42,685 nucleotides of DNA from a virus: the IMG/VR virus record IMGVR_UViG_3300022744_000048, positions 1 to 42,685 of that record; one strand, given 5' to 3'. The notes under the pieces are model-generated. The model had not been told where the DNA came from. It ran no database searches and worked only from the letters and a program-made list of their open reading frames with translations. Shown here one piece after another: positions 1 to 42,685 of this stretch. The position numbers and the translations under genes were made by a program. The first letter of the stretch is position 1. Every line of letters begins with the position of its first letter.

Positions 1-130
1 CGTGCGACGCGCCGAGTATGCAGATTCGGGACAAAGCGATGGGCGTCAATGGCGACCTGATCACGTGGAGCAAGGCAAACCCGATTCCCGTTACCCTCAA
101 CGTCGTACCGAACGGCGAAGACGACAAGAA
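1..130. repeat. Terminal direct repeat, left copy
   Basis: Positions 1-130 equal 42556-42685 except at base 4 (G versus T). The repeat lies inside the tube gene and the reading frame continues through it. It is best explained as an assembly overlap from a circular or circularly permuted genome rather than a biological terminal repeat. Confidence 0.95.
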
Positions 131-344
131 TTTGTCGGTCTTGTTCGAAGCGAACCGCGTCGGTAAGGGGAAGCAAGGCGCACGCGACGTTATCGCGATC
201 ACCGTCATTTACCCCGACGGCCGCACGTCGTCTTTTACTCAAGGCACGATCACCGACGGTATGCCGTCGAACAGTGCCACGAGCGCGGGCCGCCTCAAGA
301 CGAAGGCGTACGCTTTTGCCTTCGAAAACGTCAATCGCACTTAA
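3..344 (+). CDS. Tail tube protein, DUF3277-like (C-terminal part)
   Basis: This is the 3' part of the tail-tube gene whose start lies at 42456 at the other end of the contig. Joined across the circular junction it encodes 147 aa. The first in-window ATG (18) is internal, because the frame is open upstream and matches the protein at the far end. It follows a DUF3383-type sheath gene and precedes the tail assembly chaperones, which is the standard place for the tube in contractile phages. The protein would polymerise into the inner tube. Family assignment rests on size, order and general resemblance to DUF3277. Base 4 is G here but T at 42559, changing one codon from Phe to Cys; this is probably a contig-end error. 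Confidence 0.8.
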
Positions 345-359
345 CCCAAGGCGCACAAA

Positions 360-788
360 ATGATCGAACCGAAAGAGATCACTATCGAGACGCAACGCGG
401 CGAAAAGCGCGTTTATGTCTTGTCAAAATTCCCGGCCGTGCAAGGTCGCGAAATTATCGCCAAGTACCCGCTTTCGGCTATGCCCAAGCTCGGCGATTAC
501 GCGGTGAATGAAGAAACCATGCTCAAGCTGATGGCCTTCGTTGCCGTACCGCGTGCCGAGGGCGGCCCCCTGCCGCTCTCGACCCGTGGCCTCGTGGATA
601 ACCATGTGCCGGATTGGGAGACGCTCGCGCGTATCGAAATGGCGATGATGGAGTACAACGTAAGTTTTTTCGCGAACGGGAAAGGCTCGACTTTCTTAGA
701 GGCTATCACCCTGAAAGCCCAAGCGTTCCTTTCCAAAACGTTGATGGATTTATCGGGGCAATCATCGCCGAAGGGAAAGCAACGCTAA
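360..788 (+). CDS. Tail assembly chaperone, short form (gpG-like)
   Basis: Encodes 142 aa. It lies between the tube and tape-measure genes and ends just after a GGGAAAG heptamer, the same slippery site used by lambda G/GT. The protein has no recognisable enzyme motif, and a mixed helical composition fits a chaperone that coats the tape measure before tube assembly. The 15-bp gap after the tube gene contains only a weak purine-rich ribosome site. The role is assigned from position plus the frameshift architecture, not from sequence identity. Confidence 0.8.
   Translation: MIEPKEITIETQRGEKRVYVLSKFPAVQGREIIAKYPLSAMPKLGDYAVNEETMLKLMAFVAVPRAEGGPLPLSTRGLVDNHVPDWETLARIEMAMMEYNVSFFANGKGSTFLEAITLKAQAFLSKTLMDLSGQSSPKGKQR
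773..779 (+). other. Programmed -1 ribosomal frameshift site GGGAAAG
   Basis: The heptamer reads G GGA AAG in the zero frame of the upstream chaperone, a perfect X XXY YYZ site identical to that of lambda G/GT. It lies 6 nt before the zero-frame TAA (786-788). The -1 frame then runs to 901. A second canonical heptamer, T TTT TTC, lies at 665-671. A shift there would append an unlikely Arg/Glu-rich stretch, so the later site is preferred. Confidence 0.8.
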
Positions 789-901
789 ACGAGTTGCGCA
801 CCGTCTATAGCGTCGAGGACGCCTTTAACATTTGGGAGGTAATCATGGTCACACGTTGGAATGAACACCTCGCCATTGAACACGCTAAGAAGCAAAAATG
901 A
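779..901 (+). CDS. Tail assembly chaperone, -1 frameshift extension (gpGT-like)
   Basis: An open frame in -1 relative to 360-788, with no good start of its own. A -1 shift on G GGA AAG (773-779) would join the first 140 residues of the upstream protein to about 40 new residues, giving a 180-aa fusion. The extension is strongly protein-like (pattern VEDAFNIWEVIMV then NEHLA) and resembles the T domains of other chaperones. Its stop TGA (899-901) overlaps the tape-measure ATG (898). In lambda the longer form recruits the tape measure; the same role is inferred here. Confidence 0.8.
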   Translation, partial: ATLNELRTVYSVEDAFNIWEVIMVTRWNEHLAIEHAKKQK

Positions 902-2568
902 CGATCCTCGATACCTTCTTTATCCTGTTCGATTCGGATGCCTCGAAGCTCGACAAGGGCCTCGGGGATACCGAGAAGAAAGCCGACGGCCTAATCGACA
1001 AGCTAAAGGGCGTCGATAAAGAGGGCACCAAGGCCGGGGCCAGCCTGTACGACCTGATCGGCAAGGGGGCGGGCCTCTTGGGCGTGGGCCTCTCGATAGG
1101 CGCGCTCGTGGCCGGGGTGAAATCCACGGCCGCAGCATACGACGAACTCGGCAAGTTGGCCGCGCGTTTCCGTTCGACGGCCGACGCCGTGGATGAATTC
1201 AGAGACGCCGCCGGTTTGCTGGGTATCAGCGAAGAAACGAGCGTCGGCGCGCTCAAGGCCCTAGATACCGCGATACAAGATACCTTCCTCGGCATGGGCC
1301 GAGCGAAAAAGGTATTCGAAGAAATGGGCATTACCGTTACCGACGCGCACGGCAAGATCAAGCCGACGACCGAGGTAATGACCGAACTCGCGGGCAAAAT
1401 GAAAGATATGGAGAAGGGTACGCAAATTCGCGTAATGGAGCGCCTCGGCCTCGACCCGTCCATGCTGAAACTGTTTAACGCCGACCTCGTGGCCCTTCAA
1501 AAGCGAATGGCCGACGTTGATAAGGCGAGCGGCTTCAATCTCGACCAAGCGGTAAAGCGGTCGGCAGAATTCACGAAGGCGACGAAGGGCCTTACGCTCG
1601 AAGTTAATACCCTGAAAATGTATATCGAGAAACTGAGCGAAGGTTTCAAGATTGCGACAATGCCTTTCTTTACCGAGGCCCTCGGGGTTGCGACGAAGTA
1701 CGTAAAAATGTTCGTCGATTTCCTGCTCAAGCATAACAAGTTCATGGAAGGCGTTTTTATCGCCATAGGCGGCGCGATTGCGTATTTCCTGATCCCTGCC
1801 GCGATCAATGGCGCGATTGCCGTGTGGGCGATGATTGCCCCGTTTGCGTTGATCGGTTTGGCCGTCGTTGCCGTGGGCGTGGCGTTCGCCTTGCTCTATG
1901 ACGACATAATGAATTTTATCGAGGGCGGCGATTCCATGATCGGGCAGATTGTCAATAAATGGCCTATCGTCGGCCAGATATTGAAAGCCCTCGGGGCCGA
2001 GTTTGTGTTTCTTTGGGACGTTGCGAAGGCCCTTTTTAATTTCCTCGTCGGCATGTTCGACGACCCGGCCGCCGCGTTCGAGAAATTCAAATCGGACATT
2101 GCCGCCGGTATCGACGCGCTAATCGAACACTTCCCCGGCCTGAAAGAAGTCGTCGGCACCATTACCGACGCTTTCACGGCCGCAGGCGATACGATCACGG
2201 GCGTATGGGACGCGGTTGTGGCCGCGATTAAGGCCGCGATTGCCGTCGTCATGGATGGCATAAATACGGTCGTCTCGGCATTCAACAAAGCGAAATCGTT
2301 TCTCGGCTTTGGCGGGGGCGATTCCGAGGGGCTGGCCGCCGGTAAAGGCGCGCTCGGGCAGGCTTCGGGCGCGGCCCTTGGTGCGCAGACCTCGAACAGT
2401 ATCAGCAACACGACCAAAGGCGGCAAGCAAACGTCGGTACAGGTCGGCAAAGTCGAAGTGCATACGCAAGCGACCGACGCCCAAGGTATCAGCAAGGCCA
2501 TAGGCGGCACCATGCAAACGCAAATGCGGCAGGCCGTGAATAACTTCGACGACGGGGTATTGGCATGA
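898..2568 (+). CDS. Tail tape measure protein
   Basis: Encodes 556 aa. The N-terminal half is helical and charged, with a SADAVDEFRD-like stretch typical of tape measures. Around residues 280-345 there are strongly hydrophobic segments (two likely membrane-insertion helices), followed by a Gly/Ala-rich C terminus. It sits directly after the frameshifted chaperone and overlaps its stop codon (ATGA), suggesting coupled translation. At roughly 1.5 angstrom per residue this predicts a tail near 80 nm, short for a myovirus. The protein fixes tail length and is later ejected to help form the DNA channel. Confidence 0.92.
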   Translation: MTILDTFFILFDSDASKLDKGLGDTEKKADGLIDKLKGVDKEGTKAGASLYDLIGKGAGLLGVGLSIGALVAGVKSTAAAYDELGKLAARFRSTADAVDEFRDAAGLLGISEETSVGALKALDTAIQDTFLGMGRAKKVFEEMGITVTDAHGKIKPTTEVMTELAGKMKDMEKGTQIRVMERLGLDPSMLKLFNADLVALQKRMADVDKASGFNLDQAVKRSAEFTKATKGLTLEVNTLKMYIEKLSEGFKIATMPFFTEALGVATKYVKMFVDFLLKHNKFMEGVFIAIGGAIAYFLIPAAINGAIAVWAMIAPFALIGLAVVAVGVAFALLYDDIMNFIEGGDSMIGQIVNKWPIVGQILKALGAEFVFLWDVAKALFNFLVGMFDDPAAAFEKFKSDIAAGIDALIEHFPGLKEVVGTITDAFTAAGDTITGVWDAVVAAIKAAIAVVMDGINTVVSAFNKAKSFLGFGGGDSEGLAAGKGALGQASGAALGAQTSNSISNTTKGGKQTSVQVGKVEVHTQATDAQGISKAIGGTMQTQMRQAVNNFDDGVLA

Positions 2569-3083
2569 GTACGACCCCCACAAATGCGCAAGACGTTATC
2601 GCGGTCTTGACCTCAAATTTTACGCAGGTTTTCGCCAAGGCCCGGGCGGTTAAAGCTACGGTCATGCGTACGTCGAAGGCGATGGAACACCCGCTCGAAA
2701 CGGGCGCGACCATTACCGACCATCGTATTATTTTGCCGGTCAATATCGAGCTTGCAATGATCCTTGCGAGCGAGGATTACGCGGCGGTCTATCAGCAAGT
2801 GCGCGACCTGTTCAAGCGCGGCGAATTGCTCACGGTTCAAACCCGCGTCGATTCGTTCCCGTCTATGCTGATTGAGAAAATGCCGCACGACGAAACGCCC
2901 GAAATGTTCGACGGCGTGGCCTTGGCCTTGTCGCTGAAAGAGGCGCAATTCGTGCAACCGCAATTCTCGGCCCTCAAGGTCGCCAAGCCGAAAGACTCGA
3001 ACACCACGAACCGGGGCCAGCAACAACCGACCGAATCGCCCCCGGCGCGCAAATCGTCGGTACTCGGGAGCTTCTTCAAATGA
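2565..3083 (+). CDS. Baseplate protein, Dit-like
   Basis: Encodes 172 aa. The start overlaps the tape-measure stop (ATGA). The N-terminal two thirds has a pattern (TDHRIILPVNIEL, then DLFKRGELLTVQT) resembling Dit-like N-terminal domains that link the end of the tail tube to the baseplate hub. The C-terminal 35 residues are Gln/Pro/Ser-rich and probably disordered, ending in SVLGSFFK. In this gene order (tape measure, Dit-like, plug, hub, spike) the protein probably forms the tube-proximal ring. Assigned from order and weak similarity. Confidence 0.65.
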   Translation: MSTTPTNAQDVIAVLTSNFTQVFAKARAVKATVMRTSKAMEHPLETGATITDHRIILPVNIELAMILASEDYAAVYQQVRDLFKRGELLTVQTRVDSFPSMLIEKMPHDETPEMFDGVALALSLKEAQFVQPQFSALKVAKPKDSNTTNRGQQQPTESPPARKSSVLGSFFK

Positions 3084-3391
3084 TCGACGTAGGTATCGCC
3101 GCCCTTCCGAATCAGTCGCTAACGATCCAACTCGACGAGCGACTCTACGTTATCGACTTGCGCGAGGCTAACGGCGTCATGGCGGCTTCAATCTCGCGCG
3201 ATGGCGTGGCCCTCGTGTCGAATATCCGCGTCACTGCGGGCACCCCGCTTTTGCCCTACCGCTATCAAGAGTCGGGCAATTTCATTATGACGACCGACGG
3301 CGAGGCGATCCCCTATTGGGATCAATTCAACGTTACGCAATTCCTCGTCTATCTAACCCCGGCCGAGCTTGCGGCCTACCGGGCGGCGTGA
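3080..3391 (+). CDS. Baseplate plug-like protein
   Basis: Encodes 103 aa and overlaps the previous gene by 4 bp (ATGA). The protein is a small beta-rich fold (QSLTIQLDERLYVIDLREANG at the N terminus; FLVYLTPAEL near the C terminus). It resembles the plug proteins described in simple contractile-tail baseplates such as cyanophage Pam3, where the plug links hub and tube. It lies exactly between the Dit-like and hub genes as in those phages. Function is inferred from order and this resemblance. Confidence 0.6.
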   Translation: MIDVGIAALPNQSLTIQLDERLYVIDLREANGVMAASISRDGVALVSNIRVTAGTPLLPYRYQESGNFIMTTDGEAIPYWDQFNVTQFLVYLTPAELAAYRAA

Positions 3392-3393
3392 TC

Positions 3394-4227
3394 ATGGCAA
3401 CGACCCCCGAACTCGACCCCCGCTTGCTGCGAATCGGTATCGAAATCAGCGGCCAGCTAAAGCTATACGAGGGCCTCGCCATGACGGCGAGCGGCACCAA
3501 GTACGCGAACGCCAATCAAAACGAATGCGAGGTGAAAATTACCAACCTCGACCAAGCGACGCGCGATTACCTCTTGACCGAGACAAGCCCCTTCAACAAA
3601 AACAAGAAACGCAAAATCTTAACCGTGGAAGCGGGCCGCGTGAGTACCGGGTACGCCCTCGTCTTTCAGGGCGACATAACGAACGCCGTCGGCGCGCAAC
3701 CACCCGACATTACCTTGACCCTCAAGGCGGCCACGGGCGACCACGCGAAAGGCGAAATAATCGCAAGCTCGCAACCCGGCATCACGCCTATGCAAAACAT
3801 CGCCGCCAAAACTGCGAGCGAACTAGGCTTGTCGTTGAACTTTCAAGCGAAGCCGAAACAAATATCGAATTACTCTTACACCGGGAGCGCGGCGAAGCAA
3901 GTCGAACAACTCGGAAACCTCGGCCGGGTGAACGCATACGTCGACGACAAAGCGTTGATCGTGAAAGACTTCAATAAACCGCTCGCAAATCGAGTGCGCG
4001 AATTGAACCTCGATTCGGGAATGATTGGAATCCCTGAATTTACCGAGCAAGGTATAAAAGTGAAAATGCTTTTCGATAATCAAACGACCCTCGGGGGTGC
4101 GTTGAAAATCACGAGCAAATTAAACCCGGCCGCTAACGGTTCATATACCATTTTTAAACTCGGATTTGAACTGGCAAACCGCGATACCCCCTTTTATCTA
4201 ATTGCCGAGGCTACCCGCAATGGCTGA
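3394..4227 (+). CDS. Baseplate hub protein (gp27/gpD-like)
   Basis: Encodes 277 aa. I chose ATG 3394, 2 bp after the upstream stop. An in-frame ATG at 3316 would overlap the plug gene by 76 bp, and its extra residues look like shadow translation. The protein is beta-rich, with repeated short strands typical of hub proteins that cap the tube and carry the spike. Its 3' end overlaps the spike gene start (4220). Hub assignment rests mainly on position before a gp138-type spike. Confidence 0.7.
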   Translation: MATTPELDPRLLRIGIEISGQLKLYEGLAMTASGTKYANANQNECEVKITNLDQATRDYLLTETSPFNKNKKRKILTVEAGRVSTGYALVFQGDITNAVGAQPPDITLTLKAATGDHAKGEIIASSQPGITPMQNIAAKTASELGLSLNFQAKPKQISNYSYTGSAAKQVEQLGNLGRVNAYVDDKALIVKDFNKPLANRVRELNLDSGMIGIPEFTEQGIKVKMLFDNQTTLGGALKITSKLNPAANGSYTIFKLGFELANRDTPFYLIAEATRNG

Positions 4228-4852
4228 CGAACACGCCAACCCCTCGCGCGACCCGGCGAACGACGATTCGTTGCTCGGCTTCGCGCGTCAAGTGTTGGAC
4301 AAATTTTTGCAAGGCGTCGACGATATGTTGCCCGCCCGTGTGGTTTCCTATGACCGCGTGAAAAATCGCGCCGTCGTGGTGCCTATGGTCAAGCTATTGA
4401 CGACCGATAACCGGCAAATTACCCGGGCGCAATACGCGAGCGTTCCCGTGTTGCAATTAGGCGGCGGAGGCTTCGTGTTGTCGACCAATCTCAAGGCCGG
4501 GGATTTGGGGTGGTTAAAGGCCAACGACCGCGACATTTCCCTCGTGTTGCAGGCGTACAAAGACAACGCCCCAAACACCCTGCGAAAACACTCATTCGCC
4601 GACGCGGTGTTCATACCCGACGCAATGCGCGGAATTACCACGGTGGGCGGCGAGGCTGAAAACTTCACGTTGCAGTCGCTCGACGGGTCGGTTCGCGTGT
4701 CGCTCGGGGCTTCGTCGGTGAACATAGTCGCGCCCGGGGCTTCGATCAAACTAAGCGCGGCGGGCGTTGAAATGACCGGGCCGGTCACGATTAACGGGAT
4801 CGTTTTCGGTACGCATAAGCACGGCACAAGCCCCGGCCCCTCTAACCCATAA
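4220..4852 (+). CDS. Baseplate central spike (Gp138/gpV-like)
   Basis: Encodes 210 aa from ATG 4220, overlapping the hub stop; the upstream in-frame ATG at 4202 lies inside hub coding sequence. Residues about 30-110 match the OB-fold N-terminal domain of gp138-type spikes (ARVVSYD, then GDLGWLKANDRD). A beta-helix-like repeat region follows (about 145-190). The C terminus contains GTHKHGTSPG. An HxH motif at this position binds iron at the tip of P2 gpV and related spikes. The protein trimer would pierce the outer membrane. Confidence 0.85.
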   Translation: MADEHANPSRDPANDDSLLGFARQVLDKFLQGVDDMLPARVVSYDRVKNRAVVVPMVKLLTTDNRQITRAQYASVPVLQLGGGGFVLSTNLKAGDLGWLKANDRDISLVLQAYKDNAPNTLRKHSFADAVFIPDAMRGITTVGGEAENFTLQSLDGSVRVSLGASSVNIVAPGASIKLSAAGVEMTGPVTINGIVFGTHKHGTSPGPSNP

Positions 4853-4861
4853 GGTGCGACC

Positions 4862-5209
4862 ATGACCCGAACACTAACGGTCGATTCAAACAACGACATT
4901 TTTATCGCAAACGACGGTTCGCTCGCGATTTCCGACGGCCTTGTCGCGACCATGCAAGCGGCACAACAAGCGGCACAAACGCAACTCGGCGAAATGGTTT
5001 TCGCAGTCGATCAGGGCTTGCCCAACTTCGCGGCCGTGTGGAATGGTGCGCCGAACCTTTCGCAGTTCGAAGCCTATTTGCGGCGGGCGATCACTGCGGT
5101 CGACGGCGTGACGGCGGTCGAAAGCCTAACGACCAAAATCGAAGGGGGCGCGTTATCATACGCGGCGAACATCCAAACAATTTACGGCCCGGGGGTTTTG
5201 AATGGCTGA
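4862..5209 (+). CDS. Baseplate wedge protein, gp25/GpW-like
   Basis: Encodes 115 aa. It lies directly between the spike gene and baseplate J and overlaps J by 8 bp. Size, position and the fold pattern (N-terminal strand pair, central AQQAAQTQLGEM helix, VDQGLPN, C-terminal strands) fit the gp25-like protein that nucleates the sheath and joins the wedge to the hub. The family's usual EPR core motif is not obvious, so a related DUF2634/gp46-type protein is an alternative. Confidence 0.7.
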   Translation: MTRTLTVDSNNDIFIANDGSLAISDGLVATMQAAQQAAQTQLGEMVFAVDQGLPNFAAVWNGAPNLSQFEAYLRRAITAVDGVTAVESLTTKIEGGALSYAANIQTIYGPGVLNG

Positions 5210-6398
5210 TTACCAATACTTAGACGAAACGGGCGTCGTCGTTCCTGAAACGGCGAGCATTCAAACCGACGTCGAAAACGAATACAAAGCGGTTTTCGGT
5301 CAAGATTTGGTCGTGACACCGAACACGCCTCAAGGTGTTTTGATCACCGCCGAGGTGTTGGCCCGCTCGAACGTGGTCGCCAACAATGCGGCCCTCGCCA
5401 ACCAGATAAACCCCAACGTCGCCGGGGGCGTGTTCCTCGACGCAATTTGGGCACTCACCGGGGGTCAACGTCTACCCGCGACAAAAACGTCGGTTCTAGG
5501 CGTCACCCTCGGCGGCCTCGCGGGCACATTGATCCCCGCCGGATCACAAGCGTCGCTCGTTGACGGGACGTTGTTCGCAAGCGTGAGTGACGTCACCCTC
5601 GACGGGTCGGGCGTGGGTTCGGTAGAGTTTCAGGCGGTCGACGCGGGGCCGGTTGCGGTCAACGTCGGGGCCTTGTCGCAGATTGTGACCGGCGTTTTAG
5701 GTTGGGACACGGTCACGAACCCCACGGTGGGCACGCCCGGGCGCAACGTCGAATCGGATTTGTCGGCCCGCCTGCGTCGCAAAAACACACTCGGCGCGCA
5801 AAATGTCGCGTTACCCGTGGCGATCAGTTCGGGCGTTTACGGCGTCGACGGCGTGCGATCCCTTGTGTTTCGCGAAAACACCGCGTCGACGACCCAAACA
5901 ATCGACGGCGTTTCGATGGTCGCGAAATCCATTTTTCTATGCGTTGACGGGGGCACCGACGCGGCGGTCGCTGCGGCGATCCTCGAAAATAAAAGCCTCG
6001 GGGCCGCAATGAACGGTTCGACGACCGTCAACGTCACCGACCCGTCGAGCGGCCAATCGTACCCGGTGCAGTTCACGCGGCCGACCGCAAAGCCCGTGCA
6101 AGCTCGTTTAACGGTTCGCCGGGGGACTGCCCTCGGGGACGTGACCGCAATCGTACAGGCGGCCGTTTTGGCCTATGCGCAAGGGCAAATCGACGGCGAA
6201 CCCGGTTTCGTTGTCGGCGGGCAAGTGTCGGCGTTCGAATTGGCCGGGGCGGTCGCGCGTCAATCGCCCGGTTTGTACGTGCTGAAATCCGAAATCAGTC
6301 TCGCAAGCCCGACCGCGTGGACGACTGACGAAATCCCGGTCGCGATCACTGAAATCGCAACAATCACGCAGGCGACAATTTTGGTCGTGATCGCATGA
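5202..6398 (+). CDS. Baseplate J protein (wedge)
   Basis: Encodes 398 aa of the baseplate J/gp47 family. Diagnostic features are the N-terminal TDVENEYKAVFGQDLVVTPNTPQG region, GRNVESDLSARLRRK near residue 185, and a long beta-rich C terminus ending in a typical wedge domain. The protein forms the baseplate wedges together with the gp25-like and DUF2612 proteins on either side. It overlaps both neighbours by 8 and 4 bp, so the three genes are probably translated as a coupled unit. Confidence 0.93.
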   Translation: MADYQYLDETGVVVPETASIQTDVENEYKAVFGQDLVVTPNTPQGVLITAEVLARSNVVANNAALANQINPNVAGGVFLDAIWALTGGQRLPATKTSVLGVTLGGLAGTLIPAGSQASLVDGTLFASVSDVTLDGSGVGSVEFQAVDAGPVAVNVGALSQIVTGVLGWDTVTNPTVGTPGRNVESDLSARLRRKNTLGAQNVALPVAISSGVYGVDGVRSLVFRENTASTTQTIDGVSMVAKSIFLCVDGGTDAAVAAAILENKSLGAAMNGSTTVNVTDPSSGQSYPVQFTRPTAKPVQARLTVRRGTALGDVTAIVQAAVLAYAQGQIDGEPGFVVGGQVSAFELAGAVARQSPGLYVLKSEISLASPTAWTTDEIPVAITEIATITQATILVVIA

Positions 6399-7054
6399 CA
6401 ACGCAGATTCAACAATTCGATTTTTCGGTCGATTGCCTGCGCGCGTTACTTTGGCAACACAACGACGCCGCACGCCTTGAGGCGTTGATTAGGGCTAAAT
6501 CGGAATGGTACGCCGCCGAACATTCGACGTTTTGGTCGGATTGGTTGGTCGACGTTTTCGACCTACGCACCGCGAACGATTTCGGGTGTGCCGTGTGGGC
6601 GACGATCCTCGACATTCCAATCGCCCTGACGTCGAAGGGTGATGATCCGAACAAACCGATTTTCGGTTTCGGTCAATATCGCGAGGGGTTCGCGCAAGGC
6701 AACTTCGCGTCGACAAACTCGGTCATTCTCACGCTCGAACAAAAACGCCTTGTGTTGCAGTTGCGCTATTTCCAATTGACCACACGCGGCACGGTGCCCG
6801 AAATTAACGCGTTTTTCAAGTTTGTTTTTTCGTCGTTGGGCCTCGCCTATGTAAACGACGGGTATCAAATGAACGCGCGCTATGTGTTCGCGTTCCCCCT
6901 GAGTTCGAGCCTTGAAACCGTCTTGACCGAATATGACTTGTTACCACGGCCCGCAGGGGTTGCGATAGACTATGTGATCGTCGGCGAGGCTGACGGCTTC
7001 GGATTCGGCCGCTATCACGAGACATTTACAAACGGGAATTTTTATCATGCTTAA
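6395..7054 (+). CDS. Baseplate/tail protein, DUF2612 family (gpI-like role)
   Basis: Encodes 219 aa. The stretch [18 protein letters not shown] followed by [11 protein letters not shown] is the hallmark of DUF2612 phage proteins, which sit after baseplate J in the place of P2 tail protein I. The family is thought to connect wedge to tail fibre. [17 protein letters not shown] motif near the C terminus echoes [15 protein letters not shown] around residue 90, an internal repeat of a Gly/aromatic loop. It overlaps J (ATGA) and the fibre gene (8 bp). Confidence 0.85.
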
Positions 7055-8702
7055 ATTCTTTCGCATCCCCTTCGGCAACTCGGGCGACCGGGCGGCAATT
7101 CCCGACGCAATCGACGCGAGCGGTTTTGTCAGTTATACGCAAGGTTACGGGTTCGACTATCAACGTCAAAAGACCGACCCGGCCGCGAAAAACATCGAAC
7201 GCGACAAGGCAAATCAACTTTATTTCGACATTACGACCGCGCTCGCCGAGTTGCAGGCAACCGGCGTGCCCGACTTCATTACGACCGCGCTAAACGGCGG
7301 CACGCCCTACCCCTACGACATAAACGCCGTGTGTCGTTATAACGGCGTTGTGTACGCGTCGCGCAAGACGAACAACACGTCGTTACCTACCGTCGCCGCC
7401 GATTGGTTGCCCGTTCGCGAAACAATACCCCGGGTGTTGGCGACGGGTACGGTCGACGCAATCGTCGCAACTTTCGTGCCAACCATCGCGACCGGATTCA
7501 GCGACGGCGAGGTTTTCATGATCAAACACACGGGCGCGAACACTTCGTCGACCCCGTCGATCAACGTGAACGGTTTGGGGGCGGTGACGGTTGTCAAGGC
7601 GGCCGACCAACCCCTCGCGGCCGGGGACATTTCGGGCGCGGGCTTTTGGGGCTTCTACGTCTACGATTCGACGCTCGCCAAAATCGTCATGCTCAACCCG
7701 GCGACCGGTGCGGCCCCTGCGCAAGTGCCGCAACTTTCGGCCGTCGCGGCGAGCGTCGCGGCCAACGCCCTGACCGCAACGATCAACCCCCAATCAATCG
7801 ACTTTCGCAACCCGAACTTAACGGTCGGCACGGTCAACAAACGCACAATCGCGGCGGCCGTGAGCGTGGTCGCCCCCAACGGTGCGGCCCTCGGCGCGTT
7901 GGCCGGTGTTGCAAACCTTTTGTATTTGCTCGCGATTGACGCGACCGCAGTCGGCGGCGGCCTTGAGGCTGCACTTGTCACCGAACGAGGCGGTCAAATT
8001 TTGGACGAACAAGGCGTTATCGACACCCGTGCGATCAGCGAGGCCGCCGTCGTAACCGCTTCGATTGCAGTGTCAACGGGTGTTATGACCGTGACCGCCG
8101 TCACGTCGGGAACGCTTGCCGTCGGTCAACAAATTGGCGGGGCGGGTATCCCGGCGGGCACTCAAATTGTCGCGTTGGGTACGGGAACCGGGGGCACGGG
8201 TACATATACGACCGATTGCCTCGTCGCGGTTGCGTCGACCACAATCAACGCGGTCGCAGGATACGGCATTTATTCAACGGTCGCGCGTACCGGCGTGCCC
8301 TATCGGATCGTCGGGCTTATTCTTAGCACGCAAGCGGCGGTCGGCGTGTGGGCGACGGCCCCCTCGCTCGTGCAACCCGTCGGCGGTAACTCGCTCGGCT
8401 ATTCCTCGGGCCTTGGATACCGTCAAACGTGGCAATCGTTCACGGTGGGAACGACTCGATTTGCGGGAACCACCCACGTAAACCGCACGGGTCGACCCAT
8501 TGCGGTTTCAGTGTCTAGCGGCGACTTTACGGCCTCGGTCGGTTCGACGACTTTGATCATTAACGGCGTCACGTTGCCCTCTATGCAATTGGGGCAGTCG
8601 GGGAGCGGTGTTTCGGGTCGAACTATGGCGTTTGGCATCGTACCCCCGGGCGCGACGTATCAAGCTAACGGCGTTGCCTCTTGGACTGAACTTCGAATTT
8701 AA
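7047..8702 (+). CDS. Tail fibre protein
   Basis: Encodes 551 aa. The first 60 residues ([19 protein letters not shown], then [22 protein letters not shown]) are a conserved baseplate-anchoring segment seen in tail fibres behind DUF2612 genes. The rest is Gly/Thr/Ala-rich with short strands, including a region near residues 340-400 ([20 protein letters not shown], then [11 protein letters not shown]) like common fibre repeats. The C terminus ends in a small beta-domain. It is probably the receptor-binding protein, helped by the chaperone at 8712. Confidence 0.85.
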
Positions 8703-8711
8703 AGGTCGAAA

Positions 8712-9038
8712 ATGTTTACACACTTCAAAGACACCAACGGCAACACGTATTCACTCGAAACGGCGTTTCTTGCCGAATCGTTGCCGTCAATCCCCGCCGA
8801 CGTCGTCGAAATCAGTCAAGAGGAAATGCTCGAACTGACCAAGCCGACACCCGAGCAAATCGAAACCGCAGTTCGCGCAAAGCGTGCCGCGTTGCTCGCT
8901 TCGTGCGATTGGACGCAACTCGGGGACGTCCCCGAGGTGACGCGTGAAAAATGGGCCGGGTATCGTCAAGCCTTGCGCGATATGACGAAGCAAAAAGGCT
9001 TCCCGGGCGCGGTCGGTTGGCCGGTTCCCCCGGTATGA
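8712..9038 (+). CDS. Tail fibre assembly chaperone-like protein
   Basis: Encodes 108 aa. The C-terminal half contains the signature CDWTQLGDVPEVTREKWAGY followed by RQALRD and ending WPVPP, characteristic of phage tail assembly chaperone proteins attached to fibre genes. The N-terminal part looks like a small fibre-tip or head domain. It follows the fibre gene by 9 bp and should assist fibre folding or trimerisation. Confidence 0.85.
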   Translation: MFTHFKDTNGNTYSLETAFLAESLPSIPADVVEISQEEMLELTKPTPEQIETAVRAKRAALLASCDWTQLGDVPEVTREKWAGYRQALRDMTKQKGFPGAVGWPVPPV

Positions 9039-9071
9039 TTGCGAATCTAACAAATCGCAAAAGGTGAACAC

Positions 9072-9443
9072 ATGGCCGACGGGGTGACAATTGCAGGCGC
9101 AGGGCTAACGACGACCGGAATCACGCTTTTGGGCGTGTCTACGGGCCTCGACCCGGCCGTGTTAATCGCAGGCTTTGCGGGCGGCGTTTGGGCGCAGAGC
9201 TACTACCCCCCGACCCATTGGGCAAAACGCGTCGCCTTGACCACGCTCGCGGCCATTTTGGCGGGTTATTTGGCCCCGGCTGCGGCCGCCGTGGCGACCT
9301 CTTACGAAGTCGTGCGAAACGTGTTGCCCCTCGCCTCGTTGCAACTCCCGGCCGCCGTGGTCGTTGGGCTATTGGCTCACCGGGTTTTAGGCCCCGCGTT
9401 TATGCGGTTCGCTTCGTCAAAAATCAACGACGCCGCCAAATGA
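9072..9443 (+). CDS. Putative holin (membrane protein 1)
   Basis: Encodes 123 aa with three hydrophobic segments (about residues 12-40, 55-75 and 82-105) and a short charged C-terminal tail. The ribosome site AAGGTGA lies before ATG 9072. It opens the lysis cassette, followed without gap by a second small membrane protein, the endolysin and spanins. Holin function is inferred from topology and position. Which of the two membrane proteins is the holin and which an antiholin or pinholin cannot be told from sequence. Confidence 0.7.
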   Translation: MADGVTIAGAGLTTTGITLLGVSTGLDPAVLIAGFAGGVWAQSYYPPTHWAKRVALTTLAAILAGYLAPAAAAVATSYEVVRNVLPLASLQLPAAVVVGLLAHRVLGPAFMRFASSKINDAAK

Positions 9444-9742
9444 TCACTCAAGCCCTCACCCTTCAAGCCTTGACGTTTGTCGCGTGCCTCGTGATATTTT
9501 TCAAGGTCGAGCCGGTATTGAACCAAATGCAAGGGAATTGCCGCGTCGTTGTTCGCCTCGCGTTCGCGTTCCTTGCCGTGGGTTCGGCCGGGGTGATCCT
9601 CTTGATCACACAAGGCTACATCCCGAACCCGTGGTTGTCGTTGTTGATCGCAGGCACCGCCCTTTTGCTTGTGAGCGAACGGCGAACCCGCAGCCTCATA
9701 CAACAAAACCGACCCCCGTCAAATGAAAGGCGCGTGCCGTGA
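9440..9742 (+). CDS. Putative second holin/antiholin (membrane protein 2)
   Basis: Encodes 100 aa. ATG 9440 overlaps the upstream stop (ATGA). There are three predicted membrane segments (about 5-22, 40-60, 66-82) and a basic, hydrophilic C terminus (SERRTRSLIQQNRPPSNERR). Paired small membrane proteins before an endolysin commonly act as holin and antagonist. Its stop overlaps the GTG start of the endolysin, so the lysis genes are translationally coupled. Confidence 0.65.
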   Translation: MITQALTLQALTFVACLVIFFKVEPVLNQMQGNCRVVVRLAFAFLAVGSAGVILLITQGYIPNPWLSLLIAGTALLLVSERRTRSLIQQNRPPSNERRVP

Positions 9743-10323
9743 AACTGACACCCCAACAAATCAAAGCGGCGACCGGGTGCGCGTCGCTCACACTTGCGGC
9801 CGAATGGTTGCCACGCCTTACCGTCGCAATGGATGCTTACGGGATCACGACCCCCGCACGAATTGGCATGTTTCTAGCCAACGCGGGGCACGAGTCCGGG
9901 GGCCTGCACTATACGTCGGAATTATGGGGGCCAACGCCCGCACAAGTGCGCTACGAAGGCCGCCGTGACCTCGGCAATACCCAACCCGGCGACGGCCGTC
10001 GCTTTCGCGGTCATGGCCTATTCCAAACGACCGGGCGGTTCAATCACGCCGCCGTTCGTGACCGCCTGCGCGCAAAGTTTCCCGAAATGGACGTTCCCGA
10101 CTTCGAGGAATACCCCGAATTACTCGCGCAGATTGAATGGGCCGCACTCTCGGCCGCCGATTTCGTCGATATGTGCGGGCTGAATGCGTTCGCCGACCGT
10201 GGCGACTTCGACGGGTATTGCGACAAGGTCAACCGGGGCCGCAAAACTGCGCCCGTCGGCGACTCGAACGGGTACGCCGAACGCCTGCGCAATTGGCAAA
10301 ACTGGCAAAAGGTGGCGTCGTGA
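9739..10323 (+). CDS. Endolysin, glycoside hydrolase family 19-like
   Basis: Encodes 194 aa from GTG 9739 (overlap GTGA with the preceding gene). Residues 45-56 contain AGHESGGL; Glu52 corresponds to the catalytic acid of GH19 chitinase-like muramidases. The downstream pattern YEGRRDLGNTQPGDGRRFRG then HGLFQTTGR is typical of this lysozyme-like fold. There is no signal peptide, so export depends on the holin. The enzyme would cleave peptidoglycan glycan strands. Confidence 0.92.
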   Translation: MKLTPQQIKAATGCASLTLAAEWLPRLTVAMDAYGITTPARIGMFLANAGHESGGLHYTSELWGPTPAQVRYEGRRDLGNTQPGDGRRFRGHGLFQTTGRFNHAAVRDRLRAKFPEMDVPDFEEYPELLAQIEWAALSAADFVDMCGLNAFADRGDFDGYCDKVNRGRKTAPVGDSNGYAERLRNWQNWQKVAS

Positions 10324-10772
10324 ATTGGGGGTCGTTGATTGCGCTCGTCGTGGCCTTTGGCTGCGGTTGGGGCGTTAACGGTTGGCGGTTGGATGCGACA
10401 TACCAAACCGAGCAAAACACGCGCCTGACGGCCGCTATCGAGGCCCGCGACAAGGCCGTCGAGGATCGCGACGCCCTCGCCCTCAAACTCGCCAAATCCA
10501 ACGACGCCCACGCGTTCGAACTTCGAAAGGCTCAAAATGAAACGAATAGTCGCCGCGATGCTGTTAGCGTTGGCACTCTCGGCCTGCGGGTCGCTGCAAC
10601 GTGCCCCGGAACCCCAACAACCGAAGCGGCCCCCGGTGCCGTCGTGGATCATGGAACCGGCCCCGAACTTGCGCGCGATGCTCGACAAGATTATTTCGCC
10701 TTACTCGACGGAATCGACCAAACAGTCGCCCGCCTTGGAGCGTGTCAAGACGAATTAAGGTTGCGCGAATAG
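10320..10772 (+). CDS. Rz: Inner-membrane spanin subunit (Rz-like)
   Basis: Encodes 150 aa from GTG 10320, overlapping the endolysin stop. The frame is open further upstream but would run inside the lysin. Residues 2-20 form a single N-terminal membrane anchor (NWGSLIALVVAFGCGWGV). A long charged helix with coiled-coil character follows (TRLTAAIEARDKAVEDRD and on), then a Pro/Ala-rich linker. A complete Rz1-type lipoprotein gene is nested in another frame at 10537-10758, the classical embedded arrangement. It would bridge to Rz1 and fuse the membranes during lysis. Confidence 0.88.
   Translation: MNWGSLIALVVAFGCGWGVNGWRLDATYQTEQNTRLTAAIEARDKAVEDRDALALKLAKSNDAHAFELRKAQNETNSRRDAVSVGTLGLRVAATCPGTPTTEAAPGAVVDHGTGPELARDARQDYFALLDGIDQTVARLGACQDELRLRE
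10537..10758 (+). CDS. Rz1: Outer-membrane spanin lipoprotein (Rz1-like)
   Basis: Encodes 73 aa, entirely nested within Rz in the +1 frame. The N terminus is a lipoprotein signal (MKRIVAAMLLALALSAC) with lipobox LSAC; Cys17 would be lipidated. The mature part is Pro-rich (RAPEPQQPKRPPVPSW), as is usual for Rz1. The lipidated protein should reside in the inner leaflet of the outer membrane and pair with Rz. Confidence 0.88.
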   Translation: MKRIVAAMLLALALSACGSLQRAPEPQQPKRPPVPSWIMEPAPNLRAMLDKIISPYSTESTKQSPALERVKTN

Positions 10773-10895
10773 CCTCGCACTCACCCGGCGGGCGTGTGGG
10801 TATTGGTCGAGGGTTTGAATGATCGCGTCGCAGCTTGAGGCCGCCCGGATCACATGCGCCGGGGCCGCGTCGGTGTTGATCAGATAGTCGCGCAT
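10755..10895 (-). CDS. Small hypothetical protein (46 aa)
   Basis: A short gene that is easily missed. The ATG (10895-10893) shares one base with the TAA of the upstream leftward gene (TAATG), the same coupling used repeatedly in this genome. The product is 46 aa, starts MRDYLINTDAAPAHVIRAAS and ends RLFAQP, with amphipathic helix character. Its 3' end overlaps the end of Rz convergently by 18 bp. No family is recognised. Support comes from the coupling and the gap it fills. Confidence 0.55.
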   Translation of the reverse strand: MRDYLINTDAAPAHVIRAASSCDAIIQTLDQYPHARRVSARLFAQP

Positions 10896-11209
10896 TACGC
10901 TTGCCCCCGGGCGTCGTCGATTGCGCTTTGAACGTCGGCAACGTCGAACCCGTCGAGGGCGTCGAATAGTTCCTCGACCGTGCTTATCGCGTTTTCGAGT
11001 TGGCTCAAACCGTTTTCCATATCCTGACCGCGCTCGCCGCTTTGAATGGATTCGGGCAAGTTATCGAACGCCTCTTGTTCGTCGTCGCGAACGCTTTCGA
11101 GGTCGCCTTTGATGGCTTCGAGTTCGGGGGTAATTTCGGCAATACGAATGCCGACTCGTTCGAGGCGGTCGATTATGGCCCCGAGTTGTGCGCGTCGTGC
11201 TTTGTTCAT
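10895..11209 (-). CDS. Conserved phage protein, coiled-coil
   Basis: Encodes 104 aa. I chose ATG 11209, with GGAG 8 nt upstream, rather than the ATG at 11242, which would lie on the promoter -10. It is almost entirely helical with heptad-like spacing (ERVGIRIAEITPELEAIKGD). The segment DDEQEAFDNLPESIQ with GERG after it recurs in many small phage proteins of unknown function. It is the first gene behind a class I promoter repeat (11222-11274) and couples to the 46-aa gene downstream. Confidence 0.75.
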   Translation of the reverse strand: MNKARRAQLGAIIDRLERVGIRIAEITPELEAIKGDLESVRDDEQEAFDNLPESIQSGERGQDMENGLSQLENAISTVEELFDALDGFDVADVQSAIDDARGQA

Positions 11210-11221
11210 TTGCGTTTCTCC

Positions 11222-11274
11222 GTTGCGTTGTTGATGGCTCAATTATGCAACACGAAATCAAATAACGCAATACC
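11222..11274 (-). promoter_or_regulatory. Class I leftward promoter repeat, copy 1
   Basis: On the minus strand: -35 TTGCGT (11270-11265), 17-bp spacer, -10 CATAAT (11247-11242), then the leader GAGCCATCAACAACGCAAC. The same block occurs at about 23570, 24291, 26341 and 27101. It begins right after the stop of the DNA polymerase gene and drives 10895-11209. A TTGA-N4-TCAA palindrome overlaps the expected transcription start. Confidence 0.75.
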
Positions 11275-11277
11275 TTA

Positions 11278-13314
11278 TTAATTTGTAAGGGTATAGAACC
11301 CGACGTCGTGCAACATCCCTTCGGCCTTCGCGACGTACCAATCGAAATCGACGTCGTTCGGGAATGTGTCGGGCAGTGTCATACAGGGCCGCGCGCCGTA
11401 GGATAGCGACACGGTGTTGCCGTTCGTGGCGTACACGATAGGCCCGGGGGCTTGCGTCGAGTAATACCAACGAACGACCTTACCTAAATACTCGGGCGTT
11501 TGGGGTGCAAAACACATGCGATAGGCCGTTGCCGCGTCGACGGGTTGGGCGACGTCACCACGCAGCCACAAGCGGCCCGCCTTGTGCCAACCGTTAGCCT
11601 CTAGCACCGGCACCATTTGACGCACGAGCGCACCTTTGCGCGGCCCCTCGCCCCACATTTTCACGCCGCCCCCGTTAACCTTTTGGATCGTTACGAACTT
11701 GCGAATGTCGCGGCATTCGGTGATCGTCTTGATCAGGGGAACACCCTTCGCGAGAAACAACGCGCAGGCGTCGGCGCAAATTTCAACGTCGGGGTTTTTC
11801 TTTTCCATGAGGCCCGCCCGGGCGTATTCGCCTTTTCGCTTCACGTCGTCGGGTGACTTGATCGCGAAATAGTTGTTCACGTCGCGAGCGTACAAGGCAA
11901 CATAATTGTCGGTTTCCATTGTTAGGCCCGTGCGTTTTTGCCATTCGTCGATTAGATAGTCGAACACATATTCGAGGTGACGCGGGCACATTACGACGAG
12001 GCCGTCAGTGTTCGCGGATATGACCGGAATCCCGTAATGCTCAAGCCACGCGATAAGCATCAAGAGGGATAATTGACCCGTGAGCGTGGTTTGAATCAAC
12101 ATTGACGGGGCAAATAAAACGCTAAACGGCGACCCGGTTTTTCCGAACGTGCCGTTGATCATAATTTTCCCGCCGCCGTCCTCGGTCGACGCTTCGACCC
12201 ATTCGACCGAACCTTTAAACCCTTGTTTTTCGAGTTGCTTCGCGAGGGCTTTCGCGGCGAGTCGTTCGCGCATGATCCCGGTGAACTCGACGATAAACGC
12301 CTCACCGAGCGCAGGGGGATACTCGCCCGAGTTGATCATTAAATTCGGGTAATAGCTCGCCACGTCGGGCATTTTTATGACGTGCGTCGCGTTGCTTATT
12401 GCGACGAGTTTTTTCTCTTTCGAGTGAAGGCCGCCGATCCCCATTTTGTAGACCGAACCGCCGATTGCAATCTCAAGCCCTTCGAGTTGCGGCGGCATTT
12501 CGACGGCCCCGGTCGCACCCAATCGAAAGACGGATTGCCGCACGAGTTCAAGCGCGCGTTGCAGTTGTGGGAGTTCGTAGGAAATGAACGCGGGCACCTT
12601 GTAAACGAATTGCAGGCCCCAATCAATTTCGCCCTTGAAGATTCGGCGGCCTAGTGCGGCCTCGCACCGCTTGCGCAACACCGCTTCGGCCATTTGTGCA
12701 TCGCTTTTGCTGCGCAAATCTAGGCCGTACTTAGCGCCGACCTTTTCGCGCATGGCGAGCAACGGGCGACACGCGTCGAACAACTCGCCCAAAACGTCGA
12801 GGTCGTTTTCGCAATACGCTTCAACCTCGACAATTTCGGCCTCGGTCAAATAATGGTCGGGGTTATAAGGTAGGTCGCGCATCGTGCGGCAATGGATGCG
12901 GCCCGCATATTGCTTTTGCGATCCTGCGCCCGGGGCGACTTCCATAATGTCGATATGGTCGGCGGGTTTCCATTCAGGTAAACCCAATTCCCACGGCTTG
13001 ACACGCTCGACGATTATGCGGTCGTTCAAAGCCTTCAATTCTTCGCAGGATAGGCCGCACACGGCCCCGGTGATCATTGCCACGTCGTAACCTATGCCGT
13101 TGAAACTTACGGTCGTGTAAGCCTCAAACAATCGCACGATGGCGAGGCGTTCGGGATTGCTAAACCGCTCACCCGCCCGCAGTCGATAAGAGTACGCAAG
13201 ACCCCCACGCGGGCGCAGTTTCAGCAACCAATAGTTCGGAAAACATTCGGTATCGTAAAGCGCGAGCGGGCGGGGGTCGTGGTCGACCGGGGGCGGGGGC
13301 GGGATAAGTTGCAT
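11278..13314 (-). CDS. Family B-like DNA polymerase
   Basis: Encodes 678 aa. Start ATG 13314 gives a TAATG junction with the upstream gene; the longer open frame to 13428 lies inside that gene. Exonuclease motifs: D21/E23 in LYDTECFPNYW (Exo I), SFNGIGYD (Exo II), YCENDLDVL (Exo III). Polymerase motifs: DVASYYPNLMI (motif A), KIMINGTFGKTGS (motif B), SANTDGLVV (motif C). Motif C reads NTDG rather than the usual DTDS; this variant occurs in some phage polymerases. It is the last gene of the operon starting at the SSB-like gene, and should replicate the phage DNA. Confidence 0.92.
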   Translation of the reverse strand: MQLIPPPPPVDHDPRPLALYDTECFPNYWLLKLRPRGGLAYSYRLRAGERFSNPERLAIVRLFEAYTTVSFNGIGYDVAMITGAVCGLSCEELKALNDRIIVERVKPWELGLPEWKPADHIDIMEVAPGAGSQKQYAGRIHCRTMRDLPYNPDHYLTEAEIVEVEAYCENDLDVLGELFDACRPLLAMREKVGAKYGLDLRSKSDAQMAEAVLRKRCEAALGRRIFKGEIDWGLQFVYKVPAFISYELPQLQRALELVRQSVFRLGATGAVEMPPQLEGLEIAIGGSVYKMGIGGLHSKEKKLVAISNATHVIKMPDVASYYPNLMINSGEYPPALGEAFIVEFTGIMRERLAAKALAKQLEKQGFKGSVEWVEASTEDGGGKIMINGTFGKTGSPFSVLFAPSMLIQTTLTGQLSLLMLIAWLEHYGIPVISANTDGLVVMCPRHLEYVFDYLIDEWQKRTGLTMETDNYVALYARDVNNYFAIKSPDDVKRKGEYARAGLMEKKNPDVEICADACALFLAKGVPLIKTITECRDIRKFVTIQKVNGGGVKMWGEGPRKGALVRQMVPVLEANGWHKAGRLWLRGDVAQPVDAATAYRMCFAPQTPEYLGKVVRWYYSTQAPGPIVYATNGNTVSLSYGARPCMTLPDTFPNDVDFDWYVAKAEGMLHDVGFYTLTN

Positions 13315-13619
13315 TACTTGCGACGGTTGCGTTTCACGTTTCGAGCCTTGAGGGCGACGCGTTTTTGATGCGCGTTCGTCCAACCATACGCCGAGCGACG
13401 TCGACGGGTGCCACGCAGTCGAAGCCACGCACCCCGGGCGAAGTCGCTCGACTTGGTGCCCGCTTTTTTGGATTGGCCGCCCGGGTGTTGCGTCACGGTG
13501 CCCGCGTCGCTCATTGCCCGGATTGTCCGCACGTTATCAATGTGCGCAACGCTCATGCCCGAGGCCGCAGCCAACAACGCAGCCGAAGCGGCCGCCAACG
13601 ACAAGGAAGTTTTGCGCAT
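13314..13619 (-). CDS. Hypothetical basic protein with signal-like N terminus
   Basis: Encodes 101 aa. Residues 1-27 (MRKTSLSLAAASAALLAAAS) resemble a Sec signal peptide. The rest is very basic, rich in Arg/Lys (RLRGTRRRRS, then RNVKRNRRK at the C terminus). It lies in the replication operon between the NTP pyrophosphatase and DNA polymerase and couples to the latter by TAATG. No family is recognised. The basic tail could bind nucleic acid, in which case the hydrophobic start would be a membrane anchor; this is speculation. Confidence 0.6.
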   Translation of the reverse strand: MRKTSLSLAAASAALLAAASGMSVAHIDNVRTIRAMSDAGTVTQHPGGQSKKAGTKSSDFARGAWLRLRGTRRRRSAYGWTNAHQKRVALKARNVKRNRRK

Positions 13620-13621
13620 GA

Positions 13622-14095
13622 TTAATAAGCCTTTCCACCTTCGGCCGCGCGTGCCTCGGCCTTGTGGTCGGCCCGTGTGGCGTTGTAGGCCAATTTTTCA
13701 GCAATCGCGCCGCCGAGGTCGAGGTTCAAGGCCCCCGCGAGGTCGGCGAGTCGCAAAAACGCGTCGGCAATTTCGACCTCGATCATGGGGCGATGCGGCA
13801 ATTTATCGTCGGCAAGGCCCTTGCGGTGCCCTTCCATTGCTTCGCTGACTTCGCTATGACTGAGGCACAATTTTTGCGCAACGAGTGCCCCGGCGAGCAA
13901 CTTTTGCAAATCACCCTCAGGTCGCGTTACGACTTGAACCAAGTCGAGGCCGGTCGCTTTGTGTTGCCACCAACCGGCCGCAACACTCGCGCCGTGCGAA
14001 AACAGTTTCAAGGCTTCACCCGCGTCGCGAATTGCTTTTTGACCCGTGGTTGTCAAAGCAATGTCGAGCACGTTTTGTGCATCATCTTTTTGCAT
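13622..14095 (-). CDS. MazG-like nucleotide pyrophosphohydrolase
   Basis: Encodes 157 aa. The segment SHSEVSEAMEGHRKG followed about 25 residues later by EVEIADAFLRLADLAG matches the all-alpha NTP-PPase (MazG) signature: E-x2-E in one helix and E-x2-D in the next coordinate Mg2+. The tail GGAIAEKLAYNATRADHK is also typical of this group. Such enzymes hydrolyse (d)NTPs to monophosphates and may adjust nucleotide pools during infection. TAATG coupling to the gene upstream. Confidence 0.85.
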   Translation of the reverse strand: MQKDDAQNVLDIALTTTGQKAIRDAGEALKLFSHGASVAAGWWQHKATGLDLVQVVTRPEGDLQKLLAGALVAQKLCLSHSEVSEAMEGHRKGLADDKLPHRPMIEVEIADAFLRLADLAGALNLDLGGAIAEKLAYNATRADHKAEARAAEGGKAY

Positions 14096-14280
14096 TACGT
14101 TTTATCCTTCGCTTGATCAATTTTGTTTCGAATGAAATCGCCGCCGCCGAGGCGTTGGCATTTCAACCACTGCGCATCGGTCATGCGAACTGTGCGCGAT
14201 TTCATGACCTCGTCGCCGAGCATGGGGCGGCCCGCACCAATGCGGGGGGTCGCCGCTTTCGTTTTGGCCCCCTTTGTCAT
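14095..14280 (-). CDS. Small putative ribbon-helix-helix protein
   Basis: Encodes 61 aa. A flexible basic N terminus is followed by SRTVRMTDAQWLKCQRLGGG and DFIRNKIDQAK, a strand-helix-helix pattern like Arc/CopG-type DNA-binding proteins. It overlaps both neighbours (ATGA upstream, TAATG downstream) inside the replication operon. It might regulate early genes or bind DNA at the replication site. The fold assignment is tentative. Confidence 0.65.
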   Translation of the reverse strand: MTKGAKTKAATPRIGAGRPMLGDEVMKSRTVRMTDAQWLKCQRLGGGDFIRNKIDQAKDKT

Positions 14281-15233
14281 AGCATCATCCCCGCGTTACG
14301 CAACGCCGCGTCAGTCCAACCCTGCGCGACGTATTGGTCGCGCGTGAAGCCTTGAGCGGCCGCCGTCATTTGGTACGCAGGGGCCGCAGGCGGTGCGGGG
14401 GGTGCAGGCGGTGCCGGGGGCATACCGGGCATTGCAGGGGCTGCGGGCATACCACCGCCGGGGCCTGCGAGAAACGCCGGATTCGGGGGAACCGCGACGG
14501 GCATTGCGGGCGCACCCATTGGGACACCGGGCAAGCTAGGGGCACCCATTGGGACACCGGGCGACGGCAAAGAGGGTGCCGCAGGCGGTGCAAAACCCCC
14601 GGGCGTGGGCAAGGCTGCACCCACGGGGGCGGGGGCCAAAGGGGCACCACCGCCGAACACGCTATTCGCATCAGGGCCGCTCGAAATGATCAAGTCGGGG
14701 CGGGCTTGAGTCAATTCAATCATTCCGAGGTTCACATATAGCCCGGGCTTTTGCGGGTTGTTGTTGCCTTCAATGGTGCCCGCGACGCGCACATAGTAAC
14801 CACGCTTAATCGCCTGCGCGTCTTGAATTTGCTCGTGTGGTGCATAGTGACCGGCAAAGAAACAACGGGGCGCGAATGACGATTGAAACTTGACGACCCA
14901 ATGACCGGCGAAACCCTCTTTCGTGTTGTTTTGGCGGCCGTTGTCGTCGACGCCGTCGCCGTCCATGAGTTTCCACGAAAAGCGGGGATGTGTGCAATTC
15001 CCGGCCGCATCGAACAAAGTCGGGAAAGACGAACGCGCCGCGTCGACCATCTTTTGATAAAGGGCGGGAAAGCCCGGGTCGTCTTTTTTGAACGCGACCG
15101 CGATGAAATAGCGTTGCGTTGGTTGACCGCTCAAGGTGATCAGGGGTTGCCCTTGTTGGTTTTTGGTTTGCGCTTCGAACGCGTCACCCTGAACCAAGCG
15201 ACCGACGGGGGTCAAGAAATCTACTTTTGCCAT
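14277..15233 (-). CDS. Putative single-stranded DNA-binding protein, proline-rich tail
   Basis: Encodes 318 aa. The first about 190 residues look like phage ssDNA-binding proteins related to DUF2815 (VDFLTPVGRLVQGDAFEAQ, then SFAPRCFFAGHY and GYYVRVAGTIEGN). Residues 190-285 are a Pro/Ala/Gly-rich linker containing two copies of PGVPMGAP. The last about 30 residues form an ordered cap (GFTRDQYVAQGWTDAALR). The disordered tail plus C-terminal tip is reminiscent of SSB interaction tails. It is the first gene behind a class II operator-promoter (15267-15295), with ribosome site AAAGG. Confidence 0.75.
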   Translation of the reverse strand: MAKVDFLTPVGRLVQGDAFEAQTKNQQGQPLITLSGQPTQRYFIAVAFKKDDPGFPALYQKMVDAARSSFPTLFDAAGNCTHPRFSWKLMDGDGVDDNGRQNNTKEGFAGHWVVKFQSSFAPRCFFAGHYAPHEQIQDAQAIKRGYYVRVAGTIEGNNNPQKPGLYVNLGMIELTQARPDLIISSGPDANSVFGGGAPLAPAPVGAALPTPGGFAPPAAPSLPSPGVPMGAPSLPGVPMGAPAMPVAVPPNPAFLAGPGGGMPAAPAMPGMPPAPPAPPAPPAAPAYQMTAAAQGFTRDQYVAQGWTDAALRNAGMML

Positions 15234-15266
15234 TTGAATTTACCTTTACGGTTGTTGAAAAACTTA

Positions 15267-15295
15267 ATTATGCAACACTTGACGAAAAAGTCAAG
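15267..15295 (-). promoter_or_regulatory. Class II promoter with CTTGAC-N6-GTCAAG operator (site A)
   Basis: Minus strand: -35 TTGACT (15294-15289), 16-bp spacer, -10 CATAAT (15272-15267). The perfect 18-bp dyad CTTGAC-N6-GTCAAG (15278-15295) covers the -35 and spacer. The whole element lies in the last codons of the upstream nuclease gene, whose TAA is inside the -10. It would drive the SSB-to-polymerase operon. Confidence 0.75.
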
Positions 15296-16425
15296 GCCGC
15301 ACGCGCACCATTGTCGAAAATAAGTTTCGCCGCACCCGCAGGGCGTGACGCGAACGAATCGACAATTGTCTCGGGGATTTTTTTCGCCTTTGCTGCGGCC
15401 TTCGCTTGCGTGGGCGTTATCGGTTCGACGGGTTTCGCTAGGTCGAGTCCAAGCATTGCGCCGAGTGCCAAAACTTCGGCGTCGGGCTTATTCCACGCAA
15501 GGCGACCGGGCGAGGATTCGAGCATCCAAAACGGCACCAGTTGGCCCCGCTTGATCGTTGCGACGGCCTCGGCCTCAAGACCCGACACGCGAGCGTCGAG
15601 CAAGGCTTGTGCGCGTTTAAGTGCGCGCAGTTCAAGGCCCAATGCGTGCGGTTTCAACTCCAACGCGCCGAACGACTGACCTTTGTCGGCCGCGAAATAC
15701 GACGCCCGTTGCAGGGCTTCGCACGCGTGGCGACCTTTGCAGTTTTCGCACGCCTCGGGGTGCGGTGACGCGGTCGGCGAAATGCTTGTCGCATCCTCGG
15801 CCGCCATTGCGAGGCGGTTCACATGGCCGCGCAAGTCGGTTGCTAGAACCATCCACGAGCGAACGGGGCCGTCGCGGTGATACGCCCGGGGCTGAATGAC
15901 GCGCAAGTCGACGACGGTGTTTTGTTCCTGCAATCCGTCGATTTTGGCCTCGCTCAAACACCCGGCGAAATAGTCGATCAATTGCCAATTTTCGAACGCT
16001 TCGACAATGCCGTGACCGAATTTGTAATCCCATAACCACAGTTTCAAGCGGCCGTCGGGCAATCGACCCCACGCCCGGTAATCCGGGGTTCCCCAATTTT
16101 GCGGGTGAACCCGTGGGATTTCGACGCGGTGTTCAATGAATAGGCGACTTTGCCAATCAGGCCCCAATTGTCGAACAATATCGTCGCGCACCAGAATTGC
16201 ACCCTCTAGCATTTCCTGAGTGATTGCGACCCCGTTCGGGGCTTGCGTGTCGACCGCAACCGGCGTGCCACGCAACAACATTTCGACGGCCCAATGTGCG
16301 GCCGTACCTTCGAGCGATTGCGGCGACGCTTCGCTCTCGGGGTAGGCCGCCTCAAGGCTCGCCGACAAGGCGCACCGCACCCAACGTGCGGCGGCCGAGG
16401 GCGCTAAAAACGCGTGTGCGCTCAT
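15268..16425 (-). CDS. DUF2800-type PD-(D/E)XK nuclease with cysteine cluster
   Basis: Encodes 385 aa from ATG 16425 (TAATG with the upstream gene); an ATG at 16461 would lie inside that gene. Resembles DUF2800 phage proteins. LWLWDYKFGHG carries the D-x-K part of a RecB/Cas4-like nuclease core and EHRVEIPRVHP precedes it. Cysteines at WVRC (N terminus) and CENCKGRHAC (about residue 245) are spaced as in Cas4/AddB-type 4Fe-4S nucleases. The C-terminal codons, LTFSSSVA, are made by the downstream operator-promoter. Probable recombination or end-processing nuclease. Confidence 0.82.
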   Translation of the reverse strand: MSAHAFLAPSAAARWVRCALSASLEAAYPESEASPQSLEGTAAHWAVEMLLRGTPVAVDTQAPNGVAITQEMLEGAILVRDDIVRQLGPDWQSRLFIEHRVEIPRVHPQNWGTPDYRAWGRLPDGRLKLWLWDYKFGHGIVEAFENWQLIDYFAGCLSEAKIDGLQEQNTVVDLRVIQPRAYHRDGPVRSWMVLATDLRGHVNRLAMAAEDATSISPTASPHPEACENCKGRHACEALQRASYFAADKGQSFGALELKPHALGLELRALKRAQALLDARVSGLEAEAVATIKRGQLVPFWMLESSPGRLAWNKPDAEVLALGAMLGLDLAKPVEPITPTQAKAAAKAKKIPETIVDSFASRPAGAAKLIFDNGARAALTFSSSVA

Positions 16426-17180
16426 TACAGGCCGGGGGCTTGTTGTTTCAAAATGGCCCACACGCTAGGCACGAGCGCGGGGTTTTGCTGCAAACCGACG
16501 ACGTTCGCAAGGCCCATCGAAGTGCAAGCGTTTTGCAATGCAAGCGGTGACAGTTGGCCCGAGCTAATGGCGGGAGTGAGTCGCGGCATTAGTTGTTCGA
16601 AGGTCGTCGGATCACCGCCCGCAGGCGCAGTGGGCGCGGGGGCTTGAGGCAATGCGGGAGCGGGCGCACCGGCACCAAACACGGCGGCGGGGTTGTCTAC
16701 CGGCGCACCGGCACCAAACACGGCGGCGGGGTTGTCTACGGGAGCGGGCGCACCGGTAGGGATCGCGCGCAATTCGGCGGTGACGCTCGCGATCAACGCA
16801 GGGTCGACGCCTCGTTTCTCTTTCCATTCGCCCGACTTGAGTTTCGATTTAGTCGAAGCGTGAATGCGTTCGTCCCACGGCAAACCCGTTTTGTCGAGTT
16901 CAACGGCGGGCGCATTGGCCGTGGGGGCTGCACCCGAGGCCGTGGGGGCAACCGTGACCGGGGCGTGAACTACAGGCAACGACGGGGCGGGGTTCCCGGC
17001 TGAAAAAACCGTCGCAGCCTCGGGGGCATTGGTTGGCGTTGGTGCAACCGCAGGCGAAGTGGCAAACACCGGCAAAGGGGCTGCACGCTGCGGCGTCATG
17101 GTGCCGTCAAGGATCAATTGCAAGAGGGGAACCGCCGCCTCGATTTCTTCACGGTCGGCGAGGTTGATTTCGAGTTTCAT
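16425..17180 (-). CDS. Conserved phage protein with Pro/Ala-rich linkers
   Basis: Encodes 251 aa. A short ordered N terminus is followed by an Ala/Pro-rich region. A conserved block, DKTGLPWDERIHASTKSKLK then GEWKEKRGVD, is found in many phage proteins near replication or recombination genes. A second linker contains the tandem repeat VDNPAAVFGAGAP, and there is an ordered C-terminal helix domain. The repeat is exact at DNA level (38 bp, at 16663-16700 and 16702-16739). It is the first gene behind operator site C and couples to the DUF2800 nuclease, so it probably acts with it. Molecular function unknown. Confidence 0.75.
   Translation of the reverse strand: MKLEINLADREEIEAAVPLLQLILDGTMTPQRAAPLPVFATSPAVAPTPTNAPEAATVFSAGNPAPSLPVVHAPVTVAPTASGAAPTANAPAVELDKTGLPWDERIHASTKSKLKSGEWKEKRGVDPALIASVTAELRAIPTGAPAPVDNPAAVFGAGAPVDNPAAVFGAGAPAPALPQAPAPTAPAGGDPTTFEQLMPRLTPAISSGQLSPLALQNACTSMGLANVVGLQQNPALVPSVWAILKQQAPGL
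16663..16739. repeat. Tandem 39-bp repeat inside the 16425-17180 gene
   Basis: Two copies of a 38-bp identical sequence with period 39 (16663-16700 and 16702-16739) encode two copies of VDNPAAVFGAGAP in a disordered linker. The repeat is in frame and probably arose by slippage. Confidence 0.85.
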
Positions 17181-17211
17181 AAAAAGTACCTTTCAAGTTG
17201 TAGGGGAGTGC

Positions 17212-17242
17212 AGTATATTAGGCACTTGCCGAATCCGTCAAG
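17212..17242 (-). promoter_or_regulatory. Class II operator-promoter (site C), divergent region
   Basis: The dyad CTTGCCGAATCCGTCAAG (17225-17242) matches the CTTGAC-N6-GTCAAG operator with one mismatch. On the minus strand TTGACG (17241-17236) is a -35 and TATACT (17217-17212) a -10 with an 18-bp spacer, for gene 16425-17180. The same 83-bp gap must also hold the rightward promoter for the helicase at 17264, for which I see no strong hexamers. Confidence 0.65.
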
Positions 17243-17263
17243 TAATACGAAATAAATTTCTAT

Positions 17264-19009
17264 ATGAGTCGATTGCGCCCCTATCAAGCAACCATCAAGG
17301 CCGCCGTTTTTCAACATTGGGCGGCCGGGAATAGAAACGTGCTAGTTAAATCCCCCACGGGGTCGGGCAAAACCGTTTTGTTTTCCGACGTCGTGAACAC
17401 CGCCGACCGGGCGGCCGCAGTCATTGCGCACCGATCCGAACTTGTGAGTCAAACAAGCCTCGCACTCGCTCGCGAAGGCGTGCGGCACCGCATCATAGGC
17501 CCTGACTCGCTTCGGAAAAATTGCGTCACCTTGCACATGGCCGAATTGAACCGGTCGTTCTACGATCCCGGCGCGCGTGTGGGGGCCTGCGGCGTTGATA
17601 CGCTCGTTAATCGCGACGTTTCGCAGGATTCATGGTTTCGTCAAGTCGGCTTGTGGGTACAAGACGAAACGCACCATTTATTGAGGTCGAACAAATGGGG
17701 TCGAGCAATTGAAATGTTCCCCAACGCTTACGGGCTAGGGGTGACAGCCACGCCCGCACGCGCCGACGGTGCCGGGTTGGGAGCGCACGCCGACGGGGTG
17801 TTTCATGCAATGGTCAACGGCCCCGAAATGCGCGATTTGATCGACGCGGGGTATATGACCGATTACAAGATTTTTGCACCCCCGAGCGACGTCGACTATT
17901 CCGAGGTGACGGTTACGGCCTCGGGTGATTACTCGCCCGCCAAACTGCGCGCGGCGGTTCACGCATCCGACAAAATCGTCGGCGACGTGGTGCGGCACTA
18001 TAAAACCGTGTGCATGGAAAAGCTCGGTCGGTTGGGGTTGGGCGTGACCTTCGCGGTCGACGTTGACGCAGCGAAAGAAATCGCCGCAGCCTTCAAGGCC
18101 GCAGGCGTGCCCGCCGAAATCGTGAGCGCGAAAACGCCCGACATACTGCGCATTCAAATTCTGCAACGGTTCAAGCGTCGGGAAATTTTGCAACTCGTGA
18201 ACGTCGATTTGTTCGGCGAGGGTTTCGACTTGCCCGCAATCGAAGTCGTTTCGATGGTGCGAAAAACCGAGAGTTGGCCGCTATATGTGCAGCAATTCGG
18301 GCGCGCGTTACGCCTCATGATCGACCCGGCAATCGCGACCCATTGGGATGCGTACACGAACGAGCAACGCCGCGCGCACATAGCGGCAAGCGGCAAGCCT
18401 TACGCCCTGATTATTGACCACGTCGGGAACGTGATCAGGCACGGTTTACCCGACGCGCCGAGGGTCGACACCCTAGACGCCCGGGCAAAACGCAGCTCGG
18501 GGGCATCTGACGCGATCCCGACGCGTATTTGTGCGAACGACAACGTCGGGGGAACCGGCGAGGTTTGCGCGCAAACATACGAGCGGTTCCATAAATGCTG
18601 CCCGTTTTGCGGGTTCTACCCCGAACCCCCGGCACGCAACGCACCCGAGTTCGTCGACGGTGACTTGCACGAACTCGACGCTGAAACGCTCGCCGCCCTG
18701 CGTGGTCGCGTGATCCAACTCGACGCCGCCCCGGTCGTGCCCCAACACCTCGACCCAATCGCGGCGGCCGGTGCGCGCAAAGCTCAACTCGCCCGGGTCA
18801 ACGCTCAATTTTTCTTGCGCGAATTAATCGCACTTTGGTCGGGTTGGCAACGCACGAAAGGTTATGACGATTCGCAAAGTTACCGAATTTTTTACCACAC
18901 GTTTAACATTGACGTTTTGAGCGCGCAGGCGTTGGGGCGAAGTGAAGCCGAAGCCCTCGCCGCCCGGATCAAAGCGGTACTCGATCAACATGGAGTTATT
19001 GCAGCATGA
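17264..19009 (+). CDS. Superfamily 2 DNA/RNA helicase
   Basis: Encodes 581 aa. Motifs in order: Q-like LRPYQ (residues 4-8), Walker A SPTGSGKT (K36), DExH box DETHH (134-138), GVTATPAR (motif III), FGEGFDLPAIE (motif V), QQFGRALR (motif VI). After the core comes a cysteine group (CANDN, then CCPFCG), a likely zinc ribbon, and a C-terminal helical domain. It resembles phage helicases of the type used to unwind origins or branched DNA. There is no ribosome site before ATG 17264, so translation may be leaderless. It heads the rightward replication operon. Confidence 0.93.
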   Translation: MSRLRPYQATIKAAVFQHWAAGNRNVLVKSPTGSGKTVLFSDVVNTADRAAAVIAHRSELVSQTSLALAREGVRHRIIGPDSLRKNCVTLHMAELNRSFYDPGARVGACGVDTLVNRDVSQDSWFRQVGLWVQDETHHLLRSNKWGRAIEMFPNAYGLGVTATPARADGAGLGAHADGVFHAMVNGPEMRDLIDAGYMTDYKIFAPPSDVDYSEVTVTASGDYSPAKLRAAVHASDKIVGDVVRHYKTVCMEKLGRLGLGVTFAVDVDAAKEIAAAFKAAGVPAEIVSAKTPDILRIQILQRFKRREILQLVNVDLFGEGFDLPAIEVVSMVRKTESWPLYVQQFGRALRLMIDPAIATHWDAYTNEQRRAHIAASGKPYALIIDHVGNVIRHGLPDAPRVDTLDARAKRSSGASDAIPTRICANDNVGGTGEVCAQTYERFHKCCPFCGFYPEPPARNAPEFVDGDLHELDAETLAALRGRVIQLDAAPVVPQHLDPIAAAGARKAQLARVNAQFFLRELIALWSGWQRTKGYDDSQSYRIFYHTFNIDVLSAQALGRSEAEALAARIKAVLDQHGVIAA

Positions 19010-19314
19010 AAAAACCGTTAGTCGTTGTCCCAATTAGCGGCGGTAAAGATTCGCAAGCGTGCCTAAAACTCGCGATTGAAAATTTTGGGAATCAAAACGT
19101 GCGAGGGCTTTTTTGTGATACCAAATGGGAACATCCCTTGACTTACGAACACGTCGAAAAAATGAAAACGCTTTATGGCGTCGAAATCGACAAGGTGAAC
19201 GCGGGTTCGGTCGAAGAAAAAATAATAAAGCACGGCACATTCCCGGTCGGCGGGCAAAGGTTTTGCACCGAGGAATTGAAGTTGTGGCCCGCCAAACGCT
19301 ATTACCATTTTTAG
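19006..19314 (+). CDS. PAPS reductase-like protein, N-terminal part (frameshifted)
   Basis: Encodes 102 aa before a TAG stop. The P-loop SGGKDS (residues 11-16) and GLFCDTKWEHPLTYEH identify the adenine-nucleotide alpha-hydrolase fold of PAPS reductases and DndC-like proteins. The start overlaps the helicase stop (ATGA). The homologous C-terminal half is intact in the -1 frame (19311-19760). The break is at a run of five T (19308-19312): CAT TTT TAG. One additional T, or a -1 ribosomal slip, restores a 251-aa protein. Either a sequencing error, a mutation or programmed frameshifting. Confidence 0.8.
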   Translation: MKKPLVVVPISGGKDSQACLKLAIENFGNQNVRGLFCDTKWEHPLTYEHVEKMKTLYGVEIDKVNAGSVEEKIIKHGTFPVGGQRFCTEELKLWPAKRYYHF

Positions 19315-19760
19315 CCGCAAGTTTCGGCGAAGGGTTTGAAGTTTGGTTAGGTATGCGATCTGATGAAAGTCGCGAACGATCAGTTCGGTACGCCGGGAAA
19401 GTCGGTTCTGACGTGTATGCACCGCACGAAGTTTTACACAAATTTCCGAAACGCTTGGAAAAATTGGGCGTCATGTTTCGACTGCCGATTCTCGAATGGT
19501 CAGTCGACGACGTGAAAGATTATGTCGGTTCGGAAAATTTGAACCCGCTCTATAACCACGGGTTTGACCGTGTCGGGTGTTTTCCTTGCGAAGCGGGCGG
19601 CGAGGCTACGCGCGAACGTGCGTACAACTTTGACGATTTCGGTCGCGAACAACATCGGCGAGTTATTGCAATTTCAAAAGTGATTGATAAGCCGGTTTGG
19701 CGAACAAAATCCCGTCAACATTTGAACGACGGCCCGGGATGTTCTTTTTGCAGTTGGTGA
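19311..19760 (+). CDS. PAPS reductase-like protein, C-terminal part (-1 frame)
   Basis: An open frame of 149 codons that continues the preceding protein after the T-run. It starts at the Leu codon 19311, where a -1 shift would land. Contents: FGEGFEVWLGMRSDESRERS, a linker, then GCFPCEAGG and GCSFCSW at the end. The two CxxC pairs, with RFC in the N-terminal half, could hold an iron-sulfur cluster as in DndC and assimilatory reductases. It may participate in nucleotide or tRNA/DNA thiolation, or in sulfur metabolism; the exact substrate cannot be inferred. Confidence 0.75.
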   Translation, partial: LAASFGEGFEVWLGMRSDESRERSVRYAGKVGSDVYAPHEVLHKFPKRLEKLGVMFRLPILEWSVDDVKDYVGSENLNPLYNHGFDRVGCFPCEAGGEATRERAYNFDDFGREQHRRVIAISKVIDKPVWRTKSRQHLNDGPGCSFCSW

Positions 19761-19769
19761 GGTTTGAAA

Positions 19770-20255
19770 ATGAGAAATTTGCACGAATGGGCGCGACGTT
19801 GGGGCATCCCCCTTGAATGCTTGCGCGACCTACAAACGACCCTCGGCACCTATACGCCCCCGCTCGCACCCGACGCCCCCGGGGTGGGTAAGTCCGAAGC
19901 GTGGGCACAAAGCGCGATCCGCATCGAAGCGAGTCAAAAAGGGTGTTACCTATTCCGTAACAACGTCGGCGCGTTGCAAGACAAATCGGGCCGCCTCGTG
20001 CGCTATGGCCTCGCCAACGACTCGAAAGAGTTGAACGAAAAATTGAAATCGGCCGACCTCGTGGGGTTTCGCCCGCTCATGATCGAACCGCACCACGTTG
20101 GGCACATGGTCGCGCAGTTTTTGTGCCGTGAAGTAAAAGAACCGGGATGGCAATACACGGGCGCGGATCGCGAACCGGCGCAGCTTGCGTGGGCGAACAT
20201 GATCAACGCCCGGGGCGGTGACGCGGGGTTTGCAACCGGCCCCGGTACTTTATAA
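19770..20255 (+). CDS. VRR-NUC domain nuclease
   Basis: Encodes 161 aa. ATG 19770 is preceded by GAGG at good spacing; a TTG 6 nt upstream is possible. After an N-terminal helical segment, residues about 45-145 show the VRR-NUC pattern: SEAWAQSAIRIEASQKGC, LFRNNVGALQDK, SADLVGFRP, and CREVKEPGWQ with the E-x-K of the PD-(D/E)XK core. This phage-common family is thought to process branched DNA. It follows the PAPS reductase-like gene by 9 bp. Confidence 0.82.
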   Translation: MRNLHEWARRWGIPLECLRDLQTTLGTYTPPLAPDAPGVGKSEAWAQSAIRIEASQKGCYLFRNNVGALQDKSGRLVRYGLANDSKELNEKLKSADLVGFRPLMIEPHHVGHMVAQFLCREVKEPGWQYTGADREPAQLAWANMINARGGDAGFATGPGTL

Positions 20256-20284
20256 CTTGACGAACCCGTCAACTCGAATACAAT
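20256..20284 (+). promoter_or_regulatory. Class II operator-promoter of the TetR-like gene (site D)
   Basis: -35 TTGACG (20257-20262), 16-bp spacer, -10 TACAAT (20279-20284). The dyad TTGAC-N6-GTCAA (20257-20272) lies between the hexamers. The ATG at 20291 is 6 nt after the -10, so the transcript should start at or next to the A of ATG (leaderless). The arrangement suggests autorepression by the adjacent TetR-like product. Confidence 0.75.
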
Positions 20285-20290
20285 TTCCCA

Positions 20291-20605
20291 ATGTCAAAAA
20301 ATCAACCCAAACTAGAAGCCCGCGAACGGATCGCCCAAATCCTCGCCGCAGCCCTCGCAATCGCACCCCGCAAGGGTTATGCGCGCATTACGCGCGAGGA
20401 AATCGCCGAGCGTGCGAAGGTGCCCCCGTCGCTCATTACTTACCATTTCGGCACCATGCCCGAGCTACGTCGCGACATCATGCGCGAGGCCGTTCGCGTT
20501 GAATGCTTGCCGGTAATTGCGCAAGGTTTGGCGGCGAAGGATCGCCACGCAATGAAAGCCCCCGAGGAAATTCGCGCACGCGCAATCGAATCACTACGGG
20601 GTTAA
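20291..20605 (+). CDS. Short TetR-like DNA-binding regulator
   Basis: Encodes 104 aa. Residues about 10-58 match the TetR N-terminal domain: RERIAQILAAALAIAPRKGY, then ITREEIAERAKVPPSLITYH (helix-turn-helix) and FGTMPELRRDIMREAV. TetR proteins are usually about 200 aa with a ligand/dimerisation domain. Here only about 45 residues follow, so it is a minimal form. The gene has its own promoter with a TTGAC-N6-GTCAA dyad that recurs in front of three other operons, so it is the best candidate for the early-gene regulator. There is no ribosome site. Confidence 0.8.
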   Translation: MSKNQPKLEARERIAQILAAALAIAPRKGYARITREEIAERAKVPPSLITYHFGTMPELRRDIMREAVRVECLPVIAQGLAAKDRHAMKAPEEIRARAIESLRG

Positions 20606-20608
20606 ATC

Positions 20609-22984
20609 GTGCAATCATTGCCCCCGGCCCTCGCGCCGCTTGCCGCGTATCGGCAATTTCTTTGTTATCAACTCGTGCCGAGTTCACGCCCCGGCAAAAT
20701 GGATAAATTGCCCGTGTCGCCCCATACCGGGCACACATGCGCCGCGCACGACCCCGCCAATTGGACAACGGCCGAACACGCGTGCGCGGTCGCGACGCAT
20801 TGGGGCGCAGGCTTCGGCGTGGGCTTCGTGTTCACTGCGAACGATCCGTTCTTTTTCGTCGATATTGACGAATGTTTCGACGGCAAGGTGTGGTCGACCA
20901 CGGCCCAAAAGGTCGCCGCGTTGTTTCCCGGTGCCGCTATGGAATTGAGCCAATCCGGCCGGGGGGTGCACATTTTCGGTATGGGGCAAGCCCCGGCGCA
21001 CGGCAAGAAAAACGCCGCGCTCGGCATGGAGTTTTATACCGAATTACGCTTTGCAGCCTTGACCGGCGTCGGCGCAATGGGTAACGCAGCAACCGACCAC
21101 ACGGCGGCCCTCTATGCGATCACGGCTGACTATTTTCCCCCGGGTGCGGGTATGGGTGCCGACGGCGACTTTTCGTTGTCTGACGCCCCCGTCGCTGAAT
21201 GGCGAGGCCCTACCGACGACGCCGAGTTGTTGCGCCGTGCGTTGAACTCACGAAGCGCGGCCGGTGCGTTCGGCACCCGGGCGAGTTTTGCCGACCTTTG
21301 GGACGCGAACGCCGAGGTGTTGGCTAAGGTGTACCCCGACGGCGGCGGGCGCATGTATGACGCCTCACAAGCCGACGCGGCCCTCGTGTCACATTTGGCA
21401 TTTTGGACGGGTCGCCACGGCACGCGAATTTTGTCCCTTATGCGTCAGTCGAAACTCGTGCGCGAAAAATGGAGTCGTGAAGATTACTTACCCCGCACGA
21501 TTGCCGAAATCCTCGCGCGCCCGGGTGACGTGTTGACCGACAAGGCCCCCGAACCGCCGAGCGTGCCGCAGGCGGCCGCCGAAGCCCCCACGCAGTCCGA
21601 CGTCACCGGCAACACCTTTTTGCAGCCTGACGCGCAAAAGGCCCTTTTTAATGGCTGCGTCTACGTGCAAGACCGGCACCGCGTTTTAGTACCGGGCGGG
21701 GCCTTGTTGAAACCCGATCAATTCCGGGTCGCGTTCGGCGGTTACGCGTTCGCTATGGATGCAGTCAACGAACGAACAAGTCGCAACGCGTGGGAAGCGT
21801 TCACCGAATCGCAAGTTTTGCGCGCACCCCGGGCCGACACGATTTGTTTTAAACCCAACGAGGCTCCCGGGGCGATATTGAACGACGCGGGTCGCCTGCG
21901 CGTTAATACCTATTGGCCCGCCAACGTGCGGCGAAGTGTGGGCGACGTGACGCCCTTCGTCGATCACTTGCGCCGCGTCTTGCCTGACGAACGCGATCAA
22001 CAAATCTTATTGTCTTACATGGCCGCATGTGTGCAACACAAGGGGGTTAAATTCCCGTGGGCACCCGTCTTGCAAGGTGCCGAGGGTAACGGTAAAACGC
22101 TTTTTTCAGCCTGCGTTGCCGAGGCGGTCGGGCAACATTACACGCATTGGCCGAAAGCAAAAGACATTCTGAGCGACTTCAACGGATGGATCGCGAACAA
22201 AGTTTTTATCGCCTTGGAAGAATTGCGCGGGTCGGATCACCTTTCAACCGAGGATATTGTCGAGGCGTTGAAAACCTTGATTACCGGGGGCATGGGCATT
22301 CAGGTTCAATTTAAGGGCGTGGATCAGGAATCCATGAGTATTTGCGCGAATTTTTTGATCACCACGAACTACCGAACCGCCATTCGCAAGACGCCCGACA
22401 ACGCTCGCCGCTTCGCCTTGTTCTACACGGCCCAACAAACAAAGGCCGATATTGATCGTTCGGGCATGGGCGGCGATTACTTCCCCCGCCTTTATGACTG
22501 GCTCAAGCATCAAGACGGGTTCGCGATTGTTTCCGAGTTGCTTCACACGTACCCAATAAACCCCGAGTTCAACCCCGCCGGATCAATGCACCGCGCGCCC
22601 GATACGTCGACAACCGACCTCGCAATCGTCGAGAGTCGCGGCGGCGTCGAGCAACAAATCGCCGAGGTGATCGCGCAAGACACGCCCGGATTTATGGGCG
22701 GTTGGGTTTCGTCGGTCATGCTCGACCGCTTGATCACCGACACGCTCAAAATGGGCAACCGTTTGTCGCACATGAAACGGCGCGAAATGTTGCAGGGCAT
22801 GGGGTACATATTGCACCCCGGGCTAGTCGACGGCCGCGTAAACAACCCGGTGCAGCCTGACGGGCGCAAACCTCAATTGTTCATTTTGGCGAATCACCCC
22901 GACGCCCGGATCGTGGGGGCCGCCGACATTGCCCGGGCCTATAGCCTCGCGCAGTCGACAAGCCCGTTCAAGGTGCAATCATGA
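20609..22984 (+). CDS. Primase-helicase (primpol N terminus, DUF5906-like helicase)
   Basis: Encodes 791 aa from GTG 20609, 3 bp after the regulator gene. The N-terminal domain resembles archaeo-eukaryotic primase-polymerases: FFFVDIDE (D85, D87) and SGRGVHIFG. A linker (about 310-345) leads to an SF3/DUF5906-type ATPase: Walker A GAEGNGKT (K496), Walker B-like KVFIALEEL, and ANFLITTNYR (sensor). The C terminus is a winged-helix-like region. This architecture is seen in phages such as NrS-1 and supplies priming and unwinding. With the family B polymerase it forms a self-sufficient replisome. Confidence 0.9.
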   Translation: MQSLPPALAPLAAYRQFLCYQLVPSSRPGKMDKLPVSPHTGHTCAAHDPANWTTAEHACAVATHWGAGFGVGFVFTANDPFFFVDIDECFDGKVWSTTAQKVAALFPGAAMELSQSGRGVHIFGMGQAPAHGKKNAALGMEFYTELRFAALTGVGAMGNAATDHTAALYAITADYFPPGAGMGADGDFSLSDAPVAEWRGPTDDAELLRRALNSRSAAGAFGTRASFADLWDANAEVLAKVYPDGGGRMYDASQADAALVSHLAFWTGRHGTRILSLMRQSKLVREKWSREDYLPRTIAEILARPGDVLTDKAPEPPSVPQAAAEAPTQSDVTGNTFLQPDAQKALFNGCVYVQDRHRVLVPGGALLKPDQFRVAFGGYAFAMDAVNERTSRNAWEAFTESQVLRAPRADTICFKPNEAPGAILNDAGRLRVNTYWPANVRRSVGDVTPFVDHLRRVLPDERDQQILLSYMAACVQHKGVKFPWAPVLQGAEGNGKTLFSACVAEAVGQHYTHWPKAKDILSDFNGWIANKVFIALEELRGSDHLSTEDIVEALKTLITGGMGIQVQFKGVDQESMSICANFLITTNYRTAIRKTPDNARRFALFYTAQQTKADIDRSGMGGDYFPRLYDWLKHQDGFAIVSELLHTYPINPEFNPAGSMHRAPDTSTTDLAIVESRGGVEQQIAEVIAQDTPGFMGGWVSSVMLDRLITDTLKMGNRLSHMKRREMLQGMGYILHPGLVDGRVNNPVQPDGRKPQLFILANHPDARIVGAADIARAYSLAQSTSPFKVQS

Positions 22985-23163
22985 CCGGCAAGCCTCTACC
23001 CCACACGGGGGACGATTTAAAACGCCTGCGCGCCCGTTTGATGCGTCGGCGGGCCGCTCACATTAACGAGGGGCGCACCGCCCTTGCGGTTGAAGTCCTC
23101 GCCATAATTCGGATGTGTGATACACTGGCCGCGCCTGCGAAGGCTCCGAGGCTCCAAGGTTGA
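22981..23163 (+). CDS. Small hypothetical basic protein
   Basis: Encodes 60 aa, overlaps the primase-helicase stop by 4 bp (ATGA). It is helical and basic (DDLKRLRARLMRRRAAHINE). It is the last gene of the rightward operon, with a strong terminator 10 bp downstream. No family is recognised. Position suggests a replication accessory, but that is a guess. Confidence 0.65.
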   Translation: MTGKPLPHTGDDLKRLRARLMRRRAAHINEGRTALAVEVLAIIRMCDTLAAPAKAPRLQG

Positions 23164-23173
23164 GGGAAACGGG

Positions 23174-23209
23174 AAATCCCCCGGGTTTGATTACTCGGGG
23201 GATTTTTTT
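23174..23209 (+). terminator. Rho-independent terminator after the replication operon
   Basis: A perfect 10-bp stem (AAATCCCCCG at 23174-23183 with CGGGGGATTT at 23196-23205), a 12-nt loop and a run of seven T (23203-23209). It ends rightward transcription from 17264 and also covers the stop of the convergent gene at 23208. On the minus strand there is no matching T-run, so it is mainly one-directional. Confidence 0.93.
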
Positions 23210-23444
23210 ATTTGGGGATACTGCGAACCCATTCACGCTCGATTGCGTCGAGTAATAGGTTTAAGGCCCGGATTTTGCCGCCTGACGTGTGGCGAGCTTG
23301 CGCCCCGTGGGTTGAAAAGTCGCCGTCGGGATAAATCACCCGGTACACCCCGGGCAACTTTTCAAAGCGCAGGCACATTGGGTGCCCTTGAACCTTGAGT
23401 TCAAGCCCCGCGACAATCGCCGCGAGTTCTTTCGGGCCGGTCAT
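23208..23444 (-). CDS. Hypothetical protein (78 aa)
   Basis: Encodes 78 aa. ATG 23444 overlaps the stop of the preceding 37-aa gene (TAATG); the ATG at 23471 would lie inside that gene. The product is a compact alpha/beta protein (LELKVQGHPMCLRFEKLPGV, then IYPDGDFSTH). No family is recognised. It is the second gene of the cassette behind promoter copy 2. Confidence 0.65.
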   Translation of the reverse strand: MTGPKELAAIVAGLELKVQGHPMCLRFEKLPGVYRVIYPDGDFSTHGAQARHTSGGKIRALNLLLDAIEREWVRSIPK

Positions 23445-23557
23445 TAGATAAACCCCAAAATGGGATGCCAATGAGTCAGCAAAGCCCCGCGATTTACAGC
23501 ATCGATGAATTCCCGCATTGATGCGAAATATGCTTCGCGCATAAGATTTTCAGTCAT
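23444..23557 (-). CDS. Small hypothetical protein (37 aa)
   Basis: A 37-aa gene starting at ATG 23557, with GAGG 8 nt upstream, directly behind class I promoter copy 2 and TAATG-coupled to 23208-23444. The sequence starts MTENLMREAYFASMREFIDA and ends HWHPILGFI. The frame is open further upstream, but only through the promoter, so the short start is preferred. No function known. Confidence 0.55.
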   Translation of the reverse strand: MTENLMREAYFASMREFIDAVNRGALLTHWHPILGFI

Positions 23558-23569
23558 TTTGTGACCTCG

Positions 23570-23637
23570 TGTTGTTGATGGCTCAATTATGCAACACGAA
23601 ATCAAATAACGCAATACCCAATTGCAACGCGGGGTTA
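23570..23637 (-). promoter_or_regulatory. Class I leftward promoter repeat, copy 2
   Basis: Minus strand: -35 TTGCGT (23614-23609), 17-bp spacer, -10 CATAAT (23591-23586), leader GAGCCATCAACAAC. The upstream part (TAACCCCGCGTTGCAATTGG) is shared only with copy 3 and begins at the stop codon of the upstream gene. It drives the 37-aa and 78-aa genes. Confidence 0.75.
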
Positions 23638-23787
23638 TTCTAGTAATTCGTACCCGCCGAGCAACGCAAGCAACTTGCGGCGAAGTGCCTTTGCCGAGGC
23701 GAACAAGCCCGCAGCCTTTAGCGTCTTGATCCGGGCGCGAAGGTCGTCGGCTTCGCGTTGCTGCGTGGGGGTTAGCGTGCGGCGCAT
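23635..23787 (-). CDS. Small hypothetical basic protein (50 aa)
   Basis: Encodes 50 aa from ATG 23787, which lies inside the end of the upstream membrane-protein gene (16-bp overlap). It is a helical, basic protein (TLTPTQQREADDLRARIKTL, then GLFASAKALRRKLLALLGGY). The frame is open back to 23868 but that part is a shadow of the upstream gene. No family is recognised. Confidence 0.6.
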   Translation of the reverse strand: MRRTLTPTQQREADDLRARIKTLKAAGLFASAKALRRKLLALLGGYELLE

Positions 23788-23930
23788 AGCAAGAGGCCCA
23801 ACAAGACGACCACAACAACCCACACGAGGCGCGGCGCGCGTGGGCGTTCGTACCGTGTCACCGCGCACCCGTAATCGGCCGTATGCCGAAAGGCTTCGTC
23901 GAGTGTCCGGGCGTAACGTCGAGTATTCAT
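23772..23930 (-). CDS. Small single-span membrane protein (52 aa)
   Basis: Encodes 52 aa from ATG 23930 with ribosome site AAAGG. A soluble N terminus (MNTRRYARTLDEAFRHTADY) is followed by a C-terminal membrane segment (RLVWVVVVVLLGLLLCAAR), so it is a tail-anchored type. It follows the gene at 23975 after a GC hairpin (23952-23967). No family recognised; small early membrane proteins often act in host takeover or superinfection exclusion, but nothing here proves that. Confidence 0.65.
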   Translation of the reverse strand: MNTRRYARTLDEAFRHTADYGCAVTRYERPRAPRLVWVVVVVLLGLLLCAAR

Positions 23931-23951
23931 AGAACGACCTTTCGAGAGTGT

Positions 23952-23967
23952 GGGGGCCTGCACCCCC
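23952..23967 (-). other. Intercistronic GC hairpin
   Basis: GGGGG and CCCCC separated by 6 nt lie between the stop of 23975-24280 and the ribosome site of 23772-23930. A similar hairpin lies at 25818-25838 in the same position of another cassette, followed by the same (A)CACTC-N-CGAAAGGT leader. There is no T-run, so it is more likely an attenuator or mRNA-processing/stability element than a terminator. Confidence 0.5.
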
Positions 23968-23974
23968 GGGGTTG

Positions 23975-24280
23975 TTAGAAGTTGGTATAAAAGCCGGTCG
24001 CCTCGGTGAATGCCGCTTGCAACTTGTCGGCGTACACGTCGCGAACGGCGTCGCCGCATTGCTTCACGTTGACACCGCGCACGCTGAAAAACTCCAAGGT
24101 GTAGAGGTCGGATGCTTCGAGCGTGATTTTGACTTTGTTCGCCTTGTTCTTAGTGCCACGGCCGACGCTGAATTGCAAGAAGTTAGAACCGCCGACAAAG
24201 TTTTTCGATCCGGTCATGACGGCAAAGCGTGTGCCGCCGAGTTGTTGCAGGATGGTTTGCGCGATGGTTGGGTTTTGCAT
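23975..24280 (-). CDS. Conserved phage hypothetical protein (101 aa)
   Basis: Encodes 101 aa, starting ATG 24280 with a GGAG ribosome site behind promoter copy 3. The pattern FAVMTGSKNFVGGSNFLQFS, then NKVKITLEASDLYTLEFF and GVNVKQCGDAVRDVYADKL, recurs as an uncharacterised small protein in many phages and bacteria. It is probably a small alpha/beta protein. No function known. Confidence 0.75.
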   Translation of the reverse strand: MQNPTIAQTILQQLGGTRFAVMTGSKNFVGGSNFLQFSVGRGTKNKANKVKITLEASDLYTLEFFSVRGVNVKQCGDAVRDVYADKLQAAFTEATGFYTNF

Positions 24281-24290
24281 TTTTAACTCC

Positions 24291-24362
24291 GTTGCGTTGT
24301 TGATGGCTCAATTATGCAATACAAAATTAAATAACGCAATACCCAATTGCAACGCGGGGTTA
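24291..24362 (-). promoter_or_regulatory. Class I leftward promoter repeat, copy 3
   Basis: Minus strand: -35 TTGCGT (24339-24334), 17-bp spacer, -10 CATAAT (24316-24311), leader GAGCCATCAACAACGCAAC. Three base changes in the spacer distinguish it from copies 1, 2 and 4. The upstream end shares TAACCCCGCGTTGCAATTGG with copy 2, including the stop codon of the preceding gene. Confidence 0.75.
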
Positions 24363-24485
24363 TTTGCGCCGAGCAAGTGCCCGGGCGAGCATCATCACCG
24401 CGTCGTCACGGCCGCGCAGGAACGCAAGTCGAAACGCAGTAACGACAAGCCCGACCGGGTACGCGATCAACGCAGGGCCGAACAC
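24360..24485 (-). CDS. Small membrane protein, start uncertain
   Basis: A short open frame directly after the ParB-like gene, ending at 24360. The residues are clearly protein-like with one or two membrane segments (FGPALIAYPVGLVVTAFRLAF) and a basic tail (MMLARALARRK). No ATG fits: GTG 24485 gives 41 aa; an ATA at 24512, overlapping the ParB stop as ATAA, would give 50 aa. Longer in-frame ATGs lie deep inside the ParB-like gene. Start choice is therefore uncertain. Confidence 0.5.
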   Translation of the reverse strand: MFGPALIAYPVGLVVTAFRLAFLRGRDDAVMMLARALARRK

Positions 24486-24508
24486 GAGTGCGAACGTGAT
24501 TTTTTCTT

Positions 24509-25321
24509 TTATGACCGCCCCAACAAACGACGGGCCGTTGTGATCAAGTCGACGACTTCCTCGCGGCGGTGCGTGGCGATTGGGTTCATATCGGCGACGC
24601 GCGTCACGAACTCGGCGAAGGCGTTCGACGGTGCCGCAGGGGGCGGGGGTAGGGTTTGGCCGCGTGGCTTCGGTTCGACGTGCTTTGCGGTCGCTTTCGC
24701 CTTGCCGCTTGCCTTCGCAGTGTCGAGGGCCTTCGCGAGCGTTGCGGCGGCCTTGGTGCCCTCTTTGCGTACCGTCTTGACGGCAAGCGAGGCCGACACG
24801 GTGCCCGCCGCGACCATGCTTTGCACTGCGACCGGGGCGTCGGCGAGTGCGAGGGCGTTTTCGACGGTCGAGCGGTGAACGCCGAGGCGGGCCGCAATGG
24901 CTGCGACGTCTTGCCCCATGTTCACGAGTCGCATATATCCCCGGGCAACTTCGACCGGCGAAAAACTCTTGCGTTGATCGCTCCCGAGCATGTGAAACAC
25001 GGCGTCGGCTTCGTTGCCGCGCACTTGACGGGCTTCGAGCATATAGCCTTCGATGCGACGAGCGGCACGGGTGCGGCAATGGCCGTCGCGAACGATCATG
25101 CGACCATCCACGACCGACAAGTCAATCGCGGGGACGTGTGCCCCGGCACGCATGGCCGCTTCGAGTTGGTCGATATGGGCGTCGAGTTCGGGGCCTTCGT
25201 CGCGCAGATTGAAGCCGACTTCAAATTCGACCGCATCGGGGCGAACCTTAAACGTCGTCGCTTTTTGAATGCCGTCGGCTTTGCTTTCGGCTAGGGCTTT
25301 GAGGGAAACGGGAGCGTTCAT
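24509..25321 (-). CDS. ParB/Spo0J-like protein
   Basis: Encodes 270 aa. The ParB N-terminal nuclease-like domain is recognisable at residues about 25-110 (GFNLRDEG, IDLSVVDGRMIVRDGHCRTR). KorB-like helix-turn-helix DNA-binding follows (FSPVEVARGYMRLVNMGQDV, then IAARLGVHRSTVENALALA). The C terminus is Ala/Lys/Pro-rich. No ParA gene is present in this genome, so partition is unlikely. A transcriptional or DNA-organising role, or a CTP-dependent clamp, is more plausible. Driven by operator-promoter site B. Confidence 0.85.
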   Translation of the reverse strand: MNAPVSLKALAESKADGIQKATTFKVRPDAVEFEVGFNLRDEGPELDAHIDQLEAAMRAGAHVPAIDLSVVDGRMIVRDGHCRTRAARRIEGYMLEARQVRGNEADAVFHMLGSDQRKSFSPVEVARGYMRLVNMGQDVAAIAARLGVHRSTVENALALADAPVAVQSMVAAGTVSASLAVKTVRKEGTKAAATLAKALDTAKASGKAKATAKHVEPKPRGQTLPPPPAAPSNAFAEFVTRVADMNPIATHRREEVVDLITTARRLLGRS

Positions 25322-25355
25322 TTTTAAGAGTCTTTCAAGGGTTGAGGGTTTGAGG

Positions 25356-25384
25356 ATTATGCAACACTTGACGGGAATGTCAAG
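25356..25384 (-). promoter_or_regulatory. Class II promoter with CTTGAC-N6-GTCAAG operator (site B)
   Basis: Minus strand: -35 TTGACA (25383-25378), 16-bp spacer, -10 CATAAT (25361-25356). The perfect dyad CTTGAC-N6-GTCAAG spans 25367-25384. It lies in the last codons of the upstream gene, whose TAA is inside the -10, exactly as at site A. It drives the ParB-like gene. Confidence 0.78.
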
Positions 25385-25797
25385 CGGTTAATTATCGTCG
25401 TCGGGATCACACACGTCGCAGTTCGGGCGGTCGGGGCAATCGTTTGCAATACACCACGGCCGCGAAAGTGGCGACCGTCGCCGGTTGCCGTGGTGATTTC
25501 GTGGCGTTCGACACACTCGGGCGAGTGAACCCCGCCGCGCACGGCGTTACAGTTCGGCCCCTTGCAAAGTTGGTCGGAGTGCGGGAGCATCGCGCGACGG
25601 GCTGCGCGTTCCTCGGCAAGTGTCCAAGTGCGCCCGTTAGCCTTTGCGGCCGTGAGTTCTGATTGTGTTTTGAGTTCGAGCGCGGCGACTTCGGTTTCGT
25701 CGAGGGCGTCGAGCAACCAATGAATGACGCGGGCGGCCTCGGGATCGGTGCGGGTGCGACCGTTGGCGATGGTGCGGCAATACTCTTTTGAGTACAT
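25357..25797 (-). CDS. Hypothetical protein (146 aa)
   Basis: Encodes 146 aa from ATG 25797 with AAAGG ribosome site. The N-terminal 75 residues are a helical domain (MYSKEYCRTIANGRTRTDPE, then DALDETEVAALELKTQ), and a middle block has CKGPNC and SPEC cysteines. The last about 45 residues look less protein-like and end LTFPSSVA, encoded by operator site B. In the -1 frame a Cys/Asp-rich peptide (25388-25516) looks more like a natural C terminus, so the true end may be different. No family recognised. Confidence 0.6.
   Translation of the reverse strand: MYSKEYCRTIANGRTRTDPEAARVIHWLLDALDETEVAALELKTQSELTAAKANGRTWTLAEERAARRAMLPHSDQLCKGPNCNAVRGGVHSPECVERHEITTATGDGRHFRGRGVLQTIAPTARTATCVIPTTIINRLTFPSSVA
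25388..25516 (-). CDS. Possible nested Cys/Asp-rich small ORF
   Basis: An open frame of 42 codons (GTG start possible at 25516, no ribosome site), in -1 relative to the 25357-25797 gene. Its C-terminal half reads RPWCIANDCPDRPNCDVCD then DDDN, with four regularly spaced cysteines like a zinc-binding knuckle and an acidic tail. This composition is unlikely in random shadow frames. It may be the true C terminus of the overlapping gene after a frameshift, or a separate small protein. Confidence 0.35.
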   Translation of the reverse strand: MCRTPRNHHGNRRRSPLSRPWCIANDCPDRPNCDVCDPDDDN

Positions 25798-25817
25798 GGG
25801 AAACCTTTCGGGAGTGT

Positions 25818-25838
25818 GGGCGACCACGCAGGCCGCCC
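25818..25838 (-). other. Intercistronic hairpin
   Basis: An 8-bp stem (one G-U pair in RNA) with a 5-nt loop, between the stop of 25848-26330 and the AAAGG site of 25357-25797. It resembles the hairpin at 23952-23967 in position and in the leader sequence after it. No T-run. Confidence 0.5.
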
Positions 25839-25847
25839 GGGGTTGAT

Positions 25848-26330
25848 TTATTTCACGCTAACCAAAACGCGAAGGTGCAAACACTGGATGTTGTAACCGC
25901 CTGCGCGGATCGTGCGAACCTCGACACGCTTGTCGCCTTTGTTGGTAGTCACGCGAAAGATTCCGTCGAAACCGTCGCGGGTGTGGGTGAACTTGGTTTC
26001 GGTGACGTCGGTCACTTCGGCGGCGGTGAGTTTCTTCGCGATCATTGCGTTACGCTTTGCAACAACGGCGGCGCAATTTTTGGTCATAAATTCGTCAATT
26101 GCTGCGGCGGTGTTTTGGTTAAACAAGGCATACCAAGTTTTACCCCCGGCGATTGTGTGCAACTTTGGATACAAGGCCCACACGTTGCGGCGCAGGGCTT
26201 GATATTCTTCACTTGCCTTGAAGGTAGCCAACGCAGCGACGCGACTGCGTGCCCATTCTTTCGACGACTCCAAAACTTCGGCATCCATTGGGGCGAAAAC
26301 TTCGTTCAGTTGGTTGATGATGGTTTGCAT
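25848..26330 (-). CDS. Hypothetical protein (160 aa)
   Basis: Encodes 160 aa from ATG 26330 (GAGG upstream), first gene behind promoter copy 4. It is helical in the N-terminal two thirds (ASEEYQALRRNVWALYPKLH, then TAAAIDEFMTKNCAAVVAKR). A C-terminal beta section follows (FDGIFRVTTNKGDKRVEVRT). No known family is recognised. The ribosome-site region is nearly the same as that of 23975-24280, showing that the leader was copied together with the promoter. Confidence 0.7.
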   Translation of the reverse strand: MQTIINQLNEVFAPMDAEVLESSKEWARSRVAALATFKASEEYQALRRNVWALYPKLHTIAGGKTWYALFNQNTAAAIDEFMTKNCAAVVAKRNAMIAKKLTAAEVTDVTETKFTHTRDGFDGIFRVTTNKGDKRVEVRTIRAGGYNIQCLHLRVLVSVK

Positions 26331-26340
26331 TTTTAACCTC

Positions 26341-26393
26341 GTTGCGTTGTTGATGGCTCAATTATGCAACACGAAATCAAATAACGCAATACC
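26341..26393 (-). promoter_or_regulatory. Class I leftward promoter repeat, copy 4
   Basis: Identical over its 53 bp to copy 1: -35 TTGCGT (26389-26384), 17-bp spacer, -10 CATAAT (26366-26361) on the minus strand, leader through AACGCAAC. It starts immediately after the TAA of gene 26394-26699. Confidence 0.78.
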
Positions 26394-26699
26394 TTATTGT
26401 TTCGTAGGGTTAATAAGTTGCTCGACCGCGTCGATATTGGTCGGGGTGACGATCAGTTTCGCGAGGCGATACCGTGCCGCCCTGCAACGCTCGGCCATGA
26501 CTTGCGCGTTCGACGGTACGGTCGCGGGGCCGCAGTCGGCAAAGCGTGCCAACCCATAAGGCCGCCCGTCGGCTTTGCTGAATGTGCTCCCGCCTGCGGT
26601 GAAGCGGGTCGGGGTGACACCGGTCACGGGAACGACGCGTTGCACATAGTCAAGGCGAACCGCGACAAGGTCGCCGACTTTTACGTTTTCCATGATCAT
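26394..26699 (-). CDS. Hypothetical protein (101 aa)
   Basis: Encodes 101 aa. ATG 26699 overlaps the upstream TGA (ATGA); ATGs at 26711 and 26693 are alternatives. The N-terminal half is a small beta barrel-like segment (VKVGDLVAVRLDYVQRVVPV, then GVTPTRFTAGGSTFSKADGR) with a look of KOW/SH3-type domains. The C-terminal part is helical. No family is recognised. Coupled to the zinc-ribbon gene in the cassette of promoter copy 5. Confidence 0.65.
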   Translation of the reverse strand: MIMENVKVGDLVAVRLDYVQRVVPVTGVTPTRFTAGGSTFSKADGRPYGLARFADCGPATVPSNAQVMAERCRAARYRLAKLIVTPTNIDAVEQLINPTKQ

Positions 26700-27082
26700 A
26701 AAATTTCCCATGTTTCAAGGTTATGGGCCGCAGCAATGGCCCGGGCGGTTTCGTCGGCGGCGTGGGCGGCCGGTGCGACGAATGCGTGAAACTCACGGCC
26801 GGGGCGTAACCCGGCGCGCGACGCTTCGGCGAGTTTGGCTTGATAGGCCAAAAATTCAGGGGTTGCGCGGTGCAACTTGCGGGCCGCGACTTTGCGTTCG
26901 TCACGAGCGGCGACGATTGCTTGTTTGATTTGGCTCGAAGTCTTGCCCGTGTGGCGTGTCGCGCATGTCGAACCATAGTGCAACACCTCGCCGCCAATGT
27001 CGACCATGACGGTAAATTTCAAGCCCGATTTGCCGCAGCATTCGCAGGCGTTGACGGCGTCGTTCGTTCCTAAAATTTTCAT
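26696..27082 (-). CDS. Zinc-ribbon-like conserved protein (128 aa)
   Basis: Encodes 128 aa from ATG 27082. The N-terminal motif ACECCGKSGLKFTVMVD followed by GGEVLHYGSTCATRH gives a CxCC...C arrangement found in small bacterial and phage zinc-binding proteins. A long helix (IKQAIVAARDERKVAARKLH) and a helical C terminus follow. Function unknown. First gene behind promoter copy 5; the leader between promoter and ATG is GC-rich and different from the other copies. Confidence 0.7.
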   Translation of the reverse strand: MKILGTNDAVNACECCGKSGLKFTVMVDIGGEVLHYGSTCATRHTGKTSSQIKQAIVAARDERKVAARKLHRATPEFLAYQAKLAEASRAGLRPGREFHAFVAPAAHAADETARAIAAAHNLETWEIL

Positions 27083-27100
27083 GGTGCGGCCCCGGTTGTT

Positions 27101-27145
27101 TGTTGATGGCTCAATTATGCAACACGAAATTTATTTGCGCAACAC
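27101..27145 (-). promoter_or_regulatory. Class I leftward promoter repeat, copy 5 (diverged)
   Basis: Minus strand: -35 TTGCGC (27142-27137), 17-bp spacer, -10 CATAAT (27119-27114), leader GAGCCATCAACAA. The spacer is partly different (AAATAAATTTCGTGTTG) but the -10 region and leader are identical to the other copies. Confidence 0.7.
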
Positions 27146-27146
27146 T

Positions 27147-27344
27147 TTATTTTAAATTCTCGCAAAAAGTTTTCGCCGCCTGCACGTCGTCGGGGTGAAT
27201 GCGTACCGATAGGCCGTTGCGGCGGTAACGCGTGGGCGGCGGGGGTAGCCCTCGGGCCGCGCTTAGTTGATTGCAAAAGCCCCACGCGGCCGACACCTTG
27301 AGGGGCGGTAAATCAAATTCAAACCGGGCGAGTTTTGATTTCAC
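27147..27344 (-). CDS. Small hypothetical protein (65 aa)
   Basis: Encodes 65 aa and overlaps the upstream gene by 4 bp (ATGA). It is compact, with a Trp/Phe-containing N terminus (SKLARFEFDLPPLKVSAAWG) and IHPDDVQAAKTFCENLK at the C terminus. The latter echoes HPDDHAAAWAYCQAL in the upstream neighbour (27341-27763), so the two may share a small helical module. No family known. Confidence 0.65.
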   Translation of the reverse strand: MKSKLARFEFDLPPLKVSAAWGFCNQLSAARGLPPPPTRYRRNGLSVRIHPDDVQAAKTFCENLK

Positions 27345-27763
27345 TTGATCACCCCGAGGGCTTTCAATTGATCAGCCATTGCCGGGGCGAGCGTGGTCGA
27401 TTGCTCGGGTGGGACGTCGTGACCCTTGAACGCAGCAACCCGGGCGGCGACCACGTCAAAAGGTGCCGCAGGCTGCGTGCCGGGGCGTTGGGTAGGGATC
27501 GCACCCCGGGCGAGGTCGAGGGCCTGACAGTAAGCCCATGCGGCGGCGTGGTCGTCGGGATGCGCGAGGGGATAAACGAACTTCCCGTCGGTTTTGTTGG
27601 CTTGTTGCCCGAACGCTTTCGAGCGTGCCGCATTACAGGCAACGCAACCGCCCGTCGTGACGAAGCGTTCGGCGGTGTGACCGTGAGCGCACGGGCGGCC
27701 CGTGAAGAATCGGCGAAGCCCTGCGGCGTGGGCGTCTTTACGTGTGATTATTTGCAGTGTCAT
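27341..27763 (-). CDS. Putative zinc-binding/HNH-associated protein (140 aa)
   Basis: Encodes 140 aa from ATG 27763 with GAGG upstream. The N-terminal segment ITRKDAHAAGLRRFFTGRPC, AHGHTAERFVTTGGC, VACN is the CxHGH...CxxC module frequently found at the start of phage HNH-type endonucleases. No HNH core follows; the C-terminal part is Ala/Pro-rich with helices and contains HPDDHAAAWAYCQ. It may be a DNA-binding zinc module without nuclease. It is the first gene leftward of the 27764-28076 intergenic region. Confidence 0.6.
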   Translation of the reverse strand: MTLQIITRKDAHAAGLRRFFTGRPCAHGHTAERFVTTGGCVACNAARSKAFGQQANKTDGKFVYPLAHPDDHAAAWAYCQALDLARGAIPTQRPGTQPAAPFDVVAARVAAFKGHDVPPEQSTTLAPAMADQLKALGVIK

Positions 27764-28076
27764 AGCGGCCTCTAAGTATTAGATGCGCAGTGTATCACAT
27801 ACGTTCTACAAGTTTTTAACCGAAAAGGGGTAAAAACCCTTACCAACCGGACATTTAAAAACCTACAACAGTAGCGAACAGATATGATTAGGTATGTAAT
27901 GTGTATATATGCATCATAGTGTATACATTCTTATTTATAATTTATTTATAGAGTTAAAGGGGTAAAGAGTAGATAAGTGATTGATTTATATAGGGAAAAT
28001 GGCAACCGGCGAAAAGTAACCGGGTTTTGACCGTGGGTGTTTTGTGGGTGCGTGTCGTATCGTGTAGTATCCGCAT
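27764..28076. other. AT-rich intergenic region before the terminase genes
   Basis: 313 bp with no convincing gene, in sharp AT contrast to the rest of the genome. It contains an inverted repeat (27825-27844), two copies of GTGTATA (27901 and 27919) and two copies of TTATTTATA with an 11-bp period (27931 and 27942). It separates leftward early genes from rightward late genes. Candidate for replication origin, packaging (pac/cos) recognition or both. A promoter for 28077 is at its right end. Confidence 0.6.
28042..28070 (+). promoter_or_regulatory. Putative late promoter for the terminase genes
   Basis: -35 TTGTGG (28042-28047), 17-bp spacer, -10 TAGTAT (28065-28070). The ATG at 28077 is 6 nt after the -10, the same distance as at site D, so a leaderless transcript is expected. 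No ribosome site is visible before ATG 28077. Confidence 0.5.
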
Positions 28077-28820
28077 ATGACAAATTTAGATCCCATTCGC
28101 TCGAAGCGTGTCCCTCGGTTTATTGAGGAATACGCGAAAGACCGCAACGGCACGCGCGCCGCGATGCGGGCGGGCTATACCCAACACGAAAACGCCGCGA
28201 GCGTGGTCGCCGCTCGATTGCTCGGCGATGTTCGGATTCAGCAATTGCTCGCCGAACAACTCGAACGCGTATCGAAGGCTGCTTGCTACGAGGCCGCCGA
28301 CTTGCTGCGCGATTGGATCGAAGTCGCGACGGCCGACCCGACGGGGATCGTTACCGTTCGCCGCGTCAATTGCCGCCATTGTTGGGGCTTCGCCAATGGC
28401 TACCAATGGACGGCCCGCGAGTACGCGGCGGCGGTCGACAAGGCGATCACCGACGGCAAGCCGTGCCCGCCCTGCGACGGCGGTTTCGATTTCTCCAAAA
28501 TCCGCGACCCGAATCCCGAATGCCCCGAGTGTGAAGGCGAGGGCGTCGCCGAGGTGTTCGTCGCCGACTTGTCGACCCTGACCGAGTCGCAACGCAAGCT
28601 AATTGCCGGCGTGAAACAAACGAAAGACGGCGTCGAAGTGAAGCTCAAGGATCAAGAGGCAGTCCGCGAGAAAATCGCGAAACACCTCGGGTTGTTGATC
28701 GAACGCCGCGAACTCACGGGCAAGGATGGGAAACCGCTTGTCGCGGCCGTGGTGCCCGTCGACCTACCGACCGACCCGCAGGCCCTCGGCGCGTTGTATT
28801 CGCAGATTGTGGGCGGTTAG
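28077..28820 (+). CDS. Terminase small subunit
   Basis: Encodes 247 aa. The N terminus matches small terminases of the terminase_2 type: RVPRFIEEYAKDRNGTRAAM followed by RAGY and a helix-turn-helix. Residues about 95-160 contain three CxxC pairs (CRHC, CPPC, CPEC), a DnaJ-like zinc insertion found in some phage small terminases. The C terminus (about 170-247) is the oligomerisation and large-subunit contact region. It recognises the packaging site, possibly in the AT-rich region immediately upstream. Confidence 0.88.
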   Translation: MTNLDPIRSKRVPRFIEEYAKDRNGTRAAMRAGYTQHENAASVVAARLLGDVRIQQLLAEQLERVSKAACYEAADLLRDWIEVATADPTGIVTVRRVNCRHCWGFANGYQWTAREYAAAVDKAITDGKPCPPCDGGFDFSKIRDPNPECPECEGEGVAEVFVADLSTLTESQRKLIAGVKQTKDGVEVKLKDQEAVREKIAKHLGLLIERRELTGKDGKPLVAAVVPVDLPTDPQALGALYSQIVGG

Positions 28821-28821
28821 C

Positions 28822-30426
28822 GTGCAGGGTTTCGACTTCCTCGCGCCCGACTATGCGGCGGTGTATCAAAGGCGTTTGCGCATCCTCGCGAAGTTGCGGG
28901 CCGACCCGGGCCTCGTGCATATCATGCGGGCGCATTACAAGGCGAACCCGTGGCAATTCGTCGAAGATTGGGGCATGACTTACGACCCCCGCAACATCGA
29001 ACGAGGGTTGCCCGCGACGATCCCGTTTATCCCGTTCCCGCGTCAAGTCGAACTCATGCAATGGATTTACAACCATTGGCGCAACGGGAAAGACGGCGTC
29101 GTTCCTAAGTCACGCGACACCGGGGCAAGTTGGGTCGCTATCGCCATGAGTTGCACGTTATGCCTCTTTTACGAGGGGATGGCTATCGGCTTCGGATCAC
29201 GAAAAGAGGAATACGTCGACCGCCTCGACTCCCCGAAATCGTTGTTCTACAAGGCCCGCGTTTTTATCGCCAATTTGCCCGCCGAGTTTCGGGGCGGTTG
29301 GGATCGCGACAAACACGGGGCGTTTATGCGCCTGACGTTCCCGCAGGCCGGGAGCGTTATCACGGGCGAGGCGGGCGACAACATCGGCCGGGGGGATCGA
29401 ACCGCGATTTATTTCGTCGACGAATCCGCGCACTTAGAACGACCACAACGCGCCGAGGAATCACTAAGCGCGACCACGAATTGCCGAATTGATATGTCGA
29501 GCGTCAAGGGGCCGACGACACCGTTCTCGATCAAGCGGCGATCATGGCCCGCCGACGACGTGTTCGTTTTCCATTGGCGCGACGATCCGCGCAAAACCGA
29601 GCAATGGTATGAAAACCTAAAATTGACGCGTGACCCGCAAGTGATCGCGCAGGAATACGACATTGACGAAAACGCGAGCGTTACCGGCGTGGTCATCCCG
29701 AACGAATGGATTCAGGCCGCGATCAATGCCCATGCGAAGCTCGGGATTGTGCCCACGGGCGCGCGACGCGGCGGGCTTGACGTTGCCGACGAGGGGGCCG
29801 ACTTGAACGCCTTCGCGGGCCGTCACGGCATCCTCTTGGATTGCATCGAATCATGGAGCGGCAAAGGCTCCGACATTTACCAAACAACCGAAAAGGCTTT
29901 CGACATTTGTGCGCAGGGAAATTACGAGGGTTTTAGATACGACGCAGACGGATTGGGCGCGGGCGTCAAAGGTGACGCACGTCGAGTCGAGGCCGAACGC
30001 GACGCGGGCCTCGTCGTCGAGCCTTTCCGGGGGTCGGCTTCGGTTGTTGATCCTGACGGCAAAATTCCAAGCGTTGACGGCAACACCGACCGGGACAAAG
30101 ACGAGCGCACAAACAAAGATTACTTCGCCAACGCAAAGGCGCAGGGATGGTGGGCACTTCGGTTTAGGTTCCTGCGAACATATCGCGCGGTGACGTTGGG
30201 GCACCCGGTAAGCGACCCTGACGAGTTGATTTCGATTTCGCCGACGTTGCCCCAACTCGCCAAACTTACCGGCGAGCTATCACAACCGACCTACTCCGAA
30301 AACGGCGCGGGTAAACTCTTGATTGACAAGGCCCCCGAGGGCAGCAAATCGCCAAACCTCGCCGACGCCGTTATGATTGCTTTCGCACCCGGCGAACCGA
30401 CCCGTCGCGGATTCTTCGACCTATGA
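28822..30426 (+). CDS. Terminase large subunit
   Basis: Encodes 534 aa from GTG 28822, one base after the small subunit stop; upstream ATGs lie in a shadow frame of that gene. ATPase: Walker A-like PKSRDTGAS (95-103), Walker B YFVDE (197-201). Nuclease (RNase H-like) acids: [23 protein letters not shown] and [12 protein letters not shown]. This is the packaging motor that pumps and cuts DNA. The RDTGAS form of the P-loop, without the usual GK[ST], is common for large terminases. Confidence 0.94.
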
Positions 30427-30436
30427 GGTAACGACC

Positions 30437-31984
30437 ATGCTCGCACGTTTTTTCAATTGGCTATTCGCGCCCGCCCCGGCCCCGGGAGTTGTGGACGTCA
30501 AAGCCTTGCCCGCCCCCGAACGATCCTCATTTTTCACGACCGACCTCGACACCGACACGTTTTTGACGCGCGAGCAACGCCTCGAAAATTTGACGAAACG
30601 CGCGATCCCTAAGACGCTTGAAAAAGCCTTGATCATTGACGACACGACGGGCGAGCGTGTGGCGTTCGCAATGGATGCGAGCAACGGCGAAAACTCGCTC
30701 AAGTCGATATTTAGTTTGAATCAAGTCGGCATCCCTGACGCGCAGGCGAATTGGTACGGATCGCAAGGCTTTATCGGATATCAACTTTGCGCGTTGCTTG
30801 CGCAAAACTGGCTTATCAACAAAGCGTGTTTAATCCCTGCGCGCGACGCGATCCGCAAGGGCTACGAGTTGACCGCCAACGAAGGCGAGGAAGTACCCGC
30901 GAACATACTCGCCGCAATCAACAAGGCGAACAAGCGGTTCAAGCTAAACAAACACCTCGTCGAGTTCGTGAAAATGGGCCGGGTGTTTGGCATTCGCGTT
31001 GCGTTGTGCGTCGTCGAAAATCCCGATCCTGACTACTACGTGAAACCGTTCAACCCGGATTCGATCACGCCCGGGAGTTACAAGGGCATTTCGCAAATCG
31101 ACCCCTATTGGTGCCTGCCCGAGTTGACCGCGTCGGGTTCGAGCAACCCGGCGGGCCTCGACTTCTACGAGCCGACATACTGGCTAATTAACGGCAAGCG
31201 TTACCACAAGTCACATGTGGTGATCATGCGCGGCCCCGAGGTCGCCGACATTCTGAAACCGTCTTATCTTTACGGCGGGTTAAGTTTGCCCCAAATGATT
31301 TACGAGCGAGTCTATGCGGCCGAGCGCACGGCCAACGAAGCCCCGTTGCTCGCGTTGACCAAACGAACAACCGTGTTTTATACCGACGTTGCGAAGGCCC
31401 TCGCGAATCAAGCGTCGTTCGAAAATAAACTCGCTCGCTGGATTGGTTGGCGCGATAACCAAGGGGTGAAAGTTGCCGACAAACAAGACGACCAAATCGA
31501 GCAACACGACACGAGCCTGACCGACCTCGACGCCGTGATCATGACGCAATACCAAATCGTTGCGGCCGCAGCTAACATGCCTGCAACGAAGTTACTAGGC
31601 ACCACGCCGAAGGGCTTCAACGCCTCGGGCACGTATGAGGAAGATAGCTACCACGAGGAACTAGAGTCGATCCAAGTGAACGACATGGAACCTTTGATTG
31701 ACCGGCATATCGTGTGTCTCATTCGTTCGGAAATTGCGCCGCGTTTTGCCGTGGCACCCTTTGCGCTCGATTGCACATGGAAACCGCTCGACACCCTATC
31801 GAGCAAAGAGGCCGCCGAGGTGAACAAGATCAAAGCCGAAACCGACAAAATTCTCGCCGTCGACATTGGGGCGATTGACGGTTTCGACGTGCGCAATCGC
31901 ATTGCAGCCGACGAGGCGAGCGGGCACAATGGTTTAGCAACAAGCGACGACAATGAAGAAACTAAAACTAACGGCGAAGCGTGA
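30437..31984 (+). CDS. Portal protein (DUF1073 family)
   Basis: Encodes 515 aa from ATG 30437 (GAGG at 30425-30428). An in-frame ATG at 30377 would lie inside the terminase. Typical DUF1073 features: [20 protein letters not shown] (residues about 130-150), [10 protein letters not shown], and [20 protein letters not shown] near residue 395, then a helical C terminus. Twelve copies form the portal vertex for DNA entry. Overlaps the next gene by 32 bp. Confidence 0.92.
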
Positions 31985-32813
31985 AGCGTGGGCGGCGGCC
32001 CGGTCGACTCCGACGACGTTCAAGGGTGAACCGCTCCAACATAACGCCGCCGTGTCGGTGCGCTATGTCAACGCCTTGTCGGCGCTAACTGCACAAATGA
32101 CGGCGCAAGTAAAACGCGACGTTGTGAAGCTATTCAAGACCGACGCGGCGGCCGCTCACTTCGCGACCGACGCCACAATCGCGAGTCAATCGCGCATTCT
32201 GCTTTCGTCGTTGTCGTCACGCTTCGAGGCCCTATTCGCTAAAAAAGCCCGACCGCTCGCCGAGGGCATGATTAATGCGGCCGAAAAATCCGGGCGTGCC
32301 TCGTTGCATTCGAGTTTGCAAAAGCTATCGGGCGGCATGAGTCTAAAAACGAGCGTGTCGAACCCGGTGTTGCAAAACATTTACAAAGCGAGCGTCGTCG
32401 AAAACGTCGGGTTGATCAAATCAATCGCGTCGGAATACTTGAGGCAAGTCGAGGGGGCGGTGATGCGCTCGATTACCGCGGGGAACGGTTTACAAGACTT
32501 AATCCCGGCGTTAGAAAAATTCGAAGGGGTGACGCACCGCCGCGCGAAAAACATTGCCCTCGACCAAACGCGCAAGGTTTACAACTCAATCAACCGGGGC
32601 CGAATGGAAGCAATCGGGGTGCGTCAGTTTATGTGGCACCATTCGGGCGGGGGCGCGCATCCTCGCGAGGATCATCAGGAAATGGACGGGGAAGTTTATT
32701 CGTTCGATAATCTCCCGGTGATCGACCAACGCACGGGCGAGCGTGGTATTCCGGGGCAAGCTCCCAACTGCAAATGCACAATGTCGCCGGTTTTTCAATT
32801 TGACAAGGAATAA
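31953..32813 (+). CDS. Phage head morphogenesis protein (Mu gpF/SPP1 gp7-like)
   Basis: Encodes 286 aa. The C-terminal domain shows the Mu F-like pattern: [54 protein letters not shown], and [10 protein letters not shown] at the end. These minor head proteins sit by the portal and may be ejected with DNA. The start lies 32 bp inside the portal gene end. No toxin domain is visible behind the Mu F module. Confidence 0.88.
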
Positions 32814-32818
32814 ACAAC

Positions 32819-33070
32819 ATGGAACGCAGCACAGTTTTAAACGGCGCACCCGAGGCGATTAGCGTCGGCGCGTTGGCGAGCGACAACGCGATTATTTTCC
32901 CCGACGACTTAGCGCAGGCTATGGGCTACGATGGAGCGGGCAACTTGACGACAATCACCGTCGTCGTTCCCCCTACCCCGGGCACGTCTTACGGCGGCGG
33001 GACATATGTTCAAACCCTGACATATACGTCAGGCCGATTAACCAACGTATCACGATGGGTGAAGCAATGA
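32819..33070 (+). CDS. Hypothetical protein in head region (83 aa)
   Basis: Encodes 83 aa, beta-rich (NLTTITVVVPPTPGTSYGGG, then TYVQTLTYTSGRLTNVSRWV). A small protein of this type, with a TYVQTLTYTSGRLTNVS-like end, often stands before or inside fibre or head-decoration operons. Its stop overlaps the start of the deacetylase gene (ATGA). It may form part of the same structure as the deacetylase-bearing protein, but that is inferred only from coupling. Confidence 0.6.
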   Translation: MERSTVLNGAPEAISVGALASDNAIIFPDDLAQAMGYDGAGNLTTITVVVPPTPGTSYGGGTYVQTLTYTSGRLTNVSRWVKQ

Positions 33071-35148
33071 GTTTTCTAGTTGAATTTCGCAAAGCCCTTG
33101 CAGTTTTTAAAGTTGCAACTTTAAAAACCGATCCCCTCACCGGGGGGCTAACTGGCATTCAAGCGCCCGATGGGAGCGTTCTTCCTAGCGCAACCGGAAC
33201 ACCGCTCGGCAAATACCTCGGCCAGATTTCCGGAAAACAGGGTGCGGCGTCTCGGACGTATCGAGGCGCATTTGGCCGCAAGGTAGCTAGCTGGTCGAGC
33301 GCATTGCAAAACCAAGCTGGTACTGTTGCGCTGGTTTCCGGCGATTTGCCGCCTTTGGCTGACAACGCCACCCAAGTTTTGCAACTCACTCAAAACGTAA
33401 CGGCGTCGTTTGGGCAGCAAAATCCGCTTGACGCAGGGCAAGCGTATTTGCCGGTGAGTGCAACAGTCGCGCCCAACATGGGCGTTTGGGTGAAGAACCA
33501 AGGCACCCGCACGCTGAACTTTGAACTGCGTGTTTTTAACGCTGCCGCAAACCGCACGCTGACATGGAACGGGGCGATTGAGCCAACGAACCAATGGCAG
33601 TTCATGACATTTTCCGCCTCGCAAGCGGTGGCAGGGGGTGGCTGGGTTTTCGGAACAGATGTGATTGCGTATGTTCGAATCACTCAGAAAGACAACGGCC
33701 CCGCTGGGGCATGGCAGGCTGGCGAATATTTGAAGTTCGGCAACGTCTACGCTGATGTGAAGGCCCGACCCCGATTTTTGATAGGCTTCGACGATGGTTA
33801 TGCCAATGTGGTAACTCCAAACAACACCGCGCTGGTGTCTGGTGCCGCTGCGGTGACAAACACTGCGGCCAACGTACTGAATACAGGTGCGCCACACAAT
33901 TTGACGATTGGCGCACCTATCCGGTTCACCGACACTGCGCCCACATCGTTGACAGTTGGCACAACGTATTACGTCCAGACTGTTCCTTCGAACACCTCGT
34001 TTACGCTGGCAACCGACCAGTTTACGCTGCAAACAACTGCCACAACAACGGGCTTCGCGGGCACAGCCAACTGGCAATATGCAGGCTCTCAAGGTCGCAG
34101 CGGTCAGCAGATCGTTGAGGAATACGGCTTCCGTGGCACGCTGTTCATCGTCCCCGGCTGGCTGGGTTCGTCTGGCAAGTATGGATACGGAAGCACGCCA
34201 TCTGCGTTCATGAGTGCTGCGGACGTGCAGGCTATCTATGCTGCCGGATGGTCTGTGGGTAGTCACTCCAATAGTCACCCGAGCAACAACGAGAACGCCG
34301 GATTGAGGCTGCTGGGGCCTTACGGCTATTTCTTGAGCAATACGGTTGACAACCTGCCTGCGTCGTATGTGTCCGCGTGGGGATTGGGTGCAAGCAATCG
34401 ACGCCGGATTACCGCTGGCACACTGGCTTCTCCTTCTGTGTTCACTGCAGAAAATCCCCACCAGTTCCTGATCAACCAGCCGATTGTGTTCACTGACGTG
34501 GCTCCTACCGGGTGCACGCTGGGAGTGACGTATTACGTGGCATCGGTTCCCAGCAGCACAACTTTCACGCTGTCCACAGATCAGGGTTCGTTCACCAATA
34601 AAGTGAACAACACGACTGGTGCATGGGCAGGCCTTGCAAACTACCGGCACCCCGGCTCCAGCAACGACAGCAGCGCTATCTATGCGGATATTGCTGCAGG
34701 CATCGCCGGGGTGAAGGCGTTGAGCATCCCTACTGGAGCCAAGTTCTTTGCTCTCCCCCAAGGTGGCGCAGACGTTTACGTGAAAGCCGCTTGCATTCAG
34801 GCTGCGCTTGTGTGGATTCGGGGTATCGGCAGCACTGCGCACACGATCAACGTGGGACTTCCCTCTGGCGGAGGGCTTGCGGGGATGGCTGATTACAGTG
34901 GAGGCTGGCTGGCACAACAAGATGCTGTGCAGACAGACGGTGCGGGCTCGGTGCCGTTCTCCACCATCAAAACATACATTGACGAGACGGTGACGATGGG
35001 TGCTTGCGGGTGCAGCTATCACCACAGCACTGGCTTCACAACGATTGCCAACCTTGACCAGATGTGCGCCTACCTGCGTACCAAGGTCGATGCAAACCAG
35101 CTTGACGTACTGACGTGTGACGAGCTGGCGGCACTTGTAGGGTTCTAA
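33067..35148 (+). CDS. Polysaccharide deacetylase (NodB-like) structural or cargo protein
   Basis: Encodes 693 aa from ATG 33067 (ATGA overlap); ATG 33055 is less likely. An N-terminal beta-rich region (1-230) resembles a carbohydrate-binding or virion-attachment domain. NodB motifs follow: FDDG (D242, D243), SHSNSH (H400, H404), FALPQGG and CGCSYHH (H652/H653). Two homologous about 70-residue inserts (PHNLTIGAPIRFTDTAPT and PHQFLINQPIVFTDVAPT) interrupt the domain. Codon use differs from the phage, with Gln CAG and Leu CTG frequent. It would deacetylate surface polysaccharide, perhaps as a virion-borne depolymerase-like enzyme. Confidence 0.85.
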   Translation: MSFLVEFRKALAVFKVATLKTDPLTGGLTGIQAPDGSVLPSATGTPLGKYLGQISGKQGAASRTYRGAFGRKVASWSSALQNQAGTVALVSGDLPPLADNATQVLQLTQNVTASFGQQNPLDAGQAYLPVSATVAPNMGVWVKNQGTRTLNFELRVFNAAANRTLTWNGAIEPTNQWQFMTFSASQAVAGGGWVFGTDVIAYVRITQKDNGPAGAWQAGEYLKFGNVYADVKARPRFLIGFDDGYANVVTPNNTALVSGAAAVTNTAANVLNTGAPHNLTIGAPIRFTDTAPTSLTVGTTYYVQTVPSNTSFTLATDQFTLQTTATTTGFAGTANWQYAGSQGRSGQQIVEEYGFRGTLFIVPGWLGSSGKYGYGSTPSAFMSAADVQAIYAAGWSVGSHSNSHPSNNENAGLRLLGPYGYFLSNTVDNLPASYVSAWGLGASNRRRITAGTLASPSVFTAENPHQFLINQPIVFTDVAPTGCTLGVTYYVASVPSSTTFTLSTDQGSFTNKVNNTTGAWAGLANYRHPGSSNDSSAIYADIAAGIAGVKALSIPTGAKFFALPQGGADVYVKAACIQAALVWIRGIGSTAHTINVGLPSGGGLAGMADYSGGWLAQQDAVQTDGAGSVPFSTIKTYIDETVTMGACGCSYHHSTGFTTIANLDQMCAYLRTKVDANQLDVLTCDELAALVGF
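33103..33128. repeat. Perfect 26-bp palindrome
   Basis: 13-bp arms meet without spacer at the TTGCAA centre: GTTTTTAAAGTTG and its reverse complement. It encodes VFKVATLK within the start of the deacetylase gene and lies next to the point where base composition and codon use change. Candidate recombination joint, protein-binding site or cruciform. Confidence 0.9.
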
Positions 35149-35179
35149 CTAATCCCCTCAGCACGAAGATTTAAAAACT

Positions 35180-36811
35180 ATGACACTCAAAAAGGGAACG
35201 ACCCCCGACGTAATCGGGGCGAACATCGCCGAGCTAGTCGCCAACGGTCACGCCCCGGCGCAGGCTGCGGCGATTGCTTACAACGCTACCCAATGCGACG
35301 ACCGGGCGGCGGTGATCGCTTACCGTTGCGGCGAATCGGTGTTGCTCGTGTTGCGCGCGTCGACCGCAGGCGATTACCCCCACACATGGGGATTCGTCGG
35401 CGGCACGATTGAACCGGGCGAGACTCCCGAGCAATGCGCCATTCGCGAGAGTCAAGAGGAAATCGGATACACGACCGGCGACCCGCTCGCCGTGTTGGAT
35501 TACTTCGACGGCGTGACGACGTTCGGCGTCAACGTCGCGGCACCCTTCGTGCCCGTCTTGAATGGCGAGCATGTGGGCTACGTGTGGGCACCCTTGCACG
35601 CGTTGCCGCAACCCCTGCACCCCGGCACGGCCGCGACCCTCGCCATGTTGCCTGCGGGCGGCGTGGGTATGGATGCGCGCACCGTTGACGGTAACGGATG
35701 GTTCGAAGTCAAGGCGAACCCGATCAGCAAGGCGGGAATTTTTGAATACTCGGGCCGCCAACTCGGCAAGACCGGCCCCGAGGCCGACAAAATTTTCAAG
35801 GTGCTACGGCCGCCCGAGGAATTGAGCGACCCCGAATGTATCGCGTCATTTAAGTTGATCCCGTGGATCGACAATCATGTGATGCTCGGGCCGACCGCGC
35901 AGGAACTGACCGATAAAGCAATGCCCGCCGAACAAAAAGGGGTTCAAGGTGTTATCGGCGAAAACGTATTTTTTAAAGATGGCACGTTGTTTGCGAATAT
36001 CAAGGCGTTTTCGTCTACACTGGCGCAATTAATCGCGGCCGGTAAACGAGAGTTGTCGGCGGGTTATCGGTGTATTTACGACTTTACGGCGGGCGTGTGG
36101 AACGGCCAAAGTTATGACGTGGTGCAACGGAAAATCAGGGGCAATCATCTTGCCCTTGTTAATGAGGGGCGCATGGGGCCGGACGTGGCCGTTATGGATC
36201 GCCTGACTTTTTCATTCGACGCTAAGGAGCTAAATCAAATGGCTGACGAACAAAAGACCGAAGGCGGCGGCGGGGGCGCGGGTGATATGACCCTCGCCGA
36301 AGTGATCGCCGTCGTTTCCCAACTCGCCCCGCAAGTTGCAAAACTGACCGAGGCATTCGCGGGCATGGGTGGCAAACCCGCCGAATCCGCGATTGAAACC
36401 GACAAGGCGTTGCCCGCCGAGGCCGGTGCAGGCGCGACACAAAACGCAGGCGAGGGAACCCCCGCAGGCGCGGCGACTGACGCCGACAAGATGGCACCCG
36501 CCGCAATGGACGAGGCCGCATTCGAACGCAAGTTTGTTGCCCGCATCGCCCGCCGCGATCAACTCGCCCGCCAAATTTCCGCGCACGTCGGCACGTTCGA
36601 CCACGCTGAAAAGACCCTCGACGAAGTCGTCGCGTATGGGCTTGATAAGCTCGGCGTGAAGGCCGACAAGGGTCACGAGGTCGCCGCCCTCGAAGGTTTC
36701 TTGCAAGCCAAAACGGCAAAACTTCCCGCCGCGACCGTGACGGGTATGGACGCCAAAGGCAACAAGGCCGAAGGCGATTTTGTAACCCGTCATTTGACAA
36801 AAGGGGAATAA
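35180..36811 (+). CDS. Nudix hydrolase - prohead protease - scaffold fusion (DUF2213)
   Basis: Encodes 543 aa. Residues 1-35 are a small helical module (TPDVIGANIAELVANGHAPA). Residues 40-150 are a Nudix domain with a perfect box G75-x5-E81-x7-R89-E90-x2-E93-E94-x-G96. Residues about 165-350 are DUF2213-like prohead protease (GIFEYSGRQLG, IPWIDNHVMLG, LSAGYRCIYDF). The last 190 residues (Ala/Gly-rich, helical) are scaffold and can be made separately from ATG 36239. The protease cuts scaffold and capsid proteins during maturation. The Nudix part may hydrolyse a nucleotide, or may now only be structural. Confidence 0.85.
   Translation: MTLKKGTTPDVIGANIAELVANGHAPAQAAAIAYNATQCDDRAAVIAYRCGESVLLVLRASTAGDYPHTWGFVGGTIEPGETPEQCAIRESQEEIGYTTGDPLAVLDYFDGVTTFGVNVAAPFVPVLNGEHVGYVWAPLHALPQPLHPGTAATLAMLPAGGVGMDARTVDGNGWFEVKANPISKAGIFEYSGRQLGKTGPEADKIFKVLRPPEELSDPECIASFKLIPWIDNHVMLGPTAQELTDKAMPAEQKGVQGVIGENVFFKDGTLFANIKAFSSTLAQLIAAGKRELSAGYRCIYDFTAGVWNGQSYDVVQRKIRGNHLALVNEGRMGPDVAVMDRLTFSFDAKELNQMADEQKTEGGGGGAGDMTLAEVIAVVSQLAPQVAKLTEAFAGMGGKPAESAIETDKALPAEAGAGATQNAGEGTPAGAATDADKMAPAAMDEAAFERKFVARIARRDQLARQISAHVGTFDHAEKTLDEVVAYGLDKLGVKADKGHEVAALEGFLQAKTAKLPAATVTGMDAKGNKAEGDFVTRHLTKGE
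36239..36811 (+). CDS. Internal in-frame start: scaffold protein
   Basis: ATG 36239 lies in frame with the protease gene and is preceded by a perfect AAGGAG (36224-36229) at 9-nt spacing, the best ribosome site in the region. It would give a 190-aa protein, MADEQKTEGGGGG... with helical EVIAVVSQLAPQVAKLTEAF and a charged C-terminal domain. This is the arrangement of lambda C/Nu3 and many DUF2213-type phages, where scaffold alone is made in excess over protease. Confidence 0.75.
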   Translation: MADEQKTEGGGGGAGDMTLAEVIAVVSQLAPQVAKLTEAFAGMGGKPAESAIETDKALPAEAGAGATQNAGEGTPAGAATDADKMAPAAMDEAAFERKFVARIARRDQLARQISAHVGTFDHAEKTLDEVVAYGLDKLGVKADKGHEVAALEGFLQAKTAKLPAATVTGMDAKGNKAEGDFVTRHLTKGE

Positions 36812-36814
36812 ATC

Positions 36815-37297
36815 ATGACTCTGCAATCCACCGTTGCACTGAACCAAGGTTTCGGCCTTGTCGGTGAACTCGTTTTTGAAGGCCCGTTGCGTGCGCAACC
36901 CGGCGTCGTCAAAGGCACCGCCGCGAACATCGTGGTCGGTCGTGCTTTCACGATTGACACCGCCGACGGCCAATTTCAACCCGGCGGCACCGGCGTTTAT
37001 GGCGGCATTCTGAGCAATCCGAAGGCCCTCCAATCCGTCGGCACCGCAGGCGGCGGCCCATTGGCTCCGACCCTGACCGTACCCGCAGGCACCGTGGGCG
37101 AGTTCGTCACGACCGGCGAAATCCTCGTTCAAATGAACGGCGCTGCACAAATCGGGCAAGGCGTCTACTTCGTGCAAGCTACCGGCGAACTCGGTGCAGG
37201 CAACGCGGCGGGCGGTCAAACCCAAATCGCAGGCGCGCAAGTTGTGCGCTATGCCAACGCCGCCGCCGGTTTGGTCGTGATCAGCTTGAACCAATAA
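36815..37297 (+). CDS. Head decoration/cement protein
   Basis: Encodes 160 aa. It lies between the scaffold and the major capsid gene, the usual place of a cement protein. The composition is Gly/Ala/Val-rich with many beta strands (GELVFEGPLRAQPGVVKGTA, then VGRAFTIDTADGQFQPGG). It resembles structural cement proteins that stabilise the capsid at three-fold sites. Codon use here is biased like the capsid gene, as expected for high expression. Confidence 0.75.
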   Translation: MTLQSTVALNQGFGLVGELVFEGPLRAQPGVVKGTAANIVVGRAFTIDTADGQFQPGGTGVYGGILSNPKALQSVGTAGGGPLAPTLTVPAGTVGEFVTTGEILVQMNGAAQIGQGVYFVQATGELGAGNAAGGQTQIAGAQVVRYANAAAGLVVISLNQ

Positions 37298-37313
37298 CAA
37301 GGAGTTACCCAAA

Positions 37314-38447
37314 ATGGCAAAACAAGCAACTCAAGTGCATAGCCACGTATTCGGCCGCGATGTTCGCGCGCTCGAAATGGCTGCGCAAGACTGCGCCGAG
37401 TTTGGCGCGTTGTCCCGTGTCGGCATTAACTTGTCGGCCGGTTTCGTGCAAGACCAAATCGCGCACATGCTTTCGGGAACCGACGCCGTCGCAATGGACG
37501 ACAACCAAGGCTTGATCACCTCGGCGAGCATTTCCAACCCAGTGCAGTTCCTGCAATCGTGGCTCCCGGGCTTCGTGCGCGTGATCACTGCGGCCCGCAA
37601 AATCGACGAAATCGTCGGCATTACGACCGTTGGCAAGTGGGACGACGAGGAAATCATTCAGGGTGTTCTCGAACCTTTGGGCGAGGCCGCACTCTACGGC
37701 GACTATACGAACGTGCCGTTGTCCTCTTGGAACCTGAATTTCGAACGTCGCACCGTGCTGCGTTTCGAAAAGGGTATCAAGGTCGGCATTTTGGAAGATG
37801 CACGAAGCGCCCGGGTTCGCGTCAACAACGCGGCCGAAAAGCGTAGCTCTGCGGCCCTGAGTCTCGACATTGTTCGCAACCGCATCGGCTTCTATGGCTA
37901 CAACGGCGGCGCAAACCGGACTTATGGTTTCTTGAACGATCCGAGTTTGCCCGCGTACATCACGGCGGCCGCGACCGGTTCGGGTTCCTCGACCTTGTGG
38001 GCGAATAAGTCGTTCCTGAACATCACCGCCGATTTGCGCGGCATGTTCGCACGACTGCGCAACGCTTCGCAAGACCAAATCGACCCGACCAACACCCCGA
38101 CCACGCTCACACTGCCGACGAACTCCGTCGACTATCTGACCGTGACGAGCGATTTCGGCGTCAGTGTTGCCCAATGGCTGCGCGAGACTTATCCGAAATG
38201 CCGCGTCGTGTCTGCGCCTGAGTTGAACAACGCCAACGGCGGCGCGAACGTCGCTTATCTGCACGCCGACAAGGTGAACGACGGGGGCAGCGACGGCGGC
38301 GCGACCTTTAAGCAATTGGTGCCCGCGAAGTTTCAAGCGTTGGGCACTGAAAAGCAGGCGAAAGGCTACGTCGAGGATTTCTCGAACGCAACCGCCGGTA
38401 TGTTGGTGACACGCCCGTTCGCGGTGCAACGCCTGACCGGCATCTAA
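37314..38447 (+). CDS. Major capsid protein (DUF2184-like)
   Basis: Encodes 377 aa with a strong ribosome site (AAGGAG before ATG 37314). Typical content for the DUF2184/HK97-fold capsid proteins: SASISNPVQFLQSWLPGFVR, WDDEEIIQGVLEPLGEAALYG, then VPLSSWNLNFERRTVLRFEK and VTSDFGVSVAQWLRETYP. A rho-independent terminator follows at 38469, as often behind the most expressed gene. HK97-fold assembly into the procapsid is inferred. Confidence 0.92.
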   Translation: MAKQATQVHSHVFGRDVRALEMAAQDCAEFGALSRVGINLSAGFVQDQIAHMLSGTDAVAMDDNQGLITSASISNPVQFLQSWLPGFVRVITAARKIDEIVGITTVGKWDDEEIIQGVLEPLGEAALYGDYTNVPLSSWNLNFERRTVLRFEKGIKVGILEDARSARVRVNNAAEKRSSAALSLDIVRNRIGFYGYNGGANRTYGFLNDPSLPAYITAAATGSGSSTLWANKSFLNITADLRGMFARLRNASQDQIDPTNTPTTLTLPTNSVDYLTVTSDFGVSVAQWLRETYPKCRVVSAPELNNANGGANVAYLHADKVNDGGSDGGATFKQLVPAKFQALGTEKQAKGYVEDFSNATAGMLVTRPFAVQRLTGI

Positions 38448-38468
38448 ACGACGCGAGTCGCTAGACCG

Positions 38469-38503
38469 AAAGCCCCCGAGGTTCACGCCCCGGGGGCTTT
38501 TTT
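38469..38503 (+). terminator. Terminator after the major capsid gene
   Basis: A perfect 10-bp stem (AAAGCCCCCG at 38469-38478 with CGGGGGCTTT at 38491-38500), loop of 12 nt, six T ending at 38503. It separates the head genes from the connector/tail genes, so a promoter or readthrough must supply the latter. Confidence 0.92.
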
Positions 38504-38564
38504 ATTGTCGACTTGTGTTATCGTGTCGACTTTCCTCCCCTTAACCCTTTTTGGAGTTTTCACC

Positions 38565-38969
38565 ATGTCGAAACTTTATGTTTTCTCTACCCTCGCGAGC
38601 GACGTCACCTATACCAATCACGCCCCGGGCGGTGCCGACTTGCCGAAGGTGATCGCCGAGGTCAAAATTAAAGGCGGCGCAGGCGTTGCGAATGACCGTT
38701 TCGTGACCCCTCGCGGCGTCGTGACCACGGTCACCGCCGAGGAAGCCGAAGCCTTGCGCTCGAACCCCGTGTTCAATCTGCACGAGGCTAACGGATTCGT
38801 TCAAATTTCCGAAAAATCTGGCGACGCCGACGACGTGGCGGCCGATATGACCGGGCGCGATAACTCGGCCCCTCTCGTGTCTCAAGACTTGCCCGCAGAT
38901 ACCCAACCCGCCAACGGCGAGCAATTGGGCGACCCCGTCGAAGCAACCCCCGCCAAAAAGCGCAAGTAA
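38565..38969 (+). CDS. Hypothetical protein after the capsid gene (134 aa)
   Basis: Encodes 134 aa from ATG 38565 with GGAG upstream (38553-38556). The frame is open to a TTG at 38505 but that extension is in the terminator. The protein has an ordered N terminus (SKLYVFSTLASDVTYTNHAP, then AEVKIKGGAGVANDRFVTPR). Its acidic, Pro-rich tail (about 90-134) ends in KKRK. Small proteins like this are common after the capsid gene in related phages; a head or minor structural role is possible. Confidence 0.7.
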   Translation: MSKLYVFSTLASDVTYTNHAPGGADLPKVIAEVKIKGGAGVANDRFVTPRGVVTTVTAEEAEALRSNPVFNLHEANGFVQISEKSGDADDVAADMTGRDNSAPLVSQDLPADTQPANGEQLGDPVEATPAKKRK

Positions 38970-38990
38970 GCCCCCGGCGTCGCTTCGCAT

Positions 38991-39023
38991 GGGCCGTGGG
39001 TTTGATAGCCCCCGGCCCTTTTT
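38991..39023 (+). terminator. Likely terminator before the head-completion genes
   Basis: GGGCCGTGGG and CCCCCGGCCC pair with one mismatch around an 8-nt loop, then TTTTT. It lies between 38969 and the start at 39042. It may be partial, as downstream genes have no other evident promoter. Confidence 0.7.
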
Positions 39024-39041
39024 ACTTTCAAGGTGCCGACC

Positions 39042-39488
39042 ATGACGACAATCACTTTCAACCCGGCGAACTTTCGAGTCGTTTACCCGCAATTTGCCGA
39101 CCCTGCAACATTCCCCGACCTCAAGTTGCAATCACAATTCGACCTCTCGACCGCGTACATTTCGCCCGAGGTTTACGGGGATATGCCGCAGGCCGCCCGG
39201 GCGTCGGCCCTCGACCTCATGACGGCGCACCTTTTGGCCCTCGGGGTGATCGTTGCGCAAAACAATTTTCAAGGGCAAGTCGGGGTCGTGACGGGCGCAC
39301 AAGTCGATCACGTACAAGTCACCCTCGCACCCCCGCCGATCCGCTCACAATGGCGCTTTTGGCTCAATACAACCCCATACGGGATGCAACTCGCGAGCCT
39401 TTTGGAAATGCAAAGCGCGGGCGGTTTCTTCGTCGGCGGGTTGCCCGAGAGTGCGGCATTCCGGCGCGTGGGCGGCGTGTTCTTATGA
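39042..39488 (+). CDS. Head completion/adaptor protein (DUF4054-like)
   Basis: Encodes 148 aa from ATG 39042, with AAGGTG at 39030-39035; a GTG at 39033 is the alternative. The pattern FNPANFRVVYPQFADPATFP followed by AYISPEVYGDMPQAARASAL, ALDLMTAHLLALG, and a C-terminal loop is like DUF4054 phage adaptor proteins. It should attach to the portal as the first head-tail connector ring. Confidence 0.8.
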   Translation: MTTITFNPANFRVVYPQFADPATFPDLKLQSQFDLSTAYISPEVYGDMPQAARASALDLMTAHLLALGVIVAQNNFQGQVGVVTGAQVDHVQVTLAPPPIRSQWRFWLNTTPYGMQLASLLEMQSAGGFFVGGLPESAAFRRVGGVFL

Positions 39489-40000
39489 AGATAACCCGCA
39501 AGGCCGGAAAAATCGAGGCCCTACGTCAAACCGTGAAATCGCTCGACGGGGCGACCGGTCGCGTCGGTTGGTTTCCGTCGGCCGTGTACGAAGGGGGTCA
39601 ACCGGTCGCAGGGATCGCCGCCGTTCACGAGTTCGGGAGTGCGTCGAGGGGTATCCCGCCCCGCCCGTTCTTTCGCACCACGGCGACCGAAAAGCGGCAA
39701 GAGTGGGCAGACACCGCCGAGCATTTGGCCCGGGCTGCGGCACTTGGCAAAATCAAACCTGACGCCGTGATCGAAGGCGTCGCGATGGCTGCGGGCGGTC
39801 ATGTGCGTGCGACGATTACGAAAATCCAAGCCCCCGCACTCAAAACGGCAACGGTACAGGCGCGCAAAAACAGGCTCGCCAACGGCGGCCGAGGTGCGAA
39901 AGCAACTATCGCGAAACCGCTTGTCGACACGGGCATCATGTTAAACACCTTGTCGTATGAGGTACACGGCACAATAACCCCCGTGAAAGAGGAAAGCTAA
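39485..40000 (+). CDS. Head-tail connector/virion morphogenesis protein (HK97 gp10-like)
   Basis: Encodes 171 aa from ATG 39485 (ATGA overlap); the long upstream open frame is a shadow of the preceding gene. The motif AAVHEFGSASRGIPPRPFFR at residues 50-70 is a signature of HK97 gp10-like and virion morphogenesis proteins. The C-terminal half is helical and basic. It participates in joining tail and head, probably as tail completion protein. Confidence 0.8.
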   Translation: MKITRKAGKIEALRQTVKSLDGATGRVGWFPSAVYEGGQPVAGIAAVHEFGSASRGIPPRPFFRTTATEKRQEWADTAEHLARAAALGKIKPDAVIEGVAMAAGGHVRATITKIQAPALKTATVQARKNRLANGGRGAKATIAKPLVDTGIMLNTLSYEVHGTITPVKEES

Positions 40001-40003
40001 AAA

Positions 40004-40372
40004 ATGAACATCCCCGGCGCAAACCTTTTGAGCATTGCCGCGCGAGTTATTCGCATGGAAACCCTACAACACCGGGCGTTTGTCTCTCGTGCGTTGAACG
40101 CTGCGGGCGATTACGAAAGCACGTTCGCCGCACCCGCGGCTATACAGGGAAGTTTTCAAGCGATAAATAAAAAGTTGTATCAAGAGTTAGGCTTGAACCT
40201 CGCCAAAAATTACGCCACGTTATACACATCGGCAAGCGTGCTGCCAACCACGCGCGACCGCGAGGGGGATCGCATAATTTTTGCGGGCAAGGTGTGGCAA
40301 TGTGAGAGTGATCAGAATTGGCAAGCGATGGATGGATTCACGAAAATGCTTTGCGTCGAGGTTCCCCAATGA
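40004..40372 (+). CDS. Head-tail connector/stopper-like protein
   Basis: Encodes 122 aa, 3 bp after the gp10-like gene. The region AAIQGSFQAINKKLYQELGLNL then RDREGDRIIFAGKVWQCESD resembles phage collar or stopper components found next to the neck terminator protein. It is a small beta-barrel-like protein. Assigned from order (adaptor, gp10-like, this, terminator, sheath). Confidence 0.65.
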   Translation: MNIPGANLLSIAARVIRMETLQHRAFVSRALNAAGDYESTFAAPAAIQGSFQAINKKLYQELGLNLAKNYATLYTSASVLPTTRDREGDRIIFAGKVWQCESDQNWQAMDGFTKMLCVEVPQ

Positions 40373-40911
40373 ACGACAAACAAATTTTCACCCTCTTTCG
40401 TTCGTTGCTACTCCCGGCCATGCAAGCCGACACGAACCTCGCCGAGGTCGAACTTGCTCGCAATTTTCAGGCCCGCCAACAAGGCGCAAGCTCGGGGCCA
40501 ATCGTCTATTACTTCAAGGTTTCCGACCGCCGCTATGGACACCCCAAACGGCGCGACGTGTGGAACTCGACGACCGGGCGGTTCGATAGTGTCGACGATC
40601 AGCAATATCAAAGCACAATTCAATTTTCGGCTTGGATACCTCAAGACCCGGCGAACGTGTCGGGGCTTACCGAATCCGACATTTTGAATATGGTTTCGGG
40701 TATCATGCAAAGCGACGCCATGTTGTCGGCATTCAGGGCCGCAGGCGTGGGGATTCTTCGGATCGCCGACGTTCGGAATCCGTACATAGTCGCCGAGCGG
40801 GATCGCTTCGAAGCGGTGCCAACCTTCGACATTGATTTGACGCATACACGCACACGCGCAACAACGACACCGGCCGTCGTTGCGTACGAAGCCAACATAA
40901 GCCGGGTTTAG
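40369..40911 (+). CDS. Neck/tail terminator protein (LIC_12616-like)
   Basis: Encodes 180 aa from ATG 40369 (ATGA overlap with the preceding stop). The pattern IFTLFRSLLLPAMQADTNLA, then YYFKVSDRRYGHPKRR and VYQSTIQFSAW-like strands is seen in phage neck terminator proteins that cap the tail tube before joining. It directly precedes the sheath gene, as expected. Confidence 0.78.
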   Translation: MNDKQIFTLFRSLLLPAMQADTNLAEVELARNFQARQQGASSGPIVYYFKVSDRRYGHPKRRDVWNSTTGRFDSVDDQQYQSTIQFSAWIPQDPANVSGLTESDILNMVSGIMQSDAMLSAFRAAGVGILRIADVRNPYIVAERDRFEAVPTFDIDLTHTRTRATTTPAVVAYEANISRV

Positions 40912-40920
40912 GGGTTTCAA

Positions 40921-42426
40921 ATGGCGATCAGTTTTAAACGATACGTTTCGATTACGTCGGGCGTCGGCGGGGGTGTGGGTGTTCGCTTGCGCGACCTCAT
41001 TTTGCGATTGTTCTCGACCGACGTGCGCGTTCCCGTGGGGACGGTTATCGAAATGGACAACGCGACCGACGTCGGGACGTACTTCGGCACCACGTCGCCC
41101 GAATACCTGCGCGCGGTGTTTTATTTCGGCTTCATTTCGAAGTTGATCACGGCACCGAAAAAAATCAGTTTCGGCCGTTGGGCTGACGTCGCGGCGGCGG
41201 GTCGCATTTTCGGTGCGACCAAAACCCTCGCCGTTTCCCAATTTACCGGCATCACGACCGGGTCGCTTAAATTGACCCTCGGCGCGTACACCGCCGACGT
41301 GACGGGCATCAACTTTTCGAGCGCGACCACGTTGTCGAACGTCGCGACGATCCTGCAAACCGCGATTCGCGCGGTCGTTGCGGGCGGTGCCGATTGGACG
41401 GGTGCAACCGTCACTTACAACGCCACGGCGAACCGTTTCGAACTCGTGGGGGGTGTGGTAGGCCCCGAGGCCGTCGCAGTCGCTGCGGCCGCATCCGGCA
41501 CGCCCATTGCGGCCCTTTTGGGTTGGGATGCGACCGCCGTGTTTTCTCCCGGTACGGCCGCAGTCGAACCCGTCGACGCGTTCATTTCGTCGGTTGAAGT
41601 GTCCGACAACTTCGGCACGTTCGCATTTATCGGCACGTTGACGCAAGCCCGGGCCGTTGCCGTGGCTACTCAAAACGACACCTACAACGTGCGGTTCATT
41701 TTCACGTTGCCGATTGCGCAGGCCGACGCCGCGACCTATTACGCCGCACTCGCCAACATTGGCGGCGTTGCGACCACGTTGTCGCCCTTGTCGACAGAGT
41801 TCCCCGAGCTATTGCCCGCCGCGATCCTCGCCGCGACTGCGTACTCGAAGCGAAACGCGGTTCAAAACTATATGTATCAACAAGCGAGTTTGACCCCGAG
41901 CGTTTCGACGAACGCCGTCGCCGATACTATGGACGCGAACCGGGTGAACTACTACGGCCGCACACAAACCGCCGGTCAAATGATTGATTTCTATCAACGC
42001 GGCGTCATGATGGGCCTCGCCGTTGATCCGGTCGATATGAACACATACGCGAATGAAATGTGGTTCAAGGATGCGGCCGGGGCTGCGATCATGTCCCTTT
42101 TGTTGTCGGCCGCCCGCGTGTCGGCCAACGTGACCGGCCGTTCGCAATTGCTCGCCGTGTTGCAAAACGTGATCGAACAAGCCACGTTTAACGGCGTGAT
42201 CAGTGTCGGCAAAGACTTGAACACGACCCAAAAACTCTACATCGGCAATTTGACCGGTGACGATCAGGCGTGGCAACAAGTTTACCGCCTCGGCTATTGG
42301 ATCGACTGCGTTTTGCAGAGCTACACGACGCAAGACTCGCGCACCGAATGGAAAGCGGTTTACACCCTGATCTATTCGAAGGACGATTGCATTCGCAAGG
42401 TCGAAGGTTCGCACGTTCTGATCTAA
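40921..42426 (+). CDS. Tail sheath protein (DUF3383 family)
   Basis: Encodes 501 aa. The first residues (MAISFKRYVSITSGVGGGVG) and the segment TEYLRAVFYFGFISKLITAP-like (about residues 60-80) are typical of DUF3383, the sheath family of this tail type. TAYSKRNAVQNYMYQQASLT and TYANEMWFKDAAGAAIMSLL lie in the conserved C-terminal region. The sheath contracts to drive the tube through the envelope. The tube gene follows 29 bp later. Confidence 0.9.
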   Translation: MAISFKRYVSITSGVGGGVGVRLRDLILRLFSTDVRVPVGTVIEMDNATDVGTYFGTTSPEYLRAVFYFGFISKLITAPKKISFGRWADVAAAGRIFGATKTLAVSQFTGITTGSLKLTLGAYTADVTGINFSSATTLSNVATILQTAIRAVVAGGADWTGATVTYNATANRFELVGGVVGPEAVAVAAAASGTPIAALLGWDATAVFSPGTAAVEPVDAFISSVEVSDNFGTFAFIGTLTQARAVAVATQNDTYNVRFIFTLPIAQADAATYYAALANIGGVATTLSPLSTEFPELLPAAILAATAYSKRNAVQNYMYQQASLTPSVSTNAVADTMDANRVNYYGRTQTAGQMIDFYQRGVMMGLAVDPVDMNTYANEMWFKDAAGAAIMSLLLSAARVSANVTGRSQLLAVLQNVIEQATFNGVISVGKDLNTTQKLYIGNLTGDDQAWQQVYRLGYWIDCVLQSYTTQDSRTEWKAVYTLIYSKDDCIRKVEGSHVLI

Positions 42427-42455
42427 GCCCTTAACCTGACACCGGAGAAAACACC

Positions 42456-42685
42456 ATGCAAGACATTAGCGTATTTGGCCTGCGAGTGCAGGTCGTCGCC
42501 TCGCAAACCTTCCCCTCGGGGATCAACCTTACCCAATTCGCCGACGACGCCGACCCGTTCGACGCGCCGAGTATGCAGATTCGGGACAAAGCGATGGGCG
42601 TCAATGGCGACCTGATCACGTGGAGCAAGGCAAACCCGATTCCCGTTACCCTCAACGTCGTACCGAACGGCGAAGACGACAAGAA
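42456..42685 (+). CDS. Tail tube protein, DUF3277-like (N-terminal part)
   Basis: The 5' part of the tube gene, cut by the contig end. ATG 42456 has GGAG 8 nt upstream. The first 35 residues ([20 protein letters not shown], then [16 protein letters not shown]) join to the open frame at position 3 of the window, giving 147 aa across the circular junction. Follows the sheath as in other contractile phages. Confidence 0.82.
42556..42685. repeat. Terminal direct repeat, right copy
   Basis: Right copy of the 130-bp terminal overlap; joining the ends gives a circle of about 42,555 bp and an intact 147-aa tube protein. Confidence 0.95.

Follow-up and report, generated by a model that had tools for sequence, protein, structure and literature searches.

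Between the primase and terS of the phage record IMGVR_UViG_3300022744_000048 lies a leftward row of small genes, and the question raised by this locus is how such genes are gained, lost and expressed. The analysis covered the complete 42,685-base record, referred to here as the window. Because its first and last 130 bases (1-130 and 42556-42685) form an end repeat with 99% identity, the record is probably near complete and would represent a circularly assembled or terminally redundant genome. The island is bounded by two rightward genes, the primase (20609-22984, with DUF5906 and NrS-1 polymerase HBD domains) and terS (at 28077). An A+T-rich stretch between terS and the divergent first island gene (27780-28060) is a possible regulatory or origin region. 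The primase family is nearly absent from one-per-species cellular genomes (four metagenome-derived contigs), which fits, but does not prove, a virulent life style. Elsewhere in the window, the rightward replication operon includes a protein with a PAPS reductase-type domain (19125-19760), and a 697-aa structural-region protein (33055-35148) carries a polysaccharide deacetylase domain with a score at the Pfam cut-off.

The recurring element of the row is a 47-bp promoter/leader unit, termed the class I block (GTATTGCGTTATTTGATTTCGTGTTGCATAATTGAGCCATCAACAAC), which consists of a -35 TTGCGT, a 17 bp spacer, CATAAT and a leader. A second promoter type, class II, heads parB. The features of the row, read from the terS side, and of the one class I locus outside it are as follows.

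27341-27763, minus: 140-aa gene that opens the row; PHROG 1081, weak endonuclease VII-type match; conserved island opener in relatives
27147-27344, minus: 65-aa gene coupled to the 140-aa gene
27099-27145, minus: class I block, the most diverged copy (7 mismatches in 47); heads g128 and g101b
26696-27082, minus: g128, lead gene, 128 aa, CxCC cluster
26394-26699, minus: g101b, 101 aa, overlapping the g128 stop; weak PHROG 9662 match
26346-26392, minus: class I block, identical to the copies ending at 23617 and 11273; heads g160 and g146
25848-26330, minus: g160, lead gene, 160 aa; homolog in G006 and in 33 cultured phage records
25357-25797, minus: g146, second gene of the g160 cassette; stop inside the class II -10 element
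25356-25384, minus: class II promoter (TTGACA, CATAAT) with operator dyad CTTGAC-N6-GTCAAG; heads parB
24509-25321, minus: ParB-like protein, 270 aa; HTH_ParB, PHROG 1033
24360-24485, minus: small membrane-type protein after parB, 41 aa; no ATG, GTG start at 24485
24296-24342, minus: class I block, 3 mismatches; heads g101, g52 and g50
23975-24280, minus: g101, lead gene, 101 aa; PHROG 9437; class I block ahead also in G005, G006 and G011
23772-23930, minus: g52, 52 aa, C-terminal hydrophobic stretch; homolog in G005
23635-23787, minus: g50, 50 aa; homologs in G003 and G005
23571-23617, minus: class I block, identical to the copies ending at 26392 and 11273; heads g37 and g78
23444-23557, minus: g37, 37 aa
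23208-23444, minus: g78, 77 or 78 aa; final gene before the convergent primase
11227-11273, minus: class I block outside the island, directly past the DNA polymerase stop
10895-11209, minus: g104, coiled-coil lead gene
10755-10895, minus: 46-aa gene coupled to g104

The initial annotation had read this region as one promoter/leader block copied five times, each time directly behind a stop codon and ahead of small coupled genes, and most of that description stands. Five class I blocks are present, all on the minus strand, and no other position in the whole window lies within 20 mismatches of the 47-bp unit. Three are exact copies (ends at 11273, 23617 and 26392) and the copy at 24342 has 3 mismatches; the word "copy" fits the block at 27145 less well, as it is clearly more diverged. 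The copies at 23617 and 24342 have about 20 nt further upstream in common. The leader GAGCCATCAACAA occurs at five exact sites in the window and at six sites with at most two mismatches, a number reached in 0 of 100 shuffles. Each -35 element begins 0-16 nt past the preceding stop codon, every block heads small genes, and the blocks are confined to gene heads. Within the promoter of several genomes, a direct repeat GTRTTGCRTAAT recurs 20 bp apart with 9-11 of 12 positions identical; at least 10 identical positions are found at only 6 of 42,652 window positions. No terminator-like stem adjoins the island class I blocks of the window, and an Rfam search of the island gave no matches. The blocks are proposed to be sigma-70-like, host-type promoters with a ready-made leader and ribosome site. 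Because the sites are sigma-70-like, early transcription from them is plausible.

Parts of the initial description needed correction. The row opens with the 140-aa and 65-aa pair (27763-27147), which has no class I block, and the pair of ParB and membrane protein, whose class II promoter is real, belongs to a different, replication-linked promoter class. The gene sets are otherwise as described, apart from the length of g78 and the GTG start of the membrane gene. No relative of g146 was found. Homologs of g128 adjoin the DNA polymerase in one relative (L080) and lie beyond terS in another (L119), and an ARAGORN tRNA-Ile call opposite the g128 coding strand (26805-26890, plus) is probably false.

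Relatives were collected by IMG/VR searches with terS (25 loci), the primase (10) and a primase profile (80), in overlapping sets; the close relatives are all metagenome contigs. Islands suited to nucleotide comparison were those of the window and six relatives. From island to island, gene families differ and change order. This turnover, with no fixed gene set, agrees with the earlier proposal that cassettes are gained and lost. In each of G005, G006, G008 and G011, the island holds two to four class I blocks and a single further block follows a large replication-region gene elsewhere, all in the genome's own sequence version. The lead genes g101, g160 and g104 move, yet stand behind the block version of the resident genome (the more distant G010 left out). 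For instance, the first class I cassette of G005, G006 and G011 begins with g101, which leads the third one in the window island; g160 leads the second cassette of the window and in G006 is found close to the primase end. Similarly, g104 is found at the polymerase locus in the window and, behind a class I block, in the primase-terS island of G007, G008 and L070; over 283 nt, the block and g104 of G008 are 86% identical to L070, where they occupy another position in the row. Compared over 59 nt, blocks of one genome have an identity of 0.77 and those of different genomes 0.58 (0 of 5000 label permutations), a statistic that overstates independence. The blocks of L070 and G006 are not uniform, with within-genome identity as low as 0.44.

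The DNA polymerase (11278-13314) has homologs in G003 and G005; tblastn searches of G006, G008 and G011 gave none. A 791-aa ORF takes its place ahead of the class I block that lies outside the island in G006 and G008. Distant relatives (L089, L090, L093, L097, L102, L128, L144, G009 and G012) have repeated promoters of their own, and in several of them a different dyad, such as TTGACATAGATAAATAATTTATCTATAAT, lies between the -35 and -10 elements.

Individual junctions can be placed in the near-isogenic pair G008 and G011 (92.5% identity over 37 kb). A 1.1-kb cassette in G008 (35466-36578) stands in place of a 0.52-kb one of unrelated content in G011 (7407-7928), between flanks that are 86% and 93% identical. 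On the left, homology breaks off within the class I leader (G008 35466, G011 7407); on the right, it resumes at the first bases of the class II promoter (G008 36578, G011 7928). Outside the island, at the locus that corresponds to the polymerase locus, G011 has an extra 94-aa gene that fits exactly between the block and the stop upstream of it; G008 lacks this gene, and the genes past the block differ. A hairpin with a T-run lies ahead of one block in this pair. Within G006, the g101 and g160 cassettes share a nearly identical tract of about 75 nt, made up of spacer, -10, leader and the first eight codons (MQIAQTIL), and diverge on either side of it. This pattern indicates that the g101 cassette was the source of the block, leader and eight start codons that g160 now carries.

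Boundaries were also counted for gene-carrying nucleotide matches of at least 150 nt among the seven islands (n = 44). A promoter was present in both genomes at 14 of 32 upstream boundaries (0.14 expected under rotation) and at 5 of 40 downstream boundaries (0.18 expected), most of the latter lying outside any block; these counts overstate independence as the block identities do, the upstream one being inflated by non-independent pairs and by the likeness of the blocks themselves, and matches tend to end at blocks because the blocks are alike by descent or function. A first count, with 136 of 400 breakpoints in promoters, was inflated by short promoter-only matches and was discarded. The initial annotation had named breakpoints in the repeats as the check to make among relatives, and in the near-isogenic pair, in G006 and in the boundary counts homology does break at the blocks. 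The direct case for block-bounded exchange, as read from these alignments, comes mainly from the one near-isogenic pair and the one chimeric start.

We consider it likely that the class I blocks are sigma-70-like promoters that double as exchange points of an accessory region, which swaps small genes by recombination. Homologous recombination or gene conversion between blocks, within one genome or with a co-infecting relative, would swap, insert or remove one to three small genes flanked by two blocks. The same events would homogenise the blocks of one genome, while those of different genomes drift apart. Any gene that lands between blocks would find promoter, leader and start region in place and be expressed immediately. 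The comparisons show directly that blocks are repeated, that genes turn over, that breaks fall at blocks and that block versions are genome-specific; that transcription is early, that the exchange proceeds by homologous recombination and that the phage gains from it is what we infer from the arrangement.

The initial annotation had further expected host-takeover or anti-defence genes. That the row is an island dedicated to such tasks is a reading that concerns function, is compatible with the modular mechanism, and appears doubtful to us. The site beside replication genes, the small orphan genes and their strong variability are in keeping with it, but no cassette protein had a PADLOC match or, apart from ParB, an informative Pfam match, and the Pfam, PHROGs and PADLOC scans together gave nothing useful beyond ParB, PHROG 1081 and PHROG 9437. 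AlphaFold models of g101 (pLDDT 91) and g160 (pLDDT 85) likewise had no PDB fold match at E<=0.001. The g101 model had nine BFVD matches at E<=0.001, of which the named ones are uncharacterized phage proteins. The expectation is left without support by these searches, and a takeover or anti-defence role is neither supported nor excluded.

Block identity could instead reflect a regulon, in which one trans-acting factor recognises all blocks, selection on the regulon keeps them identical and gene turnover proceeds independently of them. Genome-specific block versions would be expected here too, the GTRTTGCRTAAT direct repeat is spaced as for a bound protein, and the repeated promoters of distant relatives have dyads in the spacer. 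However, similarity runs past the promoter into the leader, the upstream flank and even the first codons (G006), and one G006 block differs in its -35 half (TTGAC for TTGC) while the remainder is identical. ParB, a possible factor, is absent from the 41-kb G006 contig, which yet has five class I blocks; ParB was therefore ruled out as the class I regulator. On this evidence a regulon is an unlikely explanation of the likeness among blocks. Very improbable is entry by illegitimate recombination in the manner of morons, typically short genes with their own promoter, with promoters alike because the cassettes share a source: g101 and g160 do have homologs in unrelated phages, but the block version ahead of one and the same lead gene varies from genome to genome and is the resident one, and the Rhizobium phage homologs of both stand behind that phage's own repeated promoter.

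Recombination between class I blocks remains the preferred reading of the row. The dyad of the class II promoters, CTTGAC-N6-GTCAAG, occurs in the window with at most one mismatch at 15278, 17225, 20256 and 25367, and with at most two mismatches at seven sites (0.87 expected). Besides the parB promoter, the features concerned are the following.

15267-15295, minus: class II promoter with dyad; heads the operon of an Enc34-type single-strand-binding protein
17225-17242, no strand assigned: class II dyad with one mismatch, between the divergent helicase operon (plus) and 251-aa/DUF2800 operon (minus)
20256-20273, plus: dyad CTTGACGAACCCGTCAAC over the F1 promoter
20291-20605, plus: F1, TetR_N-type regulator, 104 aa; ahead of the primase in nearly all relatives

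The dyads stand over the single-strand-binding, helicase/251-aa, F1 and parB promoters. TetR_N (PF00440, E 6.4e-9, score 35.9 against a cut-off of 24) covers residues 17-60 of F1, and no C-terminal ligand-binding domain was found in its 104 residues. A dyad with at most one mismatch lies upstream of F1 in 39 of 62 distinct regions (0.12 in shuffles), and the spacing is 6 at 41 of 49 TTGAC sites, with 0-1 at any other spacing from 0 to 12. Similar dyads precede other replication genes in many relatives, and one precedes an annotated TetR gene in Acinetobacter phage Scuro. F1 is probably an autoregulator, and we infer an autoregulated replication regulon with a putative TTGAC-N6-GTCAA operator. 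The literature search found no paper on a TetR operator regulon of this kind. Such an operator would offer a handle on replication control in a large phage group mostly known from metagenomes only.

A broader reading, put forward tentatively, joins both promoter classes. Concertedly evolving, genome-specific units would form a docking platform that expresses any inserted gene, with g101 and g160 using equivalent platforms in unrelated phages, and a one-domain TetR-type protein would control the replication promoters through TTGAC-N6-GTCAA. In Rhizobium phage RHph_TM3_3_9, small genes are headed by some ten promoters of the type TTGAC...CCGAARCGGCTTATAA; the g160 and g101 homologs are among these genes, no more than about 1 kb apart and each behind that phage's repeated promoter. 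Both promoter sequence and phage differ from the present ones, and no description of these promoters as a cassette system was found in the literature. The annotation of Pseudomonas phage pf16 places a 'putative phage specific promoter' ahead of its g160 homolog.

Literature text searches for other repeated-promoter cassette systems returned none beyond PeSLs and SAS. The SAS/ESAS elements of cluster K mycobacteriophages are 13-bp repeats at the ribosome site, 3-7 bp from the start codon (PMC3203893). Like class I blocks, they stand directly before start codons, in the non-structural half and in one orientation (PMC3203893). However, SAS are shared across cluster K genomes (PMC3203893) whereas the class I version differs by genome, and class I is a full promoter and leader with a conserved core that ends before the ribosome site. 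Class I genes, in addition, change neighbours.

The closest precedent for class I cassettes is the promoter early stem-loops (PeSLs) of T4-type phages (Arbiol et al. 2010; Comeau et al. 2014, via PMC4503421). These are early-promoter units that recur in variable regions and are reported to mediate small-gene shuffling between related phages. Both systems have a repeated promoter ahead of small variable genes, in the window and its relatives alike, and gene exchange with breaks at the repeats (G008/G011, G006). The joined stem-loop terminator of PeSLs has no counterpart beside the island blocks of the window, and the copied class I unit takes in leader, ribosome site and sometimes first codons. 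The present phage is also an unrelated 42-kb virus, with genome-specific block versions. Its group would be the second one, independent of the first, where gene turnover has copied promoter units as its joints, and because its junctions are visible at base level, the uptake and immediate expression of accessory genes by a phage become directly testable.
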